NCBI GenBank assembly: GCA_914767715.1
Contig: OU612075.1
Span: 9,796,001-9,860,000, forward strand
Source of the DNA: Membranipora membranacea
Lineage: Eukaryota > Bryozoa > Gymnolaemata > Cheilostomatida > Membraniporidae
DNA: 64,000 bases
Direction: 5' to 3'
Positions 1 through 64,000 of the stretch are shown here, piece after piece (positions within the stretch are counted from its first letter, which is position 1; each line of letters opens with the position of its first letter). The position numbers were made by a program, and so were the translations under genes. The notes below the pieces were generated by a model. The model was not told the origin of the DNA. It did no database searches and saw only the letters and a list, made by a program, of their open reading frames with translations.

Positions 1-366
1 TAAATATTGGTTGTATTTCCTAAGCATGTAATCAGTAGAGGTGCATCATGGGGTGGAGCTGGGATGAGGTAGAAAGAGCATTGCATCAGTACCAAAAGAG
101 AACAGTTTGTCTTAGAAATCTACAGTAGCGGTATTGTGATGAATCTGTATCAAGTTTGCCTGATTTCTCTGTGAAATCTTGATTGATTGGACTTCACCCT
201 CAGTGGTATTATCAGAATTCATGTATTTTTGAAAGAGGATGCGTTCCATAATTTTCCGGCTGTGAAAAATGATTCAGCTAGCAATATGCTATCATACTAA
301 AATCTATCTATCTATGGTCAAGGTGCCAAGTACTGCAGTGGCCTTCAGTTTGCCTTTTATTTTCAG

Positions 367-3300
367 GTCAGTATTTGATGAATGTATTGATGACATCCCA
401 TCAGCAGATGCTCCCTTAGACAAGTTTCTCTGCTGTGATGTTTGTATGAGAAAAGATGATACAAGAGAACTGGCACAGATTTATTGTGTAATCTGTCAAG
501 AAAGGCTTTGTACCTCCCATGAAAAGGTAAATTTGCTCAGACTCAGAGAGGATACCTTTGGATATATCCGGGGTGAACGCTTTGAGATCTTATGGTTCAA
601 AATTTATTGGTTGTAAGGCAGTAGTTAGTGAATTTAATTATCTCAAAACTAAACTCCTATATGACCTTAAAATTCTCTTAATGGGTCAACTAACAGTGAG
701 CCGTCCATATCAGCTTTGGATGATTATCTTTTAACTTTATGTGTGTCAGGGCCTTGGTTGTATGTCAGGGCCTTGGTTGTGTGTCAGGGCCTTGGCTGTG
801 TGTCAGGGCCTTGGCTGTGTCAAGACCTTGGTAGAGTTACTAGATAGTTAGATGGAAATTACAAATACTAGCTAGTTTCCCCTCCTAATAGAATGATGAT
901 ATTTTGCTTAATTCTATCATGGCTGGCATGCTCAGCTCCCAGCTGTCTCAATGTAATAGACATTGAAAATTAAATTCCATGTATTTTATAGTATGTATCG
1001 GTTTAGGATAATAGCCGTCAATTTCTGATGTAACACATTTATTGCAGAGTCACAATGATGCCCTTGATGATCACATGAGGATAAGGATGGATGAGTATAA
1101 GAGAGATTTTAGAAAGATGGAGACAAGATACTGTGTTAAACATCCTAAGAAGGTTTACTCAACGGCCTGCGGAAAATGTAGTCGCATGTTTTGTTCTGTC
1201 TGTATTGAGAATATAGATACCTGCTCTGATGGTAAATATATAACATGTTTATATTTTTTCCTTAAAGACTACCCAAAGAAGTGCTTGTTTCTTTTATTGC
1301 ACATCTGAGAGACTGTGACATCATAATGCAGAGAATGGGAGTTACCTTACCTTATGGAGGCACTTTTTCCACCATCAATAATTCATGCTAAGTAGAACAT
1401 TGAATTTTTTTACCGTTCAAATCTGATAAAACTTTATTTTAAGTAACTTCCAGACTATAACATTCATTGGTCTTTGAGTAGTCTTTAAGATAGTTTTAAG
1501 CGGTCGGAGTGATAGTTAAAGCTACTGTATCATTGACTTGGAGACCCTAAGTTTTACAGAATTAGATAATATAATGAAAGAAAGTGTGCTCCAACATCGT
1601 ACCCTGATTGTCAATGAGAGATAAAAATAGTAACACAAGCAATGTTAATGATTTACATTCCTCCAGGTAATAACCACAACCTGAAGGCAATAAGTAGTTT
1701 GGTTATTCTGCTGACTTACTTGGTGAATGAGAAGAAAGTATGGATATATGATAAAGAGGAGCACCTGTTAGGAATGTCGAAACAACTGACAGCTGTCATA
1801 TCTGACTGGGATACAGAGACACAAGAGATGATTGAGAAGTTGCATGAAGCCAGAGATAAACATGTAGGTGTAGACTTTGGATGATCTGTGTGTTGTTGAA
1901 ATGACAGTTTCTATTTAGGCTGACCTCATGTTCTTGTCAATAATTATTGTAAGACCTCCCATATCCCAGCTGATTATATGGAGTTGTCTACTCAGTCTTT
2001 ATGGGAACATTACTCCCAGATGCATTCAGAGAAGCAGGTAGTTCATGACACATCCCTGAGAGAACTACCAGATATGGTATGAATGCCTATAGAGGAAGAC
2101 ATGAAACCTTTAGGCCTGTACATGACACAATGTGTTGCCGTTGGTACCAAATTTTTTATGTCCCGTCCTGCCCGAGTAAAATTTTAATGAAGGTACACAA
2201 ATTTTGGTTAAAATCGCACGGTATAGTCACTCATGGCAGTGCGAAGAATGGACGGCAAAAAGTCGGTGCCTTAGGGGCTAGGCCGCAATTTCTGCACCAT
2301 TTTGCTCGCAGTTAGTGGGCAGGCCGGAGCACACCTGGGGTCCAACAAGTCCCAGAAGTCAGTGAAGAAACGAATGCATGATTTTGATGTTTACCCCATT
2401 AGGTTATGGAGTTGATGCAGAAATATGCTGAGTTAGAGGAGAAATTGATAGATCTCAGAAATCAATCCAGAATTGAGATGACGAGTTTTCTGGATGATGA
2501 GATGGGGAGTCTACTTGATAAGCTCAGCAGACAAGTAGCAAAAATAGATACCAGACTTTTCACTTATCATGAGGTATAAACAATTACATAAAGTTTTCTT
2601 GGTCTAGGTTAGAAATTAGACTTAGATTAATTCCAAATGTGATATGTAACATCACTTTGATCAAGGAGGAAAATAAATTATTCCTTGCTTTGATCAATGA
2701 ACTCCCTCTTCATTGCTTTGATGCACAACAAAATCTATTCATATACTTTCCTTATTGATCATAATAATGTTCTCCTTCTTGCTTTGAAAGACTAGTAATG
2801 GCTAAAGAAAATGTTGAGTAATCATATTGATCGTATACCATCGGTATGCTGTCCATGTCAGGAATGCAAAAAACCCATTTTGAGTGTCGCATGATGTCTT
2901 CATTGGTTTGCGCCATAATTATACCTCAAGTCCCATCATCTCAACTGAATGTCATTATATTCTACCAGGTAGATGTGGCAAGTGGATACAAAGAGACAGA
3001 GAAACTTATAGATGAACTGATGAATATGAAGATACCTCAATATAAACCTTCATCTAATCATGTCCAGCTCTCTGATACAGGTATTCACATTATTATAAGC
3101 TCCAATCGCAATTCCAAGCTAGATGAGGCATGTTGAAAGACTTTTATTTGTTGTGATTGCCAATGCTCGTATGAACCCCTTCTATAACAGGCACACATTA
3201 TGGTTATGCCATGCCTAAGATACTAACTTGAGAACTACTTGTCCCACTTTTTTGATTTTTCATTGTTATTGTAGCTAAAGATTTGTATAGTGATATAAAA

Positions 3301-4529
3301 ACAGCCGAAACAATGCAGCTTCATGATGTTATGGTATCATTCATTCTGTTCACATTTTTGTTCTAAACTTCATAAGGAGGCATTAACTGAGTGGCATTTT
3401 TTCCTTTACTTTATAGATTACGGAGACATTCAGCTTGCTCTTCAAATTTGCTAATCATCCCAAAATCCCATCAATCTGCCCACCTTAGTCTTAGTAAATC
3501 TTGACCCTCCGACTTCTATGGAATTAGTCAGTACTGTCAAATTCTCTGAATATGTTCACTCTGTAACCAAATATCAAAATTACTTATACACTGGCCTTGA
3601 AAATAATACCATAATGAGAGCTCATGAACCCGTAAATACTAGTTCACTTTCTCAGCTTGTGAATGTAGGTGGTTGGGCATCCAGTATCCAAGTGTATAAC
3701 AATGAGCTGTATGTGCTATCACATAACACCAGTAAGGTTTATGTGTATGACTTGGCGGGTACACTTAAAAGGTCCTGGTTCCATAACAGTAGCAGTGGTT
3801 ACTTTAATAAGCTTAGGGTGGTCAATGAGAAGGTGGTTGTTCCAGATGGAGCATCACAGTCGCTAACAGTGTACACTCTTCAAGGCCGGCTAATGAAGCA
3901 GGTTAAAGTTCCTGGTATGACAAGTGACCGGAAAGCTTTAGCTGTATGTGGAGATGACTCTGTTATCTTAACTGACTACAGTGCAAACAGTGTACTCAGA
4001 GTGAACATACACAGTGGAGAGGTGATGTGGACATCTAAACATGTAAACAAACCTCAAGAAGTCGTCTGCTACAAAGAAAGATATGTACTCGTGTCTAGCT
4101 TTAACGCTGAAACAAAGATATGGATACTGGATATGGAGACAGGTTAGTTCATGATTGGCTAAACCACATAAGTGTGTTTTCTGCATTATTGTCTGACATT
4201 TTACCTTCATGGATAGGAAGCAGAAATGATTAGGCATTCAATTTGTATGAAAACCTTCCGAAGTCATATTCATGATGCGTTGCAGTAAATGCGACACAAA
4301 ACTTCGGTAAAAATTGGAGCAGCTTTATTTCACTGTTATAGCTTGAAGTACCGGTATTTCATACATTCCATCTCCATTGTTCTACCTTTCAGGAGAGAAG
4401 GTAGGTGAAGTTTGTGGAGAGACCGGACATTCTAATTCACACTATGACCTCGATGTTTGTGATGACACCCTGATTATTGCTAAATATAATCAGAAGACAG
4501 TACAGTATTACAAGCTCAACTCAGCATGA
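367..4529 (+). pseudogene. Gene A copy 1: TRIM-like RING/B-box/propeller gene, broken
   Basis: Exons matching 2-8 of the intact copies lie at 367-526, 1048-1231, 1667-1863, 2403-2573, 2969-3080, 3417-4142 and 4393-4529, all with GT-AG junctions and matching phases. Exon 1, which encodes the start codon and RING finger, is gone: about 375 bp between 'aaaatctatc' and 'tatggtcaagg' is deleted, with the junction near 304-312. In the propeller exon a glutamine codon (CAA in copies 2-4) is TAA at 3452-3454. The other exons stay open, so decay is recent. A transcript could still give a RING-less B-box/coiled-coil fragment ending just before the propeller, but I infer loss of function. The possibility that this is a truncated decoy cannot be excluded from sequence. 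Confidence 0.88.
741..831 (+). repeat. ~20-bp minisatellite in intron of gene A copy 1
   Basis: About five head-to-tail copies of a ~20-bp motif built on 'gtgtgtcagggccttggt', the last one degenerate (caagaccttggt). The matching intron in units 2, 3 and 4 has a single copy, so this is a local expansion private to unit 1. Confidence 0.9.
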
Positions 4530-5949
4530 TATGAGCTAAGAGAAGGTCAACATTGTTTCTAATCCATCCATAATGTATATTAGTCTACTAGCAACATGGT
4601 GAAGGTCATGTGGGTCAACATTGTTGATGAGGATGAGGACAATAAAATCCCCATTTGTACGTTACATATTTAAATCATCCCAAATTATTCTTGCAACTTA
4701 CTTGCATGTAAAGTCTCGACTATGTAATATGTGTAACTCTACTAACAACATAGTGACGGACAAGAGGGTCAACATTGTTGCCATCGGATTTCCTGTTATG
4801 AGCTTACGGTCAGGCACTTGCATATCCACTTAATGTTTTGGCCTTGTTTCTTTCAGTCCTACCCATAAAAATAAGCATACCTACATTTATATATATTATG
4901 ATTATGTCCTACCCAGAAGATATTTTGCACATTTATGTGTGTAGTCTTCTTGCTGATCGATATTGCTGATATGGATTTCACGTTACTAGCTTGACTCGCA
5001 TACTCACTTAATGTTTTGGCCCTGTTTTGTTTCAGTCCGCGCCATTATGATGAACATTATTACATTTATATATAATGTTCATAGCCCTACCCGGAAGGTA
5101 TTTTGCATTGTGATTTTTTAACTCATCCTTGTTTGTCTCAAATAAAGTCTTATTTGTCTCATTATTGTTCCCAATCTGATAATTCATGACGATGAGCCAT
5201 AAACATACAAATCAGAATAGACTATAAGATAGTCTAGGTTAATTATTCATGTCTGTTATAGAATAAGAATAATTGTGTTCTGATGTGTTATTTACACAAT
5301 TTCCGCTGCGATGTTCTGTCGGGCCTGATACAACTGAACAATTGTAATGATCAATCTTACAAAACCTGAAGGAAACATCACCAATTCATGGAATTAATCG
5401 CTGCGGATCCATGGTGAAAGGAAACAAAATTGACTATCAAATGACTGACTAAGGTATACAGTGTTCCAGAAAATAATTAATGTACTATTTAGTGGTCCTC
5501 ATACCCAGGAATAATCATGAATTTCATGAATGTCCCCGCATTGTCTTGGGTTCTAAACTTCTCATAATGTGCACATATTGTTCAATGCTGCACGAAGGAT
5601 CACAGGTGGTAACCAGACTTTTGTCAAACTATAAGTTATGTATGTATATACACCCTAGGGATAGGTGGAGAGGCTGGAACAATCAACCTCAATAGGTCCC
5701 CCATCAGGACTCCTGTTTTGCTGTTCTTTCCGTACCATGGTTGGTGCTCAATGATTTTTTCAGGGCTATATGAAAGTTTAATTTTTACTTGTTTTTTCTG
5801 GTTAAAGCTTTCTGATTCTGAATAGCACGAACACGTATCCTAGGTGAAGTAGATTGTGAATTATTGAAAGATATTTGAGGTTATTTCATCAACATTTTGG
5901 AGTTTTTAGACATCGGTATTAAAAAGACAGAATTTTGAATGATGGTTTT
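4530..5949 (+). other. Gene A 3' flank, unit 1, with two internal tandem duplications
   Basis: No convincing coding sequence. Two diverged duplications are visible. One pairs segments around 4600 and 4765 that share 'gggtcaacattgttg'. The other has a period of about 178 bp and pairs 'cacttaatgttttggcc' near 4827 and 5005; each copy carries a pyrimidine-rich stretch ending in 'tttcag' and the phrase 'acatttatatata'. The second duplication is kept in all four units and so predates the array. A candidate poly(A) signal follows at 5141. Confidence 0.6.
5141..5146 (+). terminator. Candidate poly(A) signal downstream of gene A copy 1
   Basis: AATAAA in 'gtctcaaataaagtctta', followed by T/GT-rich sequence, about 610 bp after the stop codon. 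The same signal is at 21395 (unit 2) and 34690 (unit 3). In unit 4 it reads AATATA at 51776-51781. The distance implies a long 3' UTR, and use of the signal is not proven. Confidence 0.4.
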
Positions 5950-6840
5950 ATGATTACATTTCTTTTTCAAGACAGGTGAGTTGGCTCTCTACAACTTCAA
6001 CAATTTGCCACGATGAGTTGGGTTCTTTCCCCATGAGAAGTCCGTTTCTGACTTGGAATATTGTATTTTTATTTTCAGATTTTAATTTGTTGCGTAGGGA
6101 CCTCTGGAGATATTCCCGGTGCTGCTCTTCTTTACTAAGATCAGGAGTGACAAAATTTTGTCCACGTAGTCGTAGTAAGCAAGTAGAAAGTCATTCCTAG
6201 TCTGGGGGTCGTAAAGGAAATCTTAGTCGGTCTCACATTCTTGTCTTTTGCTAATTGCATGTTTCGTCTTCCAAGTCAAGTCACCTTAACAACATAATCA
6301 GTATTAATTTCAAGGTCGTTACATATGTCATATACGACAGAAGCTGTATGGCCCTCCTCCTCCAGTTTGTGGAGGATGACATTACAGCTCCTCTCATACC
6401 TGGCATTCTGAGATTTTGTGTCTTCAAGCTGTTTATCAATTTTCGCAGTCATTTTTCTCAAAATAGGCATGTCGTCGACAACTCCAGTCTATGCTGCCGC
6501 CTGTTCTTTGAACACAGCCTGTTCTCTAGTTGCCGACTCCAGTATTTTGGAATTCTCTGCCCCTATTTCCCTGTTCTCATTCCTCATCGCATGGATGTCT
6601 CTTGTGAGACCATCCAGAGATATCATTCCACTCTGTGAGGCAGCCTGTATGGAACTGGTGCTGACAGTAGGTGCAGCAGAGCACTAGGGCATTGCTGGTT
6701 CTTATTACTTTCCTACAAATGAACCATTTACCAGCCACAGGAGATGTTGGGGCATCACCAGTCTGACTTGTGCCTGCGGCTCCACCAGAACTCATCATAG
6801 TAGTCATCACCCCCATAACCTGCGACAGGGCCAGCGGGCA
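5950..6840 (-). pseudogene. LINE ORF1-like relic (PHD-type finger, coiled coil, RRM-like tail), unit 1
   Basis: On the minus strand, from high to low coordinate, there is a PHD-like zinc finger (CRKV, then CCTYCQHQFH-x2-C, 6577-6816), a coiled-coil stretch (within 6276-6470, e.g. MPILRKMTAKIDKQLED), then a segment resembling the C-terminal part of L1-type ORF1 proteins (TRLGRR, later TPDLSKEEQHREYLQRSLRN). This order is known for ORF1 proteins of LINE elements. Frames are broken, and about 110 bp of the finger is deleted compared with unit 3. No reverse-transcriptase frame follows on the minus strand. The relic is shared by units 1, 3 and the start of 4, so it predates the duplication. Confidence 0.6.
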
Positions 6841-6849
6841 ATAGGGTAG

Positions 6850-7518
6850 GCACAGTGCAGTCAGCTAACAGACCACCGACCAGCAGGGTAACAAAGTATA
6901 CCTGGTCTATAGAAAAATATGGTGTACTCACAAATAATGTGGTGCTAGGAAGATATATAAAATATTAGTGTTTGGGTACCACCAGTATTGCAGCTAGTTT
7001 GTCTCCAGTGCAGAGCAGACCAGCAACTTCAAATCAGATCAACCTGCAGACCGTTGTGCTTGATCTTCATGTAGGCTGCCCAGAGTATTCTTGGGTGTCT
7101 CAGCAGTAGTTTGCAGTTTAAATGATGCAGTAGATGTAGCTAGGAGCTGAATCTTTACGGAAAATTAAGGATTTTCAGAGAGAGATAATTTTTCTTTCTC
7201 CACCATTAGTGACCTTGAACAGTATCAACCACTCTCAAAGCACCAAACAGGGTGAGACGCAAAGCAAATGGGGTGGTAAATGTGGGTGGTTGAAACTGGA
7301 CATTGACAAAGTAAAGGCACGCAAGTAAGTCCCAGGGGCCCACCCCATGGCTTGTTTGACTGCTTGTACTGGTGGTAAAATTTTGTACTTCTGTTGACTG
7401 TATTATTATTACTATGTCACCTCATCAAAGGAATCAAAAAGATTACTCTTTGTCTCATCCTCAGTTTTATATAAGCAGTAGGCAGTTTTATGAAATAATC
7501 ATGGTAGTTGGTTTGGTA
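6850..7518. other. No gene seen (unit 1 spacer)
   Basis: Conserved with 36480-37087 of unit 3. No open frame with recognisable protein character and no clear RNA gene. Confidence 0.5.
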
Positions 7519-7983
7519 CTTAGTCCAATCCAACTCTCCTTGAGTGCTGTATGGGACATGTCTTACTGAACACATGCAGCCCAGGCTTCAACACACACAC
7601 AGAACTGCTGTTTAGGACTTGAGTGGTACGACATCTCCCTTACAGCACCTCCCACATGTCTTACAACACCCATCGCCAGCGACGGTTTTGTTGCCTATTC
7701 AGAACAGGATAATTTGTTGTAATGCTTCTATTGTTACTTCGAGTCCAGCGGTCAGGGCCACCTTAACACAAATTTATGCTGCTAAACTGGGCGTTGGCTG
7801 GCCACGAGTGTTGTAAGATGTGTGGCAGGTGCATTATTGGATATGTTTTACAACACTCAAGAGTCAAGGCCTAAACAGCAGTGCTGTGTGTGTGTTGAAG
7901 CCTGGGCTGCATGTGTTCAGTAAGACATGTCCCATACAGCACCTGTCACATTTCTCATAGCACCCAAGTGTTGGATTAGACTA
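7519..7983. mobile_element. Fold-back element with long terminal inverted repeats, unit 1
   Basis: The left arm (about 7519-7627, through 'gtgctgtatgggacatgtct' and 'cagcccaggcttcaacacac') is repeated in reverse complement at about 7845-7983. The core of the arm (~80 bp) matches almost perfectly and the outer part (tagtccaatccaa against ttggattagacta) imperfectly. The ~200-bp centre shows no coding capacity. This fits a non-autonomous fold-back DNA transposon or MITE. Unit 3 has the same element at the same place, so insertion preceded duplication. Confidence 0.75.
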
Positions 7984-9573
7984 ATTTGTCTAAGCACGCG
8001 ACATGGGCTGCACTATGATTTTTCAAAAACTGTGACGCCCATACAGTACTGGAAGTTTTTGTAATGTAATGTTAGTTTTCTATCCCCAGTCCACTGTGGT
8101 GGGTCAAAGTTGACTTGTGTCTATGTTGATCAGCTCTGAACATTCGTGACCCCCTCACTGGTAAAATTCATCAAAAATAACCTGTATGCTGCCATGTGGA
8201 GTTTTTGGCACAGCATATACAGGCCTGCTAGGCGCTGCTGTCTCACTCTTATAAGTCTGGTATCATTACGATGAGTTGACAGTGAACAGTGTACTGTAAT
8301 TTTAGAAGTAATATGGTACAGTTTTGGACCCAGTAACACCATTACGTAAATTTCATCAGTCGGATATTGACAACTTTATCTTTGGGACTGCTAAGTTTGC
8401 ATATTGAAAAGTGAATAGAACCACTGGTCAACACGATGTACATATTATTAAAAGTAACAATCAGTTGGCTGAATCAAAGGAGTGCTCTATTCAATTTATC
8501 TTGAACAAAGAAACATGAAAGGGACCCGAGAGTAGTAGCCGAGCTACTACGATTTGCTATCTAGTATCCAACTAATGCAGTTAATGTAATCTCCATCCCT
8601 GGAAGCACTATATTTTTCACATGATATTGTCTTTGCAGACGGTTGGCAACTCTTGGTGAGCGTACCAGTTGGGCCATCTTTCATAGGAAAAAGATCATAC
8701 AGTGTGCGTAAATGTCCAATGGAGGATCGAACAAGCCAGTCTATAAACAATATTCACATAATAATTTAGTAGACTGATTTCATCAAAAAATTAATTTTCA
8801 GAAAACTGTTCTTCAGCAAGATGAGCTAAGGTCTTCCGTCTGCCCAATAGTGTGCTGGAGATACCACATCTGAATACGCAGCTATGGGCTGAGTGCCGCA
8901 ACTCGTGAAAAAAGGTGATTTACTTCCTAGTTATTAGAACAGGTGTTGTAATCATCTAAGTGCTCAAACTACTGCAAGCTCGAGTTTGTGGATAACTTTA
9001 TCAAATGTTCCTCTCCTGTTTGTTTGAATGTCAGGTAAAGCAACCCTACATACCCACACTTGCAAAAATGAGTGTTAGTGCCAATATATTTTTTGCTTAG
9101 TTTCAAGATTCGAGATTCAAGCACAAAAAAACCAAGCTTACCATTCTATGTTCTTCATTAAATCTTTAAAACCTAGAGCCAGAGACATCTAGCGCTGAGG
9201 TATGTTAAAGCTATAGCGTGCCTCCCAATATTTGGTGTAATTTTGAAGATCCTAGTCTAATTAAGAGCAGCATGGCAACCTTTTAAATAGCCTTCGTACG
9301 CAGCTTTTCGCAACCACTAAGGTTGCCTCCTCTTTATTGCTCTATAACATAAAAATATGTTTCAAATGCTTAAACTTCAGATCATGATGCCCTGAAGATA
9401 AGGAACATCTTTGAAAAATATGATGATTGGCTTGTGATTAGCCATATTATTTTTACCCTAGCAAAGATAACATTCCAAAAAGCGCTACTAAAGCTTTAAC
9501 AAGATGAATTGTACTCATAATGATACACAATGTATAATTGTTAGTTTCTTTCCTTAATTCAGTTTGAGCGACA
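7984..9573. other. Spacer upstream of gene B copy 1
   Basis: Apart from the uncertain minus-strand frames noted at 8036-8342 and 8547-8750, I see no gene. The end (9541-9573) has a pyrimidine-rich tract ending 'ttcag' a few bases before the gene B start codon, which suggests a preceding 5' UTR exon. Confidence 0.45.
8036..8342 (-). pseudogene. Possible minus-strand coding relic, unit 1
   Basis: A frame reads through 'LAGLYMLCQKLHMAAYRLF' and 'NFTSEGVTNVQS', then two stops, then the same frame as unit 3 (NFDPPQWTGDRKLTLHYK) to a stop at about 8036. In unit 3 the part after NVQS is open. It looks protein-like but I do not recognise it. A neighbouring minus-strand frame at 8547-8750 is also kept in unit 3. 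Confidence 0.3.
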
Positions 9574-12500
9574 ATGAGTTCACTCTTGTACACTACAATT
9601 GATGCACTGTCCTACTTTCTCAACGCACATTATGAAGTTGTGACCACTCTGCTGTGCTGGGCCTACACTTCAGTCATCACAGCGAGAAACACTCTCAGTG
9701 GGATATACTCTTGAGTCACGCTGACATGTGAAGTGACTGCTACTCTGGTCTATGATTCTGTAGAGATTCTCATACACTCGGCTAAGCTGCTCGTCTATGT
9801 AGTTCTCAAGTTTTCGGACTTCGTCTTGTTGATATTATCTTGGATTGAGCTACTGATAATCAACGTGAGTAATATGCAGTTTGGAGCCATGTGACAGTTT
9901 AAGATACCATAACACCTTTCCTGTTGTAAGAAGTAATGTAGTGCATTTCGCAGGGACCGGAGTCATCAAATCACAATGCATAATGTGGGCCTCCTACTTA
10001 GTGAACTTTTTCAAAAAATGATTGTTCTACTCGGTAGATTGGGATTGTGAGACTTAAACATAAATCAGAAATATGCATGCTGTCGTCTTAAACACTGAGT
10101 AGACATGAGAGCATCCCTTGCTACAAACCAAGACAACCGTCCTAAACTGTTATAATATGATATAAAATTCAGCGAAGGTATTTGATAACAAATAATATAT
10201 CTGTTTACAGGTATACCTAGCTTTACAATGGGTTGTCCTCGGCCTAATTCAAGTGCTCTCAGCTATCAAGGATGGAGTTGTTTTAGTTCTCCACCTCCCA
10301 CTCATTATTCTATCATCATTAGACGACCAACTTCTCTGGTGCTATGTGGAGTTATCTACTTTCTTACAAGCTTCAGGCAGTACTCTTGTGGCTAAACTCT
10401 TTGTTATTTTGTACCATATGTTATTGACTCCCTATTACATACTGGGTTATATTTATGATCTCGCAGTGGCCTCCAGCAGCTGTGTCTACAGGTCAGTTTT
10501 TATAGAAAACATAAACATAATAATATTATCTTAAGCTACTCACTGCCACTTTTAGGGTCGTTGAGAACTCACTTACATGAGAGGTATTGGTTTGGGGTTG
10601 GCCAGCTAGGTTGATATTTTGCACCACTAACCACCCGATCTAGCTGGGTTCCCAAGTTAACTAAACCAAGTGAAAAATAAAATTTATACTCAAGACAGCT
10701 TATTCAGCGTTGTTGATTTTTACAGGCTTGTATCTTTGACTCCCAGCATAGCCTCAGATTCTTGGAACTCATTCTACACGTTTTGTGCTAACACAACTGC
10801 CCGACTGAATAAAACATTCAGCTCTGCTTTCTCAGTCTATGAAGAGGTGTTCTGGGGTTGGACCAGCAGTATCTCACAGTTTTATTTCAGCTGTGAAAGT
10901 GTGATCGGGAAAACCTCTGATTATGTAAGTTATGTCGCATGCTATTCCTCTGCTCATTTCCATAGATAATTGATTTGCTTTATGACAAAATTGTTAATTT
11001 TCTAGATGATGCTATAATACCGTCTATGGTGAGGGTCTGACTAACAAACTCTCTCTCTCATCGGTCATCGAGCCGTTTGCTTTAGATGTCTTTTAACCTG
11101 AACAAAATCCTTCATCGCTATATCTTGTCTATCAAAGATAGTTAAGAAACACTAATAAAGACTTACAGTTGCGTTTGATTTTATGTGGGCATAACTGGCC
11201 CAAAGTAGTTAATGGTGTTGATGCTGCTTTCTATCATTCTGCTTGCAGGATAGCCTTGTGACATAGTCTATCTCTGCAGCACAGCAGTGGTGGTGCTGCC
11301 TTCCATCAAGAAAGGCAACTCCCATGGTTCAAAGTTTTGAGATATCAAACCAATGAACTAAAGGTTTAGTTCATTGATCAAACCAGTGCTCCATTTAGGC
11401 CAAAATATTTCTAAATTATGGGTTTCCATTGTTTTCCCTATTTGGGTACTCAGACTAGGTGAATTAGTTCAAGCCCTATGCTGCAGAGACGAACGTATGC
11501 CTCAACAGTTCGCACATGCGCAGACTGGCTTTCTATTGAAGTCTAGTCTCCCACCCGCCCTGGTCGAATAATTTTATTTCTCCCTCAGTTAAAGGAGTTG
11601 TCCAATCACAGACATTGGATGAATAGCTCCAAAATGAGTCATATTCTGTCTCTTATTATATTGTATATTATTATCTGGTATCAGAGACTATAGTTTATAT
11701 ATTTCTATTGTCTCTGGTATCACAGTTTATGGGACCAACTCTCTAGTGGTGTTTAACCTTAAAGAATTTTTTTATTTTCAGTTGTACTACGTGCCTACTG
11801 ATATACATTTTGGAACTAAGGCTAGATTTCAGGACTTCTTATGGCACATTTGTATGACGCCTCTTATGCTCATCAATGAGATAAGTAGAGATATGCGGTT
11901 ATACACTCAGTATATCTACAAAGCTCTTTTCAACTTCACGTGAGTCGCCATATTATGCTGCACTATACAATTGTACCTGAAAACATGTTTTGTTACCTAG
12001 TTTCCTTCATCCACTCTTTGTATCACAACCATCCAAGATCACGGCATGGTTTTGTATTTTCAATATCTCCCTTTTTTTTATATTCAATTTTGGTTGTTGC
12101 ACCGTTTCCAAAAATCATCTATACTTATATCAACGGGCCTGAAATGCAACAGGAACCCCTATCACCGGAAAATCTTTCATATTTCAGTTCTTGGAGGGGT
12201 ACAAATGGGAAGAGTTGAGTTATAAACCCCTAAGTTAATTAATATTCTCTGTGACATTATCTTTCTGTGTATCTTTTTTTAAACAATCAGTTTACATGGC
12301 ACGGCAATATATGACACCTAATCTATTACATGTCTCTCGGTCCTACACAACTTATATCTCAAATTTATTTTAGGGCTGATAGGGAGCAAACAAATTCTCA
12401 GGACAGAGGACAGATATTAATACCTTTACCATCTGTACAGACACGTGTATACTGTATATTTGAGGACCTTATATGGATAACTTGGCTAACTATTGAAAAG

Positions 12501-14328
12501 AACTGGCCTGTAATATTAGTATGAGCTGTGATCATCATGACGATATATGTGATACTGAAATATCAGGGCACTCGAAGCTTGATACGGATTAGACAACAGA
12601 GAGATGAGGAAAGATTGAGACTTCTTCAAAGAGTTGATCACCACCTGATCAACCAACCAGGTAAATCAACAGATTAATGAAGCCCTGTTAACGGTGTATG
12701 ATGCAATTGCAGTATTGTGATACATTTAAAGAACTACTAGCCAACTTGAGAACACGTTAGCACAAGTAGCAAACAGCGTAACCAAATAAAATTTGCACTG
12801 CCAAGTAGTTTAAATTCTAAGGAAGAGTTGTCCTCTTTATATCAATGTGCTGATAACTCCTAAAGTGTGGCAACTAATAACTGAGAGCATATATCAAGAT
12901 AACAGACTTTTCAGATAGACATCTAACAATATTATGCGCAGATGACTAGTCCTGTGGCAACCCTAACTATATTGCAGCTTTTCATAATAAGGGAATAAAA
13001 AACTAATTTATAGTATACAACTCAGTTACTATTCAAACCTGGATTTTATTTGATAATCATTATCATTTGGGGAAAAGGCAGTCTCACTAATTAAGATAGA
13101 AACCTCAAAATCATTTGCTGAGTTGTGATACACTTGTCACATAGATCCAGCAGGACAGGGAGTTATTTGAAGTTTCATAACGATGAGCCAAATAATAAGT
13201 AATTATTTTAAGATTCTTTCTCCTTTCAGACGACGCCGGTGACCGACCTGAGTTAGACCCTGTGGATTTTGATTCAGATGAGGAGATGTCCAACTCAGAT
13301 TCAGACAATGAGGATGAGGAGCTCATTCATATACCCAGAACTAGGTCACAGACTCGTGTATCTAGGTCACGATCTAACACCCCAGATCTCACTACTCCAG
13401 GGTAAGTTTTCAAACACTTTTCATGTGTTGTCTAATGCTTGCACATATTGGTGAATGGAACATGTTGATCTTTAACTGGTTTTAATAGAATCAGGTCTTT
13501 GATATTATTCTAGTGTTCTCTGTCTAATTTAGAATACTGCTCTTAGTACATACACAGTCTGATGCCCAGTTACAACTGATTTTCGCACAATGTAGAGATA
13601 TGAAGGTACTGAAAGGGTACTACTTTGTATACACATTCATGAATTAGTACCTTTTTAATACAATCTCACCCTAATTGGGCCACAGGCTCTTTATGAAATT
13701 AGAGTAGTATTCTAAATCAGACTGAGAACTCTAAAGTGATACAAAAAACTTGATCTCTCACAATTACTTCAATTCCTCAACTCGGCACCAATTATTCAGC
13801 TCAAAGGATTGCTCTAACGCATAAGAATCCCTGTCCTACCTGATTTGATAATCTGTTTCTTCTTGTATGGGAAAAATCCCCTCCATCCAAACAAAACAAG
13901 TTGAGAGAGGCCGTACTGCACTGTTTTTGAAGCTGCCTAGCTATCATAATATGGTCACACAGCTCTGAATCAGTCAATTTTTCATAAATAAAGTCTGTGA
14001 CGCATTATTTCTGTAGATTAAATGGTCAATCATGTTAACAAATGTTAAAAACAAAACACAATTTAAGAAAAATGAATCTTTTCAATATTTTGATTGTTTT
14101 TTCAGGGCTGAGACCAGATATATCAGAAAGTTGAGACAGTCAGTTGAAGAAGAAAAGATGAATAGACAATGTATAGTATGTCACGCCAATGTTAAAAATA
14201 TTATCTTACTGCCATGTAGACATTTATGTGTATGCGGAGACTGTGTACAGCCCTTACTGAGACGTAGACCGAAGACGTGCCCCCTGTGTCTGGGCAGGAT
14301 CAACCAAGTCATGGAAGTTTTTACATAA
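9574..14328 (+). pseudogene. Gene B copy 1: RNF26-like membrane RING gene, two nonsense codons
   Basis: Seven exons can be placed against the intact copy in unit 3: from 9574 (exon 1), then 10211-10491, 10726-10924, 11782-11939, 12374-12660, 13230-13401 and 14106-14328. Two in-frame stops break it: TGA at 9712-9714 in exon 1 (glycine GGA in unit 3, codon 47), and TGA at 12522-12524 in exon 5 (tryptophan TGG in unit 3, inside the last membrane segment). Exon 5 also has an in-frame 3-bp deletion. All splice sites and the RING exon are still good, apart from Arg to Leu after the last cysteine. Inactivation is therefore recent. Confidence 0.88.
11344..11384. mobile_element. 25-bp palindromic insertion with 8-bp target duplication (copy 1)
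   Basis: The insert 11352-11376 reads aatgaactaaa / g / gtttagttcattg, nearly a perfect palindrome. It is flanked on both sides by the direct repeat atcaaacc (11344-11351 and 11377-11384). The matching intron in unit 3 (41535-41550) has one atcaaacc and no insert, so both the insertion and the target duplication are demonstrated. A second copy with a different duplication lies at 62866-62906. Confidence 0.85.
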
Positions 14329-15797
14329 ATATGATGTAAATATTTTAGACATGATATTTGTATAAACTTTTTTACAATGCTATTGCACCAGTGGTGTCCA
14401 ATCAAAAATGCTGACTGCAAAAAGCTTTGATAGATTTGTGTCTTTGTTCTTTATCTCTTTGGGAAATCGCCGTCGGGCTACCCTTTTTGGCAATCACGAT
14501 TTTGCAATAATTTACCTCACTTATTTTTAGAGTCCTTTTGCTCCATTTCAATTAAGAACGTAGTGGAGGGAGGCTTCAAATTTGCCAAATGATATTTTTA
14601 TATCAAATATATTACGTTACAAACCATAATCACGCAAACAGTTAACAGCCAATTTCGAAAAAAAGGCAGTTTACTAAAGTGTGTCAGTAGCCTGTGTTTA
14701 CAAGTACCAAACAAACCTTGTCTAGACAGGCTAGTGTGTCAAGTGATCATCCCTCCAGCAATAAGGCTGACAAAATGTTTCCACTTTGTAGGAGGGGGAT
14801 ACTGCATCCGTCACATTTGGCAAAAACGCCTGTAAAAAATCCATAAAGCCTCGCATCAGTTCTATCTGACAGTGCAAGTGAAAAGAAGTCATCAAACGTA
14901 CACGCATCATTGCATATATACAACGTAAAACAGGAAAAAGGATTGATGTCTGTTCTAAGGACATCACTCTAACCTGTCAGTTCAACATGAATCTCTACAA
15001 AGCATGATGATGCAAGATCAACTTGTCAATGGGAAAAGTGATGAGTTCCTGTTTCAATAACTTTGAGTTGTCCCTCTAACAAACAGGGAACCATAACTCT
15101 AGAAAAAAAGTAATAGTAACGCCTGCGCACTGATATTATAATGATATCCGGATACTGAAGTGAAACTGCCAGAGTCCAACTGCTCCACCTACCTGACTGT
15201 GGTGAAATTCTTCTTACTGTGGGTAGACTTCATACTTATACTTATATACAGGGGTAAGTAACAGTATTGAATTGAGTGTAACGTGATGGGTGAAAACCTT
15301 ATAAGTTTGTGTATATAGATCATTACTGTAGATATTGTCAAAACAGAGCAACTAGTAGTAGTACAAAAGAGTCACAGGTCTACGTGACTCAAAACTAACC
15401 GCTTGGGCCTCTGTCAAGTGGACTGTCTGCTCTGCTGCGTTTGAGTGACCTCAAATCCAATCTTTATAGGCCTTGATATGATTGGCACCAGAAATTCAGA
15501 GCTAATACATTTGCTACTGCCCCCTACCCTGGTTTTTGTTGTTTGAAAGTAATTTATGATAGAGAAGATATATTAACTCTCCTGAGAATCTAAAATCCCG
15601 CTATCCTGATAGTATTGCTTGGAGAACTTCCTCCTAGCTGTTCATGCATACCTCATTCAATGAATTTAGTCAACTGCAGCTGCAGCTCATTCATCAGCAT
15701 TCAATTTCAAATCCAAATGCCTATGCCAAGTTCTCCTTAGATGCATGCACAGAAGGAGCTAGATCTAATGCATTAATTACAAGATATTTCAATGTTT
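14329..15797. other. Intergenic spacer between gene B and the next gene A (unit 1)
   Basis: Shared with 27844-29427 and 45099-46612. It holds a short segment (about 14750-14930) whose minus-strand frame (FDDFFSLALSDRTDARLYGF) is recognisable in three units but interrupted. Otherwise no gene is seen. The last ~400 bp before the next unit presumably include gene A upstream sequence. Confidence 0.45.
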
Positions 15798-16204
15798 TAA
15801 ATATTGGTTGTATTTCCTAAGCATGTAATCAGTAGAGGTCATCATGGGGTGGAGCTGGGATGTGGTAGAAAGAGCATTGCATCAGTACCAAAAGAGAAAA
15901 GTTTGTCTTAGAATTCAACAGTAGCGGCTTTGTGATGAATCTGTATCAATTTTGCCTGATTTCTCTGTGAAATCTTGATTGATTGGACTTCACACTCAGT
16001 GGTATTATCAGAATTCATGTATTTTTTGAAAGAGGATGCGATCCATAATTTTCCGGCTGTGAAAAATGATTCAGCTAGCAATATGCTTTCATACTAAAAT
16101 CTATCCAGTGCCTAATGTAGTCCTCAGCAGTTCTGATTAGATTAAAGAATGCTTTTATCGATATTAAAACATTAACATTCAATTATTTTAGCTGAGTAAA
16201 TATA

Positions 16205-19200
16205 ATGGCAGCAGCAGAGACTAACGAACAAGCCTTCACGGAATGTGGCTTATGTTTTGTAAATGATCAGCTGAAAAGATTGCCCTGTAATCCTGGACAC
16301 ATCTACTGTGTAACATGTCTAACCAAGGATTCAGAGGTTACCAAGATTATAAAATGTCCACTATGCAGGTAAACTTTCTTTTTTACACTTCATAGCTTGA
16401 TTTTGTTATTGTAGGCCCTACATAATGATATTGTGATCAGTTGATGATAATAATTGATAGGCTATATGATTTGTTTATAATTACTATATGGTCAAGGTGC
16501 CAAGTACTGCAGTGGCCTTCAGGTTGCCTTTTATTTTCAGATCAGTATTTGATGAATGTATTGATGACATCCCATCAGCAGATGCTCCCTTAGACAAGTT
16601 TCTCTGCTGTGATGTTTGTATGAGAAAAGATGATACAAGAGAACTGGCACAGATTTATTGTGTAATCTGTCAAAAAAGGTTTTGTACTTCCCATGAAAAG
16701 GTAAATTTGCTCAGACTCAGAGAGGATACCTTTGGATATATCCAGGGTAAAGACTTTGAGATCTTATGGTTCATAATTTATTGGTTGTAAGGCAGTAGTT
16801 AGTGAAATTAATTATCTCAAAACTAAGCTCCTATATGACCTTAAAATTCTTTTAATGAGTTAACTAACAATGAGCAATCCATATCAGCTTTGGATGATTA
16901 TCTTTTGACTTTATGTGTGTCAGGGCCTTGGTAGAGTTACTTGATAGTTAAATGGAGATTACGAATACTAGCCAGTTTCCCCTCCTAATAGAATGATGAT
17001 ATTTTGCTTAATTCTATCATGGCTGGCATGCTCAGCTCCCAGCTGTCTCAATGTAATAGACATTGACAATTAAATTCCATGTATTATATAGTATGTATAG
17101 GTTTAGGATAATAGCCGTCTATTTCTGATGTAACACATTTATTGAAGAGTCACAATGATGCCCTTGATGACCACATGAGGATAAGGATGGATGAGTATAA
17201 GAGAGATTTTAGAAAGATGGAGACAAGATACTGTGTCAAACATCCTAAGAAGGTTTACTCAATGGCCTGCGGAAAATGTAGTCGCGTGTTTTGTACTGTC
17301 TGTGTTGAGAATATAGATACCTGCTCAGATGGTAAATATATAACATGTTTATATTTTTTCCTTAAAGACTACCCGAATAAGTGCTTGTTTCTTTTATTGC
17401 ACTTCTGGGAGACTGTGACATCATAATGCAGAGAATGGGAGTTACCTTAGTTTATGGAAGCTCTTTTTCCACGATCAATAATCCATGCCAAGTAGAACAG
17501 GTAGAAAGTTTTGTACCATCAAAAAACTGATAAAACTTTCAGACTATAACATTCATTGGTCTTTGAGTAGTCTATAAGATATAGTTTTAAGTGGTCGGAG
17601 TGATAGTTAAAGCTACTGTATCATTGACTTGGAGACCCTAAGTTTTACAGAATTAGATAATATAATGAAAGAAAGTGTGCTCCAACATCGTACCCTGATT
17701 TTCAATGAGAGATAAAAATAGTAACACAAGCGATGTTAATGATTTACATTCCTCCAGGTAATAACCACAACCTGAAGGTAATAAGTAGTTTGGTTACTCT
17801 GCTGACTGACTTGGTGAATGAGAAGAAAGTATGGATATACGATAAAGAGGAGCACCTGTTAGGAATGTCAAAACAACTGACAGCTGTCATATCCGACTGG
17901 GATACAGAGACACAAGAGATGATTGAGAAGTTGCATGAAGCCAGAGATAAACATGTAGGTGTAACATTTGGAGGATCTTTGTGTTGTTGAAATGACAGTT
18001 TCTATTTAGGCTGACCTTATGTTATTGTCAATAATTATTGTAAGACCTCCCATATCCCAGCTGATCATATGGAGTTGTCTACTCAGTTTTTATGGGAACA
18101 TTAATCCCAGATGCATTCAGAGAAGCAGGTAGTTCATGACACACCCCTGAGAGAACTACCAGATATGGTATGAATGCCTATAGAGGAAGACATAAGACCT
18201 TTAGGCCTGTACATGACACAATGTGTTGCCGTTGGTACCAAATTTTTTATGTCCCTTCCTGCCCGAGTAAAACAAGTAAAACTAATCTTGGTTAAAATCG
18301 CACGGTATAGTCACTCACGGCATTGCGAAGAATGGACGACAAAATAGTGGGTGCTTTAGGGTCCAGGCCGCAATTTCTGCACCATTTTGCTCTCAGTTAG
18401 TGGGCAGGTCGGAGCACACCTGGGGTCCAACAAGTCCCAGTAGTCAGTGAAGAAACGAATGCATGATTTTGATGTTTACCCCATTAGGTTATGGAGTTGA
18501 TGCAGAAATATGCTGAGTTAGAGGAGAAATTGATAGATCTCAGAAATCAATCCAGAATTGAGATGACGAGTTTTCTGGATGATGAGATTGGGAGTCTACT
18601 TGATAAGCTCAGCAGACAAGTTGCAAAAATAGATACCAGACTTTTCACTTATCATGAGGTATAAACAATTACATAAAATATTCTTGGTTGATCTAGTTTA
18701 AGAATTAGACTTAACTTTTCAAAGAGTTTCCTTCTAAATTTAGATATATTAATAGTATATTGTAATTTCCATTGTAATTTGTGACATCAAAAATTTTCTT
18801 GGTCTTGGTTAGAAATTAGACTCTTCTCTTTTCAAAGAGTTTTCTTCTAAATAATGATTCGTCAATAGTATATTGTAATTCCCAATGTGATATGTAACAT
18901 CACTTTGATCAAGGAGGAAAATAAATTACTCCTCGCTTTGATGCACGACAATATCTATTCATCTACTTTCCTCATTGATCACAGTAATGTTCCCCATACT
19001 TGCTTTGAAAGAATAGTAATGGCTAAAGAAAATGTTGAGTAATCATATTGTTCGTATACCATCGAAATGCTGTCGATGTCAGGAATGCAAAAAAACCCAT
19101 TTTTAGTGTCGCATGACGTCTTCATTGGTTTGTGCCATAACTGTACCTCAAGTCTCATCATCTCAACTGAATGTCATTATATTCTACCAGGTAGACGTTG

Positions 19201-20752
19201 CAGGAGGATACAAAGAGACAGAGAAACTTATAGATGAACTGATGAATATGAAGATCCCTCAATATAAACCTTCATCTAATCATGTCCAGCTCTCTGATAC
19301 AGGTATTCACGTTATTATAAGCTCCAATCGCGATTCCAAGCTAGATGAGGCATGTTGAAAGACTTTTATTTGTTCTGATTGCCAATGCGCGTATGAACCC
19401 CTTCTAAAACAGGCACACATTAGGGTTGTGTCATGCCTAAGATACTAACTTGAGAACTACTTGTCCCACTTTTTTGATTTTTCATTGTTATTGTAGCTAA
19501 AGATTTGTATAGTGGAATAAAAGCAGCCGAAACAATGCAGCTTCATGATGTTATGGTATCATTCATTCTGTTCACACTTTTGTTCTAAACTTTGTAAGGA
19601 GGCATTAACTGAGTGGCATTCTTTCCTTTACTTTATAGATTACGGAGACATTCAGCTTGCTCTTCAAATTTGCCAATCATCCCAAAATCCCATCAATCTG
19701 CCCACCTTAGTCTTAGTCAATCTTGACCCTCCGACTTCTATGGAATTAGTCAGTACTGTCCAATTCTCTTCATCAGTTCACTCTGTAACCAAATATCAAA
19801 ATTACTTATACACTGGCCTTGATAATAGTACCATTATGAGAGCGCATGAGCCTGTAAATACCAGTCCACCTTCTCAGCTTGTGAATGTAGGTGGTTGGGC
19901 ATCCAGTATCCAAGTGTATAACAATGAGCTGTATGTGTTATCACATGACACCGATAAGGTTTATGTGTATGACTTGGCGGGTAGACTTAAAAGGTCCTGG
20001 TCCCATAACAGTAACAGTCGTTACTTTAATAAGCTTAGGGTGGTCAATGAGAAGGTGGTTGTTCCAGATGGAGCATCACAGTCGCTAACAGTGTACACTC
20101 TTCAAGGTCAGCTAATGAAGCATGTTAAAGTTCCTGGTATGACAAGAAACTGGAAAGCTTTAGCTGTATGTGGAGATGACTCTGTTATCTTATCTGACCG
20201 CGGCGCAAACAGTGTACTCAGAGTGAACATAGACAGTGGAGAGGTGATGTGGACATCTAAACATGTAAACGAACCTCTAGGAGTCATCTGCTACAAGGAC
20301 AGATATGTACTCGTGTCTAACTACAACGCTGAAACCAAGATATGGATACTGGATATGGAGACAGGTTAGTTCATGATTGGCTAAACCACATAATTGTGTT
20401 TTCTGCATTATTGTCTGACGTTTTACCTTCATGGATAGGAAGCAGAAATGATTAGGCATTCAATTTGTATGAAAACCTGCCGAAGTCATATTCATGATGC
20501 GGTGCAGTAAATGCAACACAAAACTTTGGTAAAAATTGGAGCAGCTTTATTTCACTGTTATAGCTTGAAGTACCGGTATTTCATGACATTCCATTTCCAT
20601 TGTTCTACCTTTCAGGAGAGAAGGTAGATGAAGTTTGTGGAGAGACCGGACAACATACTGACCACTTTGACCTTGATGTCTGTGATGACACCCTGATTAT
20701 TGCTAAATATGATCAGAAGACAGTACAGTATTACAAGCTCAACTCAGATTGA
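16205..20752 (+). CDS. Gene A copy 2: TRIM-like E3 ligase with RING, two B-boxes, coiled coil and beta-propeller (616 aa)
   Basis: Exons are 16205-16368, 16541-16700, 17148-17331, 17758-17954, 18488-18658, 19191-19302, 19639-20364 and 20616-20752; all junctions are GT-AG, phases agree, and they sum to 1851 nt. Order of domains: RING (C14, C17, C28, H32, C35, C38, C51, C54), B-box 1 (C78, C81, C95, C98, C103, H106), B-box 2 (C137, H140, C149, C152, C157, C160, H173), coiled coil (about 174-329), then a propeller of about six 42-residue blades (about 366-616). The RING predicts ubiquitin transfer, the coiled coil dimerisation and the propeller target binding, probably in the cytosol. The layout resembles TRIM-NHL proteins without a filamin domain. 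The start is the first ATG before the RING, in context 'aaataATGG'. A pyrimidine tract ending 'ttttag' just upstream suggests a 5' UTR intron. Confidence 0.88.
18675..18895 (+). repeat. ~110-bp tandem duplication in intron 5 of gene A copy 2
   Basis: Two diverged adjacent copies of a segment containing 'cttttcaaagagtttycttc' and 'aatagtatattgtaattyc'. Unit 3 has a single copy (32310-32400), and units 1 and 4 have a shortened version. Confidence 0.7.
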
Positions 20753-21620
20753 TATGAGCTAAGAGAAGGTCAACATTGTTTCTAATCCATCCATAATGTG
20801 TATTAGTCTACTAGCAACATGGTGAAGGTCATGTGGGTCAACATTGTTGATGAGGATGAGGACAATAAAATCCCCATTTGTGTGTTACATATTATTTAAA
20901 TCATCTTAAATTACTCCTGTAACTTACTTGCATACAAAGTCAGAAAAACAATTTTCAGATCACTTTGTGAGCTTGACCATATAATATGTGTTAGTCTACT
21001 AGCAACACGGTGAAGGTCGTGTGTATCAATATTGCTGACATGGATTTCCTGTTATGAGCTTACGGTCAGGCGCTTGCATATCCACTCAATGTTTTGGCCT
21101 TGCTTCTTTCAGTCCTACCCATAAAAATAGGTACCTACATTTATATATATTATGATTATGTCCTACCCAGAAGATATTTTGCACATTTATGTGTGAAGTC
21201 TTCTTGCAGATCGATATTGCTGATATGGATTTCACGTTACGAGCTTGATTCGCATGTTCACTTAATGTTTTGGCTCTGTTTTGTTTCAGTCCGCGCCATT
21301 ATGATGAACATTATTACATTTATATATAATGTTCATAGCCCTACCCGGAAGGTATTTTGCATTGTGATTTTTTAACTCATCCTTGTTTGTCTCAAATAAA
21401 GTCTTATTTGTCTCATTATTGTTCCCAATCTGATAATTCATGACGATGAGCCATAAACATACAAATCAGAATAGACTATAAGATAGTCTAGGTTAATTAT
21501 TCATGTCCGTTATAGAATAAGAATAATTGTGTTCTGATGCGCTATTTACACAATTTCCTCTGCGATGTTCTGTCAGGCCTGATACAACTCAACAATTGTG
21601 ATGATCAAATCTTACAAAAC
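20753..21620 (+). other. Gene A 3' flank, unit 2
   Basis: Homologous to 4530-5350 of unit 1, with the same ~178-bp internal duplication and AATAAA at 21395. It ends at the breakpoint of the foreign block after 'cttacaaaac'. Confidence 0.6.
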
Positions 21621-22173
21621 ATCGACATTTTGTGGCAAATTCAGTACACCTGGTGTTTTTTGGTAATCATGTTATCATGATTTATTTATTTAGACCAGGA
21701 TATATATCCTTACACATTGATAAAATTTGGACATGTGCAGTCAACAGTACCATCTATGGGAAGGCTTAGGCTTGCACAGTGTAAGGAGTTAATTTATTAT
21801 GTATTTTGGCACAGAGTTGATTGATTTCCTCACTCTAGGTCTATTACATAATAATTAAATGGTCTGCATCAACTCAGTGGTACAAAAAGAGGAATGAAAT
21901 AATCAAATTCCTTTGCGCTGCTTATGGTGATTCGTTAATTCATCCATGCATTGTCATTCACTGATGCTATCTAAAATGGTCCTCATTAACTTTTTCGGAA
22001 AACAAACAACATAAAAAATGATAAAACCATCTCATCCGAACAGCTTCTCAAAATTTATGATGTAGACCAAGGTATGGAATAGCCTAACAAGTGCATAGCT
22101 AATAGCCGGTACTTGATTGCCTGACTTGCTAACAGTGGTACACTATAATAAATTTTCAATCACCATCAGCCTC

Positions 22174-22267
22174 AGCCTGTCTTGACAATGAAGCTTTTTG
22201 GAGGGGGAACTCGTTCGCAAAAGTTGAGAGCTGTGACCCCCCACAACAAAGCTTGTCAAGACAGGCT
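22174..22267. repeat. Short fold-back repeat
   Basis: Arms agcctgtcttgacaa (22174-22188) and ttgtcaagacaggct (22253-22267) are exact reverse complements. The same sequence family appears at 26285-26362 with a clear target duplication. The flanks here share 'catcagcc' but not cleanly. Confidence 0.6.
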
Positions 22268-22733
22268 ACACCCACATCAGCCCCTCCCTTTTGTTTGAGA
22301 TGGAGGCAACAATCCTGGCCATCCTCGCATTTAAATATGGGGACATGCGACAATAATCCCCCCCCCCCTTTTGACTGGCGAGAGGGAAGGTGAGTATGCA
22401 TGACAATGTCAAAATATAAATGAGATTAGTAGTGAGATGACAAATGATGAAACGCAAAATAAATGGTTTATTTTGAGGAAACTCTCATATCCTCTAGTCA
22501 CATACCGTCATGGTTGGCGTGGCGGTAAACATATTCTTAGATCACATATGATGACCGCACTATCAATTAAGCGAAACAGCTTACTCATCAACTTGGCAGG
22601 GAAATGATCAGGAAATGTTTCTCATACCTCTTTTTTTCTGACTATATATGAAGCGGGTACAGTTTCTCATGATAGTAATTTTAAAAAAACTTTGTTGGTA
22701 GCAGACATTTTCAAAACTGAAGAGGTTGAAGAA

Positions 22734-24745
22734 ATGAGTCTCAAATTTATTATTGGCTGCACTGTGGTGGTTTACATGATCGGCACTGTCACAAGCCAAG
22801 GTAAGTATTAAAAGGAGGAACGATTTTTATATTTAACAATGCGATTCTTAATGGGAATACCATGAAAAACATTAATAATAATGAATTGTTGCTGACAATA
22901 AAAATATACATATATAAATATTGCTCAAAAGTCCTTCAAAAATGGCAAAAATAAGTGATAGATGAGATATAGATCGATTTTGATCCATTCTGTCTGCATT
23001 AGTTTTGTGCCTCCCTTCCGCTGATGAGTCGTGGTGGGGAATCAATTTTGAATGAAGGTGAGGTGCCATCTTCCAGCACTTCGTAAATATGAGTGTGATA
23101 TATTTATCCTTCTGACCATTTAAACACATCTATCTGCACTGTTTTTAACTCTCTGCAAAGACTTATTAGATCATCAAATACTCCATCAACTTTTAATGGA
23201 CAACTTATCAATTATGACTTTTATCAAAAGACAACTTTTAAAAGACAAGTAATGCCAAGTTATTGAACGTACAAAGTCATCAACCTATGCCCTGACACTG
23301 CTCCGAAGATCAGGTGTTGATAGCACTGCAATAGCACTGTTCTATAAGGCAAGGATACTATGATCCGTTCTGTCGTTTGCCTGTCCTGTGTGGTACCCAT
23401 ATCTGAGTAAAACTAATATAGATGAACTTGAAAGTTTTGAAAGGATGTACACAAGAAGAATTTTACCCCTTACAGACAATTATGATGAAAGACTGTCCAA
23501 ACTTATTATTGAAGAACTTAGTGTACATTTAAATGTCTTAAGTCTACGATATGTTTCTAAAGTTCAATCCTACGAGGACCATGTTTGCAATGATTTGCTT
23601 CAGCTGTCTCAGCATGTTGGAAGGACAGCATTTTATGATAAACTGCTGTTTAAAAAATTAATTTAATTCCATTCCTTCTTTTTCACACGGCCGAATTTGT
23701 CAAGATAGATTGGTCGATGATGAAAAAAAAGTAATTATTTAGGAAAAAATATTTTTCTCTTCAACCACTATTAGCTCAATTCACATTCCTTTACATATTG
23801 TTTTTTTTCTTTCTTCTCTTGGCACAAAACGAAAAGCATTTTTTTTCTTTAAAATTATTACGATGCCGAAAGAATATTAAAACAAATACATATTTTCTCT
23901 TATAGCCGGCTTCGACGGACAAATTGGTGATCCCACCTCGTTTACCTGGTGGCCCTCCAGGCTTCGACGCCACTCCAGCTCCAGCTCGTTCGCCGTTCTT
24001 CGGCTGCTCTGCTACCAACGTCTGCTTCTGTCCTGTGTTTGTGTCGTCATGTCCACATAGATGCGCTGGAGGTAGATATCAGGCTGATCAGACAAACGAT
24101 GGATGTTTGTTTGCAGACTGCAGATGTCGTAAGTCTCTACTTAGACCAAGTTTAACCCTAAGATAATTTCTCGAGTTCAACTATTTTATAAAAAGTGGTG
24201 CACATGTAATTGTCTCAGTGTGTAATACTAGCCTGGGCGGGCTGTTTGGAGATAGACATGGACACGCCCTCACAGCCTGCCCAGAAATTATCATTCTTTT
24301 AACTTATTTAAAAACGATTTTTCTTTTGAGTTTCAATAAATCAAGTATTATTAGCCAAATTGCCAAAAAAAAGTTTGTGATGAGGCACCTACTCGCTGGT
24401 CAGTAACAATTTATCTTCCTACTAGTGAATAGAGTGCAAATCTGTATCTGTAAACAAACAGCATAGCTGACAAAGCATGAAGGTCAGACTAGATTATACA
24501 CAGGATTGAAGCTTATTAAAAAAATTTAAAGTAATTACCTGTATAATTTAGAGCCGGGAGTAGCTAAACTCAAACTGGGCCGCTGTCCAAACTTCAGGCC
24601 TTACAGATACGTGTTTCGCTAAGATCTTCTTTGTGAGACCGACTCAGATTGCTCTGGTGCTGACGAATGCTGCCAAGTAGGAACGGACACCCGTCTGCAG
24701 TGTCTAGCTGCTCTACCAGAACGGCCAACAACAGGAAGGAAATGA
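22734..24745 (+). CDS. Secreted cysteine-rich protein, antistasin-like plus WAP/colipase-like segment (118 aa)
   Basis: Three-exon model: 22734-22800, 23961-24128 and 24624-24745 (357 nt), donors gtaagt and gtaagt, acceptors ccctccag and cgctaag, phases 1 and 1. Residues 1-22 are a signal peptide (MSLKFIIGCTVVVYMIGTVT, then SQ). After a short Pro/Ala-rich stretch, residues 38-78 carry the antistasin-type spacing (C44, C46, C53, C57, G60, D69-G-C71, C76-R-C78). Residues 79-105 carry C82-x5-C88-x5-C94-C95-x9-C105, as in the first half of WAP or colipase-like folds. Antistasin domains are known serine-protease inhibitors, so an extracellular inhibitor or matrix role is the likely inference. The third acceptor is not strong. 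A different acceptor at 23905 gives the wrong phase. The gene is specific to the foreign block of unit 2. Confidence 0.6.
22801..23269. other. No gene seen (first intron of the secreted-protein model)
   Basis: AT-rich. I found no supported coding or RNA feature. Confidence 0.4.
23270..23666 (+). pseudogene. LINE reverse-transcriptase C-terminal fragment (plus strand)
   Basis: The frame reads SSTYALTLLRRSGVDS, ... ALFYKARIL, stop, SVLSFACPVWYPYLSK, ... ELESFERMYTRRILPL. The 'LLRRSGV ... YK..I.SVL.FA.PVW.P ... LE..ER...RIL' pattern is typical of the end of non-LTR retrotransposon ORF2 proteins. One stop lies in the middle, and the upstream reverse-transcriptase core is absent. It lies inside the large intron of the secreted-protein gene. 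Confidence 0.72.
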
Positions 24746-24749
24746 GAAG

Positions 24750-24976
24750 CAGGCCCGTAGTTCTAGGGGAGGCAGGGAGGCGCTGCCTCCCCTAGAAAGC
24801 TTAATATAATAGCTTAAAAACACTATAATTGAAAAATCCATGTCAGAATCAACTCATCTGGGATTTCCATTCGCTAATAACATGCCTCAAATTGCTTATA
24901 GAACTGCTCCAGGTGAAGTTTTGGACTCGCCTCAAACTTTTACCTCCCCTACCATTTTTTCTATTCTACGGCCCTG
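24750..24976. mobile_element. 227-bp MITE-like element
   Basis: The ends caggcccgtag (24750-24760) and ctacggccctg (24966-24976) are inverted repeats with one mismatch. Just inside the left end is a hairpin, ctaggggaggcag / ggaggcg / ctgcctcccctag. CAGG(G/C)CCGTAG ends resemble hAT-type termini. I could not identify a clean 8-bp target duplication. Confidence 0.55.
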
Positions 24977-25479
24977 CGAAGGACGCTATTTCTTCTGAAT
25001 GACATTCGCTCGCTTTTTATTTGTTGTACCTGTTTATACAACTGGATTATATGTTTACAATATATGAATTCACTGAAGATAGTGCTTTTAGACAATATCC
25101 ACTGTGCGATTTTTGTGGAGTTTAAAATTCTTGGTTTTTTAAGGAAGGAGTTATATGATAGCTAAACAATAGAAGATCATTTGAACAACTATATTATAGT
25201 TGTTCATGATAAGAAATAATATATATTCCATGTTTATTCTGGAGAAAAATAAGTCCTTAGGACTTGTACCCAGAAAAATTGATAAAAAGTATGATGTAGA
25301 ATTAAAAAGACATGTAACTAAAAGTCAAGAACAATGACAGGTAAAATTACAAAGTACACACAGACATTAATTATTAGCAGTAAAACATCACACAAGTTTA
25401 TACACAATAGCTAGTAAAAGAAAAGTTAGAACAATGCAGCAGTAGGCTACTAAAAAGAAATGATAAGAACTGACTCATT

Positions 25480-25690
25480 AATTGAGAGGTTTGATGACAT
25501 GGCTCCGAGTGGCATTTTTGAATGAAGCAAGGGATTGACTCAGCTTAATATGGTTGGGTAATTCGTTAAACTTCTGAACACCGAAATTAGCCAAAGCAAA
25601 TCTTAAATTTTCCTTGGATAGTCTACACCCAGAACTTTTAGCAAGCCGAGTTTCACGAGTTATTTTCTCGGGGAGCAGATTGGTATCAAT
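25480..25690 (-). pseudogene. LINE reverse-transcriptase tail (minus strand)
   Basis: On the minus strand the frame reads EKITRETRLAKSSGC, ... ENLRFALANFGVQKFNELP, ... SLASFKNATRSHVIKPLN, stop. The 'TR...L......R......G...FN.LP..I....SL.SFK' pattern is the usual extreme C-terminus of many LINE ORF2 proteins. It differs from the plus-strand fragment at 23270-23666 and is a separate insertion. The sequence to about 25250 is probably its 3' UTR. Confidence 0.65.
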
Positions 25691-26275
25691 TATTGGGACT
25701 AAACTATTAACAATTAATAATGAATATTTTTATAACCACTCGATAAAATATCTCATTGCCATTTGCAATTACAAGCACTAGTACACTCAACACATATAGT
25801 TTTTTTAAACAGTACACCAACCACTTGCTAAGTACTGGCTCTACGCTATAGTTATTATGAATTTTATTTTATACCAATCAATGCAAGAAGCAAATAAGAC
25901 AATGCTCTTGAGAACAACAACAAACAAGAAACAATAAGAAGGCAGTTATTGATGTTTCCAACATCAATAATATTTAAGATGAGTTTAATAGATAATACTA
26001 AAAAGTGAGATGCAACTCATGTTTGGTACTCAGCCTGAAACACAATCACTTAATTATTTGTCTTAGAGTTTTGAGATGTAAAATTCAAAATGAAGTATCT
26101 GGTACTGTTTCCTTTTATATGAATTCATCGGACGGTTTCAACATTTAATTTGATTACTTAGTGTATGTGTTTAGGGCTAAAACAATACATGCCTTGCTCC
26201 CATCCAATTCGAATTGGTGGTGTGTAGTCAAAATAATACTGTTTATTGAAAGTGAATGCAGAATTTACTGATCAG
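25691..26275. other. No gene seen (AT-rich)
   Basis: It may be further decayed LINE sequence on the minus strand, but I cannot support a frame. Confidence 0.4.
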
Positions 26276-26371
26276 TATCCTATATAGCCTGTCTTAACAA
26301 GCTTTGTTTGATGGGGGGGGGAACTGTTCCCCCTACCCCACAAAGCTTGTTAAAACAGGCTATATCCTATA
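26276..26371. mobile_element. 78-bp fold-back element with 9-bp target duplication
   Basis: The element 26285-26362 has arms tagcctgtcttaacaagctt and the near-exact complement aagcttgttaaaacaggcta around a G-rich centre. It is flanked by the direct repeat tatcctata (26276-26284 and 26363-26371). Arms of the same family occur at 22174-22267. Confidence 0.78.
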
Positions 26372-27781
26372 CAGCTACATGTAGTCCCACTTAACAAGTT
26401 ACCACTAGACCGAGTTTGATCCAGTTCACTTGCATTCGGAATTGCGTCCTCTGCTGATCAGCCACAGCATATAAGTGGAAAGTGCGCAAACTGGAATGCA
26501 GGCAAACAATCTGCTTGACATCATTTTTTCTGGTTGTTGTTCATGGATTTTTTCAAAATGTTGTGCTACCCAATTGTTTTATGCGTAGAATATGGGGTCT
26601 TTTGCAATATCCTAATTCTGTTGACACATCCACATTTTGAATCAAAATTAATTTGAAATTCACGCACACATACCTGGGGGGACGTCGGACGGTCGATAAC
26701 GGGGGGGGGGGGGGGACTCAGACTAGGGTTAATAATGAATCAGATACAAGTTGGTGTATTTCCTCGGCGGTGAGGTATAAATATAGTGTTGAGCTAAGTT
26801 ACTACCTGTGCAGATCCAAGTTTTGGATGAGATTTGGTTGCTGCGAGTCGCATCGTAGTTAATTGTGTGTTGTTTTGAGGTCAATTTGTTTTATATATAC
26901 TTTATTATGTTCACCTACCATTGTATTGTGACAAATGAGGCTGTGTGAAAAAGAAGGAGGAATGGTAATAGTAGATCACTGCACACATGATCATTGTAGG
27001 ATCGGAGCGATGGACTTCATTGCTCATTATTTTCCCAACCAACTTTTGCAATAATAGATAATGAAAAATTGAGATTTTTATTACTACATTGATGGCTCCG
27101 TGATGCAATTTGATGCACAGTTTATTGACAGAGACTCAGACTTCAGATCGAAATATAACTGTTTCTGTGTGAGGTATCAGATTGGTGAACTAACCGAAAT
27201 GCTCGGATTGAAACAACCGATTTACAGAATGTTTACACCTAGAAAAGGTGACACATGATACCAGAAGGCGTTGTAATCATTGTCAGTTTACCGATTTAAT
27301 ATAGCCTTTGTTATTAAAATAATGTTTCTGGCTATTAATGTCAAGTAGAAGCGCTTGCCCTCCGCCATTACAACTTATACAATTACTAAATAAAAATTTA
27401 CTGCTATTTTGTAAATTTCTAACTGGTTACAAGCGCTCTGGTTTTTCTATCTATCTCTCTTTCTCTCTCTACAGTATAAATTTGTTTTGCAATAAACTAA
27501 ATCTATTGACACATCCTCATATTACATCAAAATTTATTTAAACTTCACTCCCACATCTCTGTGTGTATGATGAATCAGGCACAAGCAGGTGTATTTCCTC
27601 AATGGCTAGGTACAAGAGTAATGAGCTCAATCAATACAGAGCACAGGTTATTTGTATAAGGCTCAAATATTAGGATAGAACACCTGGTGTCAGGCAGGAT
27701 CTGCCGGAATGTGTGAATTATATCAAACTAATTTGATTTACCAGAACCTGGTACTGCGGTAATTAATAACAGTAACACAAG
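26372..27781. other. Diverged duplicated non-coding region with a G15 run
   Basis: No gene seen. Segments around 26610-26770 and 27480-27600 resemble each other (ttgacacatcc..cat, then atcaaaattaattt/atcaaaatttattt, then gaatca..acaag...ggtgtatttcctc), suggesting an old duplication. A run of 15 G is at 26701-26715. Confidence 0.45.
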
Positions 27782-27843
27782 GACCGAAGACATGCCCCCT
27801 GTGTCGGGGAAGGATCAACCAGGTCATGGAAGTTTTTACATAA
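27782..27843 (+). pseudogene. Gene B remnant in unit 2 (last ~20 codons)
   Basis: The sequence from 'gaccgaagac' to the stop TAA at 27841 matches the end of gene B exon 7, including the last two RING cysteines (CPLC) and the C-terminal NQVMEVFT. Everything upstream is replaced by the foreign block. Confidence 0.9.
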
Positions 27844-29427
27844 ATATCATGTAAATATCTTTAGACATGATATTTGTATAAATTCTTTTACAATGCTATT
27901 GCGCCAGTGGTGTCCAATTAAAAATGCCGACTTAAACATCTAAGAATGATAACTGCAAAGAGCTTTGATAGATTTGTGTCTTTGCTCTTTATCTCTTTGG
28001 GGAATCGCCGTCGGACTACCCTTTTTGGCAATCTTTATTTTGCAATAATCTACCTCACTTTTTGTTTAAGAGTCCTTTTGTTTCATTTTAATTAAGAAGG
28101 TAGTGAAGAGAGGCTGTAAATATGCCAAATAATAATTTTATATTAGGTTTCAAACCAAAACCACACAAACAGTTTCCTAACTCCCACGAGTGATCACATC
28201 CCCAAACTCATTTCCTCACTGAGATACCACATAGTCAGGTATTCAGTCAGTTTAAGCTGTTTACCTTCAGAAGCTCGGCATGTTTTAACCGGTATACGAT
28301 AATGTTGTTACATGCATCGGTCATTGATATTACCGAGTGCCAAGTGTCATCTTGGAAAAGAAAGGCAGTTTTGTATTCAGGTGTGTCAGGTGACCATCCC
28401 TCCAGCAAATAGGCTGACAAAATCTTTCCACCTTGTAGGAAGTGGAACCTGCATCCCTCACGTTTGGCCAAAACGCCTGAAAAAACTCCATGAATCCTCG
28501 CATCAGTTTTATCTTACAGTGCAAGTGAAAAGAAGTCATCAAACGTACACGCATCATTGTATACATACAGCGTAAAACAGGAAAAGGATTGATGTCTGTT
28601 CTAAGGACATTACTCTAACCTGTCAGTTCAACATGAATCTCTACAAAGCATGATGATGCAAGATCAACTTGTCAATGGGAAAAGTGAATGAGTTCCTGTT
28701 TCAATAACTTTGAGTTGTCCCTCTAACAAACAGGGAACCATAACTCTAGAACAAAAAGTAATAGTAACGCCTGCGCACTGATATAATAATGATATCCGGA
28801 TACTGAAGTGAAACTGCCAGAGTCCAGCTGCTCCACCTTCCTGACTGTGGTGAAATTCTTCTTTCTGTTGGCAGACTTCATAATTATTATATTTATAAAC
28901 AGGAGTAAGTTTCAGTATTGAATTGAGTGTAACGTGATGGGTGATTACCTTATAAGTTTGTGTATATAGATCATTATTGTGTTATTGTAGAAATTGTCAA
29001 AACAGAGCAACTAGTAGTAGTACGAACAAATAGTCACAAGTCTCTCTGCCAAGTGGACGAGTCTGCTGTGTTTGACTCACCTCAAATCCAATCTTTATAG
29101 GCCTTGATATGATTGGCACCAGACATTCAGAGCTAACACATTGGCTACTGCCCCCCCCCCCCTGGTTTTTGTTGTTTGAAGGTAATTTATGATAGAGATG
29201 ATATATTTAACTCTCCTGAGAATCGAAAATCCCGCTATCCTGATAGTGTTGCTTGGAGAACTTCCTCCTAGCTGTTCATGCATACCTCATTCGATGAATT
29301 CAGTCACCTGCAGCTCATTCATCAGCATTCATTTTCAAATCCAAAATCTTTGCCAAGTTCTCCTTAGATGTGCACAGTAAAAAAAAGTAGCCTATCTATG
29401 CATTAATTACAAGATATTTCAATGTTT
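27844..29427. other. Intergenic spacer, unit 2
   Basis: Homologous to 14329-15797. On the minus strand 28247-28480 is open and protein-like (e.g. LLEGWSPDTPEYKTAFLF, SVISMTDACNNIIVYRLK), in the same frame as the interrupted segment in units 1 and 3. I do not recognise the protein. There is a run of 12 C at 29151-29162. Confidence 0.45.
28247..28560 (-). pseudogene. Possible minus-strand coding relic, unrecognised
   Basis: The frame ends in a stop at 28247 and reads upstream through 'FSGVLAKREGCRFHFLQGG' to a stop near 28515. In units 1 and 3 the same frame continues through 'FFSLALSDRTDARLYGFFTG' but stops after LLLEG. Agreement of frame across three diverged units suggests it once coded. 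No family is recognised. Confidence 0.28.
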
Positions 29428-29834
29428 TAAATATTGGTTGTATTTCCTAAGCATGTAATCAGTAGAGGTGCATCATGGGGTGGAGCTGGGATGTTGTAGA
29501 AAGAGCATTGCATCAGTAACAAAAGAGAACAGTTTGACTTAGAAATCAACAGTAGCGGTATTGTGATGAATCTGTATGAATTTTCTCTGTGAAATCTTGA
29601 TTGATTGGACTTCACCCTCGGTGGTGTCATCAGAATTCATGTATTTTTGAAAGAGGATGCGATCCATAATTTTCCGGCTGTGAAAAATGATTCAGCTAGC
29701 AATATGCTATATCATACTAAAATCTATCCCGTGTCTAATGTAGTCCTCAGCAGTTCTGATTAGATTGAAGAATGCTTTCATCGATATTAAAAATTAACAT
29801 AGAAGAATTCAATTATTTTAGCTGAGTAAATAAA

Positions 29835-32800
29835 ATGGCAGCAGCAGAGACTAACGATCAAGCCTTCACGGAATGTGGCTTATGTTTTGTTAATGATCAG
29901 CTGAAAAGATTGCCCTGTAATCCTGGACACATCTACTGTGTAACATGTCTAACCAAGGATTCAGAGGTTACCAAGATTATAAAATGTCCACTATGCAGGT
30001 AAACTTTCTTTTTTACACTTCATAGCTTGATTTTGTTATTGTAGGCCCTACATGATGACATTGTGGTCAGTTGATGATAATAATTGATAGGCTATATGAT
30101 TTGTTTATAATTACTATATGGTCAAGGTGCCAAGTGCTGCAGTGGCCTTCAGTTTGCCTTTTATTTTCAGATCAGTATTTGATGAATGTATTGATGACAT
30201 CCCATCAGCAGATGCTCCCTTAGACAAGTTTCTCTGCTGTGATGTTTGTATGAGAAAAGATGATACAAGAGAACTGGCACAGATTTATTGTGTAATCTGT
30301 CAAAAAAGGTTTTGTACTTCCCATGAAAAGGTAAATTTGCTCAGAGAGGATGCCTTTGGATATATCCAGGGTAAAGGCTTTGAGAGTTTCTCGTTCAAAA
30401 TTTATTGGCTGTAAGTCAGTAGTTAGTGAATTTAATTATCTCAAAACTAAGCTCCTATATGACCTTAAAATTCTCTTAATGAGACAACTAACATTGAGCC
30501 GTCCATATCAGCTTTGGATGATTATCTTTTGACTTTATGAGTGTCAGGGCCTTGGTAGAATTACTAGATAGTTGGATGGAAATTACAAATACTAGCTAGT
30601 TTCCCCTCCTAATAGAATGATGATATTTTGCTTAATTCTATCATGGCTGGCATGCTCAGCTCCCAGCTGTCTCAATGTAATAGACATTGACAATTAAATT
30701 CCATGTATTATATAGTATGTATAGGTTTAGGATAATATCCGTCTATTTCTGATGTAACACATTTATTGAAGAGTCACAATGATGCACTTGATGACCACAT
30801 GAGGATAAGGATGGATGAGTATAAGAGAGATTTTAGAAAGATGGAGACAAGATACTGTGTCAAACATCCTAAGAAGGTTTACTCAATGGCCTGCGGAAAA
30901 TGTAGTCGCGTGTTTTGTACTGTCTGTGTTGAGAGTATAGATACCTGCTCTGATGGTAAATAGATAACATTTATATTTTTTCCTTAAAGACTACCCAAAG
31001 AAGTGCTAGTTTCTTTTATTGCACTTCTGGGAGACTGTGACATCATAATGCAGAGAATGGGAGTTACCTTAGTTTATGGAAGCTCTTTTTCCACGATCAA
31101 TAATTCATGCCAAGTAGAACATTGAAGTTTTGTACCATTAAAAAACTGATAAAACTTTATTTTAAGTAACTTCCAGACTATAACATTCATTGGTCTTTGA
31201 GTAGTCTTTAAGATATAGTTTAAAGTGGTCGGAGTGATAGTTAAAGCTACTGTATCATTGACTTGGAGACTCTAAGTTTTACAGAATTAGATAATATAAT
31301 GAAAGAAAGTGTGCTCCAACACCGTACCCTGATTTTCAATGAGAGATAAAAATAGTAACACAAGCAATGTTAATGATTTACATTCCTCCAGGTAATAACC
31401 ACAACCTGAAGGTAATAAGTAGTTTGGTAACTCTGCTGACTGACTTGGTGAATGAGAAGAAAGTATGGATATACGATAAAGAGGAGCACCTGTTAGGAAT
31501 GTCAAAACAACTGACAGCTGTCATATCTGACTGGGATACAGAGACACAAGAGATGATTGAGAAGTTGCATGAAGCCAGAGATAAACATGTAGGTGTAGCA
31601 TTTGGAGGATTTTTTGTGTTGTTGAAATGACAGTTTCTATTTAGGCTGACCTTATGTTATTGTCAATCATTATTGTAAGACCTCCCATATCCAGCTGATT
31701 ATATGGAGTTGTCTACTCAGTCTTTATGGGAACATTAATCCCAGATGCATTCAGAGAAGCAGGTAGTTCGTGACACATCCCTGAGAGAACTACCAGATAT
31801 GGTATGAATGCCTATAGAGGAAGACATAAGACCTTTAGGCCTGTACATGACACAATGTGTTGCCGTTGGTATCAAATTTTTTATGTCCCGTCCTGCCCGA
31901 GTAAAACAAATCTTGGTTAAAATCGCACGGTATAGTCACTCACGGCATTGCGAAGAATGGACGACAAAATAGTGGGTGCTTTAGGGTCCAGGCCGCAATT
32001 TCTGCACCATTTTGCTCTCAGTTAGTGGGCAGGTCGGAGCACACATGGGGTCCAACAAGTCCCAGTAGTCAGTGAAGAAACGAATGCATGATTTTGATGT
32101 TTACCCCATTAGGTTATGGAGTTGATGCAGAAATATGCTGAGTTAGAGGAGAAATTGATAGATCTCAGAAATCAATCCAGAATTGAGATGACGAGTTTTC
32201 TGGATGATGAGATTGGGAGTCTACTTGATAAGCTCAGCAGACAAGTAGCAAAAATAGATACCAGACTTTTCACTTATCATGAGGTATAAACAACTACATA
32301 AAATTTTCTTGGTCTAGGTTAGAAATTAGACTCTTCTCTTTTCAAAGAGTTTTCTTCTAAATAATGATTCGTCAATAGTATATTTTAATTCCCAATGTGA
32401 TATATAACATCACTTTGATCAAGGAGGAAAATAAATTACTCCTTGCTTTGATGCACGACAATATCTATTCATCTACTTTCCTCATTGATCACAATAATGT
32501 TCCCCTTCTCGCTTTGAAAGAATAGCAATGGCTAAAGAAAGTGTTGAGTAATCATATTGTTCCTATACCATCGGAATGCTGATGATGTCAGGAATGCAAA
32601 AAAACCCATTTTTAGTGTCGTATGACGTCTTCATTGGTTTGTGCCATAACTGTACCTCAAGTCTCATCATCTCAACTGAATGTCATTATATTCTACCAGG
32701 TAGACGTAGCAGGAGGGTACAAAGAGACAGAGAAACTTATAGATGAACTGATGAATATGAAGATCCCTCAATATAAACCTTCATCTAATCATGTCCAGCT

Positions 32801-34261
32801 CTCTGATACAGGTATTGACATTATTATAAGCTCCAATCGCAATTCCAAGCTAGATGAGGCATCTTCAAAGACTTTTATTTGTTCTGATTGCCAATGCGCG
32901 TATGAACCCCTTCTAAAACAGGTACACATTAGGATTATGCCATGCCTAAGATACTAACTTGAGAACTACTTGTCCCACTTTTTTGATTTTTCATTGTTAT
33001 TGTAGCTAAAGATTTGTATAGTGGAATAAAAACAGCCGAAACAATGCAGCTTCATGATGTTATGGTATCATTCATTCTGTTCACATTTTTGTTCTAAACT
33101 TGGTAAGGAGGCATTAACTGAGTGGCATTTTTTCCTTTACTTTATAGATTACGGAGACATTCAGCTTGCTCTTCAAATTTGCCAATCATCCCAAAATCCC
33201 ATCAATCTGCCCGCCTTAGTCTTAGTAAATCTTGACCCTCCGACTTCTATGGAATTAGTCAGTACTGTCCAATTCTCTTCATATGTTCACTCTGTAACCA
33301 AACATCAAAATCACTTATACACTGGCCATGATAATGGAACCATAATGAGAGCTCATGAACCTGTAAATACTAGTTCACTTTCTCAGCTTGTGAATGTAGG
33401 TGGCGATGTATCCAGTATCCAAGTGTATAACAATGAGCTGTATGTGTTATCACATGACACCAGTAAGGTTTATGTGTATGACTTGGCGGGTAGACTTAAA
33501 AGGTCCTGGTCCCATAACAGTAGCAGTGGTTTATTTAATAAGCTTAGGGTGGTCAATGAGAAGGTGGTTGTTCCAGATGGAGCATCACGGTCGCTAACAG
33601 TGTACACTCTTCAAGGCCGGCTAATGAAGCAGGTTAAAGTTCCTGGTATGACAAGTAACTGGAAAGCTTTAGCTGTATGTGGAGATGACTCCGTTATCTT
33701 AACTGACGTAGGCGCAAACAGTGTACTCAGAGTGAACATAGACATTGGAGAGGTGATGTGGACATCTAAACATGTAAACCAACCTCTAGGAGTCATCTGC
33801 TACAAGGACAGATATGTACTCGTGTCTAACTACAACGCTGAAACCAAGATATGGATACTGGATATGGAGACAGGTTAGTTCATGATTGGCTAAACCACCT
33901 AATTGTGTTTTCTGCATTATTGTCTGACGTTTTACCTTTACGGATAGAAAGCAGAAATTATTAGGCATTCAATTTGTATGAAAACCTGCCGAAGTCATAT
34001 TCATGATGCGTTGCAGTAAATGCGACACAAAACTTTGGTAAAAATTGGAGCAGCTTTATTTCACTGTTATAGCTTGAAGTACTGGTATTTCATGACATTC
34101 CATCTCCATTGTTCTACCTTTCAGGAGAGAAGGTAGGTGAAGTTTGTGGAGAGACTGGACATTACGATCAACACTTTGACCTTGATGTTTGTGATGACAA
34201 CCTGATTATTGCTAAATATAATCAGAGGACAGTACAGTATTACAAGCTCAACTCAGCATGA
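29835..34261 (+). CDS. Gene A copy 3: TRIM-like RING/B-box/coiled-coil/propeller protein (616 aa)
   Basis: Exons are 29835-29998, 30171-30330, 30772-30955, 31392-31588, 32113-32283, 32700-32811, 33148-33873 and 34125-34261, with the same phases and exon lengths as copy 2. All zinc ligands of RING and both B-boxes are kept. Compared with copy 2 the first six exons change only two residues (E8D, N163S). The propeller changes about 31, for example W416D, A417V, D435S, R457G, Y458L, R517V, E541Q and the 584-588 loop. Six of these codons in exon 7 differ at two or three bases. Gene B downstream (from 39776) is intact, making unit 3 the only unit with both genes open. Confidence 0.88.
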
Positions 34262-35519
34262 TATGAGCTAAGAGAAGGTCAACATTGTTTCTATTCCACC
34301 AATAATGTGTATTAGTCTACTAGCAACATGGTGAAGGTCATGTGAGTCAACATTGTTTATGAGGATTTCCTGTTATGAGCTTACGGTCAGGCACTTGCAT
34401 ATCCACTTAATGTTTTGGCCTTGTTTCTTTCAGTCCTACCCATAAAAATAAGCATACCTACATTTATATATATATATACATTTATGTGTGTAGTCTTCTT
34501 GCTGATCGATATTGCTGATATGGATTTCACGTTACGAGCTTGATTCGCATATTCACTTAATGTTTTGGCCCTGTTTTTTTTCAGTCCGAGCCATTATGAT
34601 AAACATTATTACATTTATATATAATGTTCATAGCCCTACCCGGAAGATATTTCGCATTGTGATTTTTTAACTCATCATTGTTTGTCTCAAATAAAGTCTT
34701 ATTTGTCTCATTATTGTTCCCAATCTGATAATTCATGACAATGAGCCATAAACATACAAATCAGAATAGACTATAAGATAGTCTAGGTTAATTATTCATG
34801 TCTCTTATAGAATAAGAATAATTGTGTTCTGATGTGTTATTTACACAATTTCCTCTGCGATGTTCTGTCAGGCCTGATCATCTGAACAATTGTGATGATC
34901 AAATCTTACAAAACCTGAAGGAAACATCACCAATTCATGGAATTAATCGTTGCGGATCCATGGTGAACGGAAACAAAATTGACTATCAAATGACTGACTA
35001 AGGTATACAGTGTTCCAGAAAATAGTTAATGTTCTATTTAGTGGTCCATATATCCAGGAATAATCATGAATTTCATGAATGTCCACGCCTTGTCTTGGGT
35101 TCTAAACTTCTCATAATGTGCATATATTGTTCAATGCTGTCCGAAGGATCACAAGACGTGGTAACCAGAATTTTGTCAAACTGCAAGTTATGTATGTATA
35201 TACACCCTAGGGATAGGTGGAGAGGCTGGAACAATCAACCTCAATAGGTCCCCCATCAGGACTCTTGTTTTGCTGTTCTTTCCATACCAAGGTTGGTGCA
35301 CAATGATTTTTTCAGGGCTATATGAAAGTTTAATTTTTACTTGTCTTTTCTGGTTCAAGCTTTCTGATTCTGAATAGCACGAACACGTATCCTAGGTGAA
35401 GTAGATTGTGAATAATTGAAAGATATTTGCGGCTATTTCATCAACATTTTGGAGTTTTTAGACATCGGTATTAAAAAGACAGAATTTTGAATGATGGTTT
35501 TATGATTACAGTTCTTTTT
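34262..35519 (+). other. Gene A 3' flank, unit 3
   Basis: Homologous to 4530-5949. It is shorter in the first part because the second 'gggtcaacattgttg' copy is missing. AATAAA is at 34690. No coding sequence seen. Confidence 0.55.
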
Positions 35520-36471
35520 CAAGACTGGTGAGTTGGCTCTCTACAACTTCAACAATTTGCCACGATGAGTTGGGTTCTTTCCCCATGAGAAGTCCGTTTC
35601 TGACTTGGAATATTGTGTTTTTATTTTAAGATTTTAATTTGTTGCGTAAGGACCTCGGGACATATTCCCGGTGCTACTCTTCTTTACTAAGATCAGGGGT
35701 GACAAAAGTTCCTAGTTTGTCCACGTAGTTGTAGTAAGCATGTAGAAAGTCATTCCTAGTCAGGGGGTTGGTAAAGGAAATCTTAGTCGGTCTCACATTC
35801 TTGTCTTTTGCTAATTCCATGTTTCGTCTTCCAAGTCTAGTCACCATAGCAACATAATCAGTATTAATTTCAAGGTCGTTACATATGTCTTCAAGCTGTT
35901 TATCAACTTTCGCAGTCATTTTTCTCAAAATAGGCATGTCGTCCACAACTCCAGTCCATGCTGCCGCCTGTTCTTTGAACACAGCCTATTCTCTAGTTGC
36001 CGACTCTAGTATATTGGAATGCTCCGCCTGTATTTCCCTGTTCTCATTCCTCATCCCATGGATGTCTCTTGTGAGACCATCCAGAGAAACAGTGAGACTA
36101 GGTAAATAAAGAAAATTGGTAGGTTAAGGTTGACAATTCTTACAGTACCAGTGGATACCAGCACGTTTCATGAAGGCTAGCTCACCCGAGAGTTTGATAT
36201 CATTCCACTCTGTGAGGCAGCCTGTATGGATCTGGTGCTGACAGTAGGTACAGCAGAGCACTAGGACATTGCTGGTTCTTATTACTTTCCTACAAGTGAA
36301 GCATTTACCAGCCCAAGGAGATGTTGGGGTATCACCAGTTTGACTTGTGTCTGCGGCTCCACCGGAACTCATCGTAGTAGTCATCACCCCCAGAACCTGC
36401 GACAGGGCCAGCGGGCAATAGGGTAGGCACAGTGCAGTCAGCCAACAGACCACCGACCAGCAGGGCAACAA
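35520..36471 (-). pseudogene. LINE ORF1-like relic, unit 3
   Basis: Minus strand. The frame at 36124-36471 holds the fuller PHD-type finger (CFTC, CCTYCQHQIH-x2-C, then WYCKNC), and 35674-35982 holds the coiled coil and the RRM-like/C-terminal part (e.g. VTRLGRRNMELAKDKNVRPT, TPDLSKEE). Between the two, stops interrupt the coiled coil (one is CAG to TAG relative to unit 1), and about 90 bp present in unit 1 is missing. The domain order identifies it as ORF1 of a non-LTR element. ORF2 is absent. Confidence 0.62.
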
Positions 36472-36479
36472 AGTATACC

Positions 36480-37089
36480 TGGTCTATAGAAAAATATGGT
36501 GTACTCACAAATAACGTGGTGCTAGGAAGATATATAAAATATTAGTGTTTGGGTACCACCAGTTTTGCAGCTAGTTTGTCTCCAGTGCAGAGCAGACCAG
36601 CAATTTCAAATCAGATCAACCTGCAGACCGTTGTGCTTGATCTTCATGTAGGCTGCTCAGTGTATTATTGGGTGTCTCAGCAGTAGTTTGCAGTTTAAAT
36701 GATGCAGTAGATGTAGCTAGGAGCTGAATCTTTATGGATAAATTAAGGATTTTCAGAGTGAGATAATTTTTCTTTCTCCACCATTAGTGACCTTGAACAG
36801 TATCAACCACTCTCAAAGCACCAAACAGGGTGAGACGCAAAGCAAATGGGGTGGTAAATGTGGGTGGTTGAAACTGGACATTGACAAAGTAAAGGCACGC
36901 AAGTAAGTCCCAGGGGCCCACCCCATGGCTTGTTTGACTGCTGGTGGTAAAATTTTGTACTTCTGTTGACTGTATTATTATTACTATGTCACCTCATCAA
37001 AGGAATCTAAAAGATTACTCCTTGTCTCATCCTCAGTTTTATATAAGCAGTAGGCAGTTTTATGAAATAATCATGGTAGTTGGTTTGGT
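36480..37089. other. No gene seen (unit 3 spacer)
   Basis: Near-identical to the matching part of unit 1. No supported feature. Confidence 0.5.
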
Positions 37090-37553
37090 ACTTAGTCCAA
37101 TCCAACTCTCCTTGAGTGCTGTATGGGACATGTCTTACTGAACACATGCAGCCCAGGCTTCAACACACACACAGAACTGCTGTTTAGGACTTGAGTGGTA
37201 CGACATCTCCCTTACAGCACCTCCCACATGTCTTACAACACCCATCGCCAGCGACGGTTTTGTTGCCTATTCAGAACAGGATAATTTGTTGTAATGCTTC
37301 TATTGTTACTTCGAGTCCAGCGGTCAGGGCCACCTTAACACAAATTTATGCTGCTAAACTGGGCATTGGCTGGCCACGAGTGTTGTAAGATGTGTGGCAG
37401 GTGCATTATTGGATATGTTTTACAACACTCAAGAGTCAAGGCCTAAACAGCAGTGCTGTGTGTGTGTGTTGAAGCCTGGGCTGCATGTGTTCAGTATCCC
37501 ATACAGCACCTGTCACATTTCTCATAGCACCCAAGTGTTGGATTAGACTAATT
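37090..37553. mobile_element. Fold-back element with long terminal inverted repeats, unit 3
   Basis: Same element and position as 7519-7983 in unit 1. The right arm lacks the 'aagacatgt' piece that unit 1 keeps. Sequence across this element and its left flank differs only about 1% between the units, less than most of the rest of the unit. Confidence 0.75.
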
Positions 37554-37579
37554 TGTCTAAGCACGCGACATGGGCTGCA

Positions 37580-37799
37580 CTATGATTTTTCAAAAACTGT
37601 GACGCCCATACAGTACTGGAAGTTTTTGTAATGTAATGTTAGTTTTCTATCCCCAGTCCACTGTGGTGGGTCAAAGTTGACTTGTGTGTATGCTGATGAG
37701 CTCTGAACATTCATGACCCCCTCACTGGTAAAATTCATCAAAAATAACCTGTATGCTGCCATGTGGAATTTTTGGCACAGCATATACAGGCCTGCTAAG
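37580..37799 (-). pseudogene. Possible minus-strand terminal exon, unrecognised
   Basis: Open frame from about 37799 down to a stop at 37580, reading through LYMLCQKFHMAAYRLF, NVQSSSAYTQVNFDPP and LTLHYKNFQYCMGVTVFEKS. It looks like real protein but matches nothing I know. Unit 1 has two stops in it. A second minus-strand frame at 38114-38317, preceded by an acceptor-like 'ttgtttatag', may belong to the same gene. Whether it is expressed is unknown. Confidence 0.33.
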
Positions 37800-39062
37800 C
37801 GACACTGTCTCAGTCACATAAGTCTGGTATCATTACGATGAGTTGACAGTGAACATTGTACTGTCATTCCAGAAGTAATAGAATACAGTTTTGGACCCAG
37901 TAACACCATTACGTAAATTTCATCAGTTGGATATTGACAACTTTATCTTTGGGACTGCTAAGTTTGCATATTGAAAAGTGAATAGAACCACTGGTCAACA
38001 CGATGTACATATTATTAAAAGTAACAATCAGTTGGCTAAATCAAAGGAGTGCTCTATTCAATTTATCTTGATCAAAGAAACATGAAAGGGACCCGAGAGT
38101 AGTAGTCGAGCTACTACGATTTGCTATCTAGTATCCAACTAATGCAATTAATGTAATGGCCATCCCTGGAAGCACTATATTTTTCACATGATATTGTCTT
38201 GGCAGACGGTTGGCAACTCTTGGTCAGCGTACCAGTTGGGCCATCTTTCATAGGAAAAAGATCATACAGTGTGCGTAACTGTTCAATGGAGGATCGAACA
38301 AGCCAGTCTATAAACAATATTCACATAATAATTTTGTAGACTGATTTCATCAAAAAATTAATTTTCAGAAAACGGTTCTTCAGCAAGATGAGCTAAAGTC
38401 TTCCGTCTGCCCAATAGTGTGCTGGAGATACCACATCTGAATACGCAGCTATGGGCTGAGTGACGCTACCAGTAACAATAGGTGAAGTACTTCCTAATTA
38501 ATAGAACATGTGCTCAAACTACTGCAAGCTCGAGTTTGTGGATAACTGTATCAAATGTTCCTCTCCTGTTTGTTTGAATGTTAGGTAAAGCAACCCTACA
38601 TACCCACACTTGCAAAAATGAGTGTTAGTGCCAATATAATTTTTGCTAAGTTTCAAAATTCGAGATTCAAGCACAGAAAAACCAAGCTTACCATTCTATG
38701 TTCTTCATTAAATCTTTATAACCTAGAGCCAGAGACATCTAGCGCTGAGGTATGTTAAAGCTATAGTGTGCCTCCCAATATCTGGTGTCATTTTGAAGAT
38801 CCTAGCCTAATTAAGAACAGCATGGCAACCTTTTAAATAGCCTTCGTACGCAGCTGAAACCATTTGATTTACTAAAATGAGAATTCTTCTCAACTTTTCA
38901 CAACCACTAAGGTTATCTCCTCTTTATTGCTCTATAACATAAAAATATGTTTGAAATGCTAAAACTTTAGATCATGATGCCCTGAAGATAAGGAAAATCT
39001 TTGAAAAATATGATTATTGGCATGCAAATATCACATTCCAAAAAGCGCTACTATAGCTTTAA
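37800..39062. other. Spacer upstream of gene B, unit 3
   Basis: Homologous to 8240-9490 of unit 1. Apart from the minus-strand frame at 38114-38317, nothing supported. Confidence 0.4.
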
Positions 39063-39702
39063 AGTGCCTCGACCGGTATATAAGGGCCAGTCAATGTAAA
39101 GCGATCACCCAGCCATATCAAATTCAAATGGGGTTAGCAGCATTCAAATTCCTCCTGCTTTTTCGGAATTAAGAGGAGAAGCAGTGAATTATTTTTAATG
39201 GGAATCAGACAAGCTGATGCGGAATTGTGTGATACACATGCCCAATAAATTTTCATTCCAATAATGGCATTGGAAAGTGGTGAAAATATGACTGATGTCA
39301 TACGAAATTGCCCAGTTCCGATGATTTCAAATCATCCGCTTCAAAATATACGAGCTCTTATTGGTCAATTTTGACGTTATGATTTATGGTTTTAGAGGTT
39401 GCCTAGATACCGTTGTCAAGATTGAAATTGACCGTTGTAATTAAACCCTATAATCCCAAGTGTGATGAGCCAACACAACAATAGCTATATCGTAGCTTCT
39501 ATTCAACTTTATTTATGGGTGTCTGCGAATCACAAATTCTTACATAACACACTTGACCACTTGAGAATGCAACGTGGACTGGCTGTTAGAGGCGGAGACC
39601 AAGGCCATTCTCCGCCTCTAATTACATTGATCAGCCAATGGTCTTGCCTGTCACTTCACATGATTAATCCCCGTGCACCCCCTTCGATTCCTACCTCTTT
39701 AA
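39059..39702. mobile_element. 636-bp insertion flanked by TTAA, unit 3 only
   Basis: Unit 1 reads 'gctttaacaagatg' with a single TTAA. Unit 3 has the same sequence interrupted by 636 bp (39063-39698) with TTAA at both edges (39059-39062, 39699-39702). TTAA duplication is the mark of piggyBac-type insertion. The insert has no long frame, lacks obvious long terminal inverted repeats, and holds a hairpin (ttagaggcggaga ... tctccgcctctaa) near its right end. Confidence 0.68.
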
Positions 39703-39775
39703 CAAGATGAATTGCACTCATATGATACACAATGTATAATTGTTAGTTTCTTTCCTTTATTCAGTTTGAGCGACA

Positions 39776-42700
39776 ATGAGTTCACTCTTGTACACTACAA
39801 TTGATGCACTGTCCTACTTTCTCAACGCTCATTATGAAGTTGTGACCACTCTGCTGTGCTGGGCCTACATTTCAGTAATCACAGTGAGAAACACTCTCAG
39901 TGGGATATACTCTGGAGTCACACTGACATGTGAAGTGACTGCTACTCTGATCTATGATTCTGTAAAGATTCTCATACACTCGGCTAAGCTACTTGTCTAT
40001 GTAGTTCTCAAGTTTTCGGACTTCGTCTTGTTGATCTTATCATGGATCGAGCTATTGATAATCAATGTGAGTAATATTCAGTTTGGAGTCATGTGACAGT
40101 TGAGGATACCATAGCACCTGTCCTGTTATAAGAAGTAATGTAGTGCATTTCGCCGGGACCGGAGTCATCAAATCAGCATGCATAATGTGGGCCTCCTACT
40201 TAGTGAACTTTTTAAAAAAATGATTGTTCTACTTGGTTGATTGGGATTGTGAGACTTAATCATAAATCAGAAATATGCATGCTGTCATCTTAAACACTGA
40301 GTAGACATGAGAGCATCCCTTGCTACAAACCAAGGCAACCGTCCTAAACTGTTATAATATCATATAAAATTCAGCGAAGGTATTTGATAACAAATAATAT
40401 ATCTGTTTACAGGTGTACCTAGCTTTACAATGGGTTGTCCTCGGCCTAATTCAAGTTCTCTCAGCTATCAAGGATGGAGTTGTTCTAGTTCTCCACCTCC
40501 CACTCATTATTCTATCATCATTTGACGACCAACTTCTCTGGTGCTATGTGGAGTTATCTACTTTCTTACAAGCTTCAGGCAGTACTCTTGTGGCTAAACT
40601 CTCTGTTATTTTGTACCATATGTTATTGACTCCCTATTACATACTGGGTTATATTTATGATCTCGCAGTGGCCTCCAGCAGCTGTGTCTACAGGTCAGTT
40701 TTTATAGAAACATAAACATAGATAATATTATCTTAAGCTGCTCACTGCCACTTTTAGGGTCGTTGAGAATTCACTTACATGAGAGGTATTGGTTTGGGGT
40801 TGGCCAGCTAGGTTGATATTTTGTACCACTTACCACCTGATCTAGCCGGATTCCAAAGTTAACTAACCCAAGTGAAAAAAAAAATTTATAATCAAGACAG
40901 CTTATTCAGCGTTGTTGATTTTTACAGGCTTGTAGCTTTGACTCCAAGCATTGCTTCAGATTCTTGGAACTCATCCTACACGTTTTGTGCTAACACAACT
41001 GCCCAACTGAATAAAACATTCAGCTCTGCTTTCTCAGTCTATGGTGAGGTGTTCTGGGGTTGGACCAGCAGTATCTCACAGTTTTATTTCAGCTGTGAAA
41101 GTGTGATCGGGAAAACCTCTGATTATGTAAGTTAAGTCGCATGCTATTCCTCTGCTCATTTCCACAGATAATTGATTTGCTTTATGACAAAATTGTTAAT
41201 TTTCTAGAGGATGATGCTATAATACCGTCTATGGTGAGGGTCTGAATAACAAACTCTCTCTCTCATCAGTCGTCGAGCCGTTTGCTTTAGATGTCTTTTA
41301 ACCTGAACAAAATCCTTCATCGCTATATCTTGTCTATCAAAGATAGTTAAGAAACACTAATAAAGACTTACAGTTGCGTTTGATTTTATGTGGGCATAAC
41401 TGGCCCAAAGTTGATGCTGCTTTCTATCATTCTGCTTGCAGGATAGCCTTGTGACATAGTCTATCTCTGCAGCACAGCAGTGGTGGCGCTGCCTTCCATC
41501 AAGAAAGGCAACTCCCAGGGTTCAAAGTTTTGAGATATCAAACCAGTGTTCCATTTAGGCCAAAATATTTCTAAATTGTGGGTTTCCATTGTTTTCCCTA
41601 TTTGGGTACTCAGACTAGGTGAATTAGTTCAAGCCCTATGCCGCAGAGACGAACGTATGCCTCAACAATTCGCACATGCGCAGACTGGCTTTCTATTGAA
41701 GTCTAGTCTCCCACCCTCCCTGGTCCAATAATTTTATTTCTCCCTCAGTTAAAGGAGTTGTCCAACCACAGACATTGGATGAATAGCTCCAAAATGAGTC
41801 ATATTCTGTCTCTTATTATATTGTATATTATTATCTGGTATCAGAGACTATAGTTTATATATTTCTATTGTCTCTGGTATCACAGTTTATGGGACCAAAT
41901 CTCTAGTGGTGCTTAACCTTAAAGAATTATTTTTTTTCAGTCGTACTACGTGCCTACTGATATACATTTTGGAACTAAGGCTAGATTTCAGGACTTGTTA
42001 CGGCACGTTTGTATGACGCCTCTTATGCTCATCAATGAGATAAGTAGAGATATGCGGTTATACACTCAGTATATCTACAAAGCTCTTTTCTACTTCACGT
42101 GAGTCGCCAAATTATGCTGCACTATACAATTGTACACAAAACATGTTTTGTTACCTAGTTTCCTTCATCCACTCTTTGTATCACAACCATCCAAGATCAC
42201 GGCATGGTTTTGTATTTTCAATATCTCCCTTTTTTTTATATTCAATTTTGGTCGTTGCACCGTTTCCAAAAATCATCTATACTTATATCAACGGGCCTGA
42301 AATGCAACAGGAACCCCTCTCACCGGAAAATCTTTCATATTTCAGTTCTTGGAGGGGTACAAAGGGAATAGTTGAGTTATAAACTCCTAAGTTAATTGAT
42401 ATTCTCTGTTATATTATCTTTCTATTTATAGTTGTTTAAACAATCAGTTTACATGGCAAGGCAATATATGACACCTAATCTATTACATGTCTCTCGGTCC
42501 TACACAACTTATATCTCAATTTTATTTTAGGGCTGATAAGGAGCAGGCAAACTCTCAGCACAGAGGACAGATATTAATACCTTTACCATCTGTACAGACC
42601 AGTGTATACTGTATATTTGAGGACCTTATATGGATAACTTGGCTAACTATTAAAACTAACTGGCCTGTAATATTAGTATGGGCTGTGATCGTTATGACGA

Positions 42701-45098
42701 TATATGTGATACTGAAGTATCAGGGCACTCGAAGCTTGATACGGAGCAGACAACAGAGAGATGAGGAAAGATTGAGACTTCTGCAGCAAAGAGTTGATCA
42801 CCACCTGATCAACCAACCAGGTAAATCCAACAGAATCATCAAGCCCTGTTAACGGTGTATGATGAAATTGCAATATTATGATACAGTTAAAGAATTACTA
42901 GCCAACTTGAGAATAGCAAAAGTAGCAAACATCGTAACCAAATCAAATTTGTAATGCCCAGCAGTATAAATTTAAGAGAGGAGTTGTCCTCTTTATATCA
43001 ATGCGCTGATAACTCCTAACGTGTGGCAACTAATAACTGACAGGATATATCAAGATAACAGATTTTTCAGATAGACATGTACCGTAAAACCTCACCTATA
43101 AGTCACCGGACTTATAAGTGAATCACCCCCTCAGAAAAATAAAAATGCTCCAGTTATAAGACACCCCACAGCTATAAGACACCCACAGCTATAAGACACC
43201 GTGTCTTATAAGTGAATCATATCAGTAGTTGATGTTTGGAAGCTCTCCATCTTTGAATCAAGAGTCTATTAATGTTCAATTCCCTTGCAGTCTTGTCAAG
43301 GTTGTTTTTCTTTTCAACTGTTCTCATTACTTCCAGTTTCTGCTGAATGGTGTATGAGGTTCTTGGCATGTTTTATTTATTTTGAAAGACTGTGAGAGAG
43401 ATATGATATGCTGATTGTTGAAAAATTTGAATTTTGTGGCACACATTCACTCACTACAAATGAGTTGTTTTGGGGAAAAAGCTGCCCTCAGTGGGTTGTG
43501 AACTCACAACTTCATGATTACAAGTCGCACACTTTACCACTGAGCTATTCAGCTTCGGGGATTGTATTAGGTTTAAGTCCAAATTGAATATAAAAATGCT
43601 TCAAATGATAGTCGCGTCTATATGCTACTCTCTTACAGCCGCCTTCACTTATAAATCGCGCGATCTATAGGATAGGGATTACGGTAACAATATTATGCGC
43701 AGATGACTAGTCCTGTGGCAACCCTAACTATATTGCAGCTTTTCATGATAAAAGAATAAAAAACTAATTTATAGTATACAACTCAGTTTCTATTCAAACC
43801 TGGATTTTATTTGATAATCATTATCATTAGGGGAAAAGGCAGTCTCACTAATTAAGATATAAACCTCAAAATCATTTGCTGTGTTGTGATACACTTGTCA
43901 CATAGATCCAGCAGCACAGGGAGTTATTTGAAATTTCATAACGATGAGCCAAATAATAAGTATTTCATTTTAAGATTCTTTCTCCTTCCAGACGACGCCG
44001 GTGACCGACCTGAGTTCGACCCTGTGGATTTAGATTCAGATGAGGAGATGTTCAACTCAGATTCAGACAATGAGGATGAGGAGCTCATTCATATTCCCAG
44101 AACTAGGTCACAGACTTGTGTATCTAGGTCACGATCTAACACCCCAGATCACACTACTCCAGGGTAAGTTTTCAAACACTTTTTATGTGTTGTCTAATGC
44201 TTGCACATATTGGTGAATGCATCATGTTGATCTTTAACTGGTTTTAATAGAATCGGGTCTTTGATATTATTCTAGTATTCTCAGTCTAATTTAGAATACT
44301 GCTCTTAGTACATACACAGTCTGTTGCCCAGTTACAACTGATTTTCGCACAATGTAGAGATATGAAGGTACTGAAAGGGTACTACTTTGTATACACATTC
44401 ATGAATTATTACCTTTTTAATACATTCTCACCCTGATTGGGCCACAGGCTCTTTATGAAATTAGAGTAGTATTCTAAATCAGTATGAGAACTCTAGAGTG
44501 ATACAGAAAACTTGATCCTCTCACAATCACTTCAATTCCTCAACTCGGCACCAATAATTCAACTCAAAGGATTGCTCTAACGCATAAGAATCCCCTGTCC
44601 TACCTGATTTGATAATCTTGGTTTCTTCTTGTATGGGAAGAATCTCCTCCAGCCAAACAAAACAAGTTGAGAGAGGCCGTACTGCACTGTTTTTGAAGCT
44701 TCCTAGCTATCATAATATGGTCAGACAGCTCTGAGTCTGTCAATTTTTCATAGATAGAGTCTGTGACGCATTATTTCTGTAGATTAAATGGTTAATCAAT
44801 CATGTTAACAAAAGTTAAAAATAAAACACGGTTTAAGAAAAATGAATGTTTTCAATATTTTGATTGTTATTTCAGGGCTGAGACCAGAGATATCAGAAAG
44901 TTGAGACAGTCAGTTGAAGAAGAAAAGACGAATAGACAATGCATAGTATGTCACGTCAATGTTAAAAACATTATCTTACTGCCATGTAGACATTTGTGTG
45001 TATGCGGAGACTGTGTACAGCCCTTACTGAGACGTAGACCGAAGACGTGCCCCCTCTGTCGGGGAAGGATCAACCAGGTCATGGAAGTTTTTACATAA
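39776..45098 (+). CDS. Gene B copy 2: RNF26-like multi-pass membrane RING E3 ligase (537 aa)
   Basis: Exons are 39776-40066, 40413-40693, 40928-41126, 41941-42098, 42531-42820, 43992-44163 and 44876-45098; phases agree and the sum is 1614 nt. Exons 1-2 encode several hydrophobic segments, and another is at about 354-371 (WPVILVWAVIVMTIYVILKY). Then come a basic/glutamine-rich stretch, an acidic serine-rich linker (DSDEEMFNSDSDNEDEE), and a C-terminal C3HC5 RING: C486, C489, C501, H503, C505, C507, C510, C522, C525, ending NQVMEVFT. This architecture and the LPCRHLC core match RNF26, an ER-membrane ubiquitin ligase known in vertebrates to act on STING and on endosome positioning. It is longer than human RNF26. 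I infer orthology at family level; the function here is not shown. Confidence 0.85.
43080..43686. mobile_element. 603-bp TA-flanked element in intron 5 of gene B copy 2
   Basis: Unit 1 has 'agacatctaacaatatt' with no insert. Unit 3 has 603 bp (43082-43684) with TA on each side. The ends are inverted repeats: ccgtaaaacctcacctataa against ccgtaatccctatcctatag read from the right. TA duplication and these ends fit a non-autonomous Tc1/mariner-pogo type element. Inside the left part a ~20-bp motif 'agctataagacaccc' is repeated. A tRNA-like stretch lies at 43484-43556 on the minus strand. Confidence 0.75.
43484..43556 (-). other. tRNA-Thr-like sequence inside the TA element (probably tRNA-derived, not functional)
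   Basis: On the minus strand a D-arm/A-box (tagctcagtggtaaag), an anticodon-loop-like 'acttgtaatc' (UGU, threonine) and a B-box-like 'gtgagttcacaac' occur with tRNA spacing. The acceptor-stem halves do not pair well, so this is more likely a tRNA-derived fragment than a working gene. Confidence 0.45.
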
Positions 45099-46612
45099 AT
45101 ATTATGTAAATATTTTTAGACATGATATTTGTATAAATTTTTTTACAATGCTATTGCACCAGTGGTGTCCAATCAAAAATGCCGACTGAAACCTCAAAGC
45201 ATTGATTAACATTCTTAGATGTTTAAATCTGCAAAGAGCTTTGATAGATTTGTATTTTTTGTTCTTTATCTCTTTGGGAAATCGCCGTCGGGCTACCCTT
45301 TTTGGCAATCACCATTTTGCAATAATTTACCTCACTTATTTTTAGAGTCCTTTTGCTCCATTTTAATTAAGAACATAGTGAAGAGAGGCTTTGAATCTGC
45401 CAAATGATATTTTTATATCAAATATATTACGTTACAAACCATTATCACACAAACAGTTAACAGCCCATTTCGAAAAAAAAGGCAGTTTACTAAAGTGTGT
45501 CAGTAGCCTGTGTTTACAAGTACCAAACAAACACTTGTCTAGACAGGCTAGTGTGTCAAGTGATCCTCCCTCCAGCAAATAGGCTGACAAAATGTTTCCA
45601 CTTTGTAGGAGGGGGATACTGCATCCGTCACATTTGGCAAAACCCCCGGAAAAAATCCATAAAGCCTCGCATCAGTTCTATCTGACAGTGCAAGTGAAAA
45701 GAAGTCATCAAACGTACACGCATCATTGTATACATACAGCATAAAGCAGGAAAAAGGATTGATGTCTGTTCTAAGGACATAACTCTAACCTGTCAGTTCA
45801 ACATGAACCTCTACAGAGCATGATGATGCAAGATCAACTTGTCAATGGGAAAAGTGAATGAGTTCCTGTTTCAATACTAGTAACTTTGAGTTGTCCCTCT
45901 TACAAACAGGGAGCCATAACTCTAGAAAAAAAGTAATAGTAACGCCTGCGTACTGATATTATAATGATATCCGGATGCTGAAGTGAAACTGCCACAGAGT
46001 CCAACTGCTCCACCTACCTGACTGTGGTGAAATTCTTCTTACTGTGGGTAGACTTCATACTTATACTTATAAACAGGAGTAAGTAACAGTATTGAATTGA
46101 GTGTAACGTGATGGGTGATGACCTTATAAATTTGTGTATATAGATCACTATTGTAGATATTGTCAAAACAGAGCAACTAGTAGTAGTACAGATAGTCACA
46201 GGTCTACTCAAAACTTAACCACTTGGGCCTCTCTGTCCAATGGACTAGTCTGCTGTATTTGACTTACCTCAAATCCAATCTTTATAGGCCTTGATATGAT
46301 TGGCACCAGACATTCAGAGCTAACACATTGGCTACAGCCCCCCCCCCCCTGGTTTTTGTTGTTTGAAGGTAATTTATGACAGAGAAGATATTTTAACTCT
46401 CCTGAGAATATTGAAAATACCGCTATCCTGATAGTATTGCTTGGAGAACTTCCTCCTAGCTGTTAATGCATTCCTCATTTGATGAGTTTAGTCACCTGCA
46501 GCTCATTCATCAGCATTCAATTTCAAATCCAAAATCTTTGCCAAGTTCTCCTTAGATGTGCACAGTGAAAAATAGGAGATCTAATGCGTTAATTACAAGA
46601 TATTTCACTGTT
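45099..46612. other. Intergenic spacer, unit 3
   Basis: Homologous to 14329-15797 and 27844-29427. Only the interrupted minus-strand frame around 45560-45742 is noteworthy. A run of 12 C is at 46338-46349. Confidence 0.45.
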
Positions 46613-47030
46613 TAAAATATTGGTTGTATTTCCTAAAGCATGTAATCAGTAGAGGTGCATCGTGGGGTGGAGCTTGGATGTGGTAGAAAGAGCATTGCAT
46701 CAGTACCAAAAGAGAACAGTTTGTCTTAGAAATCAACAGTAGCGGTTTGTGATGAATCTGTATGAATTTTGCCTGATTTCTCTGTGAAATCTTGATTGAT
46801 CGGACTTCACCCTTGCAGTGGTATTATCAGAATTCATGTATTTTTGAAAGAGGATGCGATCCATAATTTTCCGGCTGTGAAAAATGATTCAGCTAGCAAT
46901 ATGATATCATACTAAAATCTATACAGTGTCTAATGTAGTCCTCAGCAGTTCTGATTAGAATAAAAAATGCTTTAATCGATATTAAAACATTAACATGGAG
47001 GAATTCAATTATTTTAGCTGAGTAAATATA

Positions 47031-50000
47031 ATGGCAGCAGCAGAGACTAACGATCAAGCCTTCACGGAATGTGGCTTATGTTTTGTCAATGATCAGCTGA
47101 AAAGATTGCCCTGTAATCCTGGACACATCTACTGTGTAACATGTCTAACCAAGGATTCAGAGGTTACCAAGATTATTAAATGTCCACTATGCAGGTAAAC
47201 TTTCTTTTTTACACTTCATAGCTTGAATTTGTTATTGTAGGCCCTACATAATGATATTGTGGTCAGTTGATGATAATCATTGATAGGCTATATGGTCAAG
47301 GTGCCAAGTACTGCAGTGGCCTTCAGTTTGCCTTTTATTTTCAGATCAGTATTTGATGAATGTATTGATGACATCCCATCAGCAGATGCTCCCTTAGACA
47401 AGTTTCTCTGCTGTGATGTTTGTATGAGAAAAGATGATACAAGAGAACTGGCACAGATTTATTGTGTAATCTGTCAAAAAAGGTTTTGTACTTCCCATGA
47501 AAAGGTAAATTTGCTCAGACTCAGTGAGGATACCTTTGGATATATCTAGGGTAAAGGCTTTGAGATCTTATGGTTCATAATTTATTGGTTGTAAGGCAGT
47601 AGTTAGTGAATTTAATTATCTCAAAAGTAAGCTCCTATATGACCTTAAAATTCTTTTAATGAGTCAACTAACATTGAGCAGTCCATATCAGCTTTGGATG
47701 ATTATCTTTTGACTTTATGTGTGTCAGGGCCTTGGTAGAGTTACTTGATAGTTAAATGTAGATTACGAATACTAACCAGTTTTCCCTCCTAATAGAATGA
47801 TGATATTTTGCTTAATTCTATCATGGCCGGCATGCTCAGCTCCCAGCTGTCTCAATGTAATAGACATTGACAATTGATTTCCATGTATTATATAGTATGT
47901 ATAGGTTTAGGATAATATCCGTCTATTTCCGATGTAACATATTTATTGAAGAGTCACAATGATGCACTTGATGACCACATGAGGATAAGGATGGATGAGT
48001 ATAAGAGAGATTTTAGAAAGATGGAGACAAGATACTGTGTCAAACATCCTAAGAAGGTTTACTCAATCGCCTGCGGGAAATGTAGTCGCGTGTTTTGTTC
48101 TGTCTGTATTGAGAATATGGATACCTGCTCTGATGGTAAATATATAACATTTTTATATTTTTTCCTTAAAGACTACCCAAATAAGTCCTTGATTCTTTTA
48201 TTGCACTTCTGGGAGACTGTGACATCATAACGCAGAGAATGGGAGTTACCTCACCTTATGGAGGCACCTTTTCCACCATCAATAATTCATGCCAAGTAGA
48301 ACATCGAATTTGTTTACCATTCAAATCTGATAAAACTTTATTCTATGTAATTTCCAGACTATAACATTCATTGGTCTTTGAGTAGTCTTTAAGATATAGT
48401 TTAAAGTGGTCGGAGTGATAGTTAAAGCTACTGTATCATTGACTTGGAGATCCTAAGTTTTCCAGAATTAGATAATATAATGAAAGAAAGTGTGCTCCAA
48501 CATCGTACCCTAATTTTCAATGAGAGATAAAAATAGTAACACAAGCAATTATAATGATTTACATTCCTCCAGGTAATAACCACAACCTGAAGGCAATAAG
48601 TAGTTTGGTTACTCTGCTCACTGACTTGGTGAATGAGAAGAAAGTATGGATATATGATAAAGAGGAGCACCTGTTAGGAATGTCAAAACAACTGACAGCT
48701 GTCATATCTGCCTGGGATACAGAGACGCAAGAGATGATTGAGAAGTTGCATGAAGCCAGAGATAAACATGTAGGTGTAGCATTTGGAGGATCTTTGTGTT
48801 GTTGAAATGACAGTTTCTATTAAGGCTAACCTCCTGTTATTGTCAATAAGTATTGTAAGACCTCCCATATCCCAGCTGATTATATGGAGTTGTCTACTCA
48901 GTCTATATGGGAACATTAATCCCAGATGCATTCAGAGAAGCAGGCAGTTCATTCAATTTCTGCACCATTTTGCTCTCAGTTAGTGGGCAGGTCGGAGCAC
49001 ACCCGGGGTCCAACAAGGCCCAGTAGTCAGTGAAGAAACGAATGCATGATTTTGATGTTTACCCCATTAGGTTATGGAGTTGATCCAGAAATATGCTGAG
49101 TTAGAGGAGAAATTGATAGATCTCAGAAATCAATCCAGAATTGAGATGACGAGTTTTCTGGATGATGAGATTGGGAGTCTACTTGATAAGCTCAGCAGAC
49201 AAGTAGCAAAAATAGATACCAGACTTTTCACTTATCATGAGGTATAAACAATTACATAAAACATTCTTGGTCTAGGTTAGAAATTGGACTTAGATTAATT
49301 CCAAATGTGATATGTAAAATCACTTTGATCAAGGAGGAGAATATATTACTCCTTGCTTTGATGAACAACAATATCTATTCATCTACTTTCTTTATTGATC
49401 ATTATAATGTTCTCCTTCTTGCTTTGAAAGAATAGTAATAGCTAAAGAAAGTGTTGAGTAATCATATTGATTGTATACCATCGGAAAGCTGTCGATGTCA
49501 GGAATGCAAAAAACCCATTTTTAGTGTCGCATGACGTCTTCATTGGTTTGTGCCATAACTGTACCTCAAGTCTCATCATCTCAACTGAATGCCATTATAT
49601 TCTACCAGGTAGACGTGGCAGGAGGATACAAAGAGACAGAGAAACTTATAGATGAACTGATGAATATGAAGATCCCTCAATATAAACCTTCATCTAATCA
49701 TGTCCAGCTCTCTGATACAGGTATTCACATTATTATAAGCTCCAATCGCAATTCCAAGCTAGATGAGGCATGTTGAAAGTCTTTTATTTGTTCTGATTGG
49801 CAATGCGCGTATGAACCCCTTCTAAAACAGGCACACATAAGGGTCATGCCATGCCTAAGATTCTAACTTAAAAACTACTTGTCCCATTTTTTTGATTTTT
49901 CATTGTTATTGTAGCTAAAGATTTGTATAGTGGAATAAAAACAGCCGAAACAATGCAGCTTCATGATGTTATGGTATCATTCATTTTGTTCACATTTTTG

Positions 50001-51169
50001 TTCTAAACTTTGTAAGGAGGCATTAACTGAGTGGCATTTTCTCCTTTACTTTATAGATTACGGAGACATTCAGCTTGCTCTTCAAATTTGCCAATCATCC
50101 CAAAATCCCATCAATCTGCCCACCTTAGTCTTAGTCAATCTCGACCCTCCGACTTCTATGGAATTAGTCAGTACTGTTCAATTTTCTTCATATGTTCACT
50201 CTGTAACCAAATATCAAAATCACTTATACACTGGCCATGATAATGGAACCATAATGAGAGCTCATGAACCTGTAAATACTAGTTCACCTTCTCAGCTTGT
50301 GAATGTAGGTGGTTGGGTATCCAGTATCCAAGTGTATAATAATGAGCTGTATGTGTATTCACGTAAACCCAGGAAGGTTTATGTGTATGACTTGGCGGGT
50401 AGACTTAAAAGGTCCTGGTCCCATAACAGTAACAGTACTTGCTTAAATAAGCTTAGGGTGGTCAATGAGAAGGTGGTTGTTCCAGATGGATCATCACGGT
50501 CGCTAACAGTGTACACTCTTCAAGGCCGGCTAATGAAGCAGGTTAAAGTTCCTGGTATGACAAGTAGCGTGAAAGCATTAGGTGTATGTGGAGATGACTC
50601 TGTTATCTTATCTGACAGCGGTGCAAACAGTGTACTCAGAGTGAACATAGACAGTGGAGAGGTGATGTGGACATCTAAACATGTAAACAACCCTCAAGGA
50701 GTCGTCTGCTACAAGGACAAATATGTACTCGTGTCTAACCATAACAGTGAAACAAAGATATGGATACTGGATATGGAGACAGGTTAGTTCATGATTGGCT
50801 AAACCACATAATTGTGTTTTCTGCATTATTGTCTGACCTTTTACCTACATGGATAGGAAGAAGAAATGACTAGGCATTCAATTTGTATGAAAACCTTCCG
50901 AAGTCATATTCATGATGCGTTGCAGTAAATGCGACACAAAATTTCGGTAAAATTTGGAGCAGCTTTATTTCACTGTTATAGCTTGAAGTACCGGTATTTC
51001 ATACATTCCATCTCCATTGTTCTACCTTTCAGGAGAGAAGGTAGGTGAAGTTTGTGGAGAGACCGGACATGATAATCACCACTTTGACCTTGATGTTTGT
51101 GATGACACCCTGATTATTGCTAAATATAATCAGAAGACAGTACAGTATTACAAGCTCAACTCAGCATGA
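47031..51169 (+). CDS. Gene A copy 4: TRIM-like RING/B-box/coiled-coil/propeller protein (616 aa)
   Basis: Exons are 47031-47194, 47345-47504, 47952-48135, 48573-48769, 49071-49241, 49609-49720, 50057-50782 and 51033-51169. RING and B-box ligands are complete. Compared with copy 3 it has a few changes in the chassis (for example M147I, T158S, V161I, I164M and an Asp to Ala in the coiled coil) and about 26 replacements in exon 7. Several are radical: the loop at 432-435 reads RKPR instead of HDTS, and 457-459 reads TCL instead of GLF. The 3' flank groups with unit 1, not units 2 or 3. The conserved AATAAA downstream is AATATA here. No gene B is linked to this copy in the window. Confidence 0.88.
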
Positions 51170-52718
51170 TATGAGCTTAGAGAAGGTCAACATTGTTTCT
51201 AATCCATCCATAATGTATATTAGTCTACTAGCAACATGGTGAAGGTCATGTGGGGCAACATTGTTGATGAGGATGAGGACAATTAAATCCCCATTTGTGC
51301 GTTACATATTTAAATCATCCCAAAGTATTCTTGCAACTTACTTGCATGTAAAGTCTTGACTATGTAATATGTGTTACTCTACTAACAACATAGTGACGGA
51401 CAAGAGGGTCAACATTGTTGCCATCGGATTTCCTGTTATGAGTAATCACTTGCATATCCACTTAATGTTTTGGCCTTGTTTCTTTCAGTCCTACCCATAA
51501 AAATAAGCATACCTACATTTATATATATTATTATGATTATGTCCTACCCAGAAGATATTTTGCACATTTATGTGTGAAGTCTTCTTGCAGATCGATATTG
51601 CTGATATGGATTTCACGTTACTAGCTTGACTCGCATATTCACTTAATGTTTTGGCCCTGTTTTTTTTCAGTCCGCGCCATTATGATGAACATTATTACAT
51701 TTATATATAATGTTCATAGCCCTACCCGGAAGGTATTTTGCATTGTGATTTTTTAACTCATCCTTGTTTGTCTCAAATATAGTCTTATTTGTCTCATTAT
51801 TGTTCCCAATCTGATAATTCATGACGATGAGCCATAAACATACAAATCAGAATAGACTATAATATAGTCTAGCTTAATTATTCATGTCTGTTATAGAATA
51901 AAAATAATTGTGTTCTGATGTGTTATTTACACAATTTCCGCTGCGATGTTCTGTCGGGCCTGATACAACTGAACAATTGTGATGATCAAATCTTACAAAA
52001 CCTGAAGGAAACATCACCAATTCATGAAATTAATCGCTGCGGATCCATGGTGAAAGGAAACAAAATTGACTATCAAATGACTGACTAAGGTATACAGTGT
52101 TCCAGAAAATAATTAATGTACTATTTAGTGGTCCTCATACCCAGGAATAATCATGAATTTCATGATTGTCCCCGCCTTGTCTTGGGTTCTAAACTTCTCA
52201 TAATGTGCACATATTGTTCAATGCTGCACGAAGGATCACAAGTGGTAACCAGACTTTTGTCAAACTGTAAGTTATGTATGTATATACACCCTAGGGATAG
52301 GTGGAGAGGCTGGAACAATCAACCTCAATAGGTCCCCCATCAGGACTCCTGTTTTGCTGTTTTTTCCGTACCAAGGTTGGTGCACGCACAATGATTTTTC
52401 CAAGGCTATATGAAAGTTTAATTTTTACTTGTTTTTTCTGGTTCAAGCTTTCTGATTCTGAATAGCACGAACACGTATCCTAGGTGAAGTAGATTGTGAA
52501 TAATCGAAAGATATTTGCGGCTATTTCATCAACATCTTGGAGTTTTTAGACATTGGTATTAAAAAGACAGAATTTTGAATGATGGTTTTATGATTACAGT
52601 TCTTTTTCAAGTCTGGTGAGTTGGCTCTCTACAACTTCAACAATTTGCCACGATGAGTTGGGTTCTTTCCCCATGAGAGGTCCGTTTCTGACTTGGAATA
52701 TTGTATTTTTATTTTCAG
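51170..52718 (+). other. Gene A 3' flank, unit 4, ending in the LINE relic
   Basis: Homologous to 4530-6100 of unit 1. From about 52590 it is the terminal part of the LINE ORF1 relic. No coding sequence seen. Confidence 0.55.
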
Positions 52719-52773
52719 ATTTTAATTTGTTGCGTAGGGAGTGACAGTCACTCCCTACGCAACAAATTAAAAT
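52719..52773. repeat. 27-bp perfect inverted repeat at the array edge
   Basis: Left arm 52719-52745 (attttaatttgttgcg, then tagggagtgac), one-base spacer, right arm 52747-52773, its exact reverse complement. Most of the left arm is the last stretch of unit 4; the right arm begins the non-duplicated flank. A further short palindrome, ctcccg / atttggc / cgggag, follows at about 52778. Confidence 0.92.
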
Positions 52774-52916
52774 GACAAGTCTCCCGATTTGGCCGGGAGC
52801 CTCCCAGTTTTTAGGGGTCCCTCCCTTCTGCTCCCTATCTCCCTTTTTCCTCCCTTTTTTCAGCTTCCTTTACTCAGAAAATTTTTTCAGCTTACTTTTG
52901 CAGAGTGGCTATAATA

Positions 52917-53101
52917 TTTTCCTACCTCCACAGATAAGATTGATGTTAGTCTCAAACTATTTTACATACAAATAAAAATCAAGCTCTGCTCACATAATAG
53001 TTTGAAAACAGTCGTATTCCCAGACTAGGAATCATATTTTCCTACCTCCACAGATAAAATTGATGTTAGTCTCAAAATATTTTACATACAAATAAAAAAT
53101 C
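52917..53101 (+). repeat. Direct repeat, period 120 bp
   Basis: A ~62-bp sequence starting 'ttttcctacctccacagata' at 52917 recurs at 53037 with two or three differences. The 58 bp between is unrelated. The flanks include 'agtttgaaaacag' and 'cagactag' phrases that reappear near 53500, suggesting a nested decayed element. Confidence 0.75.
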
Positions 53102-53927
53102 AAACTATCCTCTGTTAATAATCATACTGACTCTCGTGATCTGACTGGGCATGTAGATCACTGATAAACTAGGCTATCATTACCACAAAGAGAATGTCGT
53201 AAGGCTAAGTATGTATCATGCGTGACTTGAATTTGCGCATGTGCAAGAACAATGAGTTTAGTCTGGGTTCTAATTGCAATTTTGGTCTGGGGAGATAGGA
53301 CACCCCCTGCATAAATTGCCAGTCAACTTTAGCTAATAGTGACAATAGAAGATAACTCTTTCTAACAATTCCGCACGCATTTGTGAGTGTGCCACCAGAG
53401 CAGGTAGCCAATCAGATGGCTTCGGAATTCCGAGGCTCAATTTTGCAGAGATCAGCTCATGCCCAGAGCTGAGCATGCGCAGAATGGTTAATAATTTGAA
53501 AACAGACTTATTCTCAGACTAGTGTCCTAGGTGAGCGGGTTTTTCCACACTGGGAAACTCATTTCAGATTGACAGACTGACAAGGCAAGGGGTGAGTCTA
53601 TAGGCCCGCGAAGTTTTGGTATGTGACCAGTTTAAAAAAAAGTGGACTCGTTGATATATTCAAAATCTCCATTTTGAATTTTGCAAGAAAGTATATAATT
53701 CAAGTCTCTCTATCCCTTTAATTAATGACATTGAAATCTTGGTTAATCTGCTCATAGTAGCCAAGAAAGTTTTACTCTGGTATCAGTGATATAAAGGTCA
53801 AGAATGGTGTGCATATGGAGCTATGGTACTGTATAAATTAAGATATATCTTTCTCTTCTCACTTCTGTGATTCTATATATTATTATCTTATTATTCTTCA
53901 ATGAATGATGATGATTGTATGATGTAG
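53102..53927. other. No gene seen
   Basis: Repeat-like sequence with phrases such as 'gcgcatgtgcaagaacaatg', reminiscent of dispersed elements. No frame that I can support. Confidence 0.4.
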
Positions 53928-54074
53928 GCTAGTGACAGTGTTGATGGATGGATAGACAACCACAGAAATGAGTGCCTGGAGAGTCCCAAGGACTGGATGA
54001 TGGGGTTCTGCTACTCGCTCCACGACCTGATTTCTTCTATTAAACATCACAACAATAAAATAGTTGGACTGTAA
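53928..54074 (+). CDS. Possible terminal exon of an unrecognised gene
   Basis: After an acceptor (attgtatgatgtag) there is a 48-codon open stretch, phase 0, reading ASDSVDGWIDNHRNECLESP, ... WMMGFCYSLHDLISSIKHHN and ending KIVGL, stop TAA at 54072. It reads like a protein C-terminus. I could not link it to upstream exons, and the family is unknown. Confidence 0.35.
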   Translation, partial: ASDSVDGWIDNHRNECLESPKDWMMGFCYSLHDLISSIKHHNNKIVGL

Positions 54075-55229
54075 GCAAGCAGCAAGGAGTTAAGAGGACT
54101 CTCTCAGGACCTCTAACTCATAGTAGGTATCTGGAGTTACAACCAAGGAGTTTTTTACTCCTTGTTACAACCATGTATACTTTGCCAAATATTCAAATTT
54201 ATCTAGTCAGGTTTGGATAATTTAATAAGTTTAACTTGCCCTCCAAGATCATCAAGGGTTGGATTGGACAAACATTGAGTAGATCTGCTCAATATGCATA
54301 ATTATTAAGTAGTAGATGACTAGCTTAAGCCTTATTCTTTTTTCCACCATTGGTTTTGACAAGATACCTATATGCAATATTATACTGACCCTTTTCTTCA
54401 TTAAATAACAATTGATTGAACATACGAATCTCAACATTGTACAGCCCCTCATGGAGTCCAATGTGCTTTAGTTTGCTTTACAAAGCTGGCAACATGATGT
54501 GTAACAACTATGGCAATATTGCAGATGATCATTATTCACATCTGTTATCTCTAGAAAGGGACATGAAGAAAAAAGGATAGCATTGAGCAATGTACATTCA
54601 CAAATTACAGTGTAGAAGAAGAGTGAAACTACTGGAGAGTAACTGTGGTTATTGATTCCAGAATGTTCTAGGTCACTATGCAGGGAGAGTTAGGCGGTAT
54701 TTCCCTGTTTGGTGTCATAACAGATGATTTCATTGTATCGGTAAGTTTTCAAAACGATCTGTATATTTTTCCTCAATCTACATTCCACAGGACATCCTAC
54801 ATTAGGCTACATCCCTGATCCTTGAGTGTATTTTGGAATAAACATAAACTGAATCCAATGTCAGCGGAGCTGACCGTAGGCTAGAACCAAGGAAAGGATG
54901 ATGAAGTTGGCCAGACGCAATGCTTTCTGGGTAAAATTTCAGCTCAGTCATATTTAATTTCTATAACTTGTCACCTGTTTTGCTCAGTAGTCTCTATTAC
55001 AAACTGTTCATCAAGAGTTTGCATCACAGTTCAAGGCTTATGTCTTATGTCTTGTGCGTAGTTATTGTAACACCTTTACGATTTGGTATCATTGCCTTTC
55101 TTTTCCATCGTATGCAGCTTATAATTGCAATCCATCTCTATTTCAGCTGATATCACTAATTCACCATGGGGCAGACTCTAGAAAGAGCAAAAACGGGTTC
55201 CTCTTATACCTACAAATTTAGTATGTTAG
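54075..55229. other. No gene seen
   Basis: A short ATG frame ending at a good donor (54679-54741, MQGELGGISLFGVITDDF) could be a first exon, but nothing confirms it. Confidence 0.35.
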
Positions 55230-55490
55230 AGGTTTGATGCGGTTTGGAGATTATTTCATTGCATGGGAGGGGGTATAGAGTGTAGCTCAGTGTGTGTGGG
55301 AGAACTTAGGGGAGCGCAAATACTTTTTTTTAGTACAATTTGGAAGAAACGACATCACTAGCAAAGGTGCATCTGTTCAAGACAGTTTGTGCGCTCTAAA
55401 TGCCTTGCCATACTGAGTACATCTGTGTGTTAGAGAGTTGTTGAGGCCTGACTGCTGGTACTAGCTTTCCCCTGCTGGGTTCACTAAGAC
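55230..55490 (+). pseudogene. Decayed SGNH-hydrolase copy
   Basis: The frame contains VQFGRNDITSKGASVQ, then SLCALNALPY, then a stop. This aligns with HVGTNDLAKGVSVY ... KLCALNALMP of the intact gene 1 kb downstream, with GTND changed to GRND. Stops and frame breaks surround it, and the catalytic GDS block is not visible. It is a local relic duplicate. Confidence 0.6.
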
Positions 55491-56288
55491 GTTTTTACAT
55501 AAAACTGTTTGCCAAATCTGACTTTTTTTTGTTCCAGGCTAACAAGAGTGTTTCACTAACAACCGTAGTACATTTGCAATGGAGGGCTTCATATATACTG
55601 CTCTGGGAGCATCTGCCTAGCTGTAGAGATGGCACAGCATGTCCTGAAACTGAGGGTTATTTGCACCGGGATGTAACTACCTTGTTTTGGTCACTTTCAC
55701 AAGATGTGGTGTTACATACCCAAGTAAAAATGCCAATAATCTTAAACCTACAGGATGTGAGCCTGACAGCTGGAAACAGGAAAATATGAAAAAAGGTGGA
55801 AACTGAGTTCTAATTAATCCAATGTTGATCAGCTTTTGGTACCCGCTTAAGTTTCTAAAGGTAAGGGATAACATTTGGCAGAGTTGATTATATTATGTAT
55901 ACCAGCTTGCTTTGATCTTTGCTGAGTTACCAAACCTATTGTATTCTATGACTAATTAGCTCTTACCTTTGACATCCATATTTTGGGGTGGAGGATTAGC
56001 AGAATGTAGGGTAGATTCACTCTACATTAATCCCCCTCAACCAACATGAGAATTAAAAAAGCTTAGGTAAGAGTTGTGAGTGGAGTGTGTTTAGTATAAG
56101 ACTTGATTTGTGCAATTTTATTTCAGAACTTATCTGATGCTCGTGGTGGACACATCCTGAGGATATTATCTATCAGTGCTTCTATAAAGGGCTAAGTAAC
56201 TTGCAACTTTGTCTTACTCCCATTCATTGAGAATAGTAATCGAGGTTTCACTCAGTAGTTTTCACTACAGGCTATTCATTTCATTGGT
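55491..56288. other. No confident gene
   Basis: An ATG frame at 55529-55789 has no recognisable features. The last bases have an acceptor-like 'ttttcactacag' shortly before the SGNH gene start, suggesting an upstream untranslated exon. Confidence 0.4.
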
Positions 56289-58595
56289 ATGGCGAGAGGA
56301 CCTGTTTTTAGTGGCAGTGAGTCTGCAGTGCTCGTTGTTGGGGATTCATTAGTTAAGTATGTGGGCGATGTTAGGTGTGATCTTGAGGTTGTCTCCCTGC
56401 CTGGGAAAGGTGTGGACTCGGTGTTTCAGTGGGTAGAGGAGCACGTAGAGGCGCGTCACAAATTGGTTGTTGTGCATGTAGGAACTAACGACCTAGCAAA
56501 AGGGGTCTCAGTTTATGCACTCTACAACAAGTTATGCGCTCTAAATGCTCTTATGCCTGCAGGGACCCAGCTCTGCATTAGTATGTTGTTTAGGAGGTGG
56601 GAGAACTTGTTTTCTAACTGTTGGTACTCACTCTCTGCTGCTCAGTTAGTTAGGTTCAATAGAAACGTGACAGAGTTAAACAGATTGCTCTCGTGCTCTA
56701 ACATTTCTGTTCTAGATCACCGCTCCCACTTTAGTAGTGACCGACGTCTGTTTGGAAGAGATGGATTACACTTGAACAGAGATGGGAGTTACTACCTGGC
56801 TGTTGAGATTGCGTCTTACGCTAAGGGGCATGTGGTGAGCTTTACATTTATATTTTACAGTATTTGACCATAGCTGTATTAGTTGGTGGGATGGTATTGA
56901 TGGTTTTTTCTAACTTAAATTTATTGAAGACATTTATTAATGTCCCTAATGCTGGTGCTCAATATATTTTATGATTGGGTATAACTACCTTTCTGAAGTG
57001 GATTGACATGTGTGTGTGTGCGTGTGACAGTTATCTTGCGGAATAGTGGCTAGAATACTGGAGACTAGAATACTGGCGAAAAAAAGGTGCTGATTTTTTA
57101 TTGGGATCTAGCTTTTGAATGAAATTCAGTAATGTCAGTTTTGTGAGTCAAGGGTTGTGTTATAGGGAAGTTTAGTTATATCAGTAGGGAGTGGAAGAGG
57201 TTATTGTGATTGAACTATCCTATTTTACGATATATGTATGTGCTATTATATATACACATATATATGTGTGTGTATGATATAAGTATATGGAGTCGTTTGT
57301 TCTCTCTATATGACGTGATAATTGGGCGCTGAAGTTTGGACATATTTGTCCCAAAAGATTGAAATCACTTTATCTATCCTCATGCAATATGTTTTCTATC
57401 TGAGTTTTCGGGTTAGTTGATGTGTGTGACCAGATATATTTTATGAAGCAACTTTTACGTTATTACTGTGGCTCCTATCATAGATTGAGACTGATTATTT
57501 TCACCAAAAGACTGAGAACATATGCATGCCTGTATTAAGGTTGATGATTTACCATTATTTATTATTATTTCTGCTGTTTCAGAGTCTCAAACGTGTGCTG
57601 CTACAAACACCAGTTCTGGATTCACCACCGCTGTCGATGTCAGCACCTGCTGTGGCCGAATTGATTGAGTTCCCTCCACTAGGGATACCTCCACCAAGAC
57701 CTCACCGAAGTGATGAAACATTGTTCAGAAAGAAGGTGTCATCTTGGCGAAGCCTGCCAGTGACAGTTTCGGTAAGTAAGTTTATAGTTTAACCCCCTGT
57801 TGCCAATACTCTACCATTTTTAGACTTCTGTCTCTGATGCGGAGTTTGAAACGCATCGGCCTTCTTCATATTTAAAAAACCTAATGACATGAGAAAATAA
57901 TGCAGTTTTCTAGTTCTTACTGTTACGAAAGAAAATCCATCAGCAACCAAGCAACCAGACTTGTCTATTTCAATCACAATGGTGAATTCATCTTCCTTTA
58001 GGATATTCGAAGCTGTGCAAACTGATACTTCACATCAGGGAGTCGTCTGCTCTTTTTGTATGAGAAGATGACTATGAACTTTTTGATCAGAAATAATTTA
58101 ATCTATAACATTTTGATTGTCCATTATTCCTGGTGTCCATAATGTTCTACATCTTTGAAAATTTTTGGTTCACTGATATTTGGATGTAGTGTGTGATTGC
58201 GAATGAAATCATGGGATGACACGGCTTGTTTGCTTCTGGCCTGTTATGTTTTTCTCAAATTTTTTTCTTCAGAGATTTAGAGGAACTACATTACTACCGA
58301 CACCCTCAGCCTCTGTTGTGAGTTCCATCGGAGCACCTCGCGTCACTGTGTCTCATGCACCAACAGTAGCCCCGCACTCACTTAAGAAAGTGCGAAGAGT
58401 AAGTAGAAAGTAAAATTCTTGATGATGGTTTTTTATTACTTATTACTGTTAGCTACTCTCCTAAAGGATAAAGACCATCCATTGTCTGTTCACTGATATT
58501 GTTGTTTCATTTTGCAGAAGAACCGGTCACCACTTCTTCGGAGTCCAACTGGAGATCTCAAAACTGCAACTGGACTACTGTTTACCCCCAAATGA
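56289..58595 (+). CDS. SGNH/GDSL-type hydrolase with disordered tail (312 aa)
   Basis: Four exons: 56289-56834, 57583-57771, 58273-58398 and 58518-58595, all phase 0, 939 nt. Exon 1 is a compact SGNH hydrolase domain: block I VVGDSLV (nucleophile S20), block III VGTND (N67) and block V RDGLHLN (D158, H161), so the catalytic set is complete. Exons 2-4 encode a Pro/Ser-rich, basic, probably disordered tail (e.g. FPPLGIPPPRPHRSDE, SLKKVRRKNRSPLLRSP). Similar small SGNH domains occur in ORF1 proteins of some non-LTR transposons, so this could be a domesticated transposon esterase. The intact multi-exon structure argues for a host gene. The substrate is unknown. Confidence 0.72.
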
Positions 58596-59745
58596 TAGTG
58601 TGCGCAATGGAAACATGATAAAACGCCACTGTATATTGTTGGTATGCTTTTATTGGCTGCAAAATATGGAAAATGATTCCTCCTGGGAGATAGATCACAT
58701 ATCTGACTTACTGGATTTTGGAAACCTTTTTGGTGCTCACGAGCGATAAGCATGCGTGCTCAACTTCACTAAGGACTCATGTGAGACTGACTGCTAGGAA
58801 CAGGAGTGGAATGATTGCAATGATTAGTTTTACTTTCTCTTTCCTCATATTCATTTCATTATCGGTGTTTTAAACATGTAACTGGTGACAACTTTACTTT
58901 TACTTTGGCACTCAATTTTTTTTACCATGGTCTGTATTCTCGTCTTTTTCTACAAAATACTGAAGCATTGTGCTTTTATTATTTTATATTTCTGTTTTCA
59001 TAGAGGCATTGAAATGTTATGGTCGTTGCTTGATTTATGTCTAGTTCTAACACAGTTTCATCTATTATCGGCAAGGAAATACAACAAAATCATGTCTCCG
59101 TGAATGTGTAGCGAATTTTCTATCCCAATAAAACAACATTACCAAAAAGCAAAAAGAAAATTGACTTCTAATGTAATCCTAACTGTTACACCTTTGTTGG
59201 CGTGGCCGTGCACATAAAAGCATGCATGTATAGCGATTGAAACTCATACACTGGGTGTGCAGGGACTTCTTGCCTGCCAACATGGAGGCAGTACACCTTA
59301 CAAGCAAGGAGATAAAGAGAAAAACTTACTTCTTTCCACAAGTAACGTAACTTATACATTTAATTGGGTACTTGTGAGGCAGTAACTGACCGTAAGATCA
59401 CAAGTCATAATTTGTGACAAGTGAAAAAATGAATGGCCCAACCCACCTTAAAGTCCTACTGCTTTACTAGTAGTACCTGAACACACTGATATGAGCTTAG
59501 GGGGTTCCTTTACCAACCCACAAGAGGGTAAGAATTGAAGAAAATCATTTACCGGAGTTTCCCTCTCATGCCATTTTGCAAAAACTTCCTAGCAGTTGGA
59601 AACCTATGAAGACAATATAAGTACAACCCACAAACTCAAAATATCTGCGCAATACTGAAACTAGCGGGTGCGCGGGGAGGCAGGGCGGCACCCTTCTCTC
59701 TCACAACTTTGAACATTTTCTTGAATTTAATCTCCATCTGATCTG
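58596..59745. other. Intergenic; no gene seen
   Basis: It probably contains the 3' UTR of the SGNH gene and the upstream region of the hAT-derived gene. Short frames here lack protein character. Confidence 0.45.
59127..59132 (+). terminator. Candidate poly(A) signal for the SGNH gene
   Basis: AATAAA in 'tatcccaataaaacaac', about 530 bp after the stop codon. No other gene lies between. Confidence 0.4.
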
Positions 59746-62700
59746 ATGGCCAGTGCCAGTCCTCCAAGGAAACGACAGAAACCAAAGTATGACTGCAAGT
59801 ACAGCAAAGAGTATGAAAAGCTGTACAAATTCATTCAGCCATCAAAAAATGGAGACTTGTATGCACTTTGCACATACTGCAAATCAGACATTAAAATAGC
59901 TCATGGAGGTAAAAATGATCTTAAACATCATATAGGCTCAGATAAACATAAGAGGATAGCCAGATCCATTGCAGGCACTCCAGGGATTGCAGGTCATTTT
60001 CTCCAAGGAGAACTACAGACTAAGGTGAGTGATAGATTTTCCAAACTTTACTAAAACTAAATTTGAAGCTGGAACTTGCTTAGGCCTAGTCCTACTTCCT
60101 TTCTTCTTGATTTACTTTAGCCAACTACTAGCTGCTATAGTTTGGACTTCTATTCGTTAACCAACATTTATTTTTGAGGAAAAAAGAAGGGCCAGTCAGT
60201 CAATATGTAAAGGAAAGCACTAATTACAATAGTCTAGTCTAGCTATGTTTGGTTGGTCTTCACTAGACACTAGGTCATGTATTCAATGAGGTCAACCTGA
60301 AAAAAGTGCATCAATTCAATCATTTATATTGTTGCTATGTTTTAGGTAGCTAAAGCTGAAGGGATGTTTGCGTCACTGGTAGCAAAACATAACCTGTCCC
60401 TCTCACTCGCTGACCACTTCACAAAGCTAACACGTGAGATGTTTCCTGACAGTAAGATTGCAGAGAAGTTTAGCTCAGGGAGAACAAAAACGACTGCTAT
60501 TGTGAAAGGTGAGCAATTCAATGATTGTTGGGCCTTGTTACTCAGTATCGTCTAGGCTTACCTTGAGGACTAGGACTATGTGTTCAATTCAATGATGAGT
60601 TGAATGTTGATCGGACCTTTTCTGTAGATTAATCATTGATTTATTCGACTTGATTTTGGATAACAATAAAAAGATATAAGCAGCAAGTTCTGTTTCATGA
60701 TTTAACAGTCTATTCAAAAATCAAGGTATTGATGTGTGTACCCTAACCACAGTTAAATCCTTCATGTTACAGAAGCGTTAGCACCAAGGCAAAACGAAGA
60801 GATTACTGACATACTACGGACACAGCCATTTGGACTGATGTTAGTTGAGTCTAACGATCGAGGAGACAACAAACAGCTAGTGATCCTCGCCAGAGTATAC
60901 GATGTCAAGCTCAGCTCCGTCAAGACAAAATTCATAGATATGCCAATCTGCAATTCGGGAACTGGTCAAAACCTCTTTGATACCGTTGACCAGGTGTTCA
61001 GGTTAGTATACTATACTGAAGGTTATCAGATCAACTTTATGTCTGCGGAACGAAAGATGGCTATCAAGAGGCCCACTTAATGTAATAATTCTGGGAACAT
61101 TCTTTGAACGTTTTGAGGTCAAACAGCTGTAGACAAACATAGATCCCTATGATAGTCGGTATCATTTGTCACCCATATAAATCTAGATTTGACACCCCAT
61201 TTGCTGTATTTACATTACATTCACTGCATTAGTTTGATACTAGCTGGCAGAGCATAGTAGTTTGACTAATCCTCTAATCCCTTGCCTTTCATGTTTCTAT
61301 GTTGTTATGATAAATTGAACAGAGTACTTTCATTCAGCCAACTGTGTGTTTACCTTAATTATAACTGCATTGTGTTGACCTGTGGTTCTATTCACTTTTC
61401 AATGTGCCAACTTAGCAGTCCTAAAATTATGATTGTCAATATTCAACTAATGAAATTTATGTAATGTATCTGTTCCTAACAGTTATGGATTATTCCGTTT
61501 TGTTTTTTTCAGACAGCGTAAAATACCCTGGAGCAATGTCAAATCGTTTAACAGTGACAACTGTTCTGCTATGAAGGGCCAGAAGTCGGGCTTGATAGCC
61601 AAGATTAGACAGGTGGCACCTGATGTTGTCGATGTAGGATGCATATGTCATCTAGCCAATCTGGCTGTCGGTGCTGCACTCAAACTCTCCCCGATCAATC
61701 TCAATGACCTGCTCTGTGATATCAGCACTCATTTCAACATGAGGTAATTTTTGTTATGCAGATGTCTAAACATAAAAATAATTATCATATCTGTGTTTGT
61801 TTTGATCTGAGATCAGTGTTGATTCTAAACTAAATATTGTTGTCACAGCGACACTTTTTGCTATTACTTCAAATTAATTAACTCAACTGAAAATGTCAAA
61901 GATAAATCGATCCATAACATCGTGTGAATGACTTGTTTATTGTAGCTCTAAAAGGACAGACTTACTCAAAGAGTTTCAGGATTTTGTGGGATGCGAGCAG
62001 AAGAAGCTGCTCAAGCACAGCCCAACGCGTTGGCTAAGTATGCACAAGTGCCTAACGAGACTCATAGAGCAGTATGAGGCTGTTAAGAGTTATTTCGCCT
62101 CCCAGAAGGATGCTGAAAAACCAAGAAGCAAGATCGGAACCATACACAGCTCTCTACAGGACCCAGCTACTTTACCATGGGTAAATTTTGTCTGCCACGT
62201 GCTCGTCAAATTCAACAAGTTCAACTCAACATTTCAGGTAATTTAGTTTAACCCACTTCCTTGGGATGCTGTGGTAGATTGTGAGGAGATTTCATGGACC
62301 TGAATGTGATATTAATATCAATGACTTGAGAAAAATTAATATTGACATAGCTTATGGTTACTCGGCTCCTTTCCATGTCATGGTCATCAACAAGATGTAA
62401 TTGTATTGTTTACTCTCTGAGATAATAATAATCGTATTTCCAATTTTAATTATTAGACGGATGAACTCATAATAACCGATCTTCACTCGGAGATGAAGAA
62501 GCTGATCAAAAAGATCATGGCCCTATATATCCCTGCTGCTGAACTCTCCTCCTTCCGGAATGTAGAGCACACGGATAGGGCACTACAGGTTTCAGACATG
62601 GATCTAGGTATTGGCACAAAGGCTCGGACTTCTCTTGTAGCACTGGAGGATGACACACTCAGTGAGGCCCAAGTTGCTGACTTTTACAGGTATGTGGTAG

Positions 62701-63498
62701 TGATGACGATAAATTCTAGAAGTAAATTTTGAAATAAACATTTTACTTGCTGATAGATCCATGTCATTTGATACATAGATTTAATTAAATCTAGGAGAGA
62801 TTGTCTGACCTTGTAAAAGTAGAAGACAACAACAAATCTGATACCAAATTGGATGATAAAAATTGTTGACAGCAATGAACTAAATGTTTAGTTCATTGTT
62901 GACAGCATTGATACCTCTATAAAGCAAAATGAAGTCACATGCAGCTATCAATGTTTCTTATTATACTTGTAGCAATGCTCGACGATTCCTAGAGGCCAGT
63001 GTGGCAAAGATGCTCTCAGTATTTCCATTATCAAATGAAGTCCTGGAGTTTGCTCCAATGGTCAAGCCTTCAAAGAGAACCTCTTACAGTATTTCTCAAG
63101 TTCTGTCATTAGCGAATGCTCTTGGCTATCAGGATCACTCAGATGATATTGAGGACGAGTGGTTGGAACTTCTAACTGAAGACGAGGTATGTGCTGACAC
63201 AGATATCGAGGAGTATTGGGGAAAGGCTGCAACATCAAAGCCTCACCTCTCAACCATGATGATGGCTCTAATGAGTGTGCCTCATAGTAATGCTGCCAGC
63301 GAACGCCTGTTTTCAATGTTGAAAAAAGTATATAGTGATGAGCGTTCACAACTAGGACAAGACACCCTAACTAGCTTGCTATCTGTGAAAGTAAATATGG
63401 ACGGCTGCTGCTACGACACCAAGTATGACGATCAGCTTCTTTGCAGCATCAAAAAGGCTGCTATGAATCACAACATGCAGTATGAGAAGCCTGAATAA
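59746..63498 (+). CDS. BED-finger hAT transposase-derived protein (650 aa)
   Basis: Seven exons: 59746-60024, 60346-60508, 60773-61001, 61513-61743, 61946-62237, 62457-62689 and 62973-63498, GT-AG, phases consistent, 1953 nt. The N-terminus has a BED-type zinc finger (C42, C45, H62, H68). The middle is hAT-like: SNDRGDNKQL, PICNSGTGQNLFDT, SFNSDNCSAMKG, CICHLANLA and SPTRWLS. The C-terminus is the hAT dimerisation region (PHSNAASERLFSMLKKVYSD, about 578-625). In related transposases the first catalytic Asp sits just before 'SND'; here the residues are V-E, so that Asp appears replaced. All exons are open, six introns are present, and no terminal inverted repeats are seen nearby. A domesticated DNA-binding protein is the likely reading. 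Confidence 0.75.
62866..62906. mobile_element. 25-bp palindromic insertion with 8-bp target duplication (copy 2)
   Basis: Insert 62874-62898 (aatgaactaaa / t / gtttagttcattg) differs from the copy at 11352 only at the central base. It is flanked by a different direct repeat, ttgacagc (62866-62873 and 62899-62906). It lies in the last intron of the hAT-derived gene. Confidence 0.85.
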
Positions 63499-64000
63499 TT
63501 GATGTATTAATACTAAAAAGCTTTTAACTCAGTCCATCCATCAAGTAAATTATATTTTCCCATATCAGTTATCAAGCATCATTCATCCAGTGCCTCATAT
63601 ATATAAGTCATACAAAAGTTCTAACTATTTTAGTGTTAAAATTATCGTCCATCAGCATCAATACTCATAGCTCATTTATGGCAGGTTATACATGTTCTAC
63701 CTCAATCCTTGATGTCAACTAGTCTAACAACTCAATATATTTCTTGTTTTCATTAGCTACACACCCGTACCTATATGTCTATGTTCAACTCTGTGCTCAT
63801 GCCAAAAGTGATGCCATGATGTATACCATTTTATCCCGTGTTTAACCTAAGAGCCTCATTTGCCTTTTCTACCACATTTTAGCTAATTCTTTCAGTATTT
63901 TCACTCATTTGTGTAAGTGTATCCCTTCCATGCAAGTCATCTGGGACTATATTTTGCTCTGTACATATACCAATATATATTACCTTAACTGCTTGTCGAT
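63499..64000. other. Downstream of the hAT-derived gene; no gene seen
   Basis: AT-rich, presumably 3' UTR and intergenic DNA. No AATAAA at a convincing place and no terminal inverted repeat matching sequence upstream of 59746. Confidence 0.4.

Follow-up and report, generated by a model that had tools for sequence, protein, structure and literature searches.

A TRIM-like gene present in four tandem copies has kept its ligase half conserved and has changed its predicted propeller mainly in the loops of one face, at a rate above that of its introns. We judge it likely (probability, about 0.6) that this face serves a TRIM-like E3 as a diversifying surface for recognition, most likely of foreign or fast-changing proteins. 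The copies lie on the + strand of a 64-kb window (the whole stretch of Membranipora membranacea DNA that was analyzed), spaced 13.3 to 17.2 kb apart, and these four copies from one genome are the sample for all selection tests reported here. A recognition surface had been proposed in the first-pass annotation of this DNA; the TRIM-like layout, the conserved ligase part, and the one-faced replacements above the intron rate held up, while positive selection, a pathogen target, and ligase activity are parts of that reading that we infer.

Gene models, domains, and predicted fold

Judged from their reading frames, three copies (2, 3, and 4) are intact and one (copy 1) is dead (Table 1); the stop codon of copy 1 is the seventh codon of exon 8, the propeller exon. 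In the ligase part (codons 56 to 349), copy 1 carries 8 private replacements, compared to 1, 1, and 3 in copies 2, 3, and 4, a surplus expected of a pseudogene. Informative sites group copies 1 and 3 against copies 2 and 4 in intron 2 (16774 to 16973), mostly group copies 1 and 4 against copies 2 and 3 elsewhere, and are mixed in exon 8 (the region of 19718 to 20662). This mosaic suggests that sequence has been exchanged between copies.

Table 1. Coordinates of the tandem copies, the exons of copy 2, and the variable top loops of the copy 2 propeller
Feature	Position	Strand	Description
Copy 1	367..4529	+	Pseudogene: exon 1 missing and stop codon at start of exon 8
Copy 3	29835..34261	+	Frame open across nine exons
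Copy 4	47031..51169	+	Frame open across nine exons
Copy 2 exon 1	16205..16368	+	RING finger, start codon, C3HC4 ligands; from translation and splice sites
Copy 2 exon 2	16541..16700	+	End of RING region and first B-box-like zinc finger; Cys/His spacing by eye
Copy 2 exon 3	17148..17331	+	Second B-box-like finger
Copy 2 exon 4	17758..17954	+	Helical-looking, possibly coiled-coil; sequence character by eye
Copy 2 exon 5	18488..18658	+	Helical-looking, possibly coiled-coil; by eye
Copy 2 exon 6	19191..19302	+	Linker
Copy 2 possible exon 7	19497..19555	+	59 nt; frames and splice sites in sequence
Copy 2 exon 8	19656..20364	+	Predicted propeller blades 1 to 5 (in part) and closing D strand; AlphaFold2, Foldseek, VIA-align
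Copy 2 exon 9	20616..20752	+	Blade 5 D strand, blade 6 strands A to C, stop codon; by blade repeat
Blade 1 D-A loop	19764..19775	+	Residues 386-389, variable
Blade 1 B-C loop	19821..19832	+	Residues 405-408, variable
Blade 2 D-A loop	19893..19901	+	Residues 429-431, variable
Blade 2 B-C loop	19947..19958	+	Residues 447-450, variable
Blade 3 D-A loop	20007..20027	+	Residues 467-473, variable
Blade 3 B-C loop	20070..20084	+	Residues 488-492, variable
Blade 4 D-A loop	20133..20153	+	Residues 509-515, variable
Blade 4 B-C loop	20199..20213	+	Residues 531-535; 531 different in all four copies
Blade 5 D-A loop	20262..20279	+	Residues 552-557; 555 different in all four copies
Blade 5 B-C loop	20322..20339	+	Residues 572-577, variable
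Blade 6 D-A loop	20639..20662	+	Residues 594-601; 599 and 601 different in all four copies
Blade 6 B-C loop	20708..20722	+	Residues 617-621, variable

The predicted copy 2 protein has 630 residues in the model that includes the 59-nt exon, which is in frame only when joined to the acceptor before 19656. The first-pass annotation had skipped this exon and spliced exon 6 straight to the acceptor before 19639; its exon 7 is our exon 8, and because its model omits the 59-nt exon and starts the next exon at 19639, its residue numbers are ours minus 14. The propeller frame is identical in the two models, and the sequence alone favors neither. An exon phase error was thus rejected as the cause of the pattern described below. 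Joining the 59-nt exon to the acceptor before 19639 gives an early stop and loses the propeller; the alternative exon and the two acceptors (19639 and 19656) might therefore, possibly, yield a regulated short form without the propeller.

The RING finger shows C3HC4 spacing when read by eye (C14, C17, C28, H32, C35, C38, C51, and C54). On the copy 3 protein, Pfam zf-RING_2 scored 18.7 bits, under its cutoff of 27.3, and zf-B_box scored 15.2 bits at residues 134 to 162, under its cutoff of 24.1; the first B-box-like finger was recognized by eye from its Cys/His spacing. Exons 4 and 5, after the B-box-like fingers, look helical, and a coiled coil is possible there by eye. The predicted protein supports a TRIM-like layout of RING, two B-box-like fingers, helical-looking region, and C-terminal propeller. 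A protein homologue search gave 0 of 6638 candidates at an E value of ≤0.001, and there was no match in the phage records searched.

AlphaFold2 modeled exon 8 as a propeller (pLDDT, 74; pTM, 0.78; the exon 9 blade lies outside the model). The nearest solved folds, tied in VIA-align, were LRP6-type and TRIM2/TRIM3 NHL propellers, and the model also matched the NHL domains of Lin41, Brat, and Trim71 in Foldseek and VIA-align. At the sequence level, no Pfam NHL family was among the matches listed at E values up to 10, with filters that drop most matches above 0.1. The best Pfam match was PQQ_2 (29.2 bits in copy 3, against a cutoff of 27.6, and 27 in copy 2), and a phmmer match to Brat was weak (E = 0.014). 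Neither NACHT nor WD40 was among the Pfam matches listed for the predicted protein. The C-terminal domain is probably a six-bladed propeller, NHL-like in fold, in a gene whose product by Pfam is not an NHL protein at the sequence level and not a B30.2 TRIM. The earlier contrast with B30.2 TRIMs agrees with these searches: no SPRY/B30.2 match was among the Pfam matches listed for copies 2 and 3, and AlphaFold2 and Foldseek indicated a propeller instead. Faces were assigned by strand topology rather than by spatial measurement, and blade 6 was assigned from the blade repeat.

The spacers hold other features. A gene that we take to be RNF26-like, with membrane-span-like open reading frames (ORFs) ending in a RING, occurs at 10196 to 14328 in the copy 1-2 spacer and at 40398 to 45098 in the copy 3-4 spacer, with no third copy in the window. 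Its RING exon matched zf-C3HC4_3 at 51.4 bits, and its second copy has a stop in the frame resembling 10661 to 10966, a stretch that may be noncoding. In the copy 2-3 spacer, most of 21.6 to 27.8 kb has no match of at least 150 bases elsewhere in the window; this spacer contains, at 22735 to 24140, a candidate gene for a secreted cysteine-rich peptide (by eye, a signal-peptide-like exon followed by a Cys-rich exon). ORF remnants at 23364 to 23663 (+) and 25481 to 25729 (-) presumably resemble the ends of non-LTR retrotransposon proteins. Two GC-rich patches (0.44, versus ~0.38), at 6580 to 6864 (-) and in a paralogous stretch near 36.2 kb, carry a minus-strand ORF with PHD/RING-like cysteines that falls under the Pfam cutoffs.

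Distribution of replacements over the propeller

For copies 2 and 3, our recount was identical to that of the first-pass annotation: 2 replacement and 8 silent codons in exons 1 to 6, 31 and 10 in the propeller, and six codons of the main propeller exon with two or three base differences. The contrast between the ligase part and the propeller is significant for this pair (Fisher P = 0.0019) and weaker in the other five copy pairs (P = 0.021 to 0.07). Over the six pairs, Nei-Gojobori omega ranged from 0.07 to 0.27 in the ligase part, counted from exon 2 on, and from 0.73 to 1.33 in the propeller. The ligase part is under purifying selection.

Within the propeller, replacements are concentrated, as had been claimed, in the D-A and B-C loops (here called the top loops). 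Replacements occur among the four copies at 30 of 64 top-loop codons, with 2 to 4 replacement columns in each of the 12 loops and all six blades represented, compared to 16 of 153 strand codons (P = 2e-8) and 8 of 33 A-B or C-D turn codons (P = 0.047). With strands assigned by hand, dN over the four copies was 0.216 for the D-A and B-C loops, 0.055 for the A-B and C-D turns, and 0.026 for the strands. The eight replacement clusters reported earlier, shifted by +14 residues, all coincide, fully or partly, with variable D-A or B-C loops. When the 54 variable sites were slid over residues 386 to 630, none of the 244 other registers reached 30 in top loops, and the next-best peaks were one residue off and one blade (42 residues) off. 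The variable strand residues showed no clear shift toward the top (10 of 16, against a background of 80 of 153).

We drew the loop boundaries by hand with the alignment already inspected, and AlphaFold-defined loops, available for exon 8 alone, are a more independent check; with these, 22 of 50 top and 7 of 32 bottom codons carried replacements (P = 0.058). The bias to one face is therefore clear in rates (omega of 3.58 versus 0.84) and marginal in column counts (P = 0.047 and 0.058). The description of the A-B and C-D turns as nearly constant was overstated, since 6 of 19 C-D and 2 of 14 A-B residues vary among the four copies.

Divergence above introns and its possible causes

The first-pass annotation had named intron divergence beforehand as the yardstick for this contrast, and the contrast persisted in 6 of 6 copy pairs: divergence at top-loop codon positions 1 and 2 was 0.156 to 0.211, versus 0.036 to 0.061 per pair in introns (P = 2e-5 to 2e-8). 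We therefore rejected relaxed constraint, in which the loops would drift freely after duplication while the strands and ligase part stay constrained, and give it very little credence. Loops are generally less constrained and copy 1 is already dead, as such drift would lead one to expect, but drift alone cannot exceed the neutral rate. Moreover, neutral simulation gave 16.2 ± 3.4 replacement columns in the top loops, where 30 were seen, and the A-B and C-D turns, which are loops too, had an omega of 0.84 over the four copies and 0.55 without copy 1 (AlphaFold labels).

We fitted codon models with a shared dS, using a custom fixed-partition model of the GY94 type with partitions for the ligase part, the top loops, and the rest. 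Over all such models, omega was ~0.2 in the ligase part, 2.4 to 4.0 in the top loops (omega_top), and ~0.4 to 0.6 in the rest. The expected dN/dS above 1 at the named loops was thus recovered with gene-wide dS; with loop-local dS, omega was just 1.2 to 1.4. The GY94-type model itself gave 0.20, 3.96, and 0.53 for the three partitions and rejected omega_top = 1 (2dlnL = 46.2), as it did under the other topologies (2dlnL = 42.7 and 45.4), so dependence on one tree was rejected. Leaving out the 59-nt exon gave an omega_top of 3.89; the codon result is independent of that exon. When double and triple changes were allowed, omega_top was 3.0 (2dlnL = 23.8), and multinucleotide mutation as the sole cause was rejected (P = 1.1e-6 to 0.005). 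Dropping copy 1 left a 2dlnL of 31.6, or 15.3 with multinucleotide changes. With AlphaFold-strand loops in exon 8 only, omega_top was 2.4 to 3.6 (P = 1.7e-8 to 0.005), and a per-site mixture over three topologies, which accommodates a mosaic history, gave P values of 1.5e-10 to 5.5e-4. M2a found a class with an omega of ~8 to 13 for both the whole protein and the propeller but no such class for the ligase part. Thirteen codons scored above 0.8 in the whole-protein site run, or 8 with multinucleotide changes; these are naive-empirical-Bayes lists from four sequences, without Bayes-empirical-Bayes correction, and codon 399, from the propeller-only runs, lies nearer the bottom face. The neighboring RNF26-like gene was too thin as a control, with two putative exons comparable and gaps in a third: its RING exon had a dS of 0.140 and a dN of 0.024, and its putative membrane exon, which has a stop in one copy and may be noncoding, had a dS of 0.066 and a dN of 0.034.

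Hypermutation, or gene conversion from more diverged, unseen paralogues, could raise the local substitution rate in the loop codons and only there, leaving no need for selection on the protein. In fits that used the hand-drawn loops and one topology, omega_top = 1 with a free local rate did as well as selection (lnL of -3404.2 versus -3404.5, or -3388.0 versus -3387.4 with multinucleotide changes); the fitted rate was 3.8-fold (2.9-fold with multinucleotide changes), and with both parameters free, omega was 1.9 and the rate was 2.3 or 1.7. Several observations point the same way, in addition to the low omega obtained with loop-local dS. Variable bases in the top loops are spread evenly over codon positions (19, 20, and 20 of 64), third positions there are also above introns (0.125 to 0.234), fourfold sites within the loops differ a little more often than elsewhere (12 of 123 pair-sites, or 0.098, versus 0.082 in the ligase part), and exchange between copies is suggested by the mosaic splits. 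A raised rate would nonetheless need to act on twelve short stretches that lie apart from one another and keep the register of the blades. It would also have to spare their surroundings: fourfold sites within 3 codons of the loops were not raised (6 of 196 pair-sites, compared to 28 of 371 at greater distance and 42 of 512 for the ligase part), introns 7 and 8, which flank both sides, were ordinary (0.020 to 0.058), and silent divergence in the rest of the propeller was intron-like (0.059).

The two models are not separated by likelihood or by silent-column counts. Silent changes were seen in 4 of 64 top-loop columns, with 1.9 ± 1.4 expected under selection and 5.3 ± 2.3 under a raised rate, and both fitted models overpredicted replacement columns (36.6 and 35.6, versus 30 observed). 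Of these 30 columns, 18 are multihit and 12 differ at a single base. Among single-base columns, the top loops had 12 replacement and 4 silent columns, the remaining propeller 24 and 15, and the ligase part 14 and 17. Much of the loop excess sits in multihit codons, and the single-base ratio is close to that of the rest of the propeller. We consider selection more likely than a raised local rate, which we regard as unlikely.

What the propeller face may bind

We hypothesize that selection for new binding specificities drives the copies apart in the D-A and B-C loops, which sit together atop the propeller, so that the recognition face would differ from copy to copy while the ubiquitylation machinery stays the same. 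The faces would most likely bind foreign or fast-changing proteins (from a virus, a parasite, or other non-self). If the protein works as TRIM ligases do, its RING would ubiquitylate the bound target or signal from binding, so that the target or a signaling complex would carry the ubiquitin mark. This scheme presumes that positive selection is the cause, that the protein has E3 activity, that the top face binds a ligand, and that the function is an immune one, with a pathogen as the presumptive target of the propeller face. Since RNA binds the top face of RNA-binding NHL domains (PMC9070667, accessible text), the top face is a plausible ligand site.

That same precedent raises the prospect that the propeller is an RNA-binding NHL domain with diversifying RNA specificity, and its fold match to the NHL domains of Lin41, Brat, and Trim71 and the reported evolutionary plasticity of NHL RNA recognition (PMC5908797, accessible text) would suit such a role. 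RNA-binding NHL domains, however, are described as having positively charged top surfaces (PMC9070667, accessible text). The top loops (loop residues alone counted) have net charges of 0, -2, -2, and +2 in copies 1 to 4; the sum is positive in copy 4 alone, so RNA is not favored, and we hold this reading to be decidedly improbable. Diversifying recognition of targets other than pathogens, as in allorecognition, gamete interaction, or the splitting of host substrates among paralogues, deserves more weight, though we still think it somewhat unlikely. The closest known pattern, that of the fungal HNWD genes, belongs to an allorecognition system (PMC1805685), characterized NHL domains bind host RNA and proteins (PMC9634614, PMC9070667), and in human TRIM NHL domains the top opening and blade-connecting loops are likewise the diverse part (PMC9634614), according to the accessible portions of those papers. 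Set against these points, the RING/B-box layout resembles that of immune TRIMs, and the sea urchin, a deuterostome example, has 140 TRIM-annotated genes, several of them induced in coelomocytes, though by UVB; TRIM45-, TRIM71-, TRIM33-, and TRIM56-named purpuratus genes were induced in UVB-treated immune cells (PMC13043383). The accessible part of that account contains no selection analysis, and any link to the present family is conjectural. Recognition of foreign or fast-changing proteins remains our preferred reading.

By analogy, a diversifying propeller face has precedents in the HNWD WD40 propellers and in HERC5. The HNWD genes of Podospora anserina (het-d, het-e, and het-r) encode NACHT receptors with a WD40 propeller; in the accessible text, each repeat carries positively selected codons in two pairs, one pair in the d-a loop and the other in the b-c turn, and all of them lie atop the propeller (PMC1805685, PMC2873952). 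The present gene resembles them in that every blade shows excess change in its d-a and b-c loops, a likeness of working rather than of descent, and in the apparent exchange of sequence among family members. It differs in its effector part, which is RING/B-box rather than HET and NACHT, and in its diverged blades without a listed WD40 Pfam match, in contrast with the reshuffled, homogenized WD40 repeats of HNWD. HERC5, an E3 ligase with antiviral activity, has a predicted beta-propeller in which positively selected codons cluster (PMC4021598), so there is precedent for an E3 whose propeller is under selection. It is, however, a HECT ligase with a seven-bladed RCC1-like propeller, and as far as the accessible text goes, 27 of its 50 selected codons lie in blades 1 and 2 rather than in the top loops of every blade, in a comparison between species and not between tandem copies (PMC4021598).

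TRIM relatives differ in other ways. The TRIM-NHL proteins (TRIM2, TRIM3, TRIM32, TRIM71, Brat, and Lin41; subfamily C) are set apart from the present gene by its lack of a listed Pfam NHL match. NHL TRIMs belong to group 1. Group 1 TRIMs are reported, in the accessible text, to be highly conserved among vertebrates (PMC2533329), in contrast with the hypervariable top face seen here between tandem copies. Teleost finTRIM, btr, and trim35/hltr, together with TRIM5alpha and TRIM22, are described as having C-terminal recognition domains whose variable loops are under positive selection (PMC3137616, in part); the present genes resemble such families in being multigene with variable C-terminal loops, but the domain is B30.2/SPRY in theirs and a predicted propeller here. 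Bat TRIM56, with an NHL-like C terminus, is among 24 bat TRIM genes with positive selection, but the selected sites given in the accessible text (residues 1, 6, and 10) are N terminal, outside the propeller (PMC10145180). Diversifying selection on a TRIM propeller did not appear among the literature matches listed (titles and abstract beginnings), where absence is unproven with most subscription journals out of reach.

More specifically, and tentatively, at somewhat below even odds, the locus may be an HNWD-like repertoire on a TRIM-type ubiquitin ligase: tandem, recombining copies in an invertebrate, with the ring of twelve top loops as a diversifying antigen-binding surface. The twelve loops and the high-scoring codons are direct targets for binding and swap work. 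If the reading is correct, the top face of a propeller would be usable as the diversifying surface of TRIM-like ligases, with the loop geometry of fungal allorecognition receptors. The family would then be an animal immune-receptor family with a propeller in place of the vertebrate TRIM B30.2 domain and a concrete candidate for how ligase specificity may arise in invertebrates, which lack antibodies.
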